Of a stretch of DNA of 64,000 bases, positions 1 through 64,000 are shown piece by piece. The notes beneath the pieces were generated by a model. It was not told the origin of the DNA and ran no database searches. It worked only from the letters and a program-made list of their open reading frames with translations. Position numbers and translations under genes: made by a program. Source of the stretch: Halosimplex rubrum (GTDB lineage Archaea; Halobacteriota; Halobacteria; Halobacteriales; Haloarculaceae); contig NZ_CP058910.1 in the NCBI RefSeq assembly GCF_013415885.1, positions 248,001 through 312,000 of the forward strand, given 5' to 3'. Each line of letters begins with the position of its first letter. Positions within the stretch are counted from its first letter, which is position 1.

Positions 1-242
1 GCGTCGGCGTGTTCCTTGGCCGCCGCGGCGTGGGCCGAGTCCTCCGTCTCGACGAGGCGGTCGACCGACTCGCGCAGCGCGACGAAGTGTTCGGGTTCGC
101 TCTCGAAGAAGTTCCCGAGCTGGTCGACGTGTTCCTGGGCCGCCGAGGCGTTGGTCTCGTTGTATCCGACCTCCAGGCCGGCGAGACGGGCGTCTAAGTC
201 CTCCAGTGTCTCCAGCACCCGTTCGTACGGCCCAGGCGCCAT
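1..242 (-). CDS. Hypothetical haloarchaeal helical protein, amino-terminal part
   Basis: The reading frame begins with ATG at 242 (MAPGPYERVLETLEDLD...) and stays open to the left edge, so only the first 80 or so residues are present. The visible part is acidic, almost entirely predicted helix, and rich in Glu, Ala and His, with heptad-like Leu/Val spacing that suggests a coiled coil or helical bundle. No signal peptide, membrane segment or catalytic motif is seen. The acidic composition and codon use fit a real haloarchaeal gene. I do not recognise the family and assign no function. Confidence 0.6.
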   Translation of the reverse strand, partial: MAPGPYERVLETLEDLDARLAGLEVGYNETNASAAQEHVDQLGNFFESEPEHFVALRESVDRLVETEDSAHAAAAKEHAD

Positions 243-342
243 GTACGGACTGTTCCTCCCCACGGGATAAAAACTACTGTGGTGGCGGCGACCGACAATC
301 GCCCCATGCCAGCGGGACAGGTCAGTCTCCCAACTCGATCGA

Positions 343-1470
343 TCACTCGACGCGCGCGTCGACGACGACGTGGGCCACGCCCTCGCTGTAACCCTTGACG
401 CGGCGCGTTTCGAGGACGTCGACCGACCGGCCGCGCTCGGCGGCGGCCGCGCGCAGTCGCTCGACGGGGCGGTCGGGCACCAGCGTCTCCGGCGTCGCCT
501 CGTGCATGTGGACGACGCCGCCGGGTTCGAGCGCGCCCAGCGCGCTGTCGAGGTACTCGTGGGAAGCGTCGGAGGGACTCCGACTGTCTTCCGAGCGCGG
601 CTCGGAAGCGTCGTAGTGGCCCATCACGACCCGGTCGGCGCGCACGTCCGTCGCCGAGTCGACCTGCGCGGGGTCGGCGTCGCCGACCTCGTCGGTCCGT
701 GGCGGCTCCGCCGCCACGCGCAGCACGTCCCGACAGTCCGCCCGGTAGGGCTGGACGCGGTCGGTGACCCCGTTGCGCCGGACGTTCTCCAGCAGGAATT
801 CGAAGGATGCGGGGTTTCGCTCGATGGCGGTCACGTCCGCCCCGGCGCGGGCCATCGGCAGCGCGAAGTAACCGATCCCGGCGAACATGTCGACGACGCG
901 CTCGCCCTCGCTCACCTCATCGCCCATCCGCGCTCGCTCGGCCTTGTTCCCCGGCGAGAACATCACCTCCGCCAGGTCCATCGCGTAGGTGGTACCGTGC
1001 TCGCGGTGGACGGTCTCGGTATCGCCCTCGCCCGCCAGCACCGTCACGTCGGGCTCGCGGTGGGCGCCGGTGACCGGTCCCCGGGCGAGGACGGTGTCGG
1101 CGGCGCCGTGCAGGTCCAGCAGCGCCTCGCCGAGTTCCGCGGGCCGGGGCGCGTCGCCGATGTCGACGAGGACGACCGTCCCCAGCACCGCCCAGGACGA
1201 CGGCGCCAGTTCGACCTCCTCGTCGGTCCAGCCGCGCTCGCGGAGGTGGTCGGCGAGGTCACGCAGACGCGGCTCGCCCACCTGTCGCACGACCTCGCGG
1301 TAGTCGACGGCCTCGGGTACCGCCGTCACCGGGAGCGAGACGCTCCCCTCGTCGAACTCGCGGACCGAGCGGTCGGCGTCGTAGACCCCCGCCCGTTCGA
1401 GGTCGTCGATGACCGCCTCGGCGCGGGGCTTGTCGACGACGACCGCCAGTCGGTCGTCACGCTCGTCCAT
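343..1470 (-). CDS. Trm5/TYW2 (Taw2)-family class I SAM-dependent enzyme acting on tRNA
   Basis: The 375-residue protein has an N-terminal region typical of the Met-10+ family, the motif FSPGN (171-175) and the SAM-binding motif DMFAGIGYF (194-202). Where Trm5 carries an N-x-P-type motif, this protein reads MGHYDA (283-288) followed by SHEYLDSAL (303-311), which is closer to TYW2/Taw2, the 3-amino-3-carboxypropyl transferase of wyosine synthesis on tRNA-Phe position 37. A 14-residue acidic/Ser insertion splits these two pieces. The same window carries taw1 at 47.6 kb, the preceding pathway step, which supports a Taw2 role. A Trm5-like m1G37 methyltransferase remains possible. No neighbour is clearly co-transcribed. 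Confidence 0.75.
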   Translation of the reverse strand: MDERDDRLAVVVDKPRAEAVIDDLERAGVYDADRSVREFDEGSVSLPVTAVPEAVDYREVVRQVGEPRLRDLADHLRERGWTDEEVELAPSSWAVLGTVVLVDIGDAPRPAELGEALLDLHGAADTVLARGPVTGAHREPDVTVLAGEGDTETVHREHGTTYAMDLAEVMFSPGNKAERARMGDEVSEGERVVDMFAGIGYFALPMARAGADVTAIERNPASFEFLLENVRRNGVTDRVQPYRADCRDVLRVAAEPPRTDEVGDADPAQVDSATDVRADRVVMGHYDASEPRSEDSRSPSDASHEYLDSALGALEPGGVVHMHEATPETLVPDRPVERLRAAAAERGRSVDVLETRRVKGYSEGVAHVVVDARVE

Positions 1471-1569
1471 CTACTCGTCGGGTGGGGACCGACGGCCGAA
1501 ACGGTTTCGGGTCGGGCGCGACCGGGCGAGCGGACCGCGGCGGTCCGGCGACGGCACCGGGCCGCTCGC

Positions 1570-2106
1570 TCAGGTCGACTCGGGTTCGCGGTCGCGGCCG
1601 GGCGCGGACGGTCGGTCGTCCGCCGGCGACCCGCCGCGCGCCGCCTCGCGTTCGACCGCCCGGCCGGGTGACGTTCCGCTCGGACCGTCGAGCGGCCGGT
1701 CGTCACCCGCCTCGCTCGCCAGCAGCGCGTCGAGGCGGCGCTCGAACTCGGTCTGGTCGATCTCGCCGCGGGCGAACCGCTCGCGGAGCGTCTCGACCGG
1801 GTCGTCGCCGCCCGAGCGGTCGCCGCCCGACCCCGAGCCGTCGAGCATCGACGGGAGGTCGACGCGACGCTCGCCGAGCGTCCCCGGCAGGTCCACGGGC
1901 GAGAGGCCGAGGACGACCCACACGAGCAGCGCCGTCACCGGCGTCGCCAGCAGCCAGCCCGCCACCGCGACCTCGATCGCGGTCACGACGCCGGCGTTGA
2001 ACAGGACCAGCAGGACGGTCGGCAGCGTCGCGACGGCGATCAACACCGGCAGGAGCGCGACGAACCGGCGAGTCACGGTCCGTGCCGAACGGAGGGCTTC
2101 GAACAT
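1570..2106 (-). CDS. SHOCT-domain membrane protein
   Basis: I chose the ATG at 2106 (MFEALRSARTV...); an in-frame ATG eight codons upstream is less likely. The 178-residue protein has two hydrophobic segments (roughly residues 16-35 and 40-65) and then a cytoplasmic tail with a SHOCT motif near residues 100-130 (DPVETLRERFARGEIDQTEF). SHOCT modules are short helical hairpins found at protein ends and thought to mediate oligomerisation. The last 45 residues are low-complexity, rich in Pro, Arg and Asp. This layout is very common in Halobacteria; the function is unknown. Confidence 0.75.
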   Translation of the reverse strand: MFEALRSARTVTRRFVALLPVLIAVATLPTVLLVLFNAGVVTAIEVAVAGWLLATPVTALLVWVVLGLSPVDLPGTLGERRVDLPSMLDGSGSGGDRSGGDDPVETLRERFARGEIDQTEFERRLDALLASEAGDDRPLDGPSGTSPGRAVEREAARGGSPADDRPSAPGRDREPEST

Positions 2107-2184
2107 GTGTCGGCCAACCGGCCGAACCACGAAAAAAGTTGCCGCTGTCGGGTCAGGAGTTCGGTCCCGGCGGGGCGACTCCCG

Positions 2185-3327
2185 TCAGTCCCCGCCGGCG
2201 TCGACGGCCTCGTCGGGGAGGACGTGCAGGCCCTCGCGGTGCTTGATCACGGGCACCTCGTCGGCGTCGGTGTCGAAGTAGTCGGGCCGGGGGATCGTCT
2301 CCGCGGCGTAGGTCTCGGGGTCGAGCACCTGCACGGCGTTCTCGTCCTCGACGGCGACGACGGTCGTCTCCGCGGCGTCCTCGCGGGTGCCCAGGCGGCG
2401 CGCGTCGGGCGCGTCGCCCTCCTCGAAGCTCGCCTCGTAGTCCTCGCCGGTGGCGAGTCGGGTGCCCTTGAGGTTGCCCCGGACGCTGCGGACGAGGACG
2501 GGGCCGTCGCCGTCGCCGGGGTCGATGACCTCCCCGGCCCGGTAGCGCGGCAGGCGGACGGCGAAGGTCACCCGATAGACCTCGTTGCCGTCGCCGTCCT
2601 CGGTGACCAGCGTCTCGTAGTCCTCGAAGGAACCCCCCTGCTGCTCGACGATCCGCTTGGCGATCCCCTGGCCGAGCTGGTTCGTCGAGATCTTCATGTT
2701 CAGCCCCTCGTCGACCTCCGAGACCTCCGTCACGAAGGCGTTGCGGTCGCCCGTGGCCTCGCGCGTCTCGACGAACGACTCCGCGGTCTCCTGTGCCCGC
2801 TCCATCTCCTCGGCGGTCGGGGTGCGTTCGTCGGCGCGGACCTGCACGATCGCGGCGTAGGAGCCGCCGGCGATCCGACCGCAGCGCTCGCACGTCTGTC
2901 GGGCGATCTTCACCGGGACGACCACCTCCTCGGAGACGAGCGTCCCACGCACCACGCCGGAGAACTGGCAGTGCATCCTGATGTTGTTCTCGTCGACCTG
3001 TTCGGGGGCGACCTCCCAGCTCACGTCCGTGGCGTCCAGATGGACGCCGAGCGCCTCCGAGACCTCCTCGACGGCGATGTCGGTGTAGTCCTGGGCGCCC
3101 ACGTCGACCCAGCGGTTCCCCCGGTGGACGGCGCCGCACTGCGAGCAGACCCGCACGTCGATGCGGTCGGGCGCGTCCACGAGGTCGAACTCGTCGAAGT
3201 AACAGTCGTCACAGAGCACGCTGTCGCCGTCGCGCGGCCCCGCCGCGCCCGGCGTCGCCGGCCGCGCGTCGAGGTTCGCCTCGATCTCGTCCCCACAACG
3301 GGGACAGAACTCGCCGGAACGACTCAT
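2185..3327 (-). CDS. NMD3-like ribosome-associated zinc protein
   Basis: The 380-residue protein matches the archaeal NMD3 family, relatives of the eukaryotic 60S ribosomal export adaptor. Residues 1-70 hold paired cysteines (C8, C11, C39, C42, C61, C64) forming zinc-binding knuckles, and a further CERCG motif lies near residue 145. The rest is the mixed alpha/beta NMD3 body. There is no signal peptide or membrane segment, so it is cytosolic. In archaea the protein presumably binds the large ribosomal subunit, since there is no nuclear export; that role is inferred. It stands alone between a SHOCT membrane protein and carS. Confidence 0.88.
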   Translation of the reverse strand: MSRSGEFCPRCGDEIEANLDARPATPGAAGPRDGDSVLCDDCYFDEFDLVDAPDRIDVRVCSQCGAVHRGNRWVDVGAQDYTDIAVEEVSEALGVHLDATDVSWEVAPEQVDENNIRMHCQFSGVVRGTLVSEEVVVPVKIARQTCERCGRIAGGSYAAIVQVRADERTPTAEEMERAQETAESFVETREATGDRNAFVTEVSEVDEGLNMKISTNQLGQGIAKRIVEQQGGSFEDYETLVTEDGDGNEVYRVTFAVRLPRYRAGEVIDPGDGDGPVLVRSVRGNLKGTRLATGEDYEASFEEGDAPDARRLGTREDAAETTVVAVEDENAVQVLDPETYAAETIPRPDYFDTDADEVPVIKHREGLHVLPDEAVDAGGD

Positions 3328-3400
3328 TGGCCCGCCCTACTGGCCTCGGGCGGTTAAGCGTCGCGTTCCGGGCCGAACGTGCTCCTCGGCCCGCCGCCCG

Positions 3401-3946
3401 TCACCAGGGCTCGTCCTTCGCGCCGATGAGGTAGGCGATCCCGTTGGTGACGACGTGCAACAGCGGCGTCACGACCAGAACCGTCGCGAGCACCGGGACC
3501 GTGAACGTCGCGGTCACCCACTCGAAGTCGAGGACGGCCGCCAGCGCGAGCGCGCCGACGACGAAGTCCAGCTGGTCGAGCCCGGGGAAGGGGGCGCCGC
3601 GCTCGCGGCCGCTGCGCCGCTTGACGAACGAGGCGCCGATGTCGCCGACCATCGCGCCCAGCGCCAGCCCGACGGCGGCGGCGAGCGGGAACTCCACCGC
3701 GGGGACGCCCAGCAGGTCCGCGATCGGTCCCGACGCGGCGTTCAGGACGAGCGCGAGCGCGACGCCTGCGGCGGTGCCGGCGGCGGTCCCGCGCCAGGTC
3801 TTCCCGTCGCCGAGGACGCGCCGACCGCCCCAGGAGCGGCCGCCGTCGATGGGGCGGCCGCCGCCGGCCAGCACCGCCGCGTTGTTCGGCACGTACGCGG
3901 GCAACATCGCCCACAGCGCCGTCGCGACCACCGTGACCAGGTCCAT
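3401..3946 (-). CDS. carS: CDP-archaeol synthase (CTP:DGGGP cytidylyltransferase)
   Basis: The 181-residue polytopic membrane protein belongs to the CarS (DUF46) family, which activates 2,3-bis-O-geranylgeranylglycerol phosphate with CTP to give CDP-archaeol, the precursor of archaeal polar lipids. Visible family features are the N-terminal [12 protein letters not shown] segment, the cytosolic GDGKTWRG loop (near residues 47-54), [11 protein letters not shown] (near 104-114) and PGLDQLDFV. About five hydrophobic segments are evident. The start ATG at 3946 gives [14 protein letters not shown]. Length is normal for the family. Confidence 0.9.
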
Positions 3947-4106
3947 ACCGACGCCGACAGCCCCGCGCTTCTTAAGTCGCCGTGGTTCGCGCCGCCGCCC
4001 CGCCCCCCGCGCTCGTCGAGAGCGGCCCCACCGTCCCCGCCCCGTCCCGCTCGACGCCCGACGCGACGCCGGTACCCATTTCACACTGGCAGCAATACTT
4101 GCCAGC

Positions 4107-4943
4107 ATGCTCCCGCCGATAGCGAGTCGCTTCGTCGCCGGTGAGACGGCCCCGGTCGCGCTGGAACACGCCCGCGAGACCAACGAGCGGGGGGTCGGCG
4201 TCATCCTGAACCTCCTGGGCGAGCACTACCACGAGCGCGAACCCGCCGACGCGGACGCTACGGCCTACTGCGAGCTGATCGACGACCTGGCGCGGACGGG
4301 CCTGCGGGCCCGTATCTCCGTGAAACCCTCGCAGTTGGGCCTCGATGTGGGCGAAGAGGTCTTCCGCGAGAACCTCGCCCGGGTGGTCGAGCGGGCGGCC
4401 GAACACGGGGAGTTCGTCTGGATTGACATGGAGGACCACACGACCACCGACGCGACGCTCGGCGCCTTCGAGCACCACGCGCGGGAGACGGGCGGACAGG
4501 TCGGCGTCTGCGTCCAGGCGAACCTCAGGCGCACGCGCGAGGACCTCGAACGGCTGGCCGACCTGCCGGGGAAGGTCCGGCTGGTGAAAGGCGCCTACGA
4601 CCCGCCGGCGGAGGTCGCCTACCGGGAGCGATCGCGGGTGAACGAGGCCTACCGGGACTGCCTCGAGTACATGTTCGAGGCGTTCGACGACGGGGTGGCG
4701 GTCGGGAGTCACGACCCGGCGATGGTCGCGCTGGCCGAACGGTTGCACGACGACCACGGGACCCCCTACGAGGTGCAGATGCTGATGGGCGTCCGCGAGG
4801 ACGCCCAGCGGGAACTGGCCGCCGACCGCGAGGTGTGGCAGTACGCCCCCTACGGGTCGAAGTGGCTGTCGTACTTCTACCGGCGGGCGCTCGAACGGAA
4901 GGAGAACCTCGCCTTCGCGCTGCGGGCGGTCGTGAGCGGGTGA
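4107..4943 (+). CDS. Proline dehydrogenase (PRODH domain)
   Basis: The 278-residue protein has the FAD-dependent PRODH TIM-barrel motifs: [34 protein letters not shown] and the C-terminal [11 protein letters not shown] that binds proline carboxylate. It oxidises L-proline to pyrroline-5-carboxylate. The length fits a stand-alone archaeal/bacterial proline dehydrogenase rather than a bifunctional PutA. The ATG at 4107 is preceded by an AT-rich patch (aatactt) about 12 nt upstream. A pyrroline-5-carboxylate dehydrogenase is not adjacent. Confidence 0.9.
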
Positions 4944-5077
4944 GATTCGACGCCGCCGTCAGGACCGGCGGCGCCCGACCGCGACGCCACTCGTCGGCGC
5001 CCGTTCGGTCGCTGGCCGTTCGTGTCCGCGCCCTGAAGGAACACGCTTACTACGTTCCGGCGGGCAGATACCCGCAG

Positions 5078-5719
5078 ATGAGTTCGGCATCCTGGAAGCG
5101 CGACTTCGCCAGCGGCCTGGTGATCCTCGTGCCGTTGCTGGTGACGGCATACATCATCGTCTGGATCTACACGGCGCTGGCGGGCCTTCCGTTGCCGGTT
5201 CAGAACTACAACGTCACCGTCGGCAACGGCGACGTGCCCGTCGGCAGTCCGCTTCGGGTGTTCCTGACGCTCCTGATCTTCGTCCTCGTCGTCTTCTCGC
5301 TGGGCTATCTGATGCGGACCACGTTCGGCGACGTCATCGAGGACGGCATCGACCGCGTCATGAACCAGCTCCCCGGGCTCCGCGTCGTCTACAACGCCTC
5401 GAAGATGGCCGTCGAGACGGTCGTCTCCGGCGCCGACGAACTGCAGGAGCCGGTCAAGATCGAGACCTGGCAGGGGATGCGGATGACGGCGTTCAAGACC
5501 GGACAGACGACCGAGGACGGCCGCGACGTGCTCTTTCTCCCGACCGCGCCGAACATCACGACCGGCTTCGTCGTCGAAGTCGACCCCGACTCCTACGAGG
5601 AGACCGACGAACGCGTCGAGGAGGCGCTGACGCGCGTTCTCAGTGCCGGGTTCGGCGAGGCCGAACAGACTTCGATCCCCGTCGACGTCACCGCGGACAG
5701 CGACGACGACGAGGCGTAG
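5078..5719 (+). CDS. DUF502-family membrane protein
   Basis: The 213-residue protein has two transmembrane segments (about residues 12-33 and 60-80) linked by a 27-residue loop. These are followed by a conserved soluble region with the DUF502 features GLRVVYNASKMAVETV, VKIETWQGMRMTAF and the FLPTAPNITTGFV segment. The C terminus is acidic. DUF502 proteins are widespread in archaea, bacteria and plants (the plant COV family) and are presumed membrane-associated; no biochemical activity is established. The start ATG at 5078 (MSSASWKRDFASG) gives the usual family N terminus. Confidence 0.85.
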   Translation: MSSASWKRDFASGLVILVPLLVTAYIIVWIYTALAGLPLPVQNYNVTVGNGDVPVGSPLRVFLTLLIFVLVVFSLGYLMRTTFGDVIEDGIDRVMNQLPGLRVVYNASKMAVETVVSGADELQEPVKIETWQGMRMTAFKTGQTTEDGRDVLFLPTAPNITTGFVVEVDPDSYEETDERVEEALTRVLSAGFGEAEQTSIPVDVTADSDDDEA

Positions 5720-5821
5720 GGGCCGCTACCGGAGACGGGGCGGCGAAGGAGACGGCGGACCGGCACGCGGAACGCGAGGACGGACGAGTGCGGCGGGGGA
5801 GGCCCACGGGGCGGTGCGGGC

Positions 5822-6376
5822 TCAGCTGATGTGTGCGGCGATGTCGGCTTCGGTGATGATCCCGACGGTCTCGCCGCCTTCGACGACGAGGACGGCGTCG
5901 TTGTGGTTGAGGTAGTCGTTGATCTCGTCGATGGTCGCCCCGGGTTCGACCGTCGCGATGGACTCGCGTTTGAGGTCGTCGACCGGGTAGTCGCCGAGGT
6001 TGTCGGCCTCGGACTCCCCGGACCGCTGGCGGATGTCGGAGTGGCCGATCAGTCCGAGCGGCGTCCCGTCTCGGATGACGGGCACCTGCGAGAAGCCGCC
6101 CTGGTCCATCAGCTCCTCCGTCTCGTGGACGGAGTCGTCCGGCTGGGCGCTCACGATCGGCGAGTTCATCAGGTCCTCCGCGCGCAGGATAGCCCCCTCG
6201 GCCTCCTGCAGCGCGTTGACGATCCGCCGGAGCGTCGACAGCCGCGGGTCCACGTCGCCGCCCTCGATCCGCGCGATCAACGGCTGCGATACGTCCGCCC
6301 GGTCGGCCAGGTCGCTCTGGGTCAACCCCAGCTCGTTCCGCCGCTCTCGCAAGTCCGCCGGCGTCGGTAAATCCAT
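5822..6376 (-). CDS. XRE-type HTH and CBS-pair regulator
   Basis: The 184-residue protein starts with an XRE/Cro helix-turn-helix (LRERRNELGLTQSDLADRAD, residues 7-26, and a recognition helix VSQPLIARIEGG) followed by two CBS domains (about 65-120 and 125-184). CBS pairs bind adenosyl ligands, so this is probably a ligand-responsive transcription factor. I chose the ATG at 6376, not the one at 6391, because a strong TATA box at 6395-6406 lies about 25 nt upstream of 6376, the usual spacing for a leaderless transcript. The architecture is common in archaea. The target genes cannot be read from the sequence. Confidence 0.85.
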   Translation of the reverse strand: MDLPTPADLRERRNELGLTQSDLADRADVSQPLIARIEGGDVDPRLSTLRRIVNALQEAEGAILRAEDLMNSPIVSAQPDDSVHETEELMDQGGFSQVPVIRDGTPLGLIGHSDIRQRSGESEADNLGDYPVDDLKRESIATVEPGATIDEINDYLNHNDAVLVVEGGETVGIITEADIAAHIS

Positions 6377-6394
6377 ACCCGTGATAACCATAGG

Positions 6395-6406
6395 TTATAT
6401 AAAAAA
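6395..6406 (-). promoter_or_regulatory. TATA box of the XRE-CBS regulator
   Basis: On the minus strand the run TTTTTTATATAA is centred about 25 nt upstream of the chosen start at 6376. This decides against the ATG at 6391, which would lie inside the expected untranscribed region. Confidence 0.7.
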
Positions 6407-6638
6407 CCTCCGCCGACGTACGCGGCGGAATTACGGCTACTCCACCCGTCGGCCGACGGTTTCCGGTCGAACCGGGGCGGGCGGACATCGAGAGGCGACG
6501 GCCGGGGCCGTCGACGGCGTGCGGTGAGGCGCTCGGGTACTCCCGCGGTACCGGGTTCGGTCGGGTCGTCGCTCGCTCGGGCAGTGACGGGGTGTCGGTT
6601 CCGGAGTCCGTAAGTGCGTACGGGCCCCAGCGGAGGGT

Positions 6639-7370
6639 ATGACAGACGACGCGGACGGGGGCGGCTGGGTGTCGCTCTTCTCGGGCGGGAAGGACTCCTC
6701 GTGGGCGCTGTATCGGGCGCTCGAACGCGGGCTCCCGGTCGAGCGGCTCGTGACCGTCCACCCCGAGGGCGACTCCTACATGTACCACGTGCCGGCGACG
6801 CGTCTGGCGGGTCTGGCCGCCGAGAGCATCGGCATCCCGCTGGTCGAGGTCGAACCCGACGACTTCGCCGCGGGCGAGACGGTCGACGCCGGCGCGCAGG
6901 GCGACGCCGAGCTCGAACCCCTGGAGGCCGCGCTCGACGACCTCGCCGACGACCTCCCGGGCGGGCTGGCGGGCGTCACCGCCGGCGCGGTCGAGAGCGA
7001 GTACCAGACCTCCCGGATCGAGGCGATGGCCGAGCGGCTCGGCGCCGAGGTGTTCGCGCCGCTGTGGCAGCGGGACCCGCGGGAACTCGCCGAGGCGATG
7101 CTGGCGGCGGGCTTCGAGATCAGGATCATCCGCGTCGCCGCCGGCGGCCTCGACGAGTCCTGGCTTGGACGCCGCCTCGACGCCGACGCCCTCGACGACC
7201 TCGAAGCCCTCAACGAGCGCTACGGCGTCCACATCCTCGGCGAGGGGGGCGAGTTCGAGACACTCGTCACGGACGGACCGCACATGGATCGCGCGATCGA
7301 GCTGGAGTACGAGACCGAGTGGGACGGAACCCGCGGAACGCTGCGGATCGAAGACGCCCGGTTGGAGTAG
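6639..7370 (+). CDS. dph6: Diphthine--ammonia ligase (diphthamide synthesis, last step)
   Basis: The 243-residue protein is an N-type ATP pyrophosphatase with the PP-loop SGGKDS (residues 15-20). It also has the Dph6 signatures GAVESEYQTSRIE and, near the C terminus, GEGGEFETLV. It amidates diphthine on elongation factor 2 using ATP and ammonium. Length and motifs are normal. Its last 114 nt are repeated almost perfectly at 7577-7690, beyond a hairpin-rich spacer, but the gene itself is intact. Confidence 0.9.
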   Translation: MTDDADGGGWVSLFSGGKDSSWALYRALERGLPVERLVTVHPEGDSYMYHVPATRLAGLAAESIGIPLVEVEPDDFAAGETVDAGAQGDAELEPLEAALDDLADDLPGGLAGVTAGAVESEYQTSRIEAMAERLGAEVFAPLWQRDPRELAEAMLAAGFEIRIIRVAAGGLDESWLGRRLDADALDDLEALNERYGVHILGEGGEFETLVTDGPHMDRAIELEYETEWDGTRGTLRIEDARLE

Positions 7371-7373
7371 CGT

Positions 7374-7583
7374 CCGCGCGCCCAGGGGCGCGCGGTTCAC
7401 CGGCGACGCCGTCGAAGACGGTGGAGGCGACTTTTTCGCCCACGTTTTTGCCGCCCGGGTTCCCCGCAGCGCGTGCGGGGCCGACCGGCGGGAGGCCCCG
7501 ACGCGAGCGGCGAGCACGCGAGCCGTGAGCGCGCCAGCGGCGCGCGAGGAAACCCGGGCGAGAAAAAGGTGGTTCTGAGACAC
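7374..7583. repeat. Hairpin-rich intergenic repeat element between dph6 and its duplicated 3' end
   Basis: This stretch holds several GC hairpins, such as CCGCGCGCCC/GGGCGCGCGG with an AG loop at 7374-7395, CCCCGCA/TGCGGGG and GCGCGCC/GGCGCGC. The inner part, about 7425-7583, has recognisable ends on the minus strand: ACCACCTTTTTC on one side and GCAAAAACGTGGGCGAAAAAG on the other (written here as GCAAAAACGTGG then GCGAAAAAG). The same kind of ends occur in plus orientation at about 12522-12723. There is no convincing reading frame. Confidence 0.55.
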
Positions 7584-7690
7584 TCGTCACGGACGGGCCC
7601 CACATGGATCGCGCGATCGAGCTGGAGTACGAGACCGAGTGGGACGGAACCCGCGGAACGCTGCGGATCGAAGACGCCCGGTTGGAGTAG
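7577..7690 (+). pseudogene. Orphan copy of the dph6 3' end
   Basis: These 114 nt match dph6 7257-7370 with only two differences. Both are silent in the dph6 frame (GGA to GGG and CCG to CCC). The piece encodes the last 37 residues (ETLVTDGPHMDRAIE... to RLE and the stop) without a start or the rest of the enzyme. It begins abruptly after the hairpin-rich spacer and ends exactly at the stop codon. It is a duplicated gene end, not a functional gene. Confidence 0.9.
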
Positions 7691-7763
7691 GTGTTCGATG
7701 CTACCGGGCGGTATCTTCCGCGATGGGGGTGGTTCAAGGGTTTCGGGGTACTATCGTGGCGTC

Positions 7764-8030
7764 GTGAACCGGGAGCGACTGGAGTCGGAGCTCGGACGCT
7801 TCGAGGGCGACGCGGACGCGCGGCGGGTGGTCGCCCGGCAGGCGCGGGACCTGGCGGACTCGGGGCGGGTCGCCGAGGACCTGGAGTTCGAACTCACCGT
7901 CGAGACGGTGCTGGAGAACCTCGCCGACGCGCCGGCGGACCACTCGCTCGTCGAGCGGTGGAACTGGTGGATCGGGTCGCTAGAACTGTCTCACGGCGGC
8001 TACGAACGGTTTCAGGTACGGGTGTACTGA
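7764..8030 (+). CDS. Small conserved-looking haloarchaeal protein
   Basis: An 88-residue acidic protein starts at GTG 7764 (VNRERLESELGRFEG...) and ends at 8030. It is mostly helical, with a distinctive WNWWIGSLELSHGGYERFQV end. No signal peptide, metal site or membrane segment is seen. The frame is open well upstream through the dph6 duplicate, so the start rests on composition and on the short spacing to that repeat. Function unknown; I do not recognise the family with confidence. Confidence 0.6.
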   Translation: MNRERLESELGRFEGDADARRVVARQARDLADSGRVAEDLEFELTVETVLENLADAPADHSLVERWNWWIGSLELSHGGYERFQVRVY

Positions 8031-8067
8031 CCCGCGGCGCCGGTCCAGCCCGAGGCCGGCGCGGGGT

Positions 8068-8196
8068 CTAGAAGACGCTCAGTCCGTGCGACTCTCGTGC
8101 GTGCTCGAGAAGCCCCTCTGTGGTTTCGAACTGTTTCCCACAGCTGCACGTGTGATATGTCGGAGTCGCGCCCGACGTGGACTGGCGTGTTGCCAT
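8068..8196 (-). CDS. 42-residue single C2H2-like zinc-finger protein
   Basis: A short frame from ATG 8196 to TAG 8068 encodes MATRQSTSGATPTYHTC, then SCGKQFETTEGLLEHARESH, then GLSVF. The C-x-C-(12)-H-(4)-H arrangement, with an F and an L at structural positions, is a C2H2-like finger (CSCGKQF...LLEHARESH). Haloarchaea encode many proteins of under 60 residues with one or two such fingers, acting as DNA- or protein-binding adaptors. An AT-rich box (minus-strand AATTATTAAGG, about 8219-8229) sits about 27 nt upstream of the ATG and fits a leaderless transcript. The specific role is unknown. Confidence 0.7.
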   Translation of the reverse strand: MATRQSTSGATPTYHTCSCGKQFETTEGLLEHARESHGLSVF

Positions 8197-8368
8197 ACAC
8201 GACTGTTCGAGCCCTACCTTAATAATTGTTTATCCGGTATGTGTTGGCAGGGCATACGGCCCGTGCGAACGCCACTCACACAGCGGCTGGAGGGGTGCGA
8301 TCCGACGAGAGCCGTACGCCGCTTCCGGGACCGGTGGAGCTAACCCGGGGAAGGCCGACGGCTCCGAC

Positions 8369-9010
8369 ATGACACGTGTGCTCGTGCTCGGGGAGAACAC
8401 CTTCCCGTTCCACGCTATCGACGAGAAACGCGACGCCTTCGCGGCCGCGCTGGAGGGGTACGACGTGACGATCACGACCGACCGCGACGCCCTGACCGGC
8501 GAGTACGACGTGCTCGTCGACTACCTCACCGACTCGTCGCTCACCGACGAACAGCTCGACGCCCTGCTCACTCACGTCGAATCCGGCGGCGGCTACGTCG
8601 GCGTCCACTGCGCCTCGGACCTGACGTCCGTCGCGGCCGACGACCCCGACGAGGTGCTCGACCACAACGAGGAGCCGTTCCCGGAACTGCGCGAACTGGT
8701 CGGCGGGCACTTCCTCACTCACCCCGAGGACTCGGAGTTCGGCGTCGACGTCGTCGCCGAGCACGCCATCACCGAGGGCGTCGACGACTTCAGCGTCTTC
8801 GACGAGCCCTACCAGGTGGCGGTCGACGACGACCTGCAGGTGCTCGCGACGATGGACCACCCCGACCTCGACGAGTACCCCGTCGTCTGGACCAACGAGG
8901 ACGAGGGTCGGGTCGCCTACATCTCGCTGGGCCACACCGACGAGGCGCTCGCACACGACTCGTTCGTGACGCTGCTGCGCAACGCCGTCGACTGGGCCGA
9001 CGCGAACTGA
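8369..9010 (+). CDS. ThuA-like domain protein
   Basis: The 213-residue cytosolic protein matches the ThuA-like family, a class I glutamine amidotransferase-like fold first noted in trehalose utilisation. It shows a Rossmann-like start (MTRVLVLGENTFPFHAID), GGGYVGVHCASDL at the nucleophile-elbow position, LVGGHFLTHPE and the C-terminal VAYISLGHTDEAL. Substrate unknown; relatives are linked to sugar metabolism. No operon partner is apparent: the zinc-finger gene is divergent and a lipoprotein gene converges. Confidence 0.8.
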   Translation: MTRVLVLGENTFPFHAIDEKRDAFAAALEGYDVTITTDRDALTGEYDVLVDYLTDSSLTDEQLDALLTHVESGGGYVGVHCASDLTSVAADDPDEVLDHNEEPFPELRELVGGHFLTHPEDSEFGVDVVAEHAITEGVDDFSVFDEPYQVAVDDDLQVLATMDHPDLDEYPVVWTNEDEGRVAYISLGHTDEALAHDSFVTLLRNAVDWADAN

Positions 9011-9055
9011 GCGTAACGCGGGGGTCGCCGCTCGCGACCGGCGCCGGAGTCGGCA

Positions 9056-10018
9056 TCAGTCGGCAGGATTGACGTACAGCCCGTAGCGGTAGTACTCCTC
9101 GCCGAGCGCGAGGTACAGGCCGTTCTCGGCGCGAGGGCCGCGCTCACTCCCGGCGTCCAGCAGGTCACCCAACCCCAGGTCGGCGAGCAACTCGCGATAC
9201 CCCGCCGAGAGCGGCGTCGTCTCCTCGTAGTCGTCGCGCACGAGCATCAGCCGCTGGTCCTCGGAGAGGGCCTCGGGGTCGAGGCGGGCGTCGACCATGT
9301 CGCCGTCGAGCGCGCGCTCGAACTCCGCCTCGGAGTCGGCGACCGGGATCGCGACGCCGGTCCTGGCCGGCTCGGCGAACTCGCGGCGCTCGACGGAGAC
9401 TTCGAGGACGCTCCCGTTGTACTCGACGTGGTCGTGGATCGGGTCGGGTGCCAGCGCGCTCTGTGGCCCCTCGTACCCCCGACGGTAGACGTAGCCGCCC
9501 GCCTCGATCACGTCGCCGGGGGCGGTCCCGCCCATCTCGCGGTGGCGGGCGGCGACGTACGCGATCTTGACCGCGCGCTGGTCCAGCCGGGTCAGCGCCG
9601 GGAATCGCACGCGGTCCGGTGGGTCCTCCAGTTCGTCGAGTCGACCGACCCACCCCAGCCGGAGGACCGGTCGTTCGATCCGTTCGAGGCCCGTCGTCAC
9701 GACCGCGAGGCGGTAGTAGGTGCCGTCGCGCTCGACGTACTCGCCGTCGGGGACCGGCCGGTACCCGTGGGTGGTCGGGCGCTCGCCCGCGACCGCGGCG
9801 TCGACGTTCGCCGCGTAGTCGGCAGTCCAGGGGCGGGGCTCCTCGGGCGACTCCCACATCGCCAGCGGCGCGAGCGACGTTCCGAGGCGGTCTGCATCGA
9901 GCGTGTAGGTCAACTGCTGCTCGCCGGAGAGCCCCTCGACGGCGGCGCAGCCGGAGAGGGCGGTCCCGGCGGCCAGACCGGCGGCTGCGAGGAACTCGCG
10001 ACGCGATGGGGAGGGCAT
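9056..10018 (-). CDS. Tat-exported lipoprotein of unknown function
   Basis: The 320-residue protein starts at ATG 10018 with MPSPSRREFLAAAGLAAG, a twin-arginine signal (S-R-R-E-F-L), then a lipobox ending LSGC. It should therefore be Tat-exported and lipid-anchored outside the membrane, as is usual for haloarchaeal surface proteins. The mature part is acidic, beta-rich and Tyr-rich (HGYRPVPDGEYVERDGTYYR, GEEYYRYGLYV). No enzyme motif is visible. I do not recognise the family. Confidence 0.75.
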   Translation of the reverse strand: MPSPSRREFLAAAGLAAGTALSGCAAVEGLSGEQQLTYTLDADRLGTSLAPLAMWESPEEPRPWTADYAANVDAAVAGERPTTHGYRPVPDGEYVERDGTYYRLAVVTTGLERIERPVLRLGWVGRLDELEDPPDRVRFPALTRLDQRAVKIAYVAARHREMGGTAPGDVIEAGGYVYRRGYEGPQSALAPDPIHDHVEYNGSVLEVSVERREFAEPARTGVAIPVADSEAEFERALDGDMVDARLDPEALSEDQRLMLVRDDYEETTPLSAGYRELLADLGLGDLLDAGSERGPRAENGLYLALGEEYYRYGLYVNPAD

Positions 10019-10131
10019 CGTCGGATATCGTCGAGTCCGGAACAAGTGCTTTCGGGTCCGGTCCGGGTCGGATACCGGCCGACGCGGCGGGAGACGATGG
10101 TTACAAGCCGTCGCCCGCCGACGCTTCCGAC

Positions 10132-10746
10132 ATGGATTCACAGGAGTTCGTCGAGGCGGTCCGCGAGGAGTCGGCGACGCCGCTGTCGCGGCTCGGCTCC
10201 TCGAAGGCGCTGTACGCCGACACCGAGGGCGAGATGGACGACGACGCCGTGCTGGGGGCCGTGGCCGACCGCGCGCGGTTCGCGGCCGAGCGCTTCGACG
10301 CCTGGGCCGACGCGGAGTCGGGCGACGTGAGCGAACTGTTCGCCGACGCCGCGGCGACCGAGCGCGACCACGCCGAGGCGGCCGCCGACGAGCGCGGCGA
10401 GTACGAACCCGGCGAGCCGCCCGCGGTCGTCGCTCACCTCGAAGGTGTCTCCGGAACCGCCGAGCGACTCGGCGCGTTCGTCGGCTGGGCGCTCGCGGCG
10501 GGCAACAACGCCGACCAGGTCGTCGGCTACTTCGTCGGCCAGGCCAGCCCCCGCACCGCGAGCACGTTCCGCGCGTTCGGCGACGACTACGACGAGTACG
10601 TCGAGCGCGCGAGCGAACTGCTCGCCGCCGAGACCGAGGACCCTGAAAACGCGGTCGCCGCCGCCGCCGCCGCCATCGAGGCCGACTACGAGGACTACTT
10701 CGAGACGCTGGAGGAGCTGGGCGTCAACCCGAAACCCGTCTGCTAG
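10132..10746 (+). CDS. Hypothetical acidic helical protein (rubrerythrin-like size and fold)
   Basis: The 204-residue, almost all-helical protein is rich in Ala, Glu and Asp, with repeated E/D/H residues (FADAAATERDHAEAAADE, VVAHLEGVSGTAERLGAFV) that recall a ferritin- or rubrerythrin-like four-helix bundle. The classical ExxH di-iron ligand pairs cannot be placed with confidence. It ends KPVC. No membrane segment or signal is present. Similar proteins are conserved in Halobacteria; any redox role is a guess. Confidence 0.7.
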   Translation: MDSQEFVEAVREESATPLSRLGSSKALYADTEGEMDDDAVLGAVADRARFAAERFDAWADAESGDVSELFADAAATERDHAEAAADERGEYEPGEPPAVVAHLEGVSGTAERLGAFVGWALAAGNNADQVVGYFVGQASPRTASTFRAFGDDYDEYVERASELLAAETEDPENAVAAAAAAIEADYEDYFETLEELGVNPKPVC

Positions 10747-10851
10747 TTCCCGGTGTCCCCCATGACACCGTTCGTTCGCCGGTGACCGCCCGGTCCGCGC
10801 GTTCACGTCGCATGAACAACTATTTTGACGGTGGGGGTTCACAGGAGGCGT

Positions 10852-12120
10852 GTGCGACGGGTCCTGGCGATGGCGTTGCTGGGCATGATACTCGTCGCGG
10901 GCGTCGGGGCCCTGGGGGCCGAGACCGTGGACGCTCGCGACGGACCTGCGGCGACGCCGGCGGACGAATCGAACGAGTCATCCTCGCTGGGGGGCGGGGA
11001 CGCGAGCGACGTGCTCGTCGAGAAGCTCGAACAGCTCGGCGTCCCGTCGACCGGCGATACCGCCGACGAGAGCGACGGGGCGAGCGGGTCGAACGCGACC
11101 GAAGATAGCGACGCCGACCCCGAGACCGGTCCGCCCGCCGACGGAAACGATACCGCCGGCGCGCTGGACTCCGACGGCGACGGTCTCACCGACGAGCGCG
11201 AACGCGAGCTCGGGACCGAGGTGTTCGACCCCGACACGGACGGCGACGGCCTCGTCGACGGCCGAGAGATCGACCTCAACACCGACCCGCTGAACCCCGA
11301 CACGGACGGCGACGGCGTCTCGGACGCCAGGGAGCTCGAACGGGGAACGAGCCCGCGCTCGGTCGACGCCGACGCCGACGGCCTCACCGACGAGCGCGAA
11401 CTGGAACTCGGCACCGACCCGTTCGACCCCGACACCGACGACGACGGCCTCGACGACCGACGCGAACTCGAACTCGGCACCGACCCCACGGTCGCCGATA
11501 CGGACGGCGACAGGCTCCTCGACGGCTGGGAGTTCCGCGAGGAGACGCCCTCGGGCGCCGCCCTCCCCGACAGCGACCCGCTGTCGATGGACCTGTACGT
11601 CCAGGTCGACTACGCCCGCGGGGTCGAGACCGCCTCGCCCGCGTTCTACGACTACGTCGAATCCGAGTTCGCGGAGATGCCGGTCCGGGGGCAAACGGGG
11701 ACCGGCATCGACGTACACCTCCGCGGGGGCGGCCGCGTCAACGAGACCGCCGTCTTCACCGGCGAGAACTTCGGTGACCTCAGAACCGACCTCTACCGCG
11801 ACCGGCTCGGGCCGCGCGCCGGCACCTACCACCAGGTCGTCGTGACCGATTTCGCCTCCGACGAGGTCGGCTACGGCTCGGTCGGCGGTCGGTTCGCACT
11901 GGTCGACGCCGGGGCCGCCGACCGGACGCAGCGTCACGTCGTCGTCCACGAACTGCTCCACAACGTCGTCGGCCGCATCGACTCGTCGGGCGCCTGTCGG
12001 GACGACCCCCACCACTACTGCGAGGGCGGCTGGCTCACCCCCGCGATCACCCCCGGAGAGGGCGAGTACCTCCCCGGCTCCCTCGCCGACGAGATCGAAC
12101 ACCAGGGCTTCCAGCCCTGA
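10852..12120 (+). CDS. Secreted protein with five calcium-binding TSP3-type repeats and an HELLH metalloprotease-like motif
   Basis: I chose GTG 10852 ([17 protein letters not shown]...); an in-frame TTG lies nine codons upstream. A hydrophobic signal peptide covers residues 1-28. Residues 106-228 hold five near-repeats of the DxDxDGLxDxxE type ([34 protein letters not shown] and so on), which bind calcium in thrombospondin type 3 repeats. The C-terminal domain contains [12 protein letters not shown] with H366-E-L-L-H370, a zincin-like motif, followed by a Cys/His cluster (CRDDPHHYC). A secreted calcium-dependent metallopeptidase is plausible but the third zinc ligand is not obvious. Total 422 residues. 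Confidence 0.75.
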
Positions 12121-12179
12121 CCTCGGCGGCAGTTCGACGACACGGAATCTCTACGATACGTCAGTTCGACGAGATGCCG

Positions 12180-12443
12180 TCACTGCCGCGGCTGCGGTTG
12201 CGGCCGCGTCCCCGCGCCCTGTTGGCCCTGCCCCGGCGCCGACAGCCCCGCTTGCGGCGTCACCCCCTCCGGCAGCACGTACCACAGTCGGTCGTGGGGG
12301 ACGAACCCCACCTGCTGGGAGTCGTTCGTGTCGTAGCGCTCCCGCTCCTGCTGGTTTTTCGTCCCGTAGAGGACCAGCCCGTACTCGTTGACCTCGTATC
12401 TGGCACAGTCGACGACCGTCCCGTCGGTGCAGTACACTTGCAT
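12180..12443 (-). CDS. Small hypothetical haloarchaeal protein
   Basis: ATG 12443 opens an 87-residue frame (MQVYCTDGTVVDCARYEVNEYG...). The first 60 residues form a compact beta-rich unit with two Cys and many Tyr, ending at HDRLWYVLPEGV. The last 25 are a Gln/Gly/Pro/Arg-rich tail. The upstream extension of the frame is hairpin-rich repeat DNA, so the later start is preferred. Function unknown. Confidence 0.6.
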   Translation of the reverse strand: MQVYCTDGTVVDCARYEVNEYGLVLYGTKNQQERERYDTNDSQQVGFVPHDRLWYVLPEGVTPQAGLSAPGQGQQGAGTRPQPQPRQ

Positions 12444-12521
12444 CGGTTCCCCGTCGTCGATTGGGCCGCGAACCGGTTGAACCTGCCGTCGGTCCCGGAG
12501 CCACGTTCGGTAGCGGTCGCA

Positions 12522-12860
12522 AACCCACTTTTTCCAGCGGAGCGTTCCTCGCGGCGCTTCGCGCCGGTGCGGGGATCGTCCGTCTGCTCGCGGCGCGACG
12601 CGCCGTCTGCTCGCGGGCCTTTGGCCCGCTCGCAGCGCCCGTGGGAGCGAAGCTCCCACGCTGTGCGCATGGTCCGAGGGACCGCCGGTCCCTCGCTACC
12701 GCAAAAACGTGGGGAAAAAGGCCGGACGGCGCGCTCGCTTCGCTCGCTTGCGTCCGGTGTCTGCGGGAGTGAGCACCGCGAACGACCGCAGGCTCGCCAG
12801 AGCTTGCTCTGGCGGCGAACCGCCTCGCTCGCTCCGTTCGCTCGGCGGATACTGGCGTGA
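12522..12860 (+). repeat. Intergenic element made of consecutive short-loop hairpins
   Basis: This non-coding gap (12444-12937) contains a run of perfect inverted repeats with 2-3 nt loops: GGCGC-TTC-GCGCC (12553-12565), CGGGCC-TTT-GGCCCG (12614-12628), CGTGGGAGC-GAA-GCTCCCACG (12640-12660), CGAGGGACC-GCC-GGTCCCTCG (12675-12695) and CGCCAGAGC-TT-GCTCTGGCG (12795-12814). The core is bounded by ACCCACTTTTTCC on the left and GCAAAAACGTGG plus GGAAAAAGGCC on the right, like the element near 7.5 kb. No reading frame looks real. Confidence 0.6.
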
Positions 12861-12937
12861 TCACTACACCACCTGTACCGAACACGGCCGAGTTTCCGAG
12901 CGGACGGTATAAACGCCTGGAGTGGCTATGCGGGGGT

Positions 12938-13354
12938 ATGTCAGAGCACGATGGGAGTCTGCCGAACTCCGACGAGGAGTGGCGCGAGCGGCTGACCGAG
13001 GAGGAGTACAAGATCCTGCGCGAGCGGGGGACCGAGCCGAAGTTCAGCGGCGAGTTCCTCGACGTGGACGAGGAGGGGGAGTTCACCTGCGCCGGCTGCG
13101 GGGCGGAGCTGTTCTCGACGGACCAGCAGTACGACGCCGGCCACGGCTGGCCGAGCTTCTTCGACGTCGTCGAGGAGGGCAACGTCGAGACGAAGCTGGA
13201 CACCAGCCACGGGATGCGCCGGACGGAAGTGGTGTGTGCGACCTGCGGCGGGCACCTCGGCCACGTCTTCGACGACGGCCCCGACCCGACCGGGAAACGC
13301 TACTGCATCAACTCGGCGGCGCTGGACTTCGAGAGCGAGGCGCGAACGGAGTGA
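12938..13354 (+). CDS. msrB: Peptide-methionine (R)-S-oxide reductase
   Basis: The 138-residue protein is a standard MsrB: zinc-binding pairs CAGC and CATC, the conserved GHGWPSF, and the catalytic-Cys motif RYCINSAALDF near the C terminus. It repairs methionine-R-sulfoxide in oxidised proteins using thioredoxin-type reductants. The start at 12938 gives MSEHDGSLPNSDEEWRERL. It is cytosolic and transcribed alone. Confidence 0.93.
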   Translation: MSEHDGSLPNSDEEWRERLTEEEYKILRERGTEPKFSGEFLDVDEEGEFTCAGCGAELFSTDQQYDAGHGWPSFFDVVEEGNVETKLDTSHGMRRTEVVCATCGGHLGHVFDDGPDPTGKRYCINSAALDFESEARTE

Positions 13355-13569
13355 GCGCCTCGAAAGAGCGAGCGGGGAACGAAGTGACCCGCGAGCAGAG
13401 CGAGGGCGACCGGCAGGGTGCCCTCGGAGAGCGAACGTCTCGGAATCGCGAGCGGTAACCGCAGGGGACTGCGACCGGCGGCCCGGGCGAAGCCGCCGCC
13501 CGGTGGCCGGCTATCAATTCGATCGAAGCGGGCGGAAGCCTTTTTGAACTGCTGAGCGCGTGGACAGGT

Positions 13570-14352
13570 GTGACTTCGGACCAGGCGGACGAGTCGACGG
13601 GCGAGGAGGGGTCCGGCGACCGGACGGTGTCGGTCCTCGGGACCGAGGTCGTCCTGGAGGAGGCGTTCGTCTCGTTCCCGTGGCGGGCGGGGATGGCGCG
13701 AGCGCCCGGCGCCTTTCTCGCGGTGTTCGTGCTGACGGCGGCGGTCGCCGCGATCGGCGGCTTTGGCTCCGGCTCGCTCCAGCGGCGCTTCGCGCTGCTC
13801 GGCATCGTCGTCTTCAACGCGCACAACATCCCGGCGACGACGGGCGTGATACCTCAGGTGCTCGCCCCGGTCGCGAACCCGATCGTGGGGATCCCCGGTA
13901 TCGGTCGGCTGCTGCGCGGCCTGTTCACGTTCGGTACCGGCCACGCGGCGCCGCTATCCCACGTCGGCGGGATCGTCGGCGGGCAGACCGCCGAACTCGG
14001 CCATCTCAACCTCATCACCCAGCAGGGGGAGACCGACGTGCCGGCCGCGGTCTACTACCTGCTGGCGCCGGTCGCGCTGGTGGGCGCCGGCTACGAGTTC
14101 GCCGACAGCTACTGGGCGGAGACGACCACCGAGTCGTTCGCCGAGGTGGCTCGGTTCGGGATCGCCGTCGCCGCAGGCTACCTCGTCGTCCTGTTCGTCG
14201 GGTCGGTGATCTTTACCGCGGTGCTGGTCAGCCCGCTGACGGGCGAGGTGACGATCCTGCCCGACAGATACCTGCTGGTCGTCTACGGGTTCGCCTACCC
14301 GACGATCTTCGCGACGCTGGGGGCGTGGCTGGTCTACCGGGACAGAACGTGA
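13570..14352 (+). CDS. Polytopic membrane protein of unknown function
   Basis: The 260-residue protein starts at GTG 13570 with an acidic N-terminal tail, then about five or six hydrophobic segments (near residues 45-65, 72-95, 155-175, 192-215 and 235-255). A long loop near residues 95-150 is rich in Gly and Pro (GIPGIGRLLRGLFTFGTGHA). No transporter or enzyme signature is recognised. The GTG lies just downstream of an AT-rich tract (gcctttttgaactg, 13539-13552), consistent with a promoter and leaderless start. Confidence 0.7.
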   Translation: MTSDQADESTGEEGSGDRTVSVLGTEVVLEEAFVSFPWRAGMARAPGAFLAVFVLTAAVAAIGGFGSGSLQRRFALLGIVVFNAHNIPATTGVIPQVLAPVANPIVGIPGIGRLLRGLFTFGTGHAAPLSHVGGIVGGQTAELGHLNLITQQGETDVPAAVYYLLAPVALVGAGYEFADSYWAETTTESFAEVARFGIAVAAGYLVVLFVGSVIFTAVLVSPLTGEVTILPDRYLLVVYGFAYPTIFATLGAWLVYRDRT

Positions 14353-14364
14353 ACGGCGGCGCGG

Positions 14365-14604
14365 TCAGGCGTAGCTGGCGTCGAGGTACTCGACGATCTT
14401 CGCCGATTCGGCCATGGTGACGCCGCGGTCGTCGTCGACGAGGACGGGGACCCCGCGCTGGCCGGAGACGCGCTTGACCTCGTTGCGCTGGGAGTGCAGC
14501 GCGTCGACCCAGACCGTCTCGTAGTCGAGACCCAGTTCGTCCATCCGGTCGGCGACTTTCTCGCAGTACGGACACCCGTCGAGCTGGTAGAGCGTGAACG
14601 CCAT
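14365..14604 (-). CDS. Glutaredoxin-like protein (GST N-terminal/thioredoxin fold)
   Basis: The 79-residue protein has the redox motif CPYC at residues 11-14 in MAFTLYQLDGCPYCEKVADR, the cis-Pro loop RGVPVLVDDD and the C-terminal helix AESAKIVEYLDASYA. This is a glutaredoxin-family thiol oxidoreductase. Haloarchaea use gamma-glutamylcysteine rather than glutathione, so the likely reductant differs from the bacterial one; that is inference. It converges with the membrane-protein gene and has its own start. Confidence 0.88.
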   Translation of the reverse strand: MAFTLYQLDGCPYCEKVADRMDELGLDYETVWVDALHSQRNEVKRVSGQRGVPVLVDDDRGVTMAESAKIVEYLDASYA

Positions 14605-14690
14605 ACCCGGGCGTTCGGAAGCGACCGGCAAGTGCGTTGCGCCTATCGGTCGAGTTCGACACCGTCGAGCTCTGCTCGACGAGCCCTCGG

Positions 14691-15779
14691 TCACGTGTTC
14701 CCGAGGACGCCGTCGAACTCGAAGCGGGCACCCCGCGACACGCCGTCGGTGGCCGCCCGAGCGTCGGTCAGGCGGACGGTCCAGCCGTGGGCGTCGGCGA
14801 TCTTCCGGACGATCGCCAGGCCCATCCCGGTGTTGTCGCCGTCCTTCCGGGTCGAGTAGCCGGCGTCGAACACCCGCTCGCGGTCGGTGGGTGCGACGCC
14901 CGGCCCGTCGTCGGCGACGAAGAAACCGTCCGCCGTCCCGCCGACCGTGACCGCCCCGCCCCCGCCGTGATCCAGCGAATTTCCGAAGAGGTTCTCCAGC
15001 AACTGCGCGAGGAGGCTGGCGTCGGCGACGACCGTCACGTCGTCGCGCACCTCCAGCGACGCGTCGCCCGTCTCGACGTGTGACCAGGCCTCGCGCGCGG
15101 TCGCACCGAGCCGGACGCGTTCGGTCTCGACGGTGTCGGCCCCGCGCGCGAGGACGACCGCGTCGTCGACGATGGCGTTCATCCGCTCCAGCGAGGACAG
15201 TATCGACGCCGCACTGTCGGCGACCGTCTCGGCGTCGGCTCCGGGATTTTCGACCAGCTGGTCGGTTCGACCCATCGCGACGTTCAGCGGGTTCCGCAGG
15301 TCGTGGCTGAGGACGCTCGCCACCGTCGACAGCGTCTCGTTGTTGGCCTCGACCCGGAGCTCGGCCTCCTTCCGGTCGGTGATGTCGACGTGCATGACCA
15401 GCGCGTGGGGGTCGTCGTACTCCGACAGGCCGATCGCTCGCATCAGGAACCACCGCCGCTCGTCCGGCGAGTGGCAGGGGTACTCCAGCGTGAACTCCGA
15501 GCGCTCGCTCGCGAGCACCGACCGGATGCCCGCGGCCGCCTCCGTCGCCGACTCGTCGTCGGAGGCGTCACAGACCGAGAGGTAGTTCTCGCCGACCATG
15601 TCGGGGTCACCCTGGATGTCGTTGGCCAGCCCGAACTCCCGCCAGGCGCGGTTGGTCGTCAGGATCACGCCGTCGGCGTCGACCACCGCGACCTGTGCCG
15701 GCAGGGCGTCGAACGCCGCGGCGACGAGAGGGGTCTCGTCGCCCTCCGCTCGCCGGTCGTCCCCGTGGCTGTCGACCAT
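14691..15779 (-). CDS. PAS-domain sensor histidine kinase
   Basis: The 362-residue soluble kinase has an N-terminal PAS fold (about residues 18-135, AFDALPAQVAVVDADGVILT to HVDITDRKEAE). It is followed by a HisKA-type H-box (VLSHDLRNPLNVAMG, phosphorylated His near 160) and an HATPase_c domain with N-box LLENLFGNSLDHGG, G1 box DDGPGV and G2 box GMGLAIV. There is no membrane segment, so it senses a cytosolic cue. No response regulator is adjacent, as is frequent in haloarchaea. Confidence 0.9.
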   Translation of the reverse strand: MVDSHGDDRRAEGDETPLVAAAFDALPAQVAVVDADGVILTTNRAWREFGLANDIQGDPDMVGENYLSVCDASDDESATEAAAGIRSVLASERSEFTLEYPCHSPDERRWFLMRAIGLSEYDDPHALVMHVDITDRKEAELRVEANNETLSTVASVLSHDLRNPLNVAMGRTDQLVENPGADAETVADSAASILSSLERMNAIVDDAVVLARGADTVETERVRLGATAREAWSHVETGDASLEVRDDVTVVADASLLAQLLENLFGNSLDHGGGGAVTVGGTADGFFVADDGPGVAPTDRERVFDAGYSTRKDGDNTGMGLAIVRKIADAHGWTVRLTDARAATDGVSRGARFEFDGVLGNT

Positions 15780-15868
15780 CTCGTCCGAACCGACGGGTTC
15801 ATCGGATAAAAACTCGCGTACGCCGTTCTCACGAACGGATCCCGTGGTGGAGGGGTCGGGACGCTCGC

Positions 15869-16915
15869 CTATTCGTTCATCAGACCGTCTTCCTCGACGC
15901 GCATGACGGCCTCGCCGTCCGGGAGGTTCGGGGCGTCGACGAGCTTGACGATGCGCTTGTCACCCTTGGACTTGCGGAGGTAGATGCGGAACGTGGAGGT
16001 GTGTCCGAGGATGTTCCCGCCGATAGGCTGGGTCGGGTCGCCGAAGAAGGAATCGGGGTTCGAGGCGACCTGGTTGGTGACGACGACGGCGGTGTTGTGG
16101 AGGTCGCCGACGCGCATCAGGTCGTGGAGGTGCTTGTTGAGCTTCTGCTGGCGGTCGGCGAGCTCGCCGCGGCCGACGTATTCGGCGCGGAAGTGGGCGG
16201 TCAGCGAGTCCACACAGAGCAGGCGGATGGGGAACTCGTCGTCCTGCGTCTCGCTGGCGAGGTCCTGTGCCTGCTCGGCCAGCAGGATCTGGTGGTTGGA
16301 GTTGAACGCCTTCGCGACGTGGATGTTGTCGAGCATCACCTCGACGAGGTCGTCGAGCAGGTCCTCGTCGGTGGCGTCGGCCGCTTCGTCCTCCTCGACG
16401 ACCCCGTGGAGGACCATCGTGTCCTCGAGGACCTCGTCGGAGAGGCCCTTGACCATCTGGTCGATCCGCTCGGGGCGGAACGTGTCCTCGCTGTCGATGA
16501 ACATCGCCGACCCCTCCAGCCCGCCGTGCTCGCTGGGGAGCTGGACGGTGACGGAGATCTGGTGAGTGACCTGGGACTTGCCGGCGCCGAACTCGCCGTA
16601 CACCTCGGTGATCGACTGGGTCTCGATGCCGCCGCCGAGCAGGTCGTCGACCTCGTCGACGCTCCAAGTGAGCTTGCCGATCTGCTCGCGTCGTTCGAGC
16701 ACCTGTGCACCGCTCTCGAAGCCGCCGATGTCCGCGGCCTCGCGGGCGGCGTTGATGATGTCCGCCGCACTGGACTCGCCGATGTCCGCCGTGTTCGACA
16801 GCTCGCCCGGTGACGCGACCGCGATGCCCTGATAGCCGTCGAACCCGTTCTCCCGGAGCTTCTCCGCCGTCGCCGGACCCACGCCCGGCAGTTCTTCGAG
16901 GTCTTCTGTCGCCAT
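15869..16915 (-). CDS. radA: DNA repair and recombination protein RadA
   Basis: The 348-residue archaeal RecA/Rad51 homologue has an N-terminal helix-hairpin-helix domain ([18 protein letters not shown], residues 5-22), Walker A GEFGAGKS near residue 105 and Walker [10 protein letters not shown]. It forms nucleoprotein filaments for strand exchange in homologous recombination. I chose ATG 16915 ([10 protein letters not shown]) over 16921 because the TATA box at 16939-16946 lies about 27 nt upstream of it and because RadA proteins usually start this way. No intein interrupts the ATPase core. Confidence 0.96.
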
Positions 16916-16938
16916 GGACATCGATTGCGCCGCCCGTC

Positions 16939-16946
16939 ATATAAAC
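16939..16946 (-). promoter_or_regulatory. TATA box of radA
   Basis: Minus-strand GTTTATAT is centred about 27 nt upstream of ATG 16915, the expected position for a leaderless haloarchaeal transcript. Confidence 0.7.
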
Positions 16947-17103
16947 CCTCGTTAACACCGTAGTGAAAGTGAAATCGCAGTCCGAAGCGGGACGCGACCG
17001 TACCGGTCCGAACGTTGATACGTGAACGAGCGCTCGCCGGGTCGAGTCGAGCCGGTCCGGCCGGGCGGGGTGGCGGGGCGAGACGGTGGGTCGGTCCGCC
17101 GAG

Positions 17104-17556
17104 CTAACCGCGGGCACCGAGGTAGACGACGCCGAAGACGCCGAGGAAGTAGACGGCGGTGAGCCACGATTCAGGGACCGAGAGGACGCGGTGGCCCTGG
17201 TGGCCGACGACGACGAGCGCCAGCGCGACGACGGCGAGAGCGGGACGGGCCAGCAGGCCGGCGACGAACGCCCGGAGGTTCCAGACGACGCTCTCGGCGA
17301 ACCGGCGCACCCGCTCGCCCAGCGGCCGGTTCCCGTCGGGGTTGTCCGCGGGAGCGAACGCCGCCAGCGCGTCGCGGTCGACGGTCGCGACCTCGCCGGT
17401 GTTGACTCGATATCCGTCGGCGTCGCCGACTCGCAGGAGCGTGACCGTCCGCTCGCCGACGCCGACGACGCGGTAGACGCCCGGCGAGAGGGCGGAGTCG
17501 GTGTCGGACGCGGGCGGACGGACGTGGTCGTAGACGGCGGGTTCGGTCGGCGTCAC
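17104..17556 (-). CDS. Hypothetical protein with C-terminal membrane anchor
   Basis: The 150-residue protein starts at GTG 17556. Residues 25-70 look like a small beta-barrel domain (GVYRVVGVGERTVTLLRVGD). Two hydrophobic segments follow (about 98-115 and 130-148), the last ending at the C terminus (VYLGARG). A small soluble head tethered to the membrane is the simplest reading. It lies 31 nt downstream of pspAB on the same strand and may be co-transcribed with it. Function unknown. Confidence 0.65.
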   Translation of the reverse strand: MTPTEPAVYDHVRPPASDTDSALSPGVYRVVGVGERTVTLLRVGDADGYRVNTGEVATVDRDALAAFAPADNPDGNRPLGERVRRFAESVVWNLRAFVAGLLARPALAVVALALVVVGHQGHRVLSVPESWLTAVYFLGVFGVVYLGARG

Positions 17557-17587
17557 AGGGGATCCGGCGCCCGCGCCCGGAATAAGC

Positions 17588-18238
17588 TTACTCCCAGGGG
17601 TGGCTTCCGGGTCGGTCGGGCCAGAGGGGGTACCAGTACTCCTTGTCCGGCTCGACGGTCAGCTCGCCGTCGAGGACGCTCTGGAGTTTGATCTCCGTCT
17701 GGTTGTGCCGGTCGTGGTCGCCCTCCGGCGCGAACGGGTAGTACTTCCCCCGGCGGAACGAGTACACCCAGTAGGCCAGCCGGTCGGCTCCGGCGGCATC
17801 GCCGCCTCCGTCTCGATGCCTGCCGGCATCGCGCTTCTCGAAGGCGAACAGCGCGGCGAGCAGTCGCGAGCCGTAGCCGCGCTCGATGAACTCGTCGGCG
17901 GCGAAGTGGACGCTCGTCACCAGGTCCTCGGGGTCGTCGTCCTCCAGCACGACCCACTCGTAGCCGTGGTCGTCGGTGGTGAACCGCGCGTTCGTCCCCG
18001 TCTCGACCTCGCCGGCTTCGAGGATCGCCTCGACGTTCTCGACGGCGTCCTCGAAGTCGGTGCTGTCGACCTCCGCGAAACAGAGGGCGGCCGCATCTGC
18101 CGGGACGAACCCCAGGTCGGCCTCCATCGTCATGTAGGCCGTGCTCATCCCGAACAGGTCCTCGGGGTCGGCGTCCCGCGTCGCGTCGGCCTCCGCTTTC
18201 ATCCCAAGCGCGGACTTCAGGCCGTCCAGCAGTCCCAT
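17588..18238 (-). CDS. pspAB: PspA-associated protein PspAB
   Basis: The 216-residue soluble acidic protein starts MGLLDGLKSALGMKAEADATRD and contains the PspAB-type features AALCFAEVDSTDFEDAVENV and YWVYSFRRGKYYPFAPEGDH. PspAB is found beside HtpX and PspA-type envelope-stress genes in archaea and actinobacteria. Here two htpX genes lie 1-3 kb away on the same strand, which supports the call. The role is presumed to be in membrane-stress handling; no biochemical activity is established. Confidence 0.82.
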   Translation of the reverse strand: MGLLDGLKSALGMKAEADATRDADPEDLFGMSTAYMTMEADLGFVPADAAALCFAEVDSTDFEDAVENVEAILEAGEVETGTNARFTTDDHGYEWVVLEDDDPEDLVTSVHFAADEFIERGYGSRLLAALFAFEKRDAGRHRDGGGDAAGADRLAYWVYSFRRGKYYPFAPEGDHDRHNQTEIKLQSVLDGELTVEPDKEYWYPLWPDRPGSHPWE

Positions 18239-18334
18239 GCCCGTCTCTTCGGCCGAGCGCGTAAAAGTCGCTTCCCTCCTTCGTCTGTCGAGCGAGCGCC
18301 CGCTCGCGCCTCGGGTCGAACGCGACGGCCGGCC

Positions 18335-19141
18335 TCACTCGTCCCAGGGCGCGCCCTCGAAGTCGATCTCCCGGTGGCCCCGATCCAGTTCCGCGATCCG
18401 ACTCAGGTCCTCCTCGTCGAGGTCCACGTCGTAGGCGCCCCAGTTGTCGCGGATGTGCTCGGCGCTGGTGGCCTTCGGAATGGCCGCCACGCCGTCCAGC
18501 GACAGGAACCACGCCAGGGTCACCTGGGGGACGCTCGCGTCGTGTTTCTCCGCGATGTCCTGCAACACGGAATCGTCGAGCACCTCCGTCCGAGCCAGCG
18601 GCGAGTAGGCGACGACGTGGTGGCCGTGCTCGGCGGCGTACTCGCGCAGTCGCTCCTGCTGGAGGTACGGGTGCATCTCGACCTGGTTCGCGTAAACCGG
18701 CGCGTCCAGCACCGTCCGGGCCTCGTCGAGGTGTTCGGGTTCGAAGTTCGAGACGCCGATATGGCGGATCGTCCCCTCGTCGTACAGTTGCTGGAACGCC
18801 GACAGCGTCCCCTCGGCGTCGTAGGCTTCGGTCGGCCAGTGGACGTACAGGAGATCGAGATAGTCGACGCCCAGTCGCTCCAGGCTCTCCTCGGTCGTCG
18901 CCAGCACGTCCTCGTGGGCGAGGTTGGCCGTGTCGACCTTCGTGGCGAGGAACAGTTCCTCGCGCGGTACGTCGGCTTCGGCGATGCCGCGACCGACGGC
19001 TTCCTCGTTCCCGTAGGCCTGTGCGGTGTCGACGTTCCGATAGCCGAGTTCCAGCGCCGTCCGGACGCTCTCGGCGCACTGCTCGGGGTCGGTGTTCTGC
19101 CAGGTGCCCAGTCCGAGTGCGTGCAGATCGAGTTCGCTCAT
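18335..19141 (-). CDS. Aldo/keto reductase
   Basis: The 268-residue NADPH-dependent oxidoreductase has the catalytic tetrad in family context: Asp and Tyr in DTAQAYGNE, Lys in LFLATKVDT, and His in LLYVHWPT. GVSNFEPEHLDEA and the NADP-binding end IPKATSAEHIRDNWGAYD are also present. It resembles 2,5-diketogluconate reductase-type AKRs acting on aldehydes or ketones. Its position between pspAB and htpX suggests detoxification of reactive carbonyls under stress, but this is only contextual. Confidence 0.9.
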   Translation of the reverse strand: MSELDLHALGLGTWQNTDPEQCAESVRTALELGYRNVDTAQAYGNEEAVGRGIAEADVPREELFLATKVDTANLAHEDVLATTEESLERLGVDYLDLLYVHWPTEAYDAEGTLSAFQQLYDEGTIRHIGVSNFEPEHLDEARTVLDAPVYANQVEMHPYLQQERLREYAAEHGHHVVAYSPLARTEVLDDSVLQDIAEKHDASVPQVTLAWFLSLDGVAAIPKATSAEHIRDNWGAYDVDLDEEDLSRIAELDRGHREIDFEGAPWDE

Positions 19142-19238
19142 AGCGTCCCCAACTTGGCTCGCAGGCCCCTAACGGCTGTGGAAGCGGTCGCGCTCTCCTG
19201 TGTGTGCCGCCGACGGGACATCGAACCGGCGCCGACGG

Positions 19239-20108
19239 CTACCGCTCCATCTCGGCCGCCAGCTCCCGCAGTTTCCGGATCCGCTTGTGCGTGGGCGGGT
19301 GGGTCCCCGGGAGCCCGAGCGACGGCGACGGGACGATACAGAAGGCGTTGAAGCCGGCCATCGAGCGCATGTCCTCGTCGGGCGGCTCCGAGAGGTCGTG
19401 CAACTCGGCCAGCGCTTCGGCGAGCGCGACCGGCTTGCCGGTGATCGCCACCGCGCCGCGGTCGGCGGCGTACTCGCGGTACCGCGAGAGGACGAGCGTC
19501 CCCGGCAGGCTCACCAGCAGGAGCGGGAGGCTCAGTACCGCCAGGAAGGCCGCGACGCCGAAGTAGCCCAGCAGGATGGCCTTCCCGTCCATGCCCTCCA
19601 GCGCCGTCGAGAGCATCGCAAGTGCGACCGTCGCCGGGAAGCCGGCCACGGTCAGCACCGACGAGTCGCCGTTCTTCACGTGGGCGAGTTCGTGGGCTAT
19701 CACGGCTTCCAGCTGCTCGTCGTCGAGTTCCTTCAGCAGGCCGAGCGTCACGCAGACGACGGTGCGGTTGCCGGTCCCGGCCGACATCGCGTTCGGTTCG
19801 TCGCTCGGGATCACGGCGACGGGCGGCCGCGGCAGGTCGGCCTGCCGGGAGAGCCGCTCGACGATGTCGAACAGTTCGGGGTGGTCCTCGCGGTCGATGG
19901 CGACCGCTCTCGTCGCGAGGTAGGCCAACCGGTCGGCCTCCAGTACGAGACCGCCGAGAACCGCCAGCAAGAGCCCGCAGACAACGAGCGCCCCGGCGGG
20001 CGGGAGGAGCCAGACCACCGGCCCGAGGAGGACGGCGTAGCCGAGGAGGGCGAGGGCCAACGCCATCGCCATCCGCCGGGTCAGGCGGCTGTCGATCTGC
20101 CAGTCCAT
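19239..20108 (-). CDS. htpX: HtpX-family M48 membrane zinc metalloprotease (copy 1)
   Basis: The 289-residue membrane protease has zinc motif HELAH at residues 139-143 (AVIAHELAHVKNGD), the distal Glu in YREYAADRGAVAITG, two hydrophobic segments at the N terminus (about 14-55) and two more around 145-195. HtpX proteins degrade misfolded membrane proteins with the active site facing the cytosol. It shares order and many motifs with the adjacent copy 2 but differs enough that the duplication is old. The two genes are 48 nt apart on the same strand. Confidence 0.92.
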   Translation of the reverse strand: MDWQIDSRLTRRMAMALALALLGYAVLLGPVVWLLPPAGALVVCGLLLAVLGGLVLEADRLAYLATRAVAIDREDHPELFDIVERLSRQADLPRPPVAVIPSDEPNAMSAGTGNRTVVCVTLGLLKELDDEQLEAVIAHELAHVKNGDSSVLTVAGFPATVALAMLSTALEGMDGKAILLGYFGVAAFLAVLSLPLLLVSLPGTLVLSRYREYAADRGAVAITGKPVALAEALAELHDLSEPPDEDMRSMAGFNAFCIVPSPSLGLPGTHPPTHKRIRKLRELAAEMER

Positions 20109-20156
20109 ACGAGACGTTCGCTCTCGCTGACTAATGAACCTTCGGTCGAACGCCGC

Positions 20157-21038
20157 TCAGGCGGATTCCATCTCGCCGGCCAGCTCCTGCAGGCGCTCGA
20201 CGCGGCGCTCGGTGGTCGGGTGCGTGCGGAAGAGGTTCGCGATGACGCCCGAACTGATGGGGACGATGAAGAAGGCGTTCATCTCCGACTGCTCGCGCAG
20301 GTCCTCCTTCGGGACGCGGTCCATGCGGTTGTCGATGGTCATCAGCGCGCTCGCGAGCGCGGCGGGCTTGCCGGTGATGGCGGCGCCGCCGCGGTCGGCG
20401 GCGTACTCGCGGTACCGCGAGAGCGCGCGGATGAGCAGGAACGAGACGACCCAGACGACCAGCGAGGCGACGATGGCGACGATGATACCGGCGCCGCCGC
20501 CCTGGCGGTCGCGGCCGCCGCCGCCGAACAGGAACCCCCACCGGAGGATGAACATCGCGATGGTCGCCAGGAACGACGCGATCGTCATCACCGCCACGTC
20601 GCGGTTCTTGACGTGCGCGAGCTCGTGAGCCATCACGCCCTCCAGTTCGTCCTGGTCGAGCGTTTGCAGGAGCCCCGTCGTCACCGCCACGGTCGCGTTC
20701 TTCTGGGAGCGCCCGGTCGCGAAGGCGTTGGGCGTCCGCGTGTCAGCGACCGCGACGGTCGGTTTCGGCAGGTCCGCCTGCTGGGAGAGCCGGCCGACCA
20801 TCCGGTGTAAGTCGGGATACTCCTCCTCGGAGACCTCCCGGGCGCCCATGCTCCGCAGCGCCAGTTTGTCGCTGAAGAAAAACTGTGCGATCAGGAAGAC
20901 GCTCATGAAGCCGACGATGAGCACGAACGACTGGTTCGTCCACAGCAACACCCCGAGGAAGGCGATGTACAGGGCGGCCAGGAGGAACATGGTGAAGAAC
21001 ATGCGCCCGCGGAGGCCCCAGTCCGTTTTCCACTCCAT
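20157..21038 (-). CDS. htpX: HtpX-family M48 membrane zinc metalloprotease (copy 2)
   Basis: The 293-residue protein starts at ATG 21038 (MEWKTDWGLRGRMFFTMF) with two N-terminal membrane segments, HELAHVKNRD at residues 138-147 and YREYAADRGGAAITGKP. A Gly/Arg-rich loop (FGGGGRDRQGGGAG) lies between the later membrane segments and is not found in copy 1. An AT-rich TATA-like patch (minus GATTGATATGG, about 21060-21070) stands about 27 nt upstream of the ATG. Two htpX paralogues in tandem are frequent in haloarchaea. Confidence 0.92.
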   Translation of the reverse strand: MEWKTDWGLRGRMFFTMFLLAALYIAFLGVLLWTNQSFVLIVGFMSVFLIAQFFFSDKLALRSMGAREVSEEEYPDLHRMVGRLSQQADLPKPTVAVADTRTPNAFATGRSQKNATVAVTTGLLQTLDQDELEGVMAHELAHVKNRDVAVMTIASFLATIAMFILRWGFLFGGGGRDRQGGGAGIIVAIVASLVVWVVSFLLIRALSRYREYAADRGGAAITGKPAALASALMTIDNRMDRVPKEDLREQSEMNAFFIVPISSGVIANLFRTHPTTERRVERLQELAGEMESA

Positions 21039-21200
21039 ACGGGAGATAGGGGGCGGACGCCATATCAATCGCTCGTGTCACTCCTCCACATCGCGGCTCG
21101 TCGGTGGCGATCCGTCACACTCTCTTCGGTAGCGGTCCGCACGGGTGGTGGAGTTATCGTAGAATTTGAAAGCGTCCGTGCAAACGCGTTCATGCACGGT

Positions 21201-21224
21201 CGACCGCACGACCGCGTGCGGTCG
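21201..21224. other. Perfect 10-bp hairpin between htpX and the PH-domain genes
   Basis: CGACCGCACG, a 4-nt ACCG loop and CGTGCGGTCG form a perfect inverted repeat in the 315-bp divergent gap 21039-21353. It is not followed by a T-run on either strand, so it is not a typical terminator; it could be an operator. The rest of the gap holds the htpX-side promoter and nothing coding that I can support. Confidence 0.4.
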
Positions 21225-21353
21225 TCCGAGCGATGTCTTCCAGATCCTACGATAGCGAGCCAGCATCCGCCGAGCGGCCGTCGGGAGCGAGGTGGTACCG
21301 CCGAATCGGCCGGCCCCGTAGTTTTATCCCGGCGAGCGTGCCACTCACGCGAT

Positions 21354-22004
21354 ATGACCGAGGAACACGAGTGGCTCTCGCTCGACCCGGACGAGTCGGT
21401 CGTCTGGACGGGGCAACCGCGCGTCTGGCGCATCGTCGGTACCGCCGCGGGGGCGGCGGTCCTGTCGATACTGGCCCTCGCGGGCGCCGTCTTCGTCACG
21501 ACACAGGTGACGCTCGACCCCGCCGACTTCCCGGCGAGTCCCGGTCTCGTGGTCTGGGCGGTCGCGGCGCTGGTCGTCGCCTCGCAGGTCGCGACCGTCG
21601 TCTGGGCGTATCTCACCGTCGAACACACCGACTACGTGCTGACCGACCGGCGGATCTACCTGAAGACGGGCGTGGTCTCGGAGACGGTCACGACCGTCGG
21701 CGTCGACCGCGTCCAGAACACGACGCTGCGCAAGGACGTGACCGGCAACCTCTTCGACTACGGCACCGTCGCCGTCTCGACCGCCGGCAGCGGCGGGGCG
21801 GATCTGGCGATTTCGGACCTGGACGACCCCGAGGCGTTCCGCGACGCGCTGCAGGAGCAGGTCCGCGCCGCCGACGAGCGCGGGACGGGCGAGGACGGCC
21901 CGGCGCCCGCCACCGGCGCGCTCGACGACGCGACCGTCGAGGCGCTGCTGGCGGAAGCGAGGCAGTTGCGTGCGGTCGCCGAGCGCATGGAGGAGAGCGC
22001 ATGA
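21354..22004 (+). CDS. PH (bPH2/YdbS-like) domain membrane protein 1
   Basis: The 216-residue protein has two membrane segments (residues 27-50 and 63-87) followed by a bPH2 domain with the family signature HTDYVLTDRRIYLKTGVVSE, VDRVQNTTLRKDVTGNLFDYG and VAVSTAGSGGADLAI. A helical C-terminal tail follows. bPH2 proteins are membrane-associated and of unknown mechanism. The stop overlaps the ATG of the next gene (ATGA), so the two are translationally coupled. It is divergent from the htpX pair. Confidence 0.85.
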   Translation: MTEEHEWLSLDPDESVVWTGQPRVWRIVGTAAGAAVLSILALAGAVFVTTQVTLDPADFPASPGLVVWAVAALVVASQVATVVWAYLTVEHTDYVLTDRRIYLKTGVVSETVTTVGVDRVQNTTLRKDVTGNLFDYGTVAVSTAGSGGADLAISDLDDPEAFRDALQEQVRAADERGTGEDGPAPATGALDDATVEALLAEARQLRAVAERMEESA

Positions 22005-22735
22005 GCGGCGATTCCGACGCGAGTGCCGAGAGAGCGACGGACGACTCGCTGACCGACCGCGCCGCGGCGGCGGCCGACTCGGACGTCTCGGAGTGGCTCT
22101 CCCTGGAGCCCGGCGAAGAGGTCGTCTGGGTCGGCGAGCCGACCAAACTGCGGATGGTCGGCACGCTCGTGACGGGCGTGGTCCTGATCCCCTTCCTCAT
22201 CGGGATCGTCATCCTCCTGTTCTCGCCGCTGTCGTACCTGGGGATCAAACACACCGATTACGTCGTCACGAACCGCTCGCTGTACGTCAAACAGGGGATC
22301 CTCAGCACCAACATCGAGAGCGTCGACCTCGACCGCATCCAGAACACGGAGTTCACCCAGTCCTTCTGGGGCACGCAGCTGGGATTCGGCACGATCGAGA
22401 TCAGCACCGCCGGGAGTTCCGGCGCCGACATCTCCTTCGACGACGTGGAGGACGCTCGCGACGTGCGCGAGGAGATCTCGCGGGTCCAGCGGGAGTTCGG
22501 CGGGGGCGGCGGCCGCGACGGAACCGGTGGGGGCAACGGCGACCGCTCGTCCGACGGGCGGGCCGCGAGCGCCGACCAGCTCGAGGAACTCGTCGCGGAG
22601 CTACGCGCGACCCGCGAGGCGCTCGAACGGGTCGAGGCGCGGATGAACGAGCGGTCCGACGGTCGATCCGACGACTCCCCGGGCGAGGCGACCGACGGCG
22701 CCGACGCGTTCACGTCGGACCGCGAGGGGAACTGA
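22001..22735 (+). CDS. PH (bPH2/YdbS-like) domain membrane protein 2
   Basis: The 244-residue paralogue of the upstream gene has a longer acidic N-terminal tail, EWLSLEPGEEVVWVGEP, one strong hydrophobic stretch (about 55-75) and the bPH2 signature HTDYVVTNRSLYVKQGILS, VDLDRIQNTEFTQSFWG. Its C-terminal tail has a Gly-rich linker (GGGGGRDGTGGGNG) and a predicted coiled coil (QLEELVAELRATREALERVE). Tandem bPH2 genes with unequal tails suggest a hetero-oligomer. The gene overlaps the upstream one by 4 nt. Confidence 0.85.
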   Translation: MSGDSDASAERATDDSLTDRAAAAADSDVSEWLSLEPGEEVVWVGEPTKLRMVGTLVTGVVLIPFLIGIVILLFSPLSYLGIKHTDYVVTNRSLYVKQGILSTNIESVDLDRIQNTEFTQSFWGTQLGFGTIEISTAGSSGADISFDDVEDARDVREEISRVQREFGGGGGRDGTGGGNGDRSSDGRAASADQLEELVAELRATREALERVEARMNERSDGRSDDSPGEATDGADAFTSDREGN

Positions 22736-22765
22736 GCGCGCGCCCTCGACACCCGGTCCGCCCCG

Positions 22766-23002
22766 CTACTCCCGCGAGAGCGTCGCCGAGACCTCCTCGA
22801 CGGGTTCGTCGCAGGACGAACAGGTCGACTTCTCCTCGGCGACGTAGACGGTCCCGCAGGCGGGGCACTCGAACAGGCCCGCCGTCGGTTCCGCGGTCGA
22901 CTCGCCGCCCTCGGCCGGGTCGTCGGTCGTCGCGGTGTCGCCGCCACCGGCGCGCTCGCGGGCGTCGCTCAGCACGGACCGCAGGCGGGTGGTCAGCGCC
23001 AT
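22766..23002 (-). CDS. Small zinc-ribbon protein
   Basis: The 78-residue protein has an N-terminal helix, an acidic linker and a C-terminal zinc ribbon CPACGTVYVAEEKSTCSSCD (C-x2-C ... C-x2-C). Proteins of this sort are abundant in Halobacteria and probably bind nucleic acid or protein. It converges on the PH-domain operon with a 30-nt gap. Confidence 0.75.
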   Translation of the reverse strand: MALTTRLRSVLSDARERAGGGDTATTDDPAEGGESTAEPTAGLFECPACGTVYVAEEKSTCSSCDEPVEEVSATLSRE

Positions 23003-23096
23003 TCGCGGACCACCCCTGTTCGCGTCCCGTCCTCGCAGCCCCGTACGCGCCAGTCGCGACTACCGGTCGTACTCGTCGGTTGCATCTATCCGACCT

Positions 23097-23112
23097 CGGG
23101 CGTAAACGCCCG
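23097..23112. other. Hairpin in the ilvE to zinc-ribbon gap
   Basis: CGGGCG-TAAA-CGCCCG forms a perfect 6-bp stem about 90 nt beyond the ilvE stop, next to an AT-rich patch (ccctaattgtttag). It could end the ilvE transcript or belong to the promoter of the zinc-ribbon gene; the sequence alone does not decide. Confidence 0.35.
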
Positions 23113-23203
23113 TGACAGTTACCCCTAATTGTTTAGCCACCCCCCATCGAAACCGAAATTTTCGGGACTGATAGCCGCTCTGTCTACCGATCCGGGACGG
23201 CAG

Positions 23204-24142
23204 TCAGACGTACGTGAACCAGTCGTCGTAGCCGTCCAGTCGGCCCTCGACGAGGTCGAAGAACTGGTCCTGAAGCTCGTCGGTGACCGGCCCCTTCGTG
23301 CCCTCGCCGATGACGTTGTCGTCGACGCTGCGGATGGGCGTGACCTCCGCGGCGGTGCCGGTGAAGAACAGTTCGTCGGCGGTGTACAGTTCGCCCCGGG
23401 AGATGGTGGCCTGGTCGTGGACAGTATAACCCATGTCGCGGGCGAGTTCGATCGCGGTGCGGCGGGTGATCCCGTCGAGGATGGACTCGGCGAGGCCGGG
23501 CGTGTAGATCTCGCCGTCCCGCACCAGAAAGAGGTTCTCGCCGGGCCCCTCGGCGACGTTGCCCTCCTTGTTGAGGACGATCGCCTCGGTGTAGCCGTTG
23601 CCCTTGGCCTCCTCGGTGGCGAGCATGGAGTTGACGTAGAGGCCGGTGGTCTTCATGTTCGTCGGGATCTGGCTGGAGGCGTGCTTGCGCCACGAGGAGA
23701 CCATCACGTCGACGCCGTTCTCGAGGGCGTCCTCGCCGAGATAGGCGCCCCACGGCCAGGCGCCGATGGCGACCGTCGTCGGGCAGTCGCCGGGGCTCAC
23801 GCCCAGCGAGTCGTAGCCGTAGAAGGCGATCGGCCGGATGTAACAGGAGTCCAACTCCTCGCGGCGGAGGAGTTCGACCGTCGCCTCGGTGAGTTCCTCG
23901 CGGTCGAAGGGGATGTCGAGATCGTAGGGCTTGCCGGACTGGTAGAACCGCTCCAGATGTTCTTCCCAGCGGAAGATCGCGGGGCCGTCGACCGTGTCGT
24001 AGCAGCGGACGCCCTCGAAGACCCCCGAGCCGTAGTGGAGGCCGTGGGTGAGGACGTGGATCTGTGCGTCGTCGAAGTCGACGAACTCGCCGTCCATCCA
24101 GAGTTCGTCGACGCCCTGGAACATCTCTGGGCGCTCGCTCAT
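23204..24142 (-). CDS. ilvE: Branched-chain amino acid aminotransferase
   Basis: The 312-residue fold-type IV PLP enzyme has the BCAT features: HYGSGVFEGVRCYDT, RFYQSGKPYDL, YIRPIAFYGY, the probable PLP lysine K164 in NMKTTGLYVNSML, and the signature EAIVLNKEGNVAEGPGENLF with GITRRTAIELAR. It carries out the last step of Val, Leu and Ile synthesis and the first step of their breakdown. A Shine-Dalgarno-like GGGAGGT lies about 10 nt upstream of ATG 24142, and a TATA-like CCTATAAAT lies about 35 nt upstream. Confidence 0.95.
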   Translation of the reverse strand: MSERPEMFQGVDELWMDGEFVDFDDAQIHVLTHGLHYGSGVFEGVRCYDTVDGPAIFRWEEHLERFYQSGKPYDLDIPFDREELTEATVELLRREELDSCYIRPIAFYGYDSLGVSPGDCPTTVAIGAWPWGAYLGEDALENGVDVMVSSWRKHASSQIPTNMKTTGLYVNSMLATEEAKGNGYTEAIVLNKEGNVAEGPGENLFLVRDGEIYTPGLAESILDGITRRTAIELARDMGYTVHDQATISRGELYTADELFFTGTAAEVTPIRSVDDNVIGEGTKGPVTDELQDQFFDLVEGRLDGYDDWFTYV

Positions 24143-24464
24143 GGGTCGTACCTCCCGGTGAGGGGCGCTCCCGATTTATAGGTTGTCAGTCGTCCGGCGT
24201 CGCGGCCGCGCGTGCTGACCATATCGAACGTTGCGACTCCGCTGGTAAGAGTGTTGACGGTCGCGTGCGAGCGCGTGACACAAACAGTCGCTGGGCCCTC
24301 GGGAGGGTTTTTCACCGAGAGCGCCCACCACTGTAGGAGACGATGACTGTCGAACGCAACCGGAGCGGTACTGACGGGACGCGACGCGCCCGCGACACGC
24401 GGCCGGCGCCCGCGGACGGACGGACCGGCGCCGTCTCGCCGATCGGAGTCGGGACGTGGTCGGC

Positions 24465-24950
24465 GTGAGCGACGGTTCCGGGCTCTCGATCGACGGGCCG
24501 GAGTCGCTCCGCGGGGCGTTGCTCATGCTCCTCGTGGGGCTCGCGATCACCGGCTACGGCGGCTACGACTACGTCCAGCAGTCCGAGGCGGTGCGGGACT
24601 CCGTCGAGGTGACGGCGACGGTCGAGGCGGTCGGCGTCGAGACGGCCTCCGCGAGGCGCGGCGTCGACTACGAGCCGACGGTCCGGTTCACCTACGAGTA
24701 CGAGGGGACGACCTACGAGAGTTCGAGCGTCTTCCCCGCGGCGATATCGCAGACCTACGGCACGGAGTCGGCGGCTCGCTCGGTCGTCGCCGAGTACGAG
24801 GAAGGGGCGACGACCACCGCCTACGTCGCGCCCGACCGGCCGGGCGACGCGTTCCTGCAGAACCGGACGACGAACACGCCGCTGATCGCCGCCGGGTTCG
24901 GGCTGTTCTTCGTCCTGGGCGGCGGGTGGTTCTCGCTGAAACACCTGTAG
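24465..24950 (+). CDS. DUF3592 domain membrane protein
   Basis: I chose GTG 24465 (VSDGSGLSIDGPESLRG...), giving 161 residues; GTG 24456 is an alternative. The protein has an N-terminal membrane segment (about 20-38), an extracytoplasmic DUF3592 beta domain (VEVTATVEAVGVETAS, PTVRFTYEYEGTTYESSSVF, TTAYVAPDRPGDAFL) and a C-terminal membrane segment ending FSLKHL. DUF3592 proteins occur in all domains with no known activity. The 320-bp gap to ilvE holds the ilvE promoter and a doubtful 41-codon frame. Confidence 0.8.
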   Translation: MSDGSGLSIDGPESLRGALLMLLVGLAITGYGGYDYVQQSEAVRDSVEVTATVEAVGVETASARRGVDYEPTVRFTYEYEGTTYESSSVFPAAISQTYGTESAARSVVAEYEEGATTTAYVAPDRPGDAFLQNRTTNTPLIAAGFGLFFVLGGGWFSLKHL

Positions 24951-25050
24951 GTGCTGGTTCCTCGCGGATCGCCGTCCCGGAGCGTCCCGGGTTTTCAGTT
25001 CTGACGCTCCTTCCCGTAGCTATTTCAGGATCGATCGCCAGAGAGACGGT

Positions 25051-27426
25051 ATGACGCAGTCGATCCGTGTGTTGCTCGTCGACGGCGACCGGGCGTTCAC
25101 GGAGACGGCCACCGAGCGGCTCGAAGCGGCGGCGAGACCGTTCGACGTGACCGCGGTGGAGCGGGCCGACGAGGCGCTCGACCGACTCGACGCCCGACGG
25201 GTCGACTGCATCGTCACCGGGAACCGGCTCCCCGACCGGAGCGGGCTGTGGCTCCTCGACGCCGTCCGCGAGCGCCGTCCGGAGATCCCGGTGATCCTCG
25301 CGGCCCGGAAGGGCGAAGCCGTCGCCGAACGAGCGATCGACGCCGGCGCGGCCGAGTTCCTCCGGAAGGACACGCCCGACCAGTACGCCCTCCTGGCCCA
25401 CCGGATCGACGACGCGGTCGGGTCGGCCGGGCCAGTCGACCGCGGTCCGGTCGGCGCCGCCGAACGGGTCGACGGCGGGACCGCCGAGCCCGTCGACGGC
25501 GCGGCCGAGCGCGCCGACGAGGTCGACTGGCCGCGGCTGGTGGTCGGGCACATGAGCGAGGGGGTGTACGTCGTCGACGGCGACTACCGGTTCCGGTTCG
25601 CGGACCACCGGATGGACCAGCCGCCGGCGGCGATCGACGGCGGGCTGGAGGGGGAGCGACTGCCGGTGCTGGCCGAGACGGGCATCCTCGAACCGGAGGA
25701 CGTGCGGCGGGTGACGGAGGCCGTCGACGACGTGGTCGGGGACGGCGCGGCCGAACGCCACGTCGAGTTCGAGTCGCCGGTCGAGTCGCCGACCAGAGCG
25801 GTCGACCTCAGGGCCGTTCCCGTCCATACCGGCGAGGGCGAGCGGTTCGCGCTGCTGACGACCCGCGACGTGACCGAGCGCCGCGAGCGCGAGCGGGAAC
25901 TGGCGCGCTACGAGACGCTGGTCGAGGAGGTCACCGATATCGTCACGGTCCTCGACGAGACGGGAGTCATCGAGTACCAGAGCCCCGCCGCCAAGCACGT
26001 GCTGGGCTACGAGCCCGGGGAACTGGTCGGCGAGACGGTGTTCGAGTATATCCACCCGGAGGACCACGAGACGGTCGCCGAGCGGTTCGCGGCGTTCGTC
26101 GAGCGACCGGGCGCGACCGAGGGCATCGAGTTCCGGATGCGGACCGCCGCGGGCGAGTGGCGCTGGATCGAGTCGAAGGCGACCAACCGGACGGAGACGG
26201 CTTTCGATGGGTACGTCGTCACCTCGCGGGACATGACGGAGCGCAAGCGCCGCGAGGGGCGGCTGAGCGCGCTCCACGAGGCGACGCGGGCGTTCATGGA
26301 GGCGCCCGACCGCGGCTCGGTGGCCGAACGGGCCGTCGAGACAGCGCGTGACGTGCTGGACATGCCCGTCAACGGGCTCTGGTTCTACGACCCGGAGACG
26401 GACGCCCTCGAACCCGCGGCGATCACCGACGAGGCCGCCGACCTGCTCGGCACGGCGCCGACCTACGACAGCGGCGAGAGCCTCTCCTGGGAGGCCTTCC
26501 AGTCGGGGGAGGTCCGCGTCTACGACGACCTCTCGACGGCCGAGGGACTGTTGAACCCCGACACGCCGATCAGCAGCGAGCTGATACTCCCCCTGGGCGA
26601 GCACGGCGTGTTGAACCTCGGTGCGACCACCGAGCAGGCCTTCGACGATGTGGACGTGTCGCTCGCCCGGATCCTCGCGAACACGACCGAGGCCGCGCTC
26701 GCGCGGGCCGACCGCGAGAGCGAACTCAGACGCCGCCGCGAGGAGCTGGCCCGCCAGAACGAACGGCTCGAGGAGTTCGCGAGCATCGTCAGCCACGACC
26801 TCCGGAACCCGCTGAACGTCCTCGCCGGCTGCCTGGAGATGATCGACGCCGACGACGACGACTACCTCGACCTGTGCGAGCGGTCGGTCGAGCGGATGGA
26901 ACAGCTCATCGAGGACATCCTGACGCTGACCCGCCAGGGCGAGCGCGTCGACGCGGTCGAACCGGTGGACATCGCGACGGTCGCCCGGACGAGCTGGGGG
27001 ACCGTCGCCACCGGCGACGCGACACTCCACGTCGACGCCGGGACGGTCGTCGAGGCCGACGAGTCGCGGCTCCGCCGGCTCTTCGAGAACCTGTTCCGCA
27101 ACGCCGTGGAGCACGGCTCCACGAGCCCTGCTTCGCAGGCTCCCGAGGACGCTGTCGAGCACGCCGGCGACGGCGTGACCGTCCGCGTGGGCGCCCTCGA
27201 CGACGAGCCGGGCTTTTTCGTCGAAGACGACGGGCCGGGCATCCCGGCGGACCGCCGCGACAGAGTGTTCGAGAGCGGCTTCTCGACCGCGTCGGGCGGC
27301 ACCGGACTCGGCCTCTCTATCGTCGCACAGACCGCCGACGCCCACGGCTGGGACGTTCGCGTGACCGACGCCGACGGTGACGGCTCGGGCGCGCGCTTCG
27401 AGGTCGTCGGCGTCGACGAAGCGTGA
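25051..27426 (+). CDS. Hybrid sensor kinase: degenerate receiver, PAS, PAS, GAF, histidine kinase
   Basis: The 791-residue soluble protein reads, in order: receiver-like domain (1-125), divergent PAS (about 165-275), canonical PAS (about 290-405, ending in SRDMTERKRREG), GAF (about 415-555), HisKA with H-box IVSHDLRNPLNVLAG (about 585) and HATPase_c with FENLFRNAVEHG, DDGPGIP and GTGLGLSIV. In the receiver, the position that normally carries the phosphorylated Asp reads CIVTGNRLPD, that is, Gly in place of Asp, while the conserved Lys (LRKD) remains. The receiver is therefore probably not phosphorylated. No partner regulator is adjacent. Confidence 0.9.
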   Translation: MTQSIRVLLVDGDRAFTETATERLEAAARPFDVTAVERADEALDRLDARRVDCIVTGNRLPDRSGLWLLDAVRERRPEIPVILAARKGEAVAERAIDAGAAEFLRKDTPDQYALLAHRIDDAVGSAGPVDRGPVGAAERVDGGTAEPVDGAAERADEVDWPRLVVGHMSEGVYVVDGDYRFRFADHRMDQPPAAIDGGLEGERLPVLAETGILEPEDVRRVTEAVDDVVGDGAAERHVEFESPVESPTRAVDLRAVPVHTGEGERFALLTTRDVTERRERERELARYETLVEEVTDIVTVLDETGVIEYQSPAAKHVLGYEPGELVGETVFEYIHPEDHETVAERFAAFVERPGATEGIEFRMRTAAGEWRWIESKATNRTETAFDGYVVTSRDMTERKRREGRLSALHEATRAFMEAPDRGSVAERAVETARDVLDMPVNGLWFYDPETDALEPAAITDEAADLLGTAPTYDSGESLSWEAFQSGEVRVYDDLSTAEGLLNPDTPISSELILPLGEHGVLNLGATTEQAFDDVDVSLARILANTTEAALARADRESELRRRREELARQNERLEEFASIVSHDLRNPLNVLAGCLEMIDADDDDYLDLCERSVERMEQLIEDILTLTRQGERVDAVEPVDIATVARTSWGTVATGDATLHVDAGTVVEADESRLRRLFENLFRNAVEHGSTSPASQAPEDAVEHAGDGVTVRVGALDDEPGFFVEDDGPGIPADRRDRVFESGFSTASGGTGLGLSIVAQTADAHGWDVRVTDADGDGSGARFEVVGVDEA

Positions 27427-27432
27427 CGCCGG

Positions 27433-27861
27433 CTACGCCTCGACGACGACCGTCCCGACCATCCCCTGGCGGGAGTGGGGGATGCAGACGTAGGTGTACT
27501 CGCCGGCCGTCTCGAAGGTGTGCTCGTAGGTCTCGCCCTGCGGAACCGTCTGCCCGACCGCCCCGTCGTCGTAGCTTGCGAACGGCTCGGCGCCCTCCGG
27601 CAGGGTGACCTGCGGGGCGTCGCCGGGGCGACAGCCGACGTTGTGCGTCGGGCTGTCGAAGTACCAGGTGACCGTCTCGCCGACCGAGACGGTGTACTCC
27701 TCGGGGTCGAAGGCGTAGGCGCCGTCCGGGCCGGCGACGATATCGCCGGAGTCGGGTGTCCCCGTCGGACCGTCGGTATCGTCGTTCGTACAGCCGGCGG
27801 CGGCACCGACGGCGGCGAGGCCGGTGGCGCGGAGGAGCGAGCGGCGCGAGAAGCGTGCCAT
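27433..27861 (-). CDS. Halocyanin-like blue copper lipoprotein
   Basis: The 142-residue protein begins MARFSRRSLLRATGLAAVG, a Tat signal, and has the lipobox Cys C24 (AAGCTND). The plastocyanin fold carries type 1 copper ligands H73 (PTHNVG), C126 and H129 (CIPHSRQG) and M134. It is an externally anchored electron carrier between respiratory complexes in haloarchaea. It converges with the kinase gene; the two stops are only 6 nt apart. Confidence 0.93.
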   Translation of the reverse strand: MARFSRRSLLRATGLAAVGAAAGCTNDDTDGPTGTPDSGDIVAGPDGAYAFDPEEYTVSVGETVTWYFDSPTHNVGCRPGDAPQVTLPEGAEPFASYDDGAVGQTVPQGETYEHTFETAGEYTYVCIPHSRQGMVGTVVVEA

Positions 27862-27904
27862 GGTCGGCGCTGGGGCCGGACGGGCCTTCAGTAACCCGGT
27901 ACCG

Positions 27905-28585
27905 TCACCCGAGCCGTTCGACGACGGCGCTGCCCTCGACGTAGACGAGCCCCTCGCGGTCGGCGTAGGCTCGGGCGGCGGCCGGCGAGAGCGCGGCGCC
28001 GCCCTCGTCGTCGAGCATCTCGCAGACGACCATCGCCGGCGGGAGGTCGGCGGCGTCGGCCAGCGCGACGGCCAGTTCGGTGTGGCCCTTCCGGTCGGCG
28101 AGCAGGTCGGGCGCCGCCCGGAGGACGTGGACGTGACCGGGCGCGCGGAACTCGCCCGCGAAGTCCGTCTCCTCGGGTGCGGCCGCGGCGGCGGCGAGTT
28201 CGGTGATCGTGAGCGCCCGGTCCTCGTCTGTAATCCCGGTGTAGGTGTCGCGGTGGTTCACGGTGAACGAGAACGACGACCGCTCGTCGTAGCCCAGGTC
28301 GTGGTCGGCCGCGGCGGGGTGGTCGATGACATCCTGAACGTACGGCAGGTCGAACGCCACCGCGACGGCGTCGGCGAGCGCGACGCAGACCAGCCCGCCG
28401 GCGTCGTTGCGCATGCGGGCGACCGCGTCGGGCGTGACCGCGCCCGCGGGGTAGACAACGTCGACCTCGCCCTCGCGGTCGGCGGCGTCGTGGACGAGGA
28501 TCGGGTCGCCGCGGCGCAGCGCGTCGACCGCCCGGTCGACGGTCGCCGTCGCGGTCGCGGTCGAAGTCGATGCGTCGCCGGTCAT
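27905..28585 (-). CDS. ribB: 3,4-dihydroxy-2-butanone-4-phosphate synthase
   Basis: The 226-residue protein matches RibB of riboflavin synthesis, converting ribulose 5-phosphate to dihydroxybutanone phosphate and formate. Visible motifs are VHDAADREGEVDVVYPAG, MRNDAGGLVCVAL, FSFTVNHRDTYTGITDEDRA, FRAPGHVHVLRA, RKGHTELAVALA and AMVVCEMLDDEGG. The start ATG 28585 follows the stop of rbkR by one base, so the two genes form an operon in which the riboflavin-kinase/regulator is first. Confidence 0.95.
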   Translation of the reverse strand: MTGDASTSTATATATVDRAVDALRRGDPILVHDAADREGEVDVVYPAGAVTPDAVARMRNDAGGLVCVALADAVAVAFDLPYVQDVIDHPAAADHDLGYDERSSFSFTVNHRDTYTGITDEDRALTITELAAAAAAPEETDFAGEFRAPGHVHVLRAAPDLLADRKGHTELAVALADAADLPPAMVVCEMLDDEGGAALSPAAARAYADREGLVYVEGSAVVERLG

Positions 28586-28586
28586 G

Positions 28587-29294
28587 CTATCGCTGTTCGG
28601 TGACATGGATGGTGAGAGCGGAGCCGTCCGCCAGCCCCAGTTGGTCGCGGAGTTTCACCGGCGCGATGATCTCGAGCTGGTCGTCGCCGTGGTGGGTGCG
28701 CTCAGGGCTGATGACGTGGGCGTCCTCGAACGTCTCGCCGTTCTCGGCTTCGACCGTGGCCGGGTAGCAGTACGCGGGCCCGTAGGTGCGCTCGTCGTCC
28801 TCCCAGCCGTCGATGGTGACGGGCTCGAACGAGGAGAGCCGGCCGCGCTCGCGGACGCTCTCCTCGCCGAGCTCGACGTTGAGCGTCCCGAGGAACGGCT
28901 CGTAACCCAGTTTGTCCTCGAACTGGCGCATGTAGCCCGGCAGCGAGATGTAGTGGCGGCCCTCGCCCATCCCGCTGGTGATCGACCCGTGGAGTTCGAC
29001 GCTGGCGTCCCGTTCGAAGATGCGCCGGTAGTCGGCGTACTCGCGCTGGAGCGCGCGCTCGCCGGCCTCCGTGACGGTCACCCACTGGCCGTCGCTGACG
29101 ATCTCCCGTTCGACCAGGTCGGCCTCCTCCAGCCGCTGGAGCCGCCGCGAGGCCGTCTGCGTCGAGGCGTCGAGCCGGTCGGCCAGCGCCGAACAGGACA
29201 CCTTCTGGTCGCCGTCGAGGCCGCCCGACAGCGCCAGCGCCTTCAGCGTCGCCAGCTCCGCGTGGCCCACCGGCGCGCTCGTCGCTTCTGACAT
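28587..29294 (-). CDS. rbkR: CTP-dependent riboflavin kinase and transcriptional regulator RbkR
   Basis: The 235-residue protein combines an N-terminal winged helix (residues 10-85; [18 protein letters not shown]) with a C-terminal archaeal CTP-dependent riboflavin kinase domain ([55 protein letters not shown]). It makes FMN from riboflavin and represses flavin genes. Starting at MSEATSAP (29294) removes a three-residue extension. Direct linkage to ribB fits autoregulation of riboflavin synthesis. The region just upstream holds a CACTAGTG palindrome near 29304 that could be its operator. Confidence 0.93.
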
Positions 29295-29452
29295 ACCTCC
29301 CACTAGTGACCACTCGCCGATAAGGATACCGGATATGAGATGCGTACCAGAATTAAGTAAGACGATCGTGACGGATCGGTCCGTCGGTCGTGCCTGACGG
29401 GAGTACGGGCCGGCGCGTCAAAACGGCGGCGGGTCGCGACCGGCCGCGGGAG

Positions 29453-31051
29453 TCACTCTCCGGGGTCGAGACCGCCGTCGGTGGCGGCGGGGGTCGCGGC
29501 GTTGCCGCCGGTCGCGGCGTCGCCGACGACGAACTCGTCGAGCAACTCCCGGAGGTCGTCGGCCCGGTCGGCGAGCGAGCGGGCGTTGTCGGCGGCCTGG
29601 GTGAGCGAGGCGGTCTGCTCCTCGGCGGCGGCCGACACCTGGTCGGACTCGGTGTCGATCCGGCCGGCCATCTCCGAGACCTCGTCGACCATGCTGGCGA
29701 CCTCCTCGGTGGAGGCGGCCTGGTCGTCGGTCGCGGCGCTGATCTCGGTGATGCTGTCGTGGGCGGTCCGGACCGTCTCGGCCATCTCCTCGAGGGCGTC
29801 CAGCGCTTCGCCGGTGGTCGCGGCGCCCGAGTCGACCCGGTCGGTCATCTCGCGGATGTTCGTGACCGTCCCCTCCGTCGACTCCTGGATGTCCGTGATG
29901 AGCCGCTCGACCTCGTCGGTGGCCTCGGCGGCCTCGGCGGCCAGGCCCTTGATCTCGTCGGCGACGACGGCGAAGCCCTCGCCGGCCTCGCCGGCTCTGG
30001 CGGCCTCGATGCTCGCGTTCAGCGCGAGCATGTTCGTCTGCTCGGCAATCTCGGCGATCATGTCGACCACCTCGCCGATCTCCGACATCTCCGCGGCCAG
30101 CGTCTCCACCTCGTCGACCGTCTCGTCGGCCTTGGTCTCGATGGCGTCGAGTTCGTCGATCGCCTCGCCGGCGGCCTCGCGGCCGGCCTCCCCGACCGCG
30201 ACGGCCTCGCCCGTGGCGTGGTCGAGTTCGTCCGCGGAGGCGGCCACCTCCTCGACGGCGCCCGAGAGCGTGCTCATCTCCGTGGCGACCGACTGGAGGC
30301 GGTCGTTCTGCTCGTCGGCGTCGGCCGAGACCGCCTGCATCGACTCGGCGACCTGCTCGCTGGCCGACTGGCTCTCGGTCGCGCCCGCCTCGACCTCCTC
30401 GCTCGACGCCCCGACCTCGTCCGCGAACGACCGGATCTCCCGAACCGTCTCCTCCAGGTCGTCCATCATCCCGTTGAACGACGCGGCGATCTCCGCCATC
30501 GCCTCGTTGTCGGCCTCGGCGTCCATCCGCCGGGTGAGGTCGCCCGCCGCGGCCGCGCCCATCACGTCGCCGAACTCGGTCGCCTTCCGTTCGAGCGTCT
30601 CGCTCAACTGCCGGGCCTGCTCGCGCTCGCGTTCGGCCCGTTCTTTCGCCTCTTCGGCCGCTTCGCTCGCCTGTTCGGCCTCCAACCGTGCGTCCTCGGC
30701 GTCCTCCTGTAACTCGACGGCCTCCCGGCGCGCCCGGTCAGCTTCCTCCGTCGCGGTCTTCATGTCGTCGACGACCGCCATCGTCCCCGTCGACCCGACG
30801 GCGTAGACGCCGATCGTCGTCCCGAGGAACATCATGCTCAGGGCGTTCATCAGCGCCGGCGCGACGCCGAGCCACTCCAGCAGGACCGAACCGGTCCACA
30901 GCAGCCCCAGCGTCGCCCCGAACGTGAAGTTGACCCAGAACCCGCGTTCGAGGTCCGTGTCCCGCCAGTTCAGGACGCCGACGACGACCGCGCCCGCGAA
31001 CGCGGCCGCCGCGACGAAGTCGAACAGGACCATCAGCGTTATCTCAGCCAC
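29453..31051 (-). CDS. Methyl-accepting chemotaxis transducer with three N-terminal membrane helices
   Basis: The 532-residue protein has three closely spaced hydrophobic segments (about 5-28, 36-60 and 66-90) with almost no extracellular loop. They are followed by a long Ala/Glu coiled coil, a HAMP-like linker ([20 protein letters not shown]) and the MCP signalling hairpin whose tip reads [20 protein letters not shown]. With no periplasmic sensor, it probably reads a signal inside the membrane or from a partner, as sensory-rhodopsin transducers do. It overlaps by 8 nt the preceding gene for a small multi-helix membrane protein, the obvious partner candidate. Confidence 0.92.
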
Positions 31052-31340
31052 CGTCGGGCACCTCCGGTTCGATCTCCCGTTTGCGGTGGACGTACGCGGC
31101 GACCAGGAAGGCGATCCCCGCCCCCATCAGCCCGACGGCGTGTTCGGTCGCGTTCAGCAAGTCACCGAGGAACAGGTCCTCCAGGTTGGTCGCCAGCGCC
31201 GCGACCACCAACAGCCCGTAGCCGACCGCGAACCACCGCGACCGCTCGCGGTACTGGATCGCGACCGGGACGATCCCGACGAGCCCGACGACGGCCACCG
31301 CGACCGTCAGCGGACTCAACGTTGCGAATATGCTTGCCAT
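31044..31340 (-). CDS. Small three-helix membrane protein coupled to the chemotaxis transducer
   Basis: The 98-residue protein has three hydrophobic helices (about 10-28, 35-55 and 65-85) and a charged C-terminal tail ([16 protein letters not shown]). Its 3' end overlaps the transducer start by 8 nt, so the two are translationally coupled. The charged residues near helix ends ([14 protein letters not shown]) could bind a ligand or ion. It has no Lys in a retinal-binding context and is far too small for a rhodopsin. I infer a membrane sensory subunit for the transducer; no family is recognised. Confidence 0.65.
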
Positions 31341-31516
31341 TCGAATCTCCGTGAGAACACTTCACACAGCATCCGGTATCAACGTACCCCACGAAATACG
31401 ATAAATGATAATCGGAGATCCGCCCGCCCGGCGGATGCCACCGAGAGGGGGTTCGGAGTCGCTCGACTTCGGCGGGTCGAACGGTCGGGACGGGATGGGG
31501 GTCGGGCCAGGACGGC

Positions 31517-31745
31517 TCAGTCGCTCGCTGCGGCGTAGGGGTCCCGTTCCCAGAACTCGCTATCTTTTCTGAGTTTGGGCACCCAAGTGTCCTCGGTCTT
31601 CGAGAGCAGCGTGACGTGCGAGACGGGCACGTCGTTGAGGTAGTCGTGTTCGGGCACGTGTTCCATCACGTCCTCGGTGAACGCCCGCACGCCCTCGTGG
31701 TCGGGCATCGCATCGCGGTCGAGGCGGCCCCGCGAGTGGCCGACG
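31517..31745 (-). pseudogene. Orphan 3' fragment of taw1
   Basis: These 229 nt match the last 229 nt of intact taw1 at 47601-47829 at about 94 percent (14 or so differences by eye) in the same orientation. They encode the taw1 C terminus, from VGHSRGRLDRDAM to DPYA-ASD and the stop, with a few substitutions (for example HED to HEG and QKD to RKD). Homology stops sharply at 31745. Beyond it lie two small hairpins (31748-31762 and 31763-31774) and AT-rich DNA. The frame has no taw1 start and lacks the radical-SAM region. Confidence 0.9.
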
Positions 31746-32385
31746 ACCCCTCGAAGCGAGGGCCCCAGTTGGGGACTGTAGATCTCGGGCGGACCAGAAA
31801 TAGTAAATAACGCAGGTACTAATAAAAACACACATATCAGATAGAATGATAGACAGAGGAATCGTCACTCTGAGCCACAATCCGCTACGAATTCGACCAT
31901 TGAGCGGTATTTATCTGCATTTTAGCCGCCAAAAGCGTGAGATCCGAACTCGAACCGCGAGCTCCAAGACCACACCACTCGACCGTAGACGAGATCTGAA
32001 GTATTGATATAATTGGGGAGAAAATAAAAATATAGTTGATTTGTGTGCCGGAAATTTTCTATATAACTAGATAATCCAGTATCTGGCGAAATAAGAGGGC
32101 CCGACGACGGATAAAGTGGCACAAATTCTAATTTATAACAATTTGAACTGCTATTCTTACCTAACATTGAAATTATGGTTGTTCGCTGGAGAGGCCCCTA
32201 GCCAGTAGGGCGGTGGAGATTACAATCATACACGTGTTATATACTGGTCTGATCTCTACGTTCCGATACATAGTAGAACGTCCGGCGAGATAGTGCGCCG
32301 TCGTCATCACGACCCGAACCCACACCGTCGGCTACCGGATTTGTCCCGAGCGAGCCTGAGCGCACAATTTCATTCGTGGGATGCA
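31746..32385. other. AT-rich non-coding stretch at the island edge
   Basis: After the taw1 fragment the base composition falls abruptly well below that of the surrounding genome up to about 32300. It begins with hairpins CCCTCG-AAG-CGAGGG and CCCCA-GT-TGGGG. The only sizeable frame (31922-32167, minus) has atypical codon use and no recognisable domain. A short stretch around 31935-31985 (minus-strand GCGGTTCGAGTTC) faintly recalls a tRNA T-arm but cannot be folded into a tRNA. I see no gene here. Confidence 0.6.
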
Positions 32386-32398
32386 CAATATATTTATG
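32386..32398 (+). promoter_or_regulatory. TATA box of the Yip1-like gene
   Basis: CAATATATTTATG is centred about 28 nt upstream of ATG 32421, fitting a leaderless transcript and deciding against the upstream in-frame ATG at 32376. Confidence 0.7.
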
Positions 32399-32420
32399 CC
32401 AGGTCAGACAACCGGTTTCC

Positions 32421-33053
32421 ATGGCGGTACGCGTATTCGGGGATCCGGAGCCGTTTATCCAACGCAAAGCAGCGACGGGACGACTCGTGATACCGACCCT
32501 CATCGTGAGCGCCGTCTCGGTCGCGATGAGCCTGCAAGCGGCGGCGGTGTACATCGCGCTGGGCCCCGCCGTGTCGGAAATCATCAACGCCGTCATTCTG
32601 CTGGGCGGGTACTACTTCCTCGAGGGCTTTCTCCTCTGGCTGGCCTTCTCGTTCGCGCTGTACGTCCTGACGCTGGCAGCGGGCGGCCACCCCCTCTTCG
32701 GGCACATCACTCGGATCGTCGGCTGGGGAATGGCGCCGTTCGTCGGAACGGGACTGGTCTGGACGGCTGGCCGCTACTACGCGTTACAGGACGCCACGCC
32801 CCCGAAACTGGCCGTCAACAGCCGGATCGAACACGAGACGAACGGGCTGGCGGAGTTCATGAGTCACGCAGCCGGGGAACCGGCGTTCGTCGCCGCGATG
32901 GTCGCCGGGGGTCTCTTTCTGGCCGTGAGCGGGTACCTCTGGACGCTCGGCCTTACGAAAGCGGGAGAGCTCAGTAAGGCCCGAGCGGCGGTCGTCTCGG
33001 CGATACCACTCCTCGTCTTCTTCGGCTGGCGATTTCTCAACAGCGCCGTTTGA
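32421..33053 (+). CDS. Yip1-family polytopic membrane protein
   Basis: The 210-residue protein resembles the Yip1 domain family. It has an N-terminal amphipathic part (FGDPEPFIQRKAATGRL), five hydrophobic segments (about 20-42, 60-90, 97-118, 150-172 and 185-205) and the family-like segment FGHITRIVGWGMAPFVGTGL. Haloarchaeal Yip1 proteins are of unknown function. It is the first gene inside the suspected island, with its own TATA box. Confidence 0.75.
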   Translation: MAVRVFGDPEPFIQRKAATGRLVIPTLIVSAVSVAMSLQAAAVYIALGPAVSEIINAVILLGGYYFLEGFLLWLAFSFALYVLTLAAGGHPLFGHITRIVGWGMAPFVGTGLVWTAGRYYALQDATPPKLAVNSRIEHETNGLAEFMSHAAGEPAFVAAMVAGGLFLAVSGYLWTLGLTKAGELSKARAAVVSAIPLLVFFGWRFLNSAV

Positions 33054-33172
33054 CGGACAGGGCGGGCGGTCCGCATCTCGCCGACCGCGTGTTCCGAACG
33101 ATGTTTCCGCCCCACCGCCCGACGGAAGCGCGGGCGAGTTCGGTCGCCGTCCCGTTGTTCACCGATGACAAT

Positions 33173-33181
33173 CATTAAACG
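33173..33181 (+). promoter_or_regulatory. TATA-like box of the 64-residue membrane protein gene
   Basis: CATTAAACG is centred about 26 nt upstream of ATG 33203. Confidence 0.5.
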
Positions 33182-33202
33182 AGTGTTATTCGAACTTCCA
33201 GT

Positions 33203-33397
33203 ATGGGCCTCGTTCGACAGGTGTCACGGATCGTCCTCACGCTGGACGTTCTGTTCGTCCTGCTGCTCGGCTTCTCGTACGCGTTCGGCACGTTCGACGC
33301 CGAGACGCGCGTCGTGACGACGCTCGCGGCGATCCCGATCGCCCTGTCGTTTTTGAGCGCGGCGGTCGTCGTCGCGGTCGATTGGGACCCGTTGTAA
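33203..33397 (+). CDS. Small two-helix membrane protein
   Basis: The 64-residue protein has two hydrophobic helices (about 8-27 and 38-60) separated by the short polar turn FDAETRVV, and ends VDWDPL. A TATA-like box at the usual distance supports expression. Function unknown. It converges with the fused ATPase gene. Confidence 0.6.
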   Translation: MGLVRQVSRIVLTLDVLFVLLLGFSYAFGTFDAETRVVTTLAAIPIALSFLSAAVVVAVDWDPL

Positions 33398-33455
33398 CCG
33401 GAGAGCGGGTCCGCTGTGAGGACTCTCGAAGCGGGATCACCGACTTTCCGCCGAA

Positions 33456-35924
33456 CTACTCCGGTCGATCCGATTCGAGGAAGCAGGCGACACCGCGGTC
33501 GGGACCGTCCTCGGTGACTGACACGGTCTCCGGGGACCGGGCCTGACAGACCGTCTCGAACTCGGTTCTGAACAGCTCGTCAGCGGCATCGGTCCGCCCC
33601 TCGGCGATGTGTTCGAGGCCCGTCGACAGCACCCGTTCGGCGTCGGGGTCGCTCAGTTGCTCCGGGATACCGAAGTGGTCCCGCATCGCCGCCGGAAGGG
33701 ACTCGGCCGACCCGTCGGCAGTCGGTTCGCCGTTCGCATCCTCGAGAGCCTGCGCTTCGGCCTCCGTGCGGTCGAACCCCTCCCGCTCGACAGCGACTTT
33801 GAGGTCCATCACCGCGTTCCACGCCGATTGCTCGAAGTCGTACTCGGCCGGGGGGATCACCTCCGAGCACCTGGTGTGATACCGACACCCGCGAGGTGGG
33901 TCGGTAGGATCGGGAACGTCGATACGGCGCATCGGTCCGTCGCCGGCCTCGACCGACTCCCGGGACCCGAGATCCAGTTCCGGCGTCGCCCACCGCAGCG
34001 CCCGCGTGTATGGATGTCTCGGGTCGCTCATGATCTGGTCGACCGTCCCGACCTCGACGATCTCGCCGAGGTACATGACGGCGATCCGGCCGTCGGTCTT
34101 GCCGGCGATGTACCGGGCGTTCGAGAGATCGTGCGAGACGAACAGGTACGACGTGTCGAACCGCTCCTGCAGCTCTATCATCAGGTCCATGATCTCCACC
34201 CGCAGGCTCACGTCGAGCGCGCTGACCGGTTCGTCGGCGAGGATGACCTCCGGGTTCATCAGGAGCGCACGGACCAGCGCGACCCGCTGTTTCTCGCCGC
34301 CGGAAAGTTGGTGGGGGTACCGCTCGACGTAGTCTTCGGGGGGCGCCATGCCGACGTATTCGAGCATCGAGAGGATGAGTTCCCGCCGCTCCCGTTCGGA
34401 TTTGTCCCGCTGCCAGCGTTTCAGCGGCGCTTCCAGCATCGAACTCACCCGTCGCATGGAGTTGAGCGAACTGCCCGGGTCCTGGTGGACGATCTGGAGC
34501 GACCGGCGGATCCGTCGATACGGCGTCTCGATCTCGCCGAGGCGCTTTTTCGCCCGCCAGACGTCCTGTCCCCTGTACTCGACGCGTCCGCCGGTCGGTT
34601 CCTGCAGCGCGACGCCGACTTTCCCGAGCGTCGTCTTCCCGCAGCCGCTCTCGCCGACCAGCACCAGCACGTCGTTCTCGTAGATGTCGACGTCGACGCC
34701 GTCGACCGCCCGGACGACCTCCGGCTCCGAGAGGATCGAATCCAGCGGCCCGTCGTCCTCGAAGTGGACCTCGACGTCCCGCATCGAAACGACCGGGTCC
34801 GTCGACGGTTCGCGTCCGGGGCCGCCGTCGTCGTCCCGTTCGACGGGCGTGCGCTCGCCCGCGCGATCCCCGGCACCGCCGCCATCGCTCGGCATGGGGA
34901 CCGCATCCGCCGCGTCCTCCCAGTGATGACAGGCGACCACGTGGTCCTCGGACACCCGGTTCCCGCCGGGGTCCTCCCGTTCACACCGCTCGTCGGCGAG
35001 CGGACACCGCGGATGATACGAACACCCCGTCGGCGGGTCGACCGGGTCCGGGCTCGACCCCGCGATCGGTTCCATCGCGTCGAGCGGCATCGACGGGTTG
35101 GGCGTCGACTTCAGCAGCGACCGGGTGTACGGATGGGACGCATCCCGCAGGAGCGTCTCCAGCGGCGCGGTCTCGACCAACTCGAAGCCGTACATGACCG
35201 CCAGCCGGTCGACGAGGCCCGCGACCAGCGGGAGGTCGTGCGTGATGAACACGATCGTGAGGTCGTACTTGTCTTTCAGCTCCTCGATCATGGAGATGAT
35301 AGAGCGCTGCATCAACAGATCCAGCGCGGCGGTCGGTTCATCCATCACGAGGACTTCGGGTTCGAGCACGAGCGACAGCGCGATGAGCGCGCGCTGTTTC
35401 ATGCCGCCGCTCAGCTCGTGCGGGTAGGCGTCGAGCACCCGGTCGGGGTCGAGATAGAGGTCCGAGAGCAGCTGGCGCGCTCGCTCCATCCCCTCCGAGA
35501 CGGGCTCGTCGTGAGCGCTCAGCGTCTCGACGAAGTGGGTTCTGATCTCCCGGACGGGGTTGAACGAACTCATCGCCCCCTGGAACACCATCGAGACCTC
35601 CTCCCAGCGGTATCGATTGCGCTCCTGTTTGCCGAATTCGAGCACGTCGACCGGCTCGCCGGAGTCGGGATAGTACGTGATGTCGCCGGTCACCACGCCC
35701 GGGTCGACGACCGCGTCGAGCAGCGAATCGGCGAACATCGACTTCCCGCTCCCGGACTCGCCGACGACACCGAGTATCTCGTTTCGCCCGATCTCGAGGG
35801 TCACGTCGTCGAGAACGCGCGAGACGCCCCGGTCCATATTGAACCGGACCGTCAGGTCGCTGACCGCCAGGATCGGGTCGGACACCGACAGCGGGTCGTC
35901 GGGGTCCGTCTGGGAGACCGTCAT
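33456..35924 (-). CDS. Fused double ATPase of an Opp/Dpp-type ABC importer
   Basis: The 822-residue protein joins two complete ABC ATPases that are separate (DppD and DppF type) in most operons. The first has Walker A GESGSGKS (55-62), signature LSGGMKQR (171-178) and Walker B VLVMDEP. The second has Walker A GESGCGKT (about 430), signature LSGGEKQR and Walker B VILADEP. The first half ends with the OppD/F Cys motif (GCSYHPRCPLADERCE). In the second half this motif is reduced to YHTRCSEV, and a 120-residue acidic extension follows. The gene lies 339 bp downstream of the permease gene on the same strand. The substrate could be oligopeptides or oligosaccharides. Confidence 0.92.
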   Translation of the reverse strand: MTVSQTDPDDPLSVSDPILAVSDLTVRFNMDRGVSRVLDDVTLEIGRNEILGVVGESGSGKSMFADSLLDAVVDPGVVTGDITYYPDSGEPVDVLEFGKQERNRYRWEEVSMVFQGAMSSFNPVREIRTHFVETLSAHDEPVSEGMERARQLLSDLYLDPDRVLDAYPHELSGGMKQRALIALSLVLEPEVLVMDEPTAALDLLMQRSIISMIEELKDKYDLTIVFITHDLPLVAGLVDRLAVMYGFELVETAPLETLLRDASHPYTRSLLKSTPNPSMPLDAMEPIAGSSPDPVDPPTGCSYHPRCPLADERCEREDPGGNRVSEDHVVACHHWEDAADAVPMPSDGGGAGDRAGERTPVERDDDGGPGREPSTDPVVSMRDVEVHFEDDGPLDSILSEPEVVRAVDGVDVDIYENDVLVLVGESGCGKTTLGKVGVALQEPTGGRVEYRGQDVWRAKKRLGEIETPYRRIRRSLQIVHQDPGSSLNSMRRVSSMLEAPLKRWQRDKSERERRELILSMLEYVGMAPPEDYVERYPHQLSGGEKQRVALVRALLMNPEVILADEPVSALDVSLRVEIMDLMIELQERFDTSYLFVSHDLSNARYIAGKTDGRIAVMYLGEIVEVGTVDQIMSDPRHPYTRALRWATPELDLGSRESVEAGDGPMRRIDVPDPTDPPRGCRYHTRCSEVIPPAEYDFEQSAWNAVMDLKVAVEREGFDRTEAEAQALEDANGEPTADGSAESLPAAMRDHFGIPEQLSDPDAERVLSTGLEHIAEGRTDAADELFRTEFETVCQARSPETVSVTEDGPDRGVACFLESDRPE

Positions 35925-36263
35925 GGCGACCCCCGGTAGGCGTCGCCACCGGCGGTCGGCGTTGGTTGGGCCGGTTCACCGGCGGCCGGCCGTCGACCGC
36001 GCCTCCGCGGATCGATCCGCCGACCCGACGGAACGACCGCGCGTGTCCGGACCGGGCGTCCGCTTCCCGGCCCGAGACGCCGTCCCGGGAGCCGGTCGCG
36101 GCTCGACCGCACTGGACGCAGATGACACTTGGCCGTCGTACACTGTCGGCGCTCGTTCATTCGTAACGTGCGGGTGGTAACCTGGACGCGATTTAACGGT
36201 TTCGGGAGCCCGTGACCGTCGCCCCGCCGCGACAGGCGGACCGCACCGGGGCGGTAGTCCCAG
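35925..36263. other. Gap inside the transporter cluster
   Basis: This 339-bp GC-rich stretch separates the permease and ATPase genes. I see no convincing frame, repeat or strong TATA box; it is an unusual interruption of an otherwise compact ABC operon. Confidence 0.5.
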
Positions 36264-37361
36264 TCAGAACCACGAGGACGCGGACGTGTCCGTCTCGTCG
36301 ACCTCCTCGGCCGAGACCTCCTCGGCCGTCTCGGCGTGGCTCGCCCTGACGCGGGGGTTGAACACGCGGTCCAGCGACTGCGAGAGGAGGATCATCCCCA
36401 TCGAGAGCCCGGTGACGGACACGATGGGCACGATCAGCCAGTGGACGGCCTCCATCCGGTAGTGGGCGCCGTACTGGTAGGCGAGGTTCATCGTGACCCC
36501 CCAGTTGGGGTCCGAGAACGGGAGGACGCCGATGAAGTACAGGCCGACCGCACCGAAGATCACGTTCCGGCTCGCGTGGACGAGGTTGACCGAGATGTAC
36601 GTCATGAGGTGGGGCAGGACGTCCTTCGTGATGATGGCGCTCGTGGGGATCCCCATCGCCCGCGAGGCTTCGGCGTAGGACTCCTCGCGGATCGTGAGCA
36701 CCTGCGACCGGATCGAACGGGCGAGACCGGCCCAGGAGGCGACCGAGAGGAGGAGCCCGATCAGCCACGGGCTCTTCGGGGAGAAGATGGCCGCGAGCAC
36801 GATCACCAGCGGGAGGCCCGGGAGGTTGATGAACACGTCGGTGACCGTGCTCAGCAACGTGTCGACCAGCCCGCCCTTGTACCCCGCGACGGTGCCGAAG
36901 AGCGTGCCCACCGTCACCGTGAACAGCCCGCCGGCCGTCATCATCTTCAGGATCGGCGCCGTCGAGTAGACGGCCAGCGAGAGGAGGTCCGACCCAGTGT
37001 TGTCGGTGCCGAGCGGATGCTCCCAGCTCTCGAACGGCCCAAGCAGCGGCTCACCGTCCATGACAGTCGTCGGTTCGACGACCACCGGACCGAGGATCCC
37101 CATGGCGAGATAGAAGAGGATCAGCGCGCATCCGATACGAGCGCGCCAGTCGTCCCACAGCACCGAGACGGGCGTGTAGACGTAGTACCGGTAGAGCGTC
37201 TCCAGTCGGTCTCGTCGCGTGTTCTCGACGGTGTGGTCCGATGTCTCGCCGAGCGCATCGAGCGGCGAAGCCGTCCGTTGTCCGCCGTCGCTCCGGGGAC
37301 TCGCAGCGCTCGTCGTTTCCGCCCGGTCCGACTCGGCCGTCGTGTCGTCAGTACGTGTCAC
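36264..37361 (-). CDS. ABC importer permease, DppC type
   Basis: The 365-residue inner-membrane permease has an N-terminal acidic cytosolic tail (about 65 residues), about six membrane segments and the EAA-type coupling loop ESYAEASRAMGIPTSAIITK. A conserved extracytoplasmic HPLGTDNTGSDLLS follows the first helix, as in DppC/OppC. Its ATG overlaps the 3' end of the DppB-type gene by 14 nt, so the two are coupled. Confidence 0.92.
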   Translation of the reverse strand: MTRTDDTTAESDRAETTSAASPRSDGGQRTASPLDALGETSDHTVENTRRDRLETLYRYYVYTPVSVLWDDWRARIGCALILFYLAMGILGPVVVEPTTVMDGEPLLGPFESWEHPLGTDNTGSDLLSLAVYSTAPILKMMTAGGLFTVTVGTLFGTVAGYKGGLVDTLLSTVTDVFINLPGLPLVIVLAAIFSPKSPWLIGLLLSVASWAGLARSIRSQVLTIREESYAEASRAMGIPTSAIITKDVLPHLMTYISVNLVHASRNVIFGAVGLYFIGVLPFSDPNWGVTMNLAYQYGAHYRMEAVHWLIVPIVSVTGLSMGMILLSQSLDRVFNPRVRASHAETAEEVSAEEVDETDTSASSWF

Positions 37362-38343
37362 TGTTAGTGCCCTCCACGCGGGGGTCGATCTTGCTGTAGG
37401 TGAGGTCGGCGACGAAAAGCGCCACCACGACCGCGATCGTGATCACCATGAAACAGCCCAGCATGACCGGATAGTCGCGGTGGTCGACGCTCTGGACCAG
37501 GATGAACCCCATCCCGTAGTAACTGAAGACCGTCTCGAGTATCACCGCACCGCTGAACATGCTCCCGAGGGAGATCATGAAGCCGGTGTACATCGGGAGC
37601 AGCGCGTTCCGAGCGACGTACTGGACGGCGATCGTCCTGTCGGAGAGGCCCCGCAGTCGAGCCACCCGCAGGTAGTCCTCGCCCAGCACACGGATGCTGT
37701 TCCCGCGCATCGAGAGCGATGCGATCCCGCCCGACAGGACCAGCGAGAACACCGGGAGCACCGCGTGGTTGATCACCCCGGAAATGTACGGCCAGGTGAA
37801 CCCCGGTGCCATCCCGTTCGGGGCGCGTCCGCTGGTGGGGAATATCTGGTACCGGTAGGAGAGGAACAACACCAGCAGGACGGCGAAGACGTAGTAGGGG
37901 ATCGACCCGGCGACCATCGCGTACGACGTGAGCCCGAGGTCCAGCCGTCCGCCCTCGTAGTACGCCATGAGCGCCCCGAGCGCGATCCCGACGAAGAAAC
38001 TCAGGAACGTCGCCCAGCTCAGCAGGAAGACCGTCCAGGGAAGCGTGTCCGCGATCATCACGCTCACTTCCTTCCCCGACCACAGCGAGGTCCCGAGGTC
38101 GCCCCGCAACACGTCCGTCACGTAGTCGATGTAGGCGATGTGGATCGGATCCTCGGGGTTGATCCCCGCGAGGTTCGTCACCTGCGCCTGAATCTGGCTC
38201 GCCTCCACCCCCTCTGTCTCCAACTGTGCGATGAGCGCGTCGACAACGTTCCCGGGCATCAGCCGGATCAAGACGAACGACAGGGTGATAACCACGTAGA
38301 TGGTTATCACCACCTGTCCGAGTCGCTTGAGCAACCATCTCAT
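37348..38343 (-). CDS. ABC importer permease, DppB type
   Basis: The 331-residue permease starts MRWLLKRLGQVVITIYVVI, with the classic first helix and VLIRLMPGNVVD of DppB/OppB. Six membrane segments and the coupling loop GEDYLRVARLRGLSDRTIAV follow. It should pair with the DppC-type subunit encoded next. The substrate-binding protein gene ends 187 nt upstream. Confidence 0.93.
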   Translation of the reverse strand: MRWLLKRLGQVVITIYVVITLSFVLIRLMPGNVVDALIAQLETEGVEASQIQAQVTNLAGINPEDPIHIAYIDYVTDVLRGDLGTSLWSGKEVSVMIADTLPWTVFLLSWATFLSFFVGIALGALMAYYEGGRLDLGLTSYAMVAGSIPYYVFAVLLVLFLSYRYQIFPTSGRAPNGMAPGFTWPYISGVINHAVLPVFSLVLSGGIASLSMRGNSIRVLGEDYLRVARLRGLSDRTIAVQYVARNALLPMYTGFMISLGSMFSGAVILETVFSYYGMGFILVQSVDHRDYPVMLGCFMVITIAVVVALFVADLTYSKIDPRVEGTNSDTY

Positions 38344-38530
38344 GTGCCGACAGTCCAGAGCAATACTATTTGAAGGTTACGCTCGACCGCCGCGAGTGCT
38401 GCCGGCCGACCACCTCCCGAGCAGTCGGGCGGCGGCCGTGTGCGATCGACTCCCGGGACGCGGGCTGCTGTGGGTTCGAGCCGTGGCCGATAGCCGAGGC
38501 TCGGGACCGGAGATCCGGCTGACGGATCCC

Positions 38531-40498
38531 CTACTGGGTCGTCGCGATGTGACCCTCTCGGAGGAGCCACCAGTTGGCACTCGGGCTGTCGCGGGGCGCC
38601 GGCTCGTCGGTCGTGATCTCGAACCCGTCGTTGTGCAGCGCGCCCATCCAGGGCCGCGAGCAGACCCAGGTGGCCATCTGATACTGGTTCCAGACCCACC
38701 CGAGCTTGGTGAGCACCTCCCGCTGTGTCGCCGTGTCCGTCGTCGACTCCATCGTCCCGATCACCTCCGAGAGGTCGACTGTCTGCAGGGAGCCGTTGTC
38801 GGGGTCGAGCACCGCTTCGCCGACGCTCGGGACCTCCACTTCCGTCGGGTAATGGAACCGTCGCTGGTCGTACCCCAGCATGGCTCCGGACTTCCAGTTC
38901 TCGAGCGAGTCGTCGATGCTGCTCGGGTCGATGTACGTGTCGAACTCGCCGTTCCTGCGCCGGTCGACGAAGGTCGGGTCGTCGACGATGTCGAGGGTCA
39001 CGTCCCACCCGAACGAGTTGAGGTCGGCCGCCATCGATCGGGCCGCGGGCACGCGCGACGGGAAGTCCGCGGTCAGCAGCACCAGTTCGGCCTGTTCCCC
39101 GTTCTCGTCGAGGACCGTCCCCCCGTCGTAGGAGTACCCCTCGGAGGCGCGGATCATCTCCTCGGCGCGGTCGAGTTTGGGCGACCCGTCGTCCGAGTGG
39201 GCGGTGAACTGGTCGGCCGGCAACCAGTCGCTCTCGATGTCGTTGAAGTGCAGGTTCGTATCGACGTGCGTCCAGGGCTCCCAGATGCCCTGGCCCTGTG
39301 CCGCCGCGGCGTTGGCGCGGTTGATGGTGAACGAGATGGCGTGGCGGATCTCCCGTTCGAAGGTCGGCCGGTTCTGGCTCTCGGGGAGGTTCGCGCCGGA
39401 GTTCATGACGAGTCGCAACAGCCGGTTGTTGTCGCGGCTGTAGTTCTGGTACCCGTCGTCCGAGGGCATCTGGTTCTGCAGGTCCTGACCGAACGGGAGC
39501 CCGGCGTCGACCATGTCGACCTGTTGTTCGAGCCACGCGAGCCGCTCGTCCTCGTGGGTGTTCCACTCGATGCGGTCGTACTCGATGTCCTCCGCGAAGC
39601 GGTGGTCCTCGTACACCGAGAGTTCGAGGTAGGTCGGTTCCACGGTCTCGAACTCGTACGGACCGTAGCCGACGAACCGCTCACCGTCGACGGTCACGTC
39701 GGTGTGTTCGCCCAGTTCGGAGAGGACCTCGCCGAACTCGTCGGTCCCGGGACCGGCGCTGTCGAGTCGGTCGCGCCACTCGTTCCAGTGCGACGGGTGG
39801 AACGGGTAGAGGTACTCGTCGAGCAGGACCTTCGCGAACCACCGGGGGTTCCACTGCTGGGTCAGGTCGAACCGGATGGTGTGGTCGTTCTCGACCTCCC
39901 AGTCGGTGAAAAACCGGTCCATGTTCGTCTCCTGGTCGTTGTGCTCGTTGATCATGCTCTGGATGTCGTATCGCAGAGCGATCGACTCGGCCGTGTAGGG
40001 GTCGCCGTTGTGCCAGGTCTGCTCGCGCAACTCGACGTACGCCGTCTGGCCGTCGATCTCGAAGTTGCGCGCATGGACCGGGTGGATCTCGCCGGTGTTC
40101 ACCGAGTACTTCACCAGCGGGTCGAACAGGATGCGCCCGAACCGAGCGCTGTTCGTGATAGCGTTCGCTGGACCGAACGCTCCGTTCATGTGGAACTGGT
40201 CCATCTGGTTCGTCCCGACTCTCACGATGGCCGTCGACTCGTCCGTCTCGGCGCTCCCGTCACCGCTAGTGTTACCGTCCTCGCTAGACCCACCGCTACT
40301 GCCGTCACCGGAGCCGCCGCCACCGCTACCCGACCCGGCGTCACCGTCGCCGTCGCCGGAAGTGCTCGCACCCGAACTGTCGTTGCTGCAGCCGGCGAGG
40401 AGCCCCGCCGCGGCCGCCCCGGCGCCCTGGAGCATCCGCCGCCGGGTCAGATAATCGTTGATCTCTGCAACTCTCGGATCGTCGGACTCGGGAGCCAC
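38531..40498 (-). CDS. ABC importer solute-binding lipoprotein (family 5)
   Basis: The 655-residue protein has a Tat-type signal (YLTRRRMLQGAGAAAAGLLAG) and lipobox Cys C37. A Ser/Gly/Asp-rich linker and then a family 5 extracellular solute-binding domain follow (YDIQSMINEH, IRFDLTQQWNPRW, ISFTINRANAAAAQG). This family binds oligopeptides, nickel or, often in archaea, oligosaccharides. It is first in the operon, with a strong TATA box at 40521-40530. Confidence 0.92.
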   Translation of the reverse strand: MAPESDDPRVAEINDYLTRRRMLQGAGAAAAGLLAGCSNDSSGASTSGDGDGDAGSGSGGGGSGDGSSGGSSEDGNTSGDGSAETDESTAIVRVGTNQMDQFHMNGAFGPANAITNSARFGRILFDPLVKYSVNTGEIHPVHARNFEIDGQTAYVELREQTWHNGDPYTAESIALRYDIQSMINEHNDQETNMDRFFTDWEVENDHTIRFDLTQQWNPRWFAKVLLDEYLYPFHPSHWNEWRDRLDSAGPGTDEFGEVLSELGEHTDVTVDGERFVGYGPYEFETVEPTYLELSVYEDHRFAEDIEYDRIEWNTHEDERLAWLEQQVDMVDAGLPFGQDLQNQMPSDDGYQNYSRDNNRLLRLVMNSGANLPESQNRPTFEREIRHAISFTINRANAAAAQGQGIWEPWTHVDTNLHFNDIESDWLPADQFTAHSDDGSPKLDRAEEMIRASEGYSYDGGTVLDENGEQAELVLLTADFPSRVPAARSMAADLNSFGWDVTLDIVDDPTFVDRRRNGEFDTYIDPSSIDDSLENWKSGAMLGYDQRRFHYPTEVEVPSVGEAVLDPDNGSLQTVDLSEVIGTMESTTDTATQREVLTKLGWVWNQYQMATWVCSRPWMGALHNDGFEITTDEPAPRDSPSANWWLLREGHIATTQ

Positions 40499-40520
40499 AG
40501 CCGGGCCTTCCCCTCGATGG

Positions 40521-40530
40521 TATATAAAAA
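40521..40530 (-). promoter_or_regulatory. TATA box of the transporter operon
   Basis: Minus-strand TTTTTATATA is centred about 28 nt upstream of ATG 40498, ideal for a leaderless transcript of the solute-binding protein gene. Confidence 0.75.
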
Positions 40531-40650
40531 TTTCTAACTAAGGAAGATATATCTGGAGGCGAACCGGTAACGATCCGACAAGCGGTTCGTCCGCACCCCG
40601 TCGGGGAGCGGCGAGTGCGACGGCGCCGGTCCCGGTGACGCCCCCGCCGA

Positions 40651-40884
40651 CTACCGTCTCGTTCGCCGGATTAGCGCGTAGCTGACGGTTCCGACCGACA
40701 GGAGACCGATACCCCAGATCGGGAGAAGCGCCGCGTAGACACCCGTTTGAAGGAGAAATCCCGACAGGACGAAGCAGAGACCGGCGATCGCGAGTTTGAG
40801 CGAGAGCGACCGCCGTATGGTCCCCGCTACTGCGGTCGTCACTTCGACGGCATGGTTCGACGATATCGCGTCTGGTGCTGCCAT
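40651..40884 (-). CDS. Small two-helix membrane protein
   Basis: The 77-residue protein starts at ATG 40884 (MAAPDAISSNHAVEV) and has two hydrophobic helices (about 30-48 and 52-70) ending in a basic IRRTRR tail. An AT-rich TATA box (minus AAATTTATTTAAG, about 40911-40923) lies about 31 nt upstream. Function unknown. It stands between the transporter operon and the paired palindromic elements. Confidence 0.6.
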   Translation of the reverse strand: MAAPDAISSNHAVEVTTAVAGTIRRSLSLKLAIAGLCFVLSGFLLQTGVYAALLPIWGIGLLSVGTVSYALIRRTRR

Positions 40885-41024
40885 CTCTCGATCGGGCGTC
40901 GAACACCACACTTAAATAAATTTTGTCGGCGGCGAATCGCTCGCTGGCCTCCGCGGCCGGTCCGCCGTCCGTCTCGGACAGCGCGGGGTCGGACACGCGC
41001 GGGGCGACCGAACGACACCCCCTG

Positions 41025-41093
41025 ATTACACTCGTACGACTGTTATGTAGTGCTATAGGGGAGTGGTGACGAGAAAGTCATGGGGGTATAAAC
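41025..41093 (+). promoter_or_regulatory. Palindrome-containing element, copy A
   Basis: ATTACA, a 10-nt spacer and TGTTATGTAGTGCTATAG lead, 47 nt further, to a TATA-like GTATAAAC. The same layout recurs 278 bp to the right (copy B). The core TGTAGTGCTATA (41046-41057) is an imperfect version of the perfect palindrome in copy B. The surrounding 624-bp gap (40885-41508) contains no supported gene. Confidence 0.5.
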
Positions 41094-41302
41094 GGCGCAA
41101 TCTCGCGACGCCCCAGACGAGTTCGCGGAGACCCGACCGCCGTCGTCGGTTCGTCGGGCGCTCGACACGGGCGCCCGGCAGGGCTGATCGGACGGTGGTC
41201 CGACCGAGTCCGAAACCCGGATCGAGCACCGTCGACCGGCCAGCAGTTCGGACGGCGATACCCCATCCGGAGCGGGGAAGCGGCTCCTCCCGGCTGCCCC
41301 GA

Positions 41303-41371
41303 ATTACAATTTTAGGAGTGTTATGTAGCGCTACAGTGGCCTGGGTAGCGCTGGTTTCCCCGGGCATAAAG
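41303..41371 (+). promoter_or_regulatory. Palindrome-containing element, copy B
   Basis: ATTACA, a 10-nt spacer and TGTTATGTAGCGCTACAG, then CATAAAG 46 nt further, align base for base with copy A at its key positions. TGTAGCGCTACA (41324-41335) is a perfect 12-bp palindrome and looks like a dimeric-regulator operator. A second GTAGCGCT half follows at about 41345. Confidence 0.5.
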
Positions 41372-41508
41372 ACGACACTCGCACAGCTGTGTAGGGGCGA
41401 CCGGCGGATAGCCGCGGCTGACGGGTGAGTGGTTCGCGGTCGAGGAGCCGGGAGACGGTCAGCGCGGTCGGTACCGTGATGGCCGGACGCGTCGGGAACG
41501 GCGTCCGG

Positions 41509-42729
41509 TCAGGCGAACGGGGTAAACCGGGTGTACTCGGTCACGTCGACGGGCGACCGCGGCGCTGCCCACGACACGCCGAGTTCCGAGGGGAGCGCCC
41601 GCTCGGCGAACGCGTCGCTCAGGAGGTCGACGACCCCGTCGGCGACGTGATTGACGGCGCCGTCGTCCGTGGTTTCCGTGTGGACCGCGTCGTCCGGGAG
41701 GGGGACGACGGGTCCCGACGACTCGAAGGAGCCGTCAACGGCGACGACGAACTCCCGGGAGTTGTCCGGCGTGCAGTACAGTTCGCTTCTCCGACCCTGC
41801 TCGTACCGAGCGGCCGTCCGGAAGACCTCCTTCCCGAGGTCGACCCCCTCGTTGTCGAACTCGAACCGGTTTCCGTCGGCCGTCCGGACCGTCGCCGTCC
41901 CGTCGTAGTGCCACTCCGCGGTCCCGTCGGTGCCGGTGATCTGTATGCTGGGGTCGCGTCGCTCGGCCGACGCGTGGGTGACGTACAGGCCGATCTCGAC
42001 GTCGCGCTCCGTCGTCGCGTGGACACACGCGATGTCGGCCGCCCGGATCGCCGGGTTCGCGCGGTATCGCTCGGCCCCGACCTCGGTCAGCGAGGCAGTC
42101 TCGTGGAGCCCGTCGCCCGCGAGGAACAGCATGTTCTGCAGGAAGTGCGCGAAGGCGTTGTTGACGGGGCCGTCCAGCACCACGTCGCCCTCGTGCAGGA
42201 GTTCGCCGGCCCAAGGGGTCCGTTTGTAGTACGCGTCGTCCCGCGGCCAGCAGCCCATGCATGCGATGGATCTCAGTTCACCCAGGCTCCCGTCGAGGAT
42301 CGTCCGCTTCAGTCGTCGGATCGACGGGGCGTGGAGGTGCTGGAACCCGATCGAACAGAAGTTACCGGTCCGGTCGGCGGTCCGGCAGAGCGCATCGAGT
42401 TCGTCGATGGTGGGAGCCGGCGGTTTCTCCAGCAGGACGTCGTACCCGTGGGTCATCCCAGCGATGCTGAGCTCCGCGTGCGCGGGGATCGAGACGGGGA
42501 GCCCGATCACGTCGACGTGGTCGTGTCCGGTGCGGAGCAACTCCTCGTAGGAGTCGTAGATCCGGAACCCCTCTGACCTGAGTTCCCTGGCGCGCTCGGC
42601 TTCGCCTTTCCCGTCGGCCACGACGACGCCCGTCAACCGAAGGCCTTCGTCCCGGAGCGATCGAACGCGCGAGATGTACTCCGCGGCGAAGTTCTGTGCG
42701 CCGACGACCGCAAAACCGGTTCGGTCCAT
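41509..42729 (-). CDS. Gfo/Idh/MocA-family oxidoreductase
   Basis: The 406-residue protein (start ATG 42729) has an N-terminal Rossmann fold (MDRTGFAVVGAQNFAAEYI), the catalytic-Lys motif in VLLEKPPAPTIDELD, the following GFQHLHAPSIRRLK segment and a C-terminal alpha/beta domain. Members oxidise sugars, inositols or amino sugars with NAD(P). It lies 96 nt beyond an inositol-monophosphatase-family gene on the same strand, so the two may be co-transcribed in a polyol or sugar pathway. The substrate is not determined by sequence. Confidence 0.88.
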   Translation of the reverse strand: MDRTGFAVVGAQNFAAEYISRVRSLRDEGLRLTGVVVADGKGEAERARELRSEGFRIYDSYEELLRTGHDHVDVIGLPVSIPAHAELSIAGMTHGYDVLLEKPPAPTIDELDALCRTADRTGNFCSIGFQHLHAPSIRRLKRTILDGSLGELRSIACMGCWPRDDAYYKRTPWAGELLHEGDVVLDGPVNNAFAHFLQNMLFLAGDGLHETASLTEVGAERYRANPAIRAADIACVHATTERDVEIGLYVTHASAERRDPSIQITGTDGTAEWHYDGTATVRTADGNRFEFDNEGVDLGKEVFRTAARYEQGRRSELYCTPDNSREFVVAVDGSFESSGPVVPLPDDAVHTETTDDGAVNHVADGVVDLLSDAFAERALPSELGVSWAAPRSPVDVTEYTRFTPFA

Positions 42730-42825
42730 TGGTTGGGTCTCGGTGGGACAATCTGCGGGTGCCGGTATCAAGATTCCGGCTGGGCGATCCGAACGGGTAG
42801 CCGGCCGGGGGACACCGTTCGCACC

Positions 42826-43608
42826 TCACGACGGGTTCAGAAAGTCGATCCGGCCCCGGAGGTTCCCGTTCGTGGCGACGACGTCGCCGTCCAGGAGCGT
42901 CTGCTCGGTCCCGTTCCCGTCGAAGTCGGTGACGGTCCCGCCGGCCTCCTCGACGATGAGCGTCCCTGCCGCGACGTCCCAGGCGCTCAGGTTCCGGTGG
43001 AGGAACCCCTCGAAGGTCCCGTCGGCCGTGTAACACAGCTGGAGCGCGGCCGACCCGTACCGGCGCACGCCCAGCGTCTCGTCGAGGAGGTATTCGAACG
43101 CGGACCGGAGCGTTCGGTCACCGGTGTCCTTCCGTGAGAAGCCGATACCGAACAGCGACCGGTCGAGCGCCGTCTCCGTCGAGACGGAGATCGGGTCGCC
43201 GTCACGGTACGCGCCTTCCCCCCGCACCGCCGCGTACGTCGTGTCGGACTGGAGGTGGTGGACGATGCCGACCTCCCGGGTGCCGTCGACGACGAGCGCG
43301 AGCGAGATCGACGAGTGGGGCAGCCCGTAGACGAAATCCGTCGTTCCGTCGATGGGATCGATGTACCAGACCGCGTCCGAGTTCCCGACGGCCCCCTCCT
43401 CTTCGCCCACGAACGCGTGCGTCGAGAACTGCTCCGAGACGTGTTCCTTGATGCGCTGTTCGACCTCGAAGTCGACCTTGGTCACGAGCTGCTGCGGGGA
43501 TTTCAGTTCGGCGCTGTCCCACTCTAGGTCCCGATGGATGACAGCCGCCTGCTCCACTGCTTCCAGTCCAACACGTAGCGGATCGCTACTCTGCCGAAGC
43601 GACTCCAT
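42826..43608 (-). CDS. Inositol-monophosphatase-family phosphatase (copy 1 of the island)
   Basis: The 260-residue Mg-dependent phosphatase has the family motifs FVGEEEG, WYIDPIDGTTDFVYG and the C-terminal WDVAAGTLIVEEAGG. The family dephosphorylates inositol 1-phosphate, fructose 1,6-bisphosphate, PAP or histidinol phosphate. DPIDGTTDF is closest to inositol or sugar phosphatases. The TATA box at 43631-43640 is correctly spaced. It precedes the Gfo/Idh gene on the same strand. Confidence 0.9.
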   Translation of the reverse strand: MESLRQSSDPLRVGLEAVEQAAVIHRDLEWDSAELKSPQQLVTKVDFEVEQRIKEHVSEQFSTHAFVGEEEGAVGNSDAVWYIDPIDGTTDFVYGLPHSSISLALVVDGTREVGIVHHLQSDTTYAAVRGEGAYRDGDPISVSTETALDRSLFGIGFSRKDTGDRTLRSAFEYLLDETLGVRRYGSAALQLCYTADGTFEGFLHRNLSAWDVAAGTLIVEEAGGTVTDFDGNGTEQTLLDGDVVATNGNLRGRIDFLNPS

Positions 43609-43630
43609 GAGGGGTAGATACCGTGAAGTG

Positions 43631-43640
43631 TTTAAATAAC
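43631..43640 (-). promoter_or_regulatory. TATA box of the island phosphatase gene
   Basis: Minus-strand GTTATTTAAA is centred 27 nt upstream of ATG 43608. The divergent gap 43609-43966 also carries an AT-rich box (aattataag, about 43916-43924) for the plus-strand gene; no other feature is seen in it. Confidence 0.65.
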
Positions 43641-43966
43641 CTGTGACTTGGTACTTGTGTGTTGCTGTTCGATCTGGGGGACCGATAGCGAGGGCCCCAC
43701 CGGAGCCGTCGGTTCACCTGGATTCGACGGCACGGAGTGCCAGGGGCGGTGGCGACGAGTCGCCGCCCTCGCCGATCCACCCCGGCTCGCGAGCAGTTGT
43801 CACCCCTTTCCGTCGTGCGGTCACGGTTCGTCGGCGCCGACCGAATGTGACTCCGGATATGTTCTCTCAGTACCTGAAGAGAGCGTATCGACGTATCGTG
43901 TCCCCCATGTATAGAAATTATAAGATGTTTTGTCCAAAACCGAATAGAATGATATGCGGTCAACGC

Positions 43967-45055
43967 ATGACAGACAGCACTGAGACTTCGGTTACCAGGC
44001 GAACAGCACTGAAAGCGGGAGTCGGCGCCCTCGGCGGCGGCGCCATCGCGATAGCGGGATCGAACGGGACCGTCCGGGCGGCCTCGGAGTCCCACCAGTT
44101 CCTGTGGGTGAACTCGTGGCTGACCGACGGGATCGAGGGCGTGCTCGGGCTCCCATCCGACGTGGCCGCGAAACCGGCGTACCAACAGCGGGCGGCGGAA
44201 CTCGGGACGCGCCTCGGCGAGGACGGGTACGACATCGTCGGCCTGGCCGAGGTCTTCAACGACGAGCAGGACACCGTCGCGGACAACTACACCGCCGCCG
44301 CGGGCTCCGGCGAGTCCGTCCCGGGCCCGGCGGCCGACGGCGGTGAGAAGGGCGCAGGCCTCCTGGATCTCGTCTCCGGGGTGAGCGTGACCGACCAGGC
44401 GACCATCGAGTACGCGGCGGAGCCGTCGGACAACCTGACGTACGTCGACGCCCACGTCGGCAAGGGCGTGAACTACGCCGAGCTGGACCTCGGACCGGGG
44501 AAGATCGACCTGTTCTCGACGCACCTCGTCACCGGGTCGCTGCTCCCCTGGGCCGACAGCGGTGACGAGGACATCCCGGCCCTGCGGGAGGACCAGGTCG
44601 ACGAACTCGGCGACTTCGTCTCCGAGCAGGCCAGCGACGAGAACGTGACCGTCGTCGCCGGGGACTTCAACATCGAGCCGACCGAGGACGCGTTCGACGC
44701 GGTCGCGGACCTCAAGTCGACCGTCGGCCTCTACGACGCCTGGGAAACCCACGGGACCGGACACGGCGGCACCGAGGACAACGCCATCTTCGACGGCTGT
44801 GACTTCCAGCCCAGCGAGGCGCCGCCGGCGTACTGCCCGAACGACGACGCCGGCGACCGCATCGACTACGTCTTCATCGAGGAGGCGACGTCCGCACACG
44901 CGATGTCGGTGACCGTCGAGGACATCCGACGGCGCGTCTTCTGGCGGGAGCTGGCCCCGCCGGAGCAGTTCTACGTCGACGACGACGAGACGGAACCGAA
45001 CTACCTGACCGACCACGTCGGTCTCGACCTCTCGCTGAGCGTCGCCGCCGCCTGA
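43967..45055 (+). CDS. Tat-exported endonuclease/exonuclease/phosphatase-fold enzyme
   Basis: The 362-residue protein has a Tat signal (TSVTRRTALKAGVGALGGG) and a probable cleavage after VRAA. The EEP fold is marked by IVGLAEVFN (metal Glu), STHLVTG, VVAGDFNIEPTED (catalytic DxN), DRIDYVF and YLTDHVGLDL (terminal Asp-His). This fold covers DNases, sphingomyelinases and inositol-polyphosphate phosphatases; SHQFLWVNSWLTDG at the front and the overall length suit the sphingomyelinase/phosphodiesterase branch. It acts outside the cell. Starting at ATG 43949 would put it about 29 nt from an AT-rich box and is a reasonable alternative. Confidence 0.85.
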   Translation: MTDSTETSVTRRTALKAGVGALGGGAIAIAGSNGTVRAASESHQFLWVNSWLTDGIEGVLGLPSDVAAKPAYQQRAAELGTRLGEDGYDIVGLAEVFNDEQDTVADNYTAAAGSGESVPGPAADGGEKGAGLLDLVSGVSVTDQATIEYAAEPSDNLTYVDAHVGKGVNYAELDLGPGKIDLFSTHLVTGSLLPWADSGDEDIPALREDQVDELGDFVSEQASDENVTVVAGDFNIEPTEDAFDAVADLKSTVGLYDAWETHGTGHGGTEDNAIFDGCDFQPSEAPPAYCPNDDAGDRIDYVFIEEATSAHAMSVTVEDIRRRVFWRELAPPEQFYVDDDETEPNYLTDHVGLDLSLSVAAA

Positions 45056-45194
45056 GTCCCGGACCCCTCCGGTTCCCCTTATTTCGAGAGCTCGGGAGCA
45101 GGTGGCGTGCGTGGACCGAGGGGACCGCCCCACAGTGTCGAACGAGAGAGCGCTTTATAGCGGGGCTACTGATAGCTCTATACCGCACATAGCA

Positions 45195-45203
45195 ATTTAA
45201 TTA
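45195..45203 (+). promoter_or_regulatory. TATA-like box of the second island phosphatase gene
   Basis: ATTTAATTA is centred 29 nt upstream of ATG 45228. Just before it lies TATAGCGGGGCTACTGATAG followed by CTCTATA, rich in TAG/CTA half sites. Confidence 0.55.
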
Positions 45204-45227
45204 CGCGAGAGGCGACCGATCCCGCGT

Positions 45228-46007
45228 ATGGTCGAGCCGAAAAACGGGGTTCTGTGGACGGGCGTTCGGGCCGCGCGTCTGGCCGGCGATTCGCTGTCCG
45301 AGGAGTTCTTCGACCGGGGGAACCCGGCGACTGTCGAGGCGGGCGACCGGGATATCGACCGGTGGATCGAGGAGCGGGTCATCGCGGTCATCAGCCGAGA
45401 GTTTCCCGACCACAACATCGTGTCCGAGGAGAGCAACCCGGAGTTCGCGGTCCAGCCGCGGTGGATCATCGACCCGCTCGACGGGTCGATCAACCTCAGG
45501 AACGGGATTCCCCACTTCGCCATCTCGATCGCGTTTCAGGGCGCCCGGGAGCCGGACGTCGGGATCGTCTATCACGTCCCCAGCGACACGATGTACACGG
45601 CGGTCGAGGGCGAAGGCGCCTACGCGAACGGGCGGCGACTCTCCACGTCCGACACCGCCGACGTGTCCGAAGCGGTGGTCGTGACCGGGTTCGACCCGGC
45701 CACGATGCGTGCGAGCGACTTCCAGCAGTTCCAGTCCCTGCTGGCCGAGACGGGTGGCGTGCGACGGTTCGGGTCGGCGGCCAGCGAGCTTTCGATGGTC
45801 GCGGCCGGGCAGTTCGACGCCTTTTTCGAACGGATGCTCTCGATGTGGGACACGGCCGCGGGGACGATGATCGTCGAGGAAGCCGACGGGAAGGTGACGA
45901 GGGTCGACCTCGTCAACGACAACAACGAGATGATACTCGCGTCGAACGAGGAACTCCACCAGGACCTCATCGTCCTCATCTCATCGAAGGCGAAATCGAA
46001 GCAGTGA
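45228..46007 (+). CDS. Inositol-monophosphatase-family phosphatase (copy 2 of the island)
   Basis: The 259-residue paralogue has NIVSEESNPEF in place of the usual GEE, the metal motif WIIDPLDGSINLRNG, and MWDTAAGTMIVEEADG near the C terminus. All three metal-binding signatures remain, so it is probably active, but the family N-terminal region is more divergent than in copy 1. It follows the EEP gene by about 170 nt on the same strand with its own TATA box. Confidence 0.87.
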   Translation: MVEPKNGVLWTGVRAARLAGDSLSEEFFDRGNPATVEAGDRDIDRWIEERVIAVISREFPDHNIVSEESNPEFAVQPRWIIDPLDGSINLRNGIPHFAISIAFQGAREPDVGIVYHVPSDTMYTAVEGEGAYANGRRLSTSDTADVSEAVVVTGFDPATMRASDFQQFQSLLAETGGVRRFGSAASELSMVAAGQFDAFFERMLSMWDTAAGTMIVEEADGKVTRVDLVNDNNEMILASNEELHQDLIVLISSKAKSKQ

Positions 46008-46120
46008 GGCGCTGTCTCGGAGTGACGAGCGGAGTCGGCCCGGCCGGAGAGCGCCGCTGGGGCTCGCCCGGACGGAGCGACTCCGGTTTCGGTGGTGGGC
46101 GACGGCGGCTTCGGCTGGGG

Positions 46121-46131
46121 TAAATTTATTA
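46121..46131 (+). promoter_or_regulatory. TATA box of the BNR-propeller gene
   Basis: TAAATTTATTA is centred 28 nt upstream of ATG 46155; it excludes the upstream in-frame ATG at 46092. Confidence 0.65.
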
Positions 46132-46154
46132 CCCGGTCGGGTTTCTGGGGACAC

Positions 46155-47537
46155 ATGGGACCCGATCCAAAAGCCCCTGGTACCAGCGCCAGCAGTGCGT
46201 CGGTAACGGCCAGAACGATCACTGACGAGGCCGGTCGCAAGGCCGCCCACGACAAACAGAACCCTCAAGCGGTTTATCGGGCCGAACGGGAGACGACGTA
46301 CGTCGTGTTCCGGGGTGACGACGCCGACCCGTTCGCGACCGAGTACGACCACGCGACCGGCGAGTTCGGGCCGCTGACGCGGGTCGGTCGGAACCCGATC
46401 CCCGACGACGACACGCACGGCGCTCCCGCACTGACCGTCGACGACGACGGCTACCTCCACGTCTTCTACGGCGTCCACAACGACCCCATCTCGTACGCGA
46501 GAAGCGCCCGACCCTACGAGACGACCGAGTGGGAACTGCTCGGCGACCCGGTCGACTGCGATGCCGACGATGTGCTCGCCTCGCCTGGATGGGACACCGA
46601 CCGAGCCCTCCTCTCGGTCCCCGGCGGCACGTACACGTTTCCCCTCACGTATCAGAACGACATATATGTACTGTATCGGACTGGAACGGAACCGAACGCC
46701 CATGGCGCGGACCCGAAACAGGGGGGCGACCGGACGACCTACCCCTCTCACGAGTTCGCGACGATACTCAGGAGCACCGACCGAGGGGACTCCTGGGAGG
46801 ACCTCGGACCGGTCATCGACACGAGGGGTGCGCGCGGACGGCCGGAGACGGACGCGTACGTCGAAGATTTCGACGAGCGGGGCGGCAACCTCCACATCAC
46901 CTGGACGGTCGCGACGGGGGACGCCGAATCGCAACCACCTCGCGGACACGACGGTCCCCGGAAAGGCGGGTTCCACGCCTACTACGACGTATCCGACGGC
47001 GAACTGTACGATCTAGCCGGGAACAGGTACACGACACCGATCACGTGGGAAGACCACAACCGCGGCGCCGTTCGCATCGCGAACGACGAACACGTTACTG
47101 AAAGCGGGTGGGTGTACAAGCACCTGATCGCGAATGACGAAGTGTTTGTAGTCTTTCAGTCGAAAGATAACATCGGAAATTCGATAAACCATCCACAGCA
47201 CGTGATCGCCACCTACGACGACGGCTGGCAGTTCGAACCGATCCCCGGCGGGCAGACTGCGAGCAGTCACGGTCACATTCGCACCGACGACGCGGGGGAC
47301 CTGGAGGCGCACCTCGTCGAGCGGAACGCCGAGCGGGGCGACGGGGCGAACTACACCCGCTTCGTCCGTCGCGACGGTTCGTGGGAGCGCACGCGCGTCA
47401 TCGAGAACGAGGCCATCGAGGGCATCAACACGGTCCGCGACGGGACCGACGAGTTCGCCGCCGTCGCGAACGAGTGCTCGGGCGAGAACGACGAGTTCTC
47501 CGAGCGACTGTGGGGCGTGGGGAGCTTCGAAACCTGA
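46155..47537 (+). CDS. BNR-repeat beta-propeller protein (BNR_4-like; possible polysaccharide lyase)
   Basis: The 460-residue protein has no signal peptide. Repeated beta motifs with Asp-box-like turns (STDRGDSWEDLG) and the block HGAPALTVDDDGYLHVFYG, then HNDPISYARS, resemble the BNR_4 family, which includes ulvan lyases of families PL24 and PL25. Conserved His, Arg and Tyr (DEHVTESGWVYKHLI, SSHGHIRTDD) could form an active site. The absence of an export signal would place it in the cytosol, acting on imported oligosaccharides. A non-enzymatic propeller cannot be excluded. Confidence 0.7.
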   Translation: MGPDPKAPGTSASSASVTARTITDEAGRKAAHDKQNPQAVYRAERETTYVVFRGDDADPFATEYDHATGEFGPLTRVGRNPIPDDDTHGAPALTVDDDGYLHVFYGVHNDPISYARSARPYETTEWELLGDPVDCDADDVLASPGWDTDRALLSVPGGTYTFPLTYQNDIYVLYRTGTEPNAHGADPKQGGDRTTYPSHEFATILRSTDRGDSWEDLGPVIDTRGARGRPETDAYVEDFDERGGNLHITWTVATGDAESQPPRGHDGPRKGGFHAYYDVSDGELYDLAGNRYTTPITWEDHNRGAVRIANDEHVTESGWVYKHLIANDEVFVVFQSKDNIGNSINHPQHVIATYDDGWQFEPIPGGQTASSHGHIRTDDAGDLEAHLVERNAERGDGANYTRFVRRDGSWERTRVIENEAIEGINTVRDGTDEFAAVANECSGENDEFSERLWGVGSFET

Positions 47538-47600
47538 GACGGGGTCGCTCGTCCCGCGGACGGCCGGCCCGGAGGGACCTCCGGGGAACGGTCGTGCCCG

Positions 47601-47829
47601 TCAGTCGCTCGCTTCGGCGTAGGGGTCCCGTTCCCAGAACTCGCTGTCCTTCTGCAACTTGGGAACCCAGGTGTCCTCGGTCTTCGAGAGCAGCGTGACG
47701 TGCGAGACGGGCACGTCGTTGAGGTAGTCGTGTTCGGGCATGTGTTCCATCACGTCCTCGGTGAACCCCCGCACGTCCTCGTGGTCGGGCATCGCATCGC
47801 GGTCGAGGCGGCCCCGCGAGTGGCCGACG
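47601..47829 (-). repeat. Right copy of the 229-bp direct repeat (3' end of intact taw1)
   Basis: This segment pairs with 31517-31745 at a constant offset of 16,084 bp and in the same orientation. Homology ends at 47829 inside the coding sequence of taw1. Confidence 0.9.
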
Positions 47830-48584
47830 TGCATGTACGCCTTTAGCTCGACGAAGTCGGGGTCGGCCCGCTGGAACATCGACGCGTACCACTCGGGGTG
47901 GTGCATGTTGTTGCCGTTCACCAGCGTCGTCCGGAGGACCGTACGGGTCTCGTCTTTCTCGGCGAGCACGTCCAGCGTGTCGATCAGCCGCTCCCAGGCG
48001 TCGTCCTCGACCGCTTTGACCGTCTCGTCGAAGGTCCACCGGTCGGGCGCGTCGACACTGACGTACAGCTGCGTGGGGTCGCACTCGGCCAGCACCTCGG
48101 GTTTCGTCCCGTTCGAGACGAGGAAGGTAGTGATGTCCCGGTCGCGGAACTCCTCGATGAGTTCCGGCAGATAGGGGTACAGCGAGGGCTCGCCGTCCAG
48201 CGAGATGGCGACGTGACGCGGCTCCATCGCCTCCTCGAAGCGCTCGCGGGGCACCTCCTCGTTGCCGCCGAAGCCCGAGAGGATCTTCTTCTGGAGTTTC
48301 AGCGAGGCGTCGGCAACGGCGCTGGGGTCGTCCCACTCCACGTCGCCCAGCTCGTAGGCGTGGCCCGCGTGATCCCGCCAGCAGAAGACACAGCGCTCGT
48401 TGCACTTGACGACCGGCGTCATCTGGATACAGCGGTGTGACTCGATCCCGTAGAAGGCGTACTTGTAGCACTTGCCCTCTCCCCGGAGCGAGTTGGCCGT
48501 CCACCCGCAGGTCTGGGCGGCGGTGTGGTTCTCGCTGTGGTACTCCGGGTCCGACACCTGCTTGGGACCGTCCGATTCGCTCAT
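47601..48584 (-). CDS. taw1: 4-demethylwyosine synthase (radical SAM tRNA enzyme)
   Basis: The 327-residue protein has the radical SAM motif C61-x3-C65-x2-C68 (CNERCVFCW) and the three further cysteines C26, C39 and C52 that bind the second iron-sulfur cluster of TYW1/Taw1. SLDGEPSLYPYLPELI and FLVSNGTKPE are also typical. It condenses m1G37 of tRNA-Phe with two carbons of pyruvate to give the tricyclic 4-demethylwyosine. The start is ATG 48584 (MSESDGPKQVSD), with a weak TATA (minus TGTATACG) about 25 nt upstream. Its last 229 bp are duplicated at 31.5 kb. Confidence 0.95.
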   Translation of the reverse strand: MSESDGPKQVSDPEYHSENHTAAQTCGWTANSLRGEGKCYKYAFYGIESHRCIQMTPVVKCNERCVFCWRDHAGHAYELGDVEWDDPSAVADASLKLQKKILSGFGGNEEVPRERFEEAMEPRHVAISLDGEPSLYPYLPELIEEFRDRDITTFLVSNGTKPEVLAECDPTQLYVSVDAPDRWTFDETVKAVEDDAWERLIDTLDVLAEKDETRTVLRTTLVNGNNMHHPEWYASMFQRADPDFVELKAYMHVGHSRGRLDRDAMPDHEDVRGFTEDVMEHMPEHDYLNDVPVSHVTLLSKTEDTWVPKLQKDSEFWERDPYAEASD

Positions 48585-48689
48585 TGGCAGTGGACAGGAC
48601 GGCGATTCGTATACATCTGTTCCTCGCGAGGCCGACCACGGGACCTCCCGGTGGATGAGCTTATCCGTCCGGGCTTCGAGCACCCGACA

Positions 48690-49013
48690 ATGGGACGAAC
48701 CATCGAGGTGTCGGGCGGTTCGCTCCGGTTCACCCTCTACGCCCTCCAGCTGGGGGCGCTGGCGGCGGTCCTGCTCTTCGTGGTATCCCCGTTCGATTCG
48801 GCCGCCGGTGTCCCGCTGGCGCTCCTGTTCGGGGCGCTGGGAATCGCAACGGTGTACGGCCTGTGGCGCCGGCGGACCGACAGCGGCTGCTCCCCGCAGG
48901 CCCGGACCGCCGAAGACATCACGTACGACCCGATCGCCGACCCCGGACAGGCGGCCAGACACCGGTGGGAGAAGACCGTTCGGCGACTTCCCGGCGGAGA
49001 CGACGAGGACTGA
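48690..49013 (+). CDS. Small two-helix membrane protein
   Basis: The 107-residue protein starts MGRTIEVSGGSLRFTLYA, has two hydrophobic helices (about 16-35 and 38-58) and a polar tail of about 45 residues (RRRTDSGCSPQARTAED...). Divergent from taw1. Function unknown. Confidence 0.65.
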   Translation: MGRTIEVSGGSLRFTLYALQLGALAAVLLFVVSPFDSAAGVPLALLFGALGIATVYGLWRRRTDSGCSPQARTAEDITYDPIADPGQAARHRWEKTVRRLPGGDDED

Positions 49014-49108
49014 GACCCAGACCGCCAGCAGCGACCCAGGTGCGAGCGGCATTTTTGGCGGGCGCTCGGACACAAAGCGCATTACCCACCTGTGCAAATA
49101 CCGGGACC

Positions 49109-49762
49109 ATGCCCGACCTGACCCGCCGCCGAGCCCTCCTCGCGGTCGCGTCGGGGGCCGTGACGCTCGCCGGTTGCAGCGACCGGGAGTCACGCCCGAC
49201 GATCGGACGGGAACGACGGAACCGACGGATCGAGGACTACGAGGTGCGCGCCGTCCGGAGCGAGGACGACGCGGTGCTGTTCGCCCAGGGAGAGCAGTTG
49301 CCGACGGCGACCGACGAACGGCGCCGTCGATACGCCCGCTCCGGCCGAGAGGTCGTCGTCTCCGCGGACGACATCGCCGAACTCACGTTCGGTGACGGGC
49401 CCGAAGCCGAGCGGCTCCGGTCGTTCGTGGACGGGACGGACTTCGACTCGGCGTCGGTCTACCTCCTCGCGATGCCGGTCGAAGCCTGCTACGAGATCCG
49501 TCTCCAGTCGGTAAGCGTCGAGTGGGACGACATCGACACCGACGACCTGCACCCCTCCGCCGACTTCTGCCGGGCCTACCGTCCCGCCGACGTCGAGTGC
49601 GACGCCGACGGGGAACACACCGTCGGGTTCGCGATCCGGCTGCCCGTCGCCGCCGAGCGGTCGTCGGGGAGCGGCCGCGGCATGTCGAGTTCCTGCCGTC
49701 CGAACCCGGAGGGCGAGTCCTTCCACGCGACCGTGACGCCCGCCGAGGGTGGTGAGGAATGA
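49109..49762 (+). CDS. Tat-exported lipoprotein of unknown function
   Basis: The 217-residue protein starts MPDLTRRRALLAVASGAVTLAGC, a Tat signal with lipobox Cys at residue 23. The mature part is acidic with several Cys (EACYEIRL, SADFCRAY, DVECDAD, SSSCRPN) that may form disulfides outside the cell. Its stop overlaps the start of the next lipoprotein gene by ATGA, so the two are coupled. No family recognised. Confidence 0.75.
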   Translation: MPDLTRRRALLAVASGAVTLAGCSDRESRPTIGRERRNRRIEDYEVRAVRSEDDAVLFAQGEQLPTATDERRRRYARSGREVVVSADDIAELTFGDGPEAERLRSFVDGTDFDSASVYLLAMPVEACYEIRLQSVSVEWDDIDTDDLHPSADFCRAYRPADVECDADGEHTVGFAIRLPVAAERSSGSGRGMSSSCRPNPEGESFHATVTPAEGGEE

Positions 49763-51039
49763 AATCGCGGCGTGCAGTCCTCGCGGGCCTCGGGACGGTC
49801 GGTGCCGTCGGCCTGACCGGGTGTTCGGCCCTGCCGTTCGGGGACGACGGGAACGACCGGGAGGACGTGACGCTGCCGGCGGACGCCGTCGAACCGGTGT
49901 CGTGGCCCGAGTCGCCGTTCCCGGTCGCCGTCCCCGGGGCGCTCGCGGACACTCACCGCGAGCGCGCACAGGAACTGCTGGCGGAAGTGCCGGCCGACCC
50001 GAACGTGCCCAACGGTGCGGTCGCCGAGGAACTCCGGTCGGACCGCGAGCGCGCCGCCGACCGGCTCGGTGACGCCGCCGAAGACCCCTGGCCGATCGAA
50101 CGGCTCTCGGCGTGGCGCAGCCGACGAGAGGCGGCGGCGACCGTTCGCGGGGCCTACCGCGCGGCGACCGGCGAGGGCGACGCCGAAGCCGTCACGGAGC
50201 GGCGGCGGACCGTGCGCGAGCGCCTCGGTTCGTTCGTCGCCGCGAGCGAGTACCGCGCGTCCTCGCCGCTGGAGGCGGCGCTCGTCTACGCCGCGGTCGA
50301 GGAACTGGTAACGGACTGCCGTCGCTACCTCCGACCCGATCGGCCGTACCCGTCCGACCCGGTCGCACGCCCCTTCGAGGCCGGCCAGGCGCTCGGACAG
50401 GTCGAACGCGCCCGCGCGACGCTGGGCGACGCCCGCCGGCTGGAGGACGCCTACCTGGCCGAGCGTTCGGACGCCTCCTCGCAGTGGAGTGCCCTGATCG
50501 ACGCGTCGGGCCGCCTGCGGTTCGCGGTCGCTCGTACTCGCTCGACCGTCGACGGGTTCCTCGACGTCGGCGAACCGCCCTTCGAGGCGAACCTCGACGG
50601 GACGGCGGCCCGGACGCTGTTCGTCGAGACCAGCAGACAGGTCTCGTCGACCGTCCAGAGCCACGAGGAGTACCGCGACGACGGAGACTACGCGCGCGCC
50701 GTGATCGAGGCCGGACAGGCGGTAGCCGCCGTCGAAGCGCTCCGGACGGCCATCGACGGGATCCGCGACGGCGCCTACCAGGGGGAGGTGACCGTCGACT
50801 CCGTCACCGAGGCGGCGGCCCGGGCGCGAGAGGCGATCGCCGCGGTCGAGGCCAGCGAACACCGGCGGCTCGCGACCCACTTCCTCCGTCCCGCGCTCCA
50901 GACGTTCGAGTACCTCCCCCGGCACATCGAAGAGGGGTACGCCGACGCGCCGCGCGTCCAGGGCGATCTGGCCCGGGTCGAACTCTACGCCCGCGCCGTC
51001 CCCGCCGCGACCGCGTTCGTGGCTCAGCGCCTCGAGTAG
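49759..51039 (+). CDS. Tat-exported, largely helical lipoprotein of unknown function
   Basis: The 426-residue protein begins MKSRRAVLAGLGTVGAVGLTGC (Tat signal and lipobox, Cys at residue 22). The remaining 400 residues are a long run of Ala/Arg/Glu-rich helices with no catalytic motif. It overlaps the upstream lipoprotein gene by 4 nt; the two probably form an extracellular complex. Function unknown. Confidence 0.75.
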   Translation: MKSRRAVLAGLGTVGAVGLTGCSALPFGDDGNDREDVTLPADAVEPVSWPESPFPVAVPGALADTHRERAQELLAEVPADPNVPNGAVAEELRSDRERAADRLGDAAEDPWPIERLSAWRSRREAAATVRGAYRAATGEGDAEAVTERRRTVRERLGSFVAASEYRASSPLEAALVYAAVEELVTDCRRYLRPDRPYPSDPVARPFEAGQALGQVERARATLGDARRLEDAYLAERSDASSQWSALIDASGRLRFAVARTRSTVDGFLDVGEPPFEANLDGTAARTLFVETSRQVSSTVQSHEEYRDDGDYARAVIEAGQAVAAVEALRTAIDGIRDGAYQGEVTVDSVTEAAARAREAIAAVEASEHRRLATHFLRPALQTFEYLPRHIEEGYADAPRVQGDLARVELYARAVPAATAFVAQRLE

Positions 51040-51066
51040 GGGATCGCGTACCGACCGACGACGGCG

Positions 51067-51219
51067 CTACGCCGCAGGTCGAGCGCCGGGAACCAGCTCA
51101 CAGGGCAGCGACTCGAGGCCGTAGAGACTGGACAGCGGCTCCAGGTCCGAGCGATCGGCGTCGATCCGGTCGAAGCGGAGCAGTTGCGAGATGGCCACGT
51201 CCGGGCCGTCGCGCCACAC
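51067..51219 (-). CDS. Doubtful short frame or gene remnant
   Basis: In the 224-bp gap, a frame from GTG 51219 to the TAG at 51067 encodes 50 residues (VWRDGPDVAISQLLRFDRID, then ADRSDLEPLSSLYGLESLPC, then ELVPGARPAA). Codon use and composition look coding, but there is no clear promoter, and a stop lies just upstream of the GTG. It could be a small protein or the 3' remnant of a lost gene. I recognise no family. Confidence 0.3.
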   Translation of the reverse strand: MWRDGPDVAISQLLRFDRIDADRSDLEPLSSLYGLESLPCELVPGARPAA

Positions 51220-51263
51220 CGGGTTTCGAGCGACTCAGCGGCTGTGGGAGCTGTTCCGGACCG

Positions 51264-52583
51264 TCAGTTCAGGTCGGGCAGGTACTCGGCGTTGGCCGCC
51301 AGTAGGTCGTCGACCATCTCGTCGATCGCGTCCAGGTCGAGCGCCGCGGCGGTCAGCGGATCGAGTTTGATCGCGCGCCGGAGCGCGCGCTCGTCGTTGT
51401 CGAGGCCGGCCCGGACGGCCTGCTCCTGGACGTTGATGTTCGTCCGGTTCAGCGCCGCCAGCTGCCCGGGGAGGGCGCCGACCGTCGTGGGGTGGATCCC
51501 GGTCCCGTCGACGAGACAGGGGACCTCGACGCAGGCCTCCTCGGGGAGGTTGGCGATCGCGCCGGTGTCGTTGCGGACGTTGAGGTTCATCCGACGGGTC
51601 GTGTCCGTCTCCCGCGAGTGGATGATGTGGGAGCCGTACTCCGAGGAGCGGTCCAACGCGAGGTCTTCCTCGGCCGGGTCGAACTCGGCGTCGAGGTCGG
51701 GCTGGTAGGACTGCCAGTGCTCGAAGTACCGGCCGGTTGGCATCCACTCGATCGTGTAGTGGCCGAACTCCGCCTCGGGCGTGTACTCGTCGATGATCCC
51801 CTGATCGGTCCGGAAGTAGGGGAGGTACTCGCTGAGGTGGTGACTCGACTCGGTGATGAACGCGCCGAAGTGGTCCATCACGTCGAACCGGACCGGGTCC
51901 TGCTCTCGGATCTCGGGGTCGTCGGCCGCCTCGCGGAGGTCGGGGTAGAGGTCCTCGCCAGCGTGGGTGAGCTCCAGGTACCACGCCATGTGGTTGATCC
52001 CGGCGACCTCGTGTTCGATCTCCTCGGCGGGGACGTCCAGATACCGACCGAGCGCGGCGGTCGTGTGCTGGACGCTGTGACAGAGGCCGACGATCTCCAC
52101 GTCCGTCGCCTCGTCGACGGCCCAGCACAGCATCGCCATCGGGTTCGTGTAGTTCAACAGGACGGCGTCGGGACAGAGCTCCTCCATCTCGCGGGCCATC
52201 TCGAGCATCATCGGCATCGTCCGGAGCGCCCGGAAGACGCCGCCGGGGCCGAGCGTGTCACCGACGGCCTGGTTCACCCCGTGTTCCTGCGGGATCCGGA
52301 CCTCGTTCTCGAACGGTTCCTCGCCGCCGACGTTGACCATGTTCAGCACGTAGTCGGCGCCGTCCAGCGCCGCCCGCCGGTCGGTCGTCGTGTGGATCTC
52401 GGCGGGGAGGTCGTGTTCCTCGACGATCGCCTCGCCGACGGCAGCCGTCCGGTCGAGCCGTCGCTCGTCGATGTCCATCAGCGTGATCGTGCTGTCCTGC
52501 AGCTCCTCGAACGAGAGGATATCCGTCATCAGGTTCTTCGCGAAGATGATGCTTCCTGCGCCGACGAACGCGATATCGACCAT
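51264..52583 (-). CDS. Glycoside hydrolase family 4, alpha-galactosidase-like
   Basis: The 439-residue protein has the GH4 NAD-binding start IAFVGAGSIIFAKNLMTD, the NYTNPMAM motif (144-151), the metal ligands C168 (GLCHSVQH) and H198 (GINHMAWY), and QHTTAAL. GH4 enzymes cleave glycosides by a redox mechanism needing NAD, Mn and a reductant; the CHS motif is typical of alpha-galactosidases (MelA) rather than phospho-glycosidases. It is cytosolic. The gene has a TATA-like AACCTATTAGG (minus, about 52607-52617) 28 nt upstream and lies just beside the distal end of the CRISPR array. Confidence 0.9.
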   Translation of the reverse strand: MVDIAFVGAGSIIFAKNLMTDILSFEELQDSTITLMDIDERRLDRTAAVGEAIVEEHDLPAEIHTTTDRRAALDGADYVLNMVNVGGEEPFENEVRIPQEHGVNQAVGDTLGPGGVFRALRTMPMMLEMAREMEELCPDAVLLNYTNPMAMLCWAVDEATDVEIVGLCHSVQHTTAALGRYLDVPAEEIEHEVAGINHMAWYLELTHAGEDLYPDLREAADDPEIREQDPVRFDVMDHFGAFITESSHHLSEYLPYFRTDQGIIDEYTPEAEFGHYTIEWMPTGRYFEHWQSYQPDLDAEFDPAEEDLALDRSSEYGSHIIHSRETDTTRRMNLNVRNDTGAIANLPEEACVEVPCLVDGTGIHPTTVGALPGQLAALNRTNINVQEQAVRAGLDNDERALRRAIKLDPLTAAALDLDAIDEMVDDLLAANAEYLPDLN

Positions 52584-52663
52584 AAACGGGTCGTCCGAGA
52601 GCGGCGCCTAATAGGTTACTGACGCGGACAGTGTAACTCACCACGGTTGACACACGCTCACCC

Positions 52664-52720
52664 TCAGAGAGTCTGCAAACTCTGAGATCCCAGCGCCTGG
52701 GATCCTCCGGCTTTAGTGCG
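52664..52720 (-). other. Hairpins at the distal end of the CRISPR array
   Basis: Read in the direction of array transcription, a perfect stem GATCCCAG-GCG-CTGGGATC and a longer imperfect stem CTCAGAG...CTCTGAG follow the last, degenerate repeat. They could end the CRISPR transcript or be the remnant of an insertion sequence end. Confidence 0.4.
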
Positions 52721-52721
52721 T

Positions 52722-55443
52722 GCTTCAACCCCAAAGGGTTCGTCTGGAACTCGTCGAAGACGGCACGAGCGAGGTCGCCGCACAGCAGGCTTCAACCCCA
52801 CAAGGGTTCGTCTGGAACCGGTCGTGGGTGAGAGGGACATGATATACTTCGGATGCTTCAACCCCACAAGGGTTCGTCTGGAACACGCGATCCACGACCT
52901 CTCGCTGCTGACGGTTCGGCAGCTTCAACCCCACAAGGGTTCGTCTGGAACGTTCTCGTCTGTTCCTCGTGGCCGTTGAGTGGCGGGCTTCAACCCCACA
53001 AGGGTTCGTCTGGAACCAGATTGAGAAGCTCGCGGACACCCGCGCGAAGTGGCTTCAACCCCACAAGGGTTCGTCTGGAACCGCCGCGAGTGTCGTTCAG
53101 CAGTTCGTAGACGATGCTTCAACCCCACAAGGGTTCGTCTGGAACACCCTGGTCGGGGTGGCCGTCCTTGACCGCCTCCTGGCTTCAACCCCACAAGGGT
53201 TCGTCTGGAACACTCACATTCGGGTAGACACTATTGGCCGCATTGACCGCTTCAACCCCACAAGGGTTCGTCTGGAACCTGGACATATCACCACCACCCC
53301 TTTGTATCCCGCAGCTTCAACCCCACAAGGGTTCGTCTGGAACCACCTACAAAACCGGCCAGGAGGGCGTCAGAGCCGAGCTTCAACCCCACAAGGGTTC
53401 GTCTGGAACGGTGGTGGCCCACTACGGCCGCCCCGAGCGGAGCCAGCTTCAACCCCACAAGGGTTCGTCTGGAACCAGATGTACGAGCCGGACCGGACGC
53501 CTCGACCGGAGCTTCAACCCCACAAGGGTTCGTCTGGAACGTGTTAGTCGCGGATGTACTCAAGGATCTAATCCAGCTTCAACCCCACAAGGGTTCGTCT
53601 GGAACAACCGCCGATAGGATTGTTTCAGATAGTTCATACGGCTTCAACCCCACAAGGGTTCGTCTGGAACACCGACAACACCGCCACCGACGCCGCTACA
53701 ATCCCGCTTCAACCCCACAAGGGTTCGTCTGGAACGTCTCGGTACGCGCTTCGGTCCAAGAGCATCCGACAGCTTCAACCCCACAAGGGTTCGTCTGGAA
53801 CTAGGGCGCGACTCCGATGATATGCCAGTGCGGACTGCTTCAACCCCACAAGGGTTCGTCTGGAACGACCGCCGACCGTTGAGGACTCTGACGACGATCT
53901 CGCTTCAACCCCACAAGGGTTCGTCTGGAACACGTTGTAGTTCCCGAGGACGGCCTCTGCCTCTTCTGCGCTTCAACCCCACAAGGGTTCGTCTGGAACC
54001 AGTCACTTCCCAACAGTAAAACGTGGTATCGTGGCTGCTTCAACCCCACAAGGGTTCGTCTGGAACAGCCGCCTCCCGCTTCGCTGGGTCGTCGTACTCC
54101 TGCTTCAACCCCACAAGGGTTCGTCTGGAATCACGATCACCGTCCAGGACCGCAACGGACGGTTCCAGCTTCAACCCCACAAGGGTTCGTCTGGAACCGC
54201 TGCTCGCGATCGTGATGAGGCCGGCGCTCGCGACGCTTCAACCCCACAAGGGTTCGTCTGGAACTACATCGCGGCCGTACCCAGGATGAGTAGCGCCGGC
54301 TTCAACCCCACAAGGGTTCGTCTGGAACATCGCGTACTTGATGATGTCGTCCGGGTCGAGGTCGCTTCAACCCCACAAGGGTTCGTCTGGAACTGACTCA
54401 GGACCACCGCCACCTGCGGGTCGGACACGAGCTTCAACCCCACAAGGGTTCGTCTGGAACCTCACGTCGGTTCTCGCTCGGACGCAGGCGGACCTGCTTC
54501 AACCCCACAAGGGTTCGTCTGGAACTCTCGCTTCCCGGAGGACATACAGAAACGAACCAACGGCTTCAACCCCACAAGGGTTCGTCTGGAACAACCGATC
54601 CCAACTGGATACGGAGGCAACGAAGCTCGCTTCAACCCCACAAGGGTTCGTCTGGAACTCGATCTGGTAGCCCTGGATCTCTGGCGCGTTACTGCTTCAA
54701 CCCCACAAGGGTTCGTCTGGAACGCGGATGACGACGGTCGTCATGTTCGTCGCCGCGTCGCTTCAACCCCACAAGGGTTCGTCTGGAACCCGCGCGCCCT
54801 GGACGACATCGACCAGTTGCCGCTGCTTCAACCCCACAAGGGTTCGTCTGGAACTTGCTCAGTGTGTACGCCTATCGATCAGACCGGCTTCAACCCCACA
54901 AGGGTTCGTCTGGAACCGGTTCCCGACAACGAGTGGCGATACCTCCCGAAGATGCTTCAACCCCACAAGGGTTCGTCTGGAACCCACCGTCAGATTGGCC
55001 TCTGCGGGAGCCTCGGGGCTTCAACCCCACAAGGGTTCGTCTGGAACCTCCAGGGCGCCACGACCGACGCCGGGGCCGACCCCGGCTTCAACCCCACAAG
55101 GGTTCGTCTGGAACTCGGTCGAGAATCGACCGTATACGCCACAGAACACCGAGCTTCAACCCCACAAGGGTTCGTCTGGAACGCAGTCTCACCCCATCCA
55201 CGACGCCGTTCCGTAACCGCTTCAACCCCACAAGGGTTCGTCTGGAACGAGGGTCCATACCGGCAAATCTGGTCCTGGCGGGGGCTTCAACCCCACAAGG
55301 GTTCGTCTGGAACAATCTTCGTGCGGCGTCGGGGGTCGATTGCCGAGCGCTTCAACCCCACAAGGGTTCGTCTGGAACTCCGACGCGGACGACGCGGCGG
55401 AATTCATGGCCGGGCTTCAACCCCACAAGGGTTCGTCTGGAAC
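52722..55443 (-). CRISPR. Orphan CRISPR array, 42 repeats and 41 spacers, haloarchaeal I-B type repeat
   Basis: I count 42 repeats spaced 62-68 bp apart. On the plus strand each 30-nt repeat begins GCTTCAACCCCACAAG and ends GGTTCGTCTGGAAC; the complement begins GTTCCAGACGAACCC and ends GTTGAAGC, the 8-nt handle typical of haloarchaeal subtype I-B crRNAs. Transcription is therefore leftward, with the leader right of 55443. Repeats are nearly invariant: the leftmost (52722-52750) has lost one C and is the old end, and the repeat at 54102 ends in GGAAT. Spacers are 32-38 nt and all different by eye. There is no cas gene within the window on either side, so processing must rely on proteins encoded elsewhere. 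Confidence 0.98.
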
Positions 55444-55600
55444 CATGGCCGGTTCACCGGCCTCACGCGTGTTATGGAACCGTTCTCACTTCATCGTTTC
55501 CGTCGACCCTCGATACCCCGCTGACCCCCCGGGGGTCGACGGCCGAGTCGCGTGGGAACGGGTCGATCCCGAGCGGCCGCGCTGTACTCGGCGGCGATCA
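55444..55600 (-). promoter_or_regulatory. Putative CRISPR leader
   Basis: By orientation, the region right of the last repeat should hold the leader and promoter. It is not strongly AT-rich. It starts CATGGCCGG, the same nine bases that lie on the other side of the last repeat, and contains GACCCCCCGGGGGTC (55524-55538), a near-perfect inverted repeat. No clear TATA box is visible. The remaining gap to ppk (to 55778) holds nothing else I can support. Confidence 0.5.
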
Positions 55601-55778
55601 CTCGCGGGTCGCGGGAACGCTCGATAGAAGCGCTACGGTCGTCGGCCCGAACGCGGTGACGGGGACGCGCCGGCGGCGTTCCTCGCGTCCACACCGAGGG
55701 ATCGGCCCCGTATCGCCAGCGCGGGAGGGCAAGCGAGGAGTGACGTTCACACCACTCGGCGGGAGAGTCCGGCGGGAC

Positions 55779-58391
55779 TCAGTCGCGATAGCGCTCGATC
55801 GCACTGGCGGCGCCGTCGGCGGTCTTCCGGTAGACGGTCCCGTCGGGCGTCCGGACGGCGAAGGCGTAGTGGTCGCTGTCGGGACGGTACCAGGCGCCGG
55901 GGTTCGCCGAGAGCGCGGTCGGGAGGTCGCCGTTCGTCGCGACCGTCGAGGCGGCGCCGTCGGTCTCGGCGACGGTCGCCGCTCCGTCGGTTTCGACCGA
56001 CATCCCCGTCGGTTCGCTCGCCGAGCGGACGGCATCGGAACCGTCGTCGCTGTCGCCGACCGCTGCGTCTCCTCCGTCGTCCGCCGACCGGCGCTCGGAG
56101 TCGGAGCCGACGGCGTCGACGAGCAAAGTGGTCTCGTCGAAGGCGTCGGCGGGGATACCGCGGTCGATCTCGTCGTCGGTGGCGGCCCGGCGGGCCTGGT
56201 CCGCGAGGACGGTCTGGGTGCTGATCTCGGGCTCGCCGGGGCCGGGCTGGCGCTGCTCGTAGGTGCCGTCGGCGTTCATCTCCCAACATTTCCGGTTGTC
56301 CCGCAACAGCAGTTCGAGGACGAACCGCAGTTGCTCGCGGATCTCGGGGTCCTCGACGGGCGCAACGGCCTCGACGCGGCTGTCGAGGTTGCGGGTCATC
56401 CAGTCGGCCGACCCGATGTAGTACTCGGGGTGGCCACCGGGCGCGTCGGTCGGGAGGTCCGGGTCGCGGGCGCCGTTCTCGAAGTAGTAGACCCGCGAGT
56501 GTTCGAGGAAGCGGCCGACGACGCTGTAGACGTCGACGGTCTCGCTGACCCCCTCGATTCCCGGCCGGAGCCGACAGATGTCCCGGACGATCAGGTCGAT
56601 ATCGACGCCGGCCATCGCGGCCTCGTACAGTTCGGCCACGAGGTCGGGGTCCTCCAGCGCGTTGACCTTCGCGACGATGCGGGCCTCGCGGCCGGCGCGG
56701 GCGTGGTCGGCCTCCCGTCGGATGCACTCGGTCAGCCGGTCGCGCATCGTGACGGGGGCGATCAGCAGTTTCCGGAACTGCTCGTCGAGCGACGGCCCGG
56801 TGAAGAAGTTGAACACCTTCACCAGATCCTGGCCGATGTCGCGGTCGGCGGTCAGGAGCCCGAGGTCGACGTAGCCCTTCGCCGTCTCGGAGTGGTAGTT
56901 GCCGGTGGCGACGTGGGAGTACAGCTCGACGCCGTCGTCCTCCTCGCGGACGACGAGGGCGGTCTTGGTGTGGGTCTTCAGGCCGATGGTGCCGTAGGCG
57001 ACGTGGATGCCGTTCTCCTCCAGGCGGCGCACCCACTCTAAGTTGTTCTGCTCGTCGAAGCGGGCCTTCAGCTCGACCATCACCGCGACCTGCTTGCCGT
57101 TGTCGGCGGCGTCGATGAGCGACTGGATGATCCCCGAGTCGCTCGCGGTCCGGTAGATAGCGGCCTTGATGGCGAGTACGTCCGGGTCGGCGGCGGCCTC
57201 CGCGAGGAAGCGCTGGACGGTGTCGGTGAACGAATGGTAGGGATGGTGCAGGAGGATGTCGTCCTCGCGGATGCGCGCGAAGATGTCCGCCTCGTCACCG
57301 GCCTCGCCGAGCGGCGTCCGCCGACGCTGGAGCCGCGGATGGGGCTGGGGCGTCCACTCCGGGAGCTTCAGCTCCGGTCGGTCGAGGTCGAGCAGGCGCG
57401 TGAACTCCCGGTAGTCCAGCGGTCCCGGTCGCTCGAACACCTCCCGGTCGTCCAGATCGAGCTGGTCGACGATCGTCCGGCGGGCGCGCTCGGACGTGCC
57501 GGCCTCGACTTCGAGGCGGACGACGGTGGCGAACCGTCGCTGTTCGAGCACCTCCTCGATCATGTCGATGAGGTCCTCGGCGACCTCCTCGTCGCGCCGG
57601 ACCTCGGCGTTGCGAGTTAACCGAAAGAGCGACGCCTCGACCACCTCGACGTTCGGAAAGAGCAGGTCGAGGTTCGCGCGGATAACGTCCTCGATGAGGA
57701 CGTAGCGCTCGCCGTCGACGACCTCGACGAGCCGTGGGAGGTTCTGGGGGATCTTCACGCGGGTGAACGTCGCCCCGTCGCCGTCGGTCTCGCGGGTGAC
57801 CACCGCAAGCGAGAGGCTCAAATTCGAGATGAAGGGGAACGGGTGGGCGGGGTCGAAAGCGAGCGGCGTCAGCGTCGGCAGCACGGACCGCTCGAAGTAC
57901 TCGCGCATCTCGGCGCGTTCGTCGGCCGAGAGGTCGTCGTAGTCGAGGATGTGGATACCCTCCTCTGCGAGCGCCGGGCGAACGACCGACTCGTAGCAGT
58001 CGGTCTGTCGGGCGAACATGGGACGGGCGGCGTCGAGCACGGCCTCCCACTGCTCGGCGGGCGTACGGCCGTCGACCGTCGGCTCGGTGACGCCGGCCTC
58101 GATCTGCTGTTTGAGCCCGCCCACCCGCTTCATGAAGAACTCGTCCATGTTGCGGGTGAAAATCGACAGGAAGCGCACCCGTTCGAGCAGCGGGTTGCGC
58201 TCGTCGATGGCCTCGTGGAGGACCCGCCGCTGGTAGGCCAGCTCGCTCAGCTCGCGGTTGAGGTAGAACGCGGGGTTCGACCGGTCGAAGTCCGCGCCGT
58301 CGACGGCCGCGGCGCCGGCCGCGTCCGGAATGTCGACGGTCGTCGACCCTGTACCGTCCCGGCCGTCGGCGTCTGACTCGTCGGCTCGCAT
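55779..58391 (-). CDS. ppk1: Polyphosphate kinase 1 with a C-terminal extension
   Basis: The 870-residue enzyme has the four PPK1 domains: N-terminal helical part (NREYFELN-like start LNRELSELAYQRRV), head domain, and two PLD-like catalytic domains with KARFDEQNN, GLKTHTK (phosphorylated His) and VATGNYH, then IVAKVNAL and IGSADWMTRNLDSRVE. It makes inorganic polyphosphate from ATP. PPK1 normally ends near 690-740 residues; here an acidic, low-complexity linker and a compact ending (NPGAWYRPDSDHYAFAV) add about 130. The start overlaps the stop of the phosphoesterase gene (TGATG). Confidence 0.93.
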   Translation of the reverse strand: MRADESDADGRDGTGSTTVDIPDAAGAAAVDGADFDRSNPAFYLNRELSELAYQRRVLHEAIDERNPLLERVRFLSIFTRNMDEFFMKRVGGLKQQIEAGVTEPTVDGRTPAEQWEAVLDAARPMFARQTDCYESVVRPALAEEGIHILDYDDLSADERAEMREYFERSVLPTLTPLAFDPAHPFPFISNLSLSLAVVTRETDGDGATFTRVKIPQNLPRLVEVVDGERYVLIEDVIRANLDLLFPNVEVVEASLFRLTRNAEVRRDEEVAEDLIDMIEEVLEQRRFATVVRLEVEAGTSERARRTIVDQLDLDDREVFERPGPLDYREFTRLLDLDRPELKLPEWTPQPHPRLQRRRTPLGEAGDEADIFARIREDDILLHHPYHSFTDTVQRFLAEAAADPDVLAIKAAIYRTASDSGIIQSLIDAADNGKQVAVMVELKARFDEQNNLEWVRRLEENGIHVAYGTIGLKTHTKTALVVREEDDGVELYSHVATGNYHSETAKGYVDLGLLTADRDIGQDLVKVFNFFTGPSLDEQFRKLLIAPVTMRDRLTECIRREADHARAGREARIVAKVNALEDPDLVAELYEAAMAGVDIDLIVRDICRLRPGIEGVSETVDVYSVVGRFLEHSRVYYFENGARDPDLPTDAPGGHPEYYIGSADWMTRNLDSRVEAVAPVEDPEIREQLRFVLELLLRDNRKCWEMNADGTYEQRQPGPGEPEISTQTVLADQARRAATDDEIDRGIPADAFDETTLLVDAVGSDSERRSADDGGDAAVGDSDDGSDAVRSASEPTGMSVETDGAATVAETDGAASTVATNGDLPTALSANPGAWYRPDSDHYAFAVRTPDGTVYRKTADGAASAIERYRD

Positions 58392-59086
58392 CAGTGGACC
58401 GTTCGGGGGGAGACGATGCTGTCGTCGCTTCGCTCCCGATAGGTCTCCTCGGGCTCGACGGTTCGAAACTCGCCAGAACCGACGTGGTAGGCGGTCAGCT
58501 CGCCGCCGTAGACGCAGCCGGTGTCGAGGCCGACGGCGCCCGCGGACTCGTAGGGCTCGGCCAGAACGGTGTGGCCGAAGAACACCCGGGGGCTGTCGGC
58601 GTACTCCTCGAACCAGTAGGGGCGGTCGTAGCTGCCGTCGGGGACGAGCGACCGCATCGTCAGCAGCTCCCCCGGCTCGTGGTCGCCCAGCGACTTGCGC
58701 GGGTCGACCCCGCCGTGGACGACCAGGTGGCCGTCCCAGGAGATGGCGTGGGGGAGCGACTCGATGTAGGCGCGGTCGGCGCCGGTGAGACCGGGGACCT
58801 GCTTGTCGCCCCGGATCACCTTCGCCTCGTTGTTGCCGCGGACGCTGACGACGTTGTCGCGCTCGCGGACGAACTCGACGACGCCGTGGCTGTCCGGCCC
58901 CTTCCGGACCAGGTCGCCGACGACGACCAGCAGGGTGTCGTCGTCGGGGTCGATGCGGTCGACCAGCCGTTCGAGCGCCGGGAGACAGCCGTGTACGTCG
59001 CCCACGACGTAGATGTCGTCCCACCGGTCGGCGTCGACCCGATGGTGGCTGTCGCGCAGTTCGGCCAGCGCCCGGTCGCCCGTCAC
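58391..59086 (-). CDS. Metallophosphoesterase of the PPP/ApaH-like type
   Basis: The 231-residue cytosolic enzyme has the motifs YVVGDVHGC, VVVGDLVRKGP, VSVRGNNE and HLVVHGGVDP of the phosphoprotein phosphatase/diadenosine tetraphosphatase superfamily. The usual GNHE reads GNNE and GDLVDRG reads GDLVRKG, so it belongs to a variant subfamily. It starts at GTG 59086, and its stop overlaps the ppk1 start, so the pair is an operon; a role in nucleotide or polyphosphate turnover is likely but inferred. Confidence 0.85.
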   Translation of the reverse strand: MTGDRALAELRDSHHRVDADRWDDIYVVGDVHGCLPALERLVDRIDPDDDTLLVVVGDLVRKGPDSHGVVEFVRERDNVVSVRGNNEAKVIRGDKQVPGLTGADRAYIESLPHAISWDGHLVVHGGVDPRKSLGDHEPGELLTMRSLVPDGSYDRPYWFEEYADSPRVFFGHTVLAEPYESAGAVGLDTGCVYGGELTAYHVGSGEFRTVEPEETYRERSDDSIVSPRTVH

Positions 59087-59147
59087 CGGCGGTCACCCCT
59101 GCCGTCGAAACTCATGAGTAAGGGATTCCGACCGACTATGTAGGCGG

Positions 59148-59157
59148 TTTATATTAC
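59148..59157 (-). promoter_or_regulatory. TATA box of the phosphoesterase-ppk1 operon
   Basis: Minus-strand AATATAAACC predicts a transcription start near 59125. That is about 40 nt before GTG 59086, so this operon would have a short 5' leader. The leader contains a 10-codon frame (ATG 59115, MSFDGRGDRR) whose TGA overlaps the GTG. The rest of the gap to 59429 holds two perfect hairpins (59249-59269 and 59348-59366) and no gene. Confidence 0.55.
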
Positions 59158-59429
59158 TGTTACCGGCGGGTACGTAGGTCTCAATAGTCGAATCGGGGGC
59201 GGCGAGGCGTCGGCCGGTGGGTCGACACGCTCGATGTGGAAAACGAGGGCGGACGCGGGTAGCGTCCGCGGTAGACCGGCGTGGGGAGTCCGAGCGGACC
59301 GCGGGAGCGTCGGACCGCCCGGGAGATGGTGCATGCCTGACAGCCCGGACACGCCATCGGCGTGTCTCGCGCCGGGCGGCAAGTATCTCGCTAAGAACGG
59401 CCCGTGACACTACGTCGACCACCCGAGCG

Positions 59430-60230
59430 CTACGGAGCGCTCCCGATATCGGCCGCGGCCGCCAGCACCGCGTCGTGGACCGCACCGTTCGACGCGACCA
59501 GGCCCGTGGCGTCGTGGTGCCAACGGTCGCCGTCGATGTCAGTCACTCGGCCGCCCGCCCGTCGAACGAGGTGGACGCCGGCGAGGCTGTCCCAGGGGTT
59601 GACGGCGACGTTTGTGATCGCGCCGTCGAGGCGGCCGGCGGCGACCTGCGCGAGCGCGACCTGGACGGAGCCCGGCCGCCGGAGGTCGCCGAAGCGGGTG
59701 ACGACCGCCTCGGCGGCGCGGGCGAACTCGTCGCGGCGGTCGCTGGGCCACCAGACCGTCGGCGCGACGCTGCAGGTCGCCGGGTCGGCGCGCTCGCTGA
59801 CCGAGACGACCTCGCCGTTGCGCTCGGTCGGACCGTCCCCGGCGACGTAGGCGTCGCCCAGCGCGGGACAGACCGTCGCCGCGGCGACCGGCTCGCCGTC
59901 GCGGACGGCGGCGACGCAGGTCCCCCAGACGCGCCCGCCGCGGACGTAGTTGTGGCTCCCGTCGATCGGGTCGACCACCCACGCCGGGCCGCGCTCGGGG
60001 ACCGCCTTCGCCGCGCCGTCCTCCTCGCCGACGACGGGCTCGTTCGGGTAGCGCTCGCCGATGACATCGACGATCTCCGCCTGGGCCTCCCGGTCGGCCC
60101 GGGTGACGTAGTCGGTCTCGTTGGCCTTGGTCTCGACGGTCAGATCGCCGCGGAACAGCGAGCGGGCGACCGCGCCGCCGGCCTCGGCCGCCCGCTCGGC
60201 GACCGCGGCGCGGTCGGCGGCGTCACTCAC
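59430..60230 (-). CDS. Inositol-monophosphatase-family phosphatase
   Basis: The 266-residue protein has PVVGEEDG, WVVDPIDGSHNYVRG and NPWDSLAGVHLVRRAGG, the complete metal-binding set of the family. It starts at GTG 60230, overlapping the end of the upstream ATPase gene by 8 nt, so it is the last gene of an ABC-importer operon. This arrangement suggests that the imported substrate is, or becomes, a phosphorylated sugar or polyol. It is the third member of this family in the window. Confidence 0.9.
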   Translation of the reverse strand: MSDAADRAAVAERAAEAGGAVARSLFRGDLTVETKANETDYVTRADREAQAEIVDVIGERYPNEPVVGEEDGAAKAVPERGPAWVVDPIDGSHNYVRGGRVWGTCVAAVRDGEPVAAATVCPALGDAYVAGDGPTERNGEVVSVSERADPATCSVAPTVWWPSDRRDEFARAAEAVVTRFGDLRRPGSVQVALAQVAAGRLDGAITNVAVNPWDSLAGVHLVRRAGGRVTDIDGDRWHHDATGLVASNGAVHDAVLAAAADIGSAP

Positions 60231-61824
60231 GGCCCAGGTCCCCCTCGCGGTCGGCGACCGTCTCGGCGACGCCGCGGTACTCGTCCTCCGCGCGGAAGCA
60301 CCGGCTCTCGCCGCCCCCGACGGCGTACGCTTCGGGCAGTTCCGCGTCGCAGCGCGAGCCGAACGCCTCGCGGAGTCGGTCGGCGGCCGCGCGGTCGTCG
60401 CCGCCCTTCGCGAGGTCGACGGCCTCGTCGACGACCCGCCGGGCGTCGGCCGGGAGTTCGCGGTCGCCCAGCAGTTCGTCGACCGCCTCGTCGACGGCGT
60501 CGGCGTCGACGTCCAGCCCGAACCCGGCCTTCACCCGGGCGAGCGCCGACTCGTCGCCCCGAGCGCGCGTCCGGAAGACCACCCGGAGCTCGTCGAGCGC
60601 GCGCCAGGTCGCCTCGGCCAACTCGAACTCCTCCGAGCGGATCTTCGCCGGACAGCGGGTGGCGAACGGGCACCCCGACGGGGGGTCCCGCGGGCTGGGC
60701 GGCGCCCCTCGCAGGGTCACCCGCTCGCCGTCCCACGGCGAGCCGCTCCCGGGGATCGCCGACAGCAGCGAGAGCGTGTACGGATGTGACGGGTCCCGGA
60801 ACACCGACTCGGCCGGCCCGACCTCGACGACGTTGCCCAGGTACATCACGGCGACGCGGTCGGCGATGTGGCGGACCAGCGAGAGGTCGTGAGCGATGAA
60901 CAGGTAGGTGAGACCGAACGCCGCCTGAAGCTCCTCGAGGAGGTTGATGATCCGCGCCTGGACGCTCACGTCCAGCGCGCTCACCGGCTCGTCGAGCACG
61001 AGAAAGTCCGGTTCGAGCGCCAGGGCCCGGGCGATGCCGACCCGCTGGCGCTGGCCGCCCGAGAACTGGTGGGGGTAGCGGCGGACGTGTTCCTCGTTGA
61101 GCCCGACGCGGGTGATAAGCGCCTCGGCGCGGTCGCGGCGCATCTCGTCGACGGACTTCTCGACGGTCACGGAGACGGTCGGCCGGTCGCCCCGGTCGAC
61201 CGAGACCGTCACGTCCGACGGGTCGAGCGGGAGCCGCTCGCGGACGGTCACCTCGGGGTCGCCCCCGGACAGCGCGACGGTGAGGTCGGCCTCGTCGGGG
61301 TCGGCCACCGCGTCGCCCGCCGTCCGGTCCGCGACGGGGCGGTTCCCGGTGACGGTCGCCTCGTCGACGCCCGCGACGGCGACGGTCAGCGTCGGCCAGT
61401 CGTGGGCTTCGAGTGGTTCGCGGACGATCTGACCGACGGTCTGGCGGTCGTTGAGGCTCTCCTGGGGGTCCTGAAACACCATGCCGACCCGGCGCTGCCA
61501 CGCCTCGGCGTCGCCCCCCGAGAGGTCGGTCACGTCCCGACCCTCGGCGGCGATGGTCCCGCCCGTCGGCTCCTCGAGGCCGACGAGCGTCCGGCCGAGC
61601 GTCGTCTTGCCACAGCCCGACTCGCCGACCAGGCCGATCGTCTCGCCCTCGAAGACATCGAAGGAGACGCCGTCGACGGCCTTGACCGGCGGCGACCGCG
61701 AGAACATCGACCGCTCGTCGTAGTAGGTCCGCAGGTCCCGCACCGACAGCAGCGGCTCGCTGGTGGGTTCCTGCTCGCGGCTCTCGTGGCCGACGGTCCG
61801 GCCGGTCGCGGGATCGGGCGTCAC
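60223..61824 (-). CDS. ABC importer ATPase, OppF type, with a large insertion
   Basis: The 533-residue ATPase has Walker [10 protein letters not shown] (68-76), Q-loop VFQDPQ (Q118), signature FSGGQRQR (254-261) and Walker B FLVLDEP (274-280). About 80 residues more than usual lie between the Q-loop and the signature (about 143-225), acidic and beta-rich with repeated TVS/TVA motifs ([20 protein letters not shown]). The OppF Cys motif ([12 protein letters not shown]) and a helical acidic C-terminal extension of about 90 residues follow. GTG 61824 overlaps the upstream stop (GTGA). Confidence 0.9.
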
Positions 61825-62870
61825 AGCGACTCACCCCCGTCGGGGCTGACGGGGCTGTCGGTGCCCGGATCGCCGTCGAGGTCCGTCTCGTTCGGGTAGC
61901 GGTCGTCGTGGAGCAGGCAGGCCGCCGTCCGGTCGACCGCGGCGTCGCCGACCGGCTCGTGCTCGGGGTGGACCTCGTCGCAGGCGCCGAAGGCCGCCGG
62001 ACAGCGCGGGGCGAACCGGCAGTCCGTCGCGGGGCCGGTCGGCGTCGGCACCTCGCCGTCGATGGTTGGGAGCTGCTCGTCGGGGGGCGTCCGCCCGGGG
62101 ATGGACCGAAGGAGCGCCTCCGTGTAGGGGTGTTTCGGGTCGTCGAACAGCGCCCGGGTCGGCGCGCGCTCGACCACCTCGCCGGCGTAGATGACGTTCA
62201 CGCGGTCTGCGGTCTCTTCGATGACGCCCATGTCGTGGGTGATGAGCAGGATCGCCAGGTCCTCCTCGCGCTGGAGGTCGTCGAGCAGGTCGAGGATCTG
62301 CGCCTGGATGGTCACGTCCAGCGCGGTCGTCGGCTCGTCGCACACGAGGAGATCGGGGTCGCAAGCCAGCGCCGTCGCGATGACGGCGCGCTGTTGCATC
62401 CCGCCCGACAGCTGGTGGGGGTACTCGTCCACCCGGCTGGCGGCGTCGGGGATGCCCACGTCCTCAAGCAGTTCGACCGCCCGGTCGCGGGCCTCGCGCC
62501 CGCGGAGGTTCTGGTGGATCTTCAGCGCCTCGCGGATCTGGTTGCCGACGGTATAGACGGGGTTTAGCGCGCCCCCGGGGTCCTGGAAGACGATGGCGAT
62601 GTCGCCGCGGTGGGCGTCCCAGGTGCCCTCGGTGAGGTCCTCGCCGCGGAAGCGGATCGACCCCTCCTCGACGGCCCCGGGGTCGTCGACCAGCCCGAGG
62701 ATCGAGCGGGCGGTGACGGACTTGCCCGAGCCGGACTCGCCGACGAGCCCGACCGTCTCGCCCGCGGCGATCTCGAAGGAGACCCCGTCGACGGCGTGGA
62801 TCTCCTCCCGTTCGGTGTAGAAGACCGTCCGGAGGTCCTCGACGGCCAGCAGGGGGGCGGCGTCGCTCAC
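61821..62870 (-). CDS. ABC importer ATPase, OppD type
   Basis: The 349-residue protein has Walker A GESGSGKS (44-51), signature LSGGMQQR, Walker B LLVCDEP and the OppD Cys motif DCRFAPRCPAAFGACDE. It is of normal length. It starts at GTG 62870, overlapping the permease stop (GTGA), and its own stop overlaps the OppF-type start in the same way. The two ATPases presumably form the heterodimer driving the permease encoded upstream. Confidence 0.93.
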   Translation of the reverse strand: MSDAAPLLAVEDLRTVFYTEREEIHAVDGVSFEIAAGETVGLVGESGSGKSVTARSILGLVDDPGAVEEGSIRFRGEDLTEGTWDAHRGDIAIVFQDPGGALNPVYTVGNQIREALKIHQNLRGREARDRAVELLEDVGIPDAASRVDEYPHQLSGGMQQRAVIATALACDPDLLVCDEPTTALDVTIQAQILDLLDDLQREEDLAILLITHDMGVIEETADRVNVIYAGEVVERAPTRALFDDPKHPYTEALLRSIPGRTPPDEQLPTIDGEVPTPTGPATDCRFAPRCPAAFGACDEVHPEHEPVGDAAVDRTAACLLHDDRYPNETDLDGDPGTDSPVSPDGGESL

Positions 62871-64000
62871 GCGCCACCACCCCGCCCGGCCGCGCCGCCC
62901 TCGGCGTCTGACTGGGGGTCGATCGCGTCGCGGATGCCGTCGCCCAGCGCGTTGAAGCCGGTGACGACGACGGTGATCAGCAGGCCCGGGATGAGCGAGA
63001 TGTGCCACGAGCCCGTCGTCACGTAGTCCTGACCGAGGTTGATCGCCCGACCCCACTCGGGGGTCGGCGCCGAGACGCCGAGCCCGAGGAACGACAGCCC
63101 GGCGATGGCGATGATGGCGCCGCCGAGCGTCATCGACCCGTAGATGAGCAGGTAGCCGGTGATGTACGGCAGCATGTGCCGGCGCATGATCACGCGGGGT
63201 TTCTGTCCGAAACTGCGGGCGGCGTCGACCCACTGGCGTTCGGACACCTGGAGAGCGGGGCCGCGGACCGACCGCCACATGTAGGTCCAGCCGGTCCCCG
63301 CGAGTATCAGCGCGAGGACGAACGCGCCGCTGTAGATCCCCCCGACCCAGGTGTCGGCTAGCACCGTCGTCAGCATGATAATAAGCAGCAGTTGTGGCAT
63401 CGCCATCACCGCGTCGGAGGCGAGCACCAGCCCGAGGTCGACCCGTCCCTTGTAGTAGGCGGCGGCCAGTGCGAGCGACCCGGCGATCAGGACGCTCAGG
63501 CCGACCGAGAGCACGCCGATGATCAGCGATATCCGCGACCCGGCGGCGATGAACGTGAACAGGTCCCGCCCGGTCGGGAGCGTGCCGAACGGGTGATACC
63601 GGCCGTAGTCGTCGTAGGTGAACGGCATCACGCGCGACTGGGTGCCCGTCGACTGGGTGTCGAGGTTGGCCTGACCGACCAGCGTCGTCTCGACGGACTC
63701 GGCCTCGGCGTCCCAGTAGCTGATCTCGTTGCTGTAGGAGTTGCGCATGTTCTTGTCGACGGTCGTCGGCCCGAGCGCGGGCGCGAACACCGCCATCACG
63801 ACGAACATGAAGACGACCGCGAGGCCGAACAGGCCCCAGGTGTGCGAGCGGAACCGGTCGACCATGTCGTCGCGGGGCGTCCACGCCAGCGAACGGATCT
63901 CCCGGCGGTAGAGGCGGTATCCGAGCATCGCCCAGCCGGCCCAGGCGAACGCGTAGGCGTAGACGAGCGCGACGCGGACCGCCCACGCGTAGGCGGGTTC
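62867..64000 (-). CDS. ABC importer permease, DppC/OppC type, 5' end beyond the window
   Basis: The frame is open to the right edge. Codons before the first visible ATG (63928) encode a hydrophobic helix (VRVALVYAYAFAWAGWAM), so the true start lies outside. At least 377 residues are visible, with one helix near 63800, the conserved HPFGTLPTGRDLF, about five more helices and the coupling loop ERQWVDAARSFGQKPRVIMR. A long extracytoplasmic loop follows the first core helix. It leads the translationally coupled permease, OppD, OppF and phosphatase operon. Confidence 0.9.
   Translation of the reverse strand, partial: EPAYAWAVRVALVYAYAFAWAGWAMLGYRLYRREIRSLAWTPRDDMVDRFRSHTWGLFGLAVVFMFVVMAVFAPALGPTTVDKNMRNSYSNEISYWDAEAESVETTLVGQANLDTQSTGTQSRVMPFTYDDYGRYHPFGTLPTGRDLFTFIAAGSRISLIIGVLSVGLSVLIAGSLALAAAYYKGRVDLGLVLASDAVMAMPQLLLIIMLTTVLADTWVGGIYSGAFVLALILAGTGWTYMWRSVRGPALQVSERQWVDAARSFGQKPRVIMRRHMLPYITGYLLIYGSMTLGGAIIAIAGLSFLGLGVSAPTPEWGRAINLGQDYVTTGSWHISLIPGLLITVVVTGFNALGDGIRDAIDPQSDAEGGAAGRGGGA

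Follow-up and report, generated by a model that had tools for sequence, protein, structure and literature searches.

A variable catabolic locus of Halosimplex, probably for acidic oligosaccharides, with an Opp-type importer and a putative cytosolic PL25-type lyase

The window, a stretch of 64,000 nucleotides from Halosimplex rubrum (NZ_CP058910.1, positions 248,001 to 312,000), contains a block of about 16 kb that is bounded by a duplication of the 3' end of taw1 and is common to three related genomes. The two copies form a 229-nt direct repeat (31517-31745 and 47601-47829). The features of the block and its borders are given below, with reference to the cluster of another Halosimplex genome, G376.

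31517-31745, minus strand: duplicated 3' end of taw1 (TYW1), distal border, 94% identical to 47601-47829
32421-33053, plus strand: Yip1-domain membrane protein (PF04893, E 2e-10), with a 42% homologue within the G376 cluster
33203-33397, plus strand: small membrane protein, companion of this importer type; small genes of ~40-44% identity lie beside related importers and in the G376 cluster
33456-35924, minus strand: fused OppD-OppF ATPase (PF00005 twice and oligo_HPY), 61-65% identical to ATPases of uronate loci
36264-37361, minus strand: OppC-type permease (PF00528, BPD_transp_1), Opp4C-like
37348-38343, minus strand: OppB-type permease (PF00528, BPD_transp_1), 14-nt overlap with OppC
38531-40498, minus strand: family-5 solute-binding lipoprotein (SBP_bac_5, PF00496, E 2e-24) with an RRR...LAGC signal
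40651-40884, minus strand: possible small membrane protein of 77 aa, an ORF to which a stretch of the G376 cluster is 49% identical
41509-42771, minus strand: Gfo/Idh/MocA dehydrogenase with an EKPP motif (PF01408 and PF22725)
42826-43608, minus strand: IMPase-family phosphatase 1 (PF00459, E 7e-58), GEE, DPIDGT and WD motifs intact
43967-45055, plus strand: EEP phosphodiesterase, predicted to be Tat-exported, sphingomyelinase-C-like branch (matched SMase C structures in profile searches, lowest E 9e-10)
45228-46007, plus strand: IMPase-family phosphatase 2 (PF00459, E 8e-48), motifs intact
46155-47537, plus strand: BNR_4 propeller, putative PL25/PL42-type uronate lyase, probably cytosolic (phmmer to the PL25 structure 5uam, E 4e-11)
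47601-47829, minus strand: taw1 3' end, proximal border and second copy of the repeat; the intact taw1 spans about 47601-48584 (TIGR03972 above cut-off)

All listed genes have intact frames and haloarchaeal codon bias. Compared with close relatives, the nine main genes have dN/dS values of 0.04-0.32 and are thus under purifying selection. The gene families, the intact frames and the 229-nt repeat bear out the gene set and the taw1-flanked placement that had been described in a sequence-only reading. The 1-kb gap at 40499-41508, the two small membrane-protein genes and the Yip1-like gene were absent from the list of that reading. No annotated gene of the block was seen to encode an integrase. 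A circle that carried the taw1 3' end and was integrated by a single crossover is a candidate source of the long repeat and would explain it.

The complete block was found at the same taw1 site in G352 and G371, two further genomes of Halosimplex, and the taw1 3' end is duplicated in G352 too (80-83%). In G274, the site is empty and the taw1 duplication is absent. In a third Halosimplex genome, G376, the nine main genes and three small ones lie within 19.6 kb at an unrelated site and in shuffled order, with the block proteins only ~40-75% identical. Chance proximity was rejected, as the set, though rearranged, is found again in a 19.6-kb stretch of a contig of 4.8 Mb. The earlier proposal that the genes belong together would have failed if they did not travel together; since the set occurs at the same site in two further genomes and shuffled elsewhere in a third, they do so in four genomes. 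These results support the view that the genes are one conserved unit. In the G352 and G376 clusters, a SIS-domain enzyme and a deacetylase of the NagA type are present in addition, which points to N-acetylglucosamine 6-phosphate. The NagA of G376 passes TIGR00221 (275 against a cut-off of 225.65), and that of G352 is its 68% homologue. The SIS and NagA genes of G352 take the place of the gap that holds the 77-aa ORF in the window.

The importer is a complete Opp/Dpp family-5 set of a SBP_bac_5 protein, two permeases and the OppD and OppF ATPases, and the fused ATPase chain contains two Walker A, two LSGG and two DEP motifs. The full set with oligo_HPY ATPases is shared with the Opp/Dpp ABC importers, whereas the neighbourhoods of the importer's relatives point to acidic sugars and not to peptides. 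Haloarchaeal importers that are 42-65% identical adjoin genes for rhamnogalacturonan lyases, GH28, GH88, GH115 and GH4, and also lie beside sulfatases, KDG-type aldolases and other MocA genes. A BNR_4 gene was found within about 20 kb of the same importer type in Halobaculum halophilum, Halocatena marina and Haladaptatus pallidirubidus, at a second H. pelagicum locus, and in G193 and G073.

The best match of the BNR_4 protein was a PL25 ulvan lyase. All six residues reported as important in PL25 are kept: His109, His129, Tyr181, Arg196, Tyr256 and His268 (counted from the start at 46092) align with His123, His143, Tyr188, Arg204, Tyr246 and His264 of PLSV_3936, for which the roles of the catalytic-site residues have been described (PMC11395424, PMC8377490). 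PL25 also has a zinc site between blades 2 and 3 (PMC11395424), and for BtGH145, Rha-GlcA lyase activity by way of the equivalent triad has been demonstrated (PMC8406133). The top 12 Foldseek matches of the BNR_4 model, which is weak (mean pLDDT 51), all belonged to PL25/GH145/PL42; PL25 came first, followed by GH145/PL42 and then FoRham1. The frame at 46092-47537 (plus strand), of which the homologues begin near 46155, encodes no signal peptide; the protein is therefore probably cytosolic, in line with the cytosolic BNR_4-like propeller proposed before. Taken together, the sequence data support its assignment as a putative PL25/PL42-type uronate lyase. Uronic acids, which the sequence-only reading had named as its second option, agree with the PL25-type catalytic residues, with the outcome of the fold search and with the gene neighbourhoods in which the relatives lie.

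The MocA dehydrogenase is 92, 81 and 66% identical in G352, G371 and G376, respectively, and had no other match among about 390 Halobacteriales. Both IMPases contain the metal-binding motifs EE, DPxDGT/S and WD. For the EEP enzyme, the start at 43643 is too early: its conserved homologues start at 43967, where an RR Tat signal motif is found, in line with the export claimed before. Its catalytic residues E, H, D-N, D and D-H are invariant in 10 homologues. An AlphaFold model of the EEP enzyme alone (mean pLDDT 33) was useless.

On balance, we favour the explanation that the block is a variable Halosimplex catabolic locus for acidic (uronic-acid-containing), possibly phosphorylated oligosaccharides that would be cleaved by beta-elimination in the cytosol. 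The gene content, the co-inheritance, the conserved catalytic residues, the Tat signal motif and the contexts of the relatives are observations, whereas the substrates, the order of the steps and what the phosphatases do are inferred. Short acidic glycans would be taken up by the Opp-type importer with its membrane-anchored binding protein, and the BNR_4 protein would cut them at C4 of the uronic acid, with His109 as the acid, Tyr181 as the base and Arg196, together with His129 and Tyr256, neutralising the carboxylate. The Gfo/Idh/MocA enzyme may oxidise or reduce the released sugar, the IMPases may dephosphorylate sugar phosphates that are imported or arise as intermediates, and the exported EEP enzyme may open phosphodiester links outside the cell. 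In the sister clusters, NagA and the SIS-domain enzyme would route N-acetylglucosamine 6-phosphate to fructose 6-phosphate. No secreted polysaccharide depolymerase, sulfatase or unsaturated-uronyl hydrolase is encoded in the block, a search of the whole genome gave no GH88, and the sulfatases of the genome lie only outside the block. Since the unsaturated-uronyl hydrolase and GH88 are missing, the fate of the unsaturated product has no explanation, except if unsaturated uronate were set free and then rearranged. The favoured explanation is also weakened by the missing KDG-type aldolase and dehydratase genes, by the lack of NagA in the window's own genome and in G371, and by the IMPases and the EEP enzyme, for which a pure uronate pathway offers no evident function.

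A stricter version, possible but not likely, gives these enzymes a place: the glycan would contain uronic acid and N-acetylhexosamine, carry phosphate or phosphodiester links and be a polymer of the cell surface of bacteria or archaea. The EEP enzyme would open the phosphodiester outside, the product would be imported and dephosphorylated by the IMPases, and the lyase with NagA and the SIS-domain enzyme would degrade it. This is kept alive by the EEP and both IMPase genes, which accompany the cluster in all four genomes and occur together with the lyase, SIS and NagA genes in G352 and G376. An IMPase pair also lies in a rhamnose/pectin plasmid region of Halopiger, beside an ECF-type transporter and a likely PHP-type protein (assigned by eye; no Pfam match). 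However, the window's own genome and G371 lack NagA, and the EEP homologues of Natrialbaceae (~67% identical) adjoin folate and cobalamin genes and not sugar genes. Given these neighbourhoods and the lack of a plasmid match, the idea that the EEP enzyme regularly belongs to sugar loci beyond Halosimplex was rejected. We suggest with reserve that the locus could be a new archaeal phospho-glycan type: a phosphodiester-linked uronic acid/N-acetylhexosamine polymer, possibly of the surface of neighbouring cells, would be processed in turn by an exported phosphodiesterase, an oligosaccharide importer, phosphatases in the cytosol and a PL25-type lyase that is likewise cytosolic.

The position of the Natrialbaceae EEP genes would also fit two merged units, an unlikely case in which the importer, MocA and BNR_4 form an acidic-glycan locus and the EEP enzyme and IMPases merely travel with it, serving phosphate scavenging, lipid turnover or general sugar-phosphate balance. 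Homologues of IMPase 2 do occur elsewhere with CUT1 or ECF-type transporters, but all genes were kept together in the rearranged G376 cluster despite their divergence, and EEP adjoins IMPase 2 both there and at the taw1 site. Very unlikely is the use of inositol phosphates or inositol phospholipid head groups, the other option of the sequence-only reading, where the EEP enzyme would release inositol phosphate for import, the IMPases would convert it to inositol and MocA would oxidise this. The nearest relatives of the EEP enzyme, by its profile matches, are sphingomyelinase-C-type phospholipases, and the two IMPases and MocA are co-inherited with it in the four genomes. However, MocA scored only 33.8 bits with the IolG model (cut-off 355), and none of the four clusters contains another inositol-pathway (iol) gene. 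The IMPases matched generic IMPase, FBPase and HisN models, all below cut-off and as near to FBPase/IMPase as to HisN, and the BNR_4 uronate lyase and NagA/SIS have no role in an inositol pathway. The inositol option was therefore abandoned.

The favoured acidic-oligosaccharide locus was compared with known systems. The PL25 lyase PLSV_3936 (PDB 5uam/5uas) and the PL42/GH145 Rha-GlcA lyases (BT3686, FoRham1) share the BNR_4 seven-bladed propeller and the His/Tyr/Arg triad, and the assisting His and Tyr are conserved in the Halosimplex protein. The latter differs in being ~18% identical (fold alignment) and without a signal peptide. No sulfatase or unsaturated-uronyl hydrolase (GH88/GH105) accompanies it, so the block is not an ulvan utilisation locus. 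Haloarchaeal uronate loci, namely the pectin/rhamnogalacturonan plasmid loci of Haloprofundus, Natrinema and Halopiger and the loci with BNR_4 in Halocatena marina and Halobaculum halophilum, have the same Opp-type importer, MocA dehydrogenases and, in several, BNR_4. Secreted lyases or hydrolases, IclR regulators and KDG-type aldolases or dehydratases are usual there, whereas the Halosimplex block has none of these and has the IMPases and the EEP enzyme in addition.

Haloarchaeal growth on acidic polysaccharides was reportedly first shown in 2026, for glycosaminoglycans through PL8 (PMC13260240). As proposed here, a lyase and an importer feed uronate and aminosugar pathways in Natronoarchaeum and Haloarcula, but the PL8 lyase there is extracellular. 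The PL8 profile PF02278 had no match in the four Halosimplex genomes, and the control genomes likewise gave none. Haloarchaea with PL genes failed to grow on pectin and alginate, a further point against the favoured explanation, and many other haloarchaeal lyase genes are without a known substrate (PMC9726719). The conserved compact locus, with a putative cytosolic PL25-type lyase and its own phosphatases, is a specific candidate for an archaeal pathway yet to be assigned, and also for the use of a phosphate-bearing glycan in brines. Viral contigs gave no BNR_4 match, and the scan of genome contigs returned the second H. pelagicum locus and one Coriobacteriia MAG only.

The window lies at positions 248001-312000 of one 4.48-Mb contig, and the genes that the sequence-only reading had named in the block were all found to be present. 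Two gene starts were corrected, that of the EEP gene to about 43967, the start of its conserved homologues, which open with a twin-arginine signal, and that of the BNR_4 gene to about 46155. The dehydrogenase gene and the binding-protein gene are separated by a 1-kb stretch. The features that matter here, together with two smaller genes, are as follows.

32421-33053, a Yip1-like gene within the block
33203-33397, a small membrane protein with homologues found alongside this importer type
33456-40498, minus strand, the Opp-type ABC importer
42826-43608, minus strand, IMPase 1
45228-46007, plus strand, IMPase 2

The expectation that the genes of the block travel together was borne out in three other Halosimplex genomes. 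In G352 and G371, the whole block is found at the same taw1/riboflavin-kinase site with amino-acid identities of 81-99%. In G376, the gene set is reordered and placed at an unrelated site, all inside 19.6 kb. The identities between G376 and the window are 57-59% for IMPase 2, 75% for the EEP protein, 75% for IMPase 1 and 66% each for the MocA dehydrogenase and the BNR_4 protein. For the importer, they are 58-66% for the permeases and the ATPase and 34-41% for the binding protein. The Yip1-like and the small membrane genes are also present in the G376 cluster. An IMPase 2 match at 1e-50 was found in none of the genomes G274, G354 and G359, and among about 390 Halobacteriales a search at 1e-40 gave no match to the dehydrogenase beyond Halosimplex. 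Close comparisons showed purifying selection on all nine main genes, which are those of the four importer components, the dehydrogenase, both IMPases, the EEP and the BNR_4 protein.

The borders of the block are marked by a 229-nt duplicate of the taw1 3' end at 31517-31745, which is 94% identical to 47601-47829 at the end of the intact taw1. The same duplication is found at either end of the same block in G352 (distal copy 80-83%), whereas in G371 the distal copy is lost and in G274 taw1 is present without the block. Therefore, the insertion probably predates the split between the lineage of the window and G352.

The best match of the BNR_4 protein was the PL25 ulvan lyase PLSV_3936 (E 4e-11), and the GH145/PL42 chains matched just weakly. 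The residues of PLSV_3936 were counted from the histidine that differs between the aligned 5uas and 5uam chains, as expected if 5uas is a His123 mutant, and this histidine was taken as His123. With this numbering, His143, Tyr188, Arg204, Tyr246 and His264 of PLSV_3936, residues whose roles have been described (PMC11395424, PMC8377490), align with His129, Tyr181, Arg196, Tyr256 and His268 of the window protein. When a weak AlphaFold model computed from two sequences (mean pLDDT 51, pTM 0.53) was used for a fold search, PL25 still ranked first, followed by GH145/PL42. For Bacteroides GH145 enzymes, mutation of the equivalent triad showed that Rha-GlcA is cleaved on the lyase face (PMC8406133). 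Unlike its exported relatives in the genome G073, the BNR_4 protein of the window has no signal peptide.

The closest ATPases and permeases of the importer (42-65% identity) are located in uronate-glycan loci. A related importer lies near a PL11 rhamnogalacturonan lyase, GH88, GH4 and BNR_4 in the haloarchaeal genome G193, and near GH115 and PL11 in G241. In Haloprofundus and Natrinema it is found near GH28, a pectate lyase and a MocA gene, and in Halopiger near a pectate lyase and a rhamnogalacturonan acetylesterase. Halocatena marina, Halobaculum halophilum and Haladaptatus have it with BNR_4 and variously with sulfatases, MocA genes and KDG-type aldolases. This association of neighbourhoods suggests, but does not prove, that an acidic (uronate) glycan is the substrate of the importer. 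A second BNR_4 gene (37% identical) was observed in H. pelagicum at about 2.12 Mb with an Opp-type ATPase pair, an enolase-superfamily dehydratase, a DHDPS-type aldolase and a hydroxyacid dehydrogenase; this region is probably a separate uronate/rhamnose locus.

Taken together, the PL25 match, the aligned catalytic-site residues and the importer neighbourhoods speak for the uronic-acid polysaccharide that had been offered as one of two substrates. In our best reading, held with moderate confidence, the block is one conserved locus for acidic oligosaccharides. Since haloarchaea with lyase genes did not grow on the predicted polymers (PMC9726719), substrates deduced from genomes should be treated with caution.

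The other proposal, inositol phosphate, is quite unlikely. Both IMPases have intact metal motifs, and neither passes a specific NCBIfam equivalog. The EEP protein is closest to the sphingomyelinase-C-type phosphodiesterases and has all catalytic residues. That the locus centres on a phosphorylated substrate is plausible, at a rather low probability. Two further genes occur in the clusters of G352 and G376, one for a SIS enzyme similar to GlmS/GlmD and one for NagA, whose G376 copy scores above the TIGR00221 cut-off. GlcNAc 6-phosphate is therefore a likely intermediate in two of the four clusters. However, NagA is absent from the genome of the window and from G371. It is also possible, if doubtful, that the phosphatases are passengers in the locus, as the EEP homologues outside Halosimplex (about 67%) have unrelated genes as neighbours. 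The IMPase 2 relatives outside Halosimplex adjoin CUT1-type or ECF-type transporters. On the Halopiger plasmid pHALXA01 (13983-20221) they occur as a gene pair; this pair, part of a rhamnose/pectin region, has an ECF-type transporter and a PHP-like protein as neighbours.

In the genome of the window, GH88 was not found; about 20 sulfatase genes are present, several of them clustered, at about 1.13-1.19, 2.92-2.94 and 3.43 Mb. Directly outside the block, a GH4 family glycosidase (51264-52583) is encoded that is 56% identical to a melA-annotated alpha-galactosidase on a Haladaptatus plasmid and is kept near taw1 in H. pelagicum (92%). Directly past this gene lies a CRISPR array of 42 repeats (52722-55443) with a match to RF01337 (CRISPR-DR24) on the minus strand, and near the array a polyphosphate kinase gene (55779-59096).
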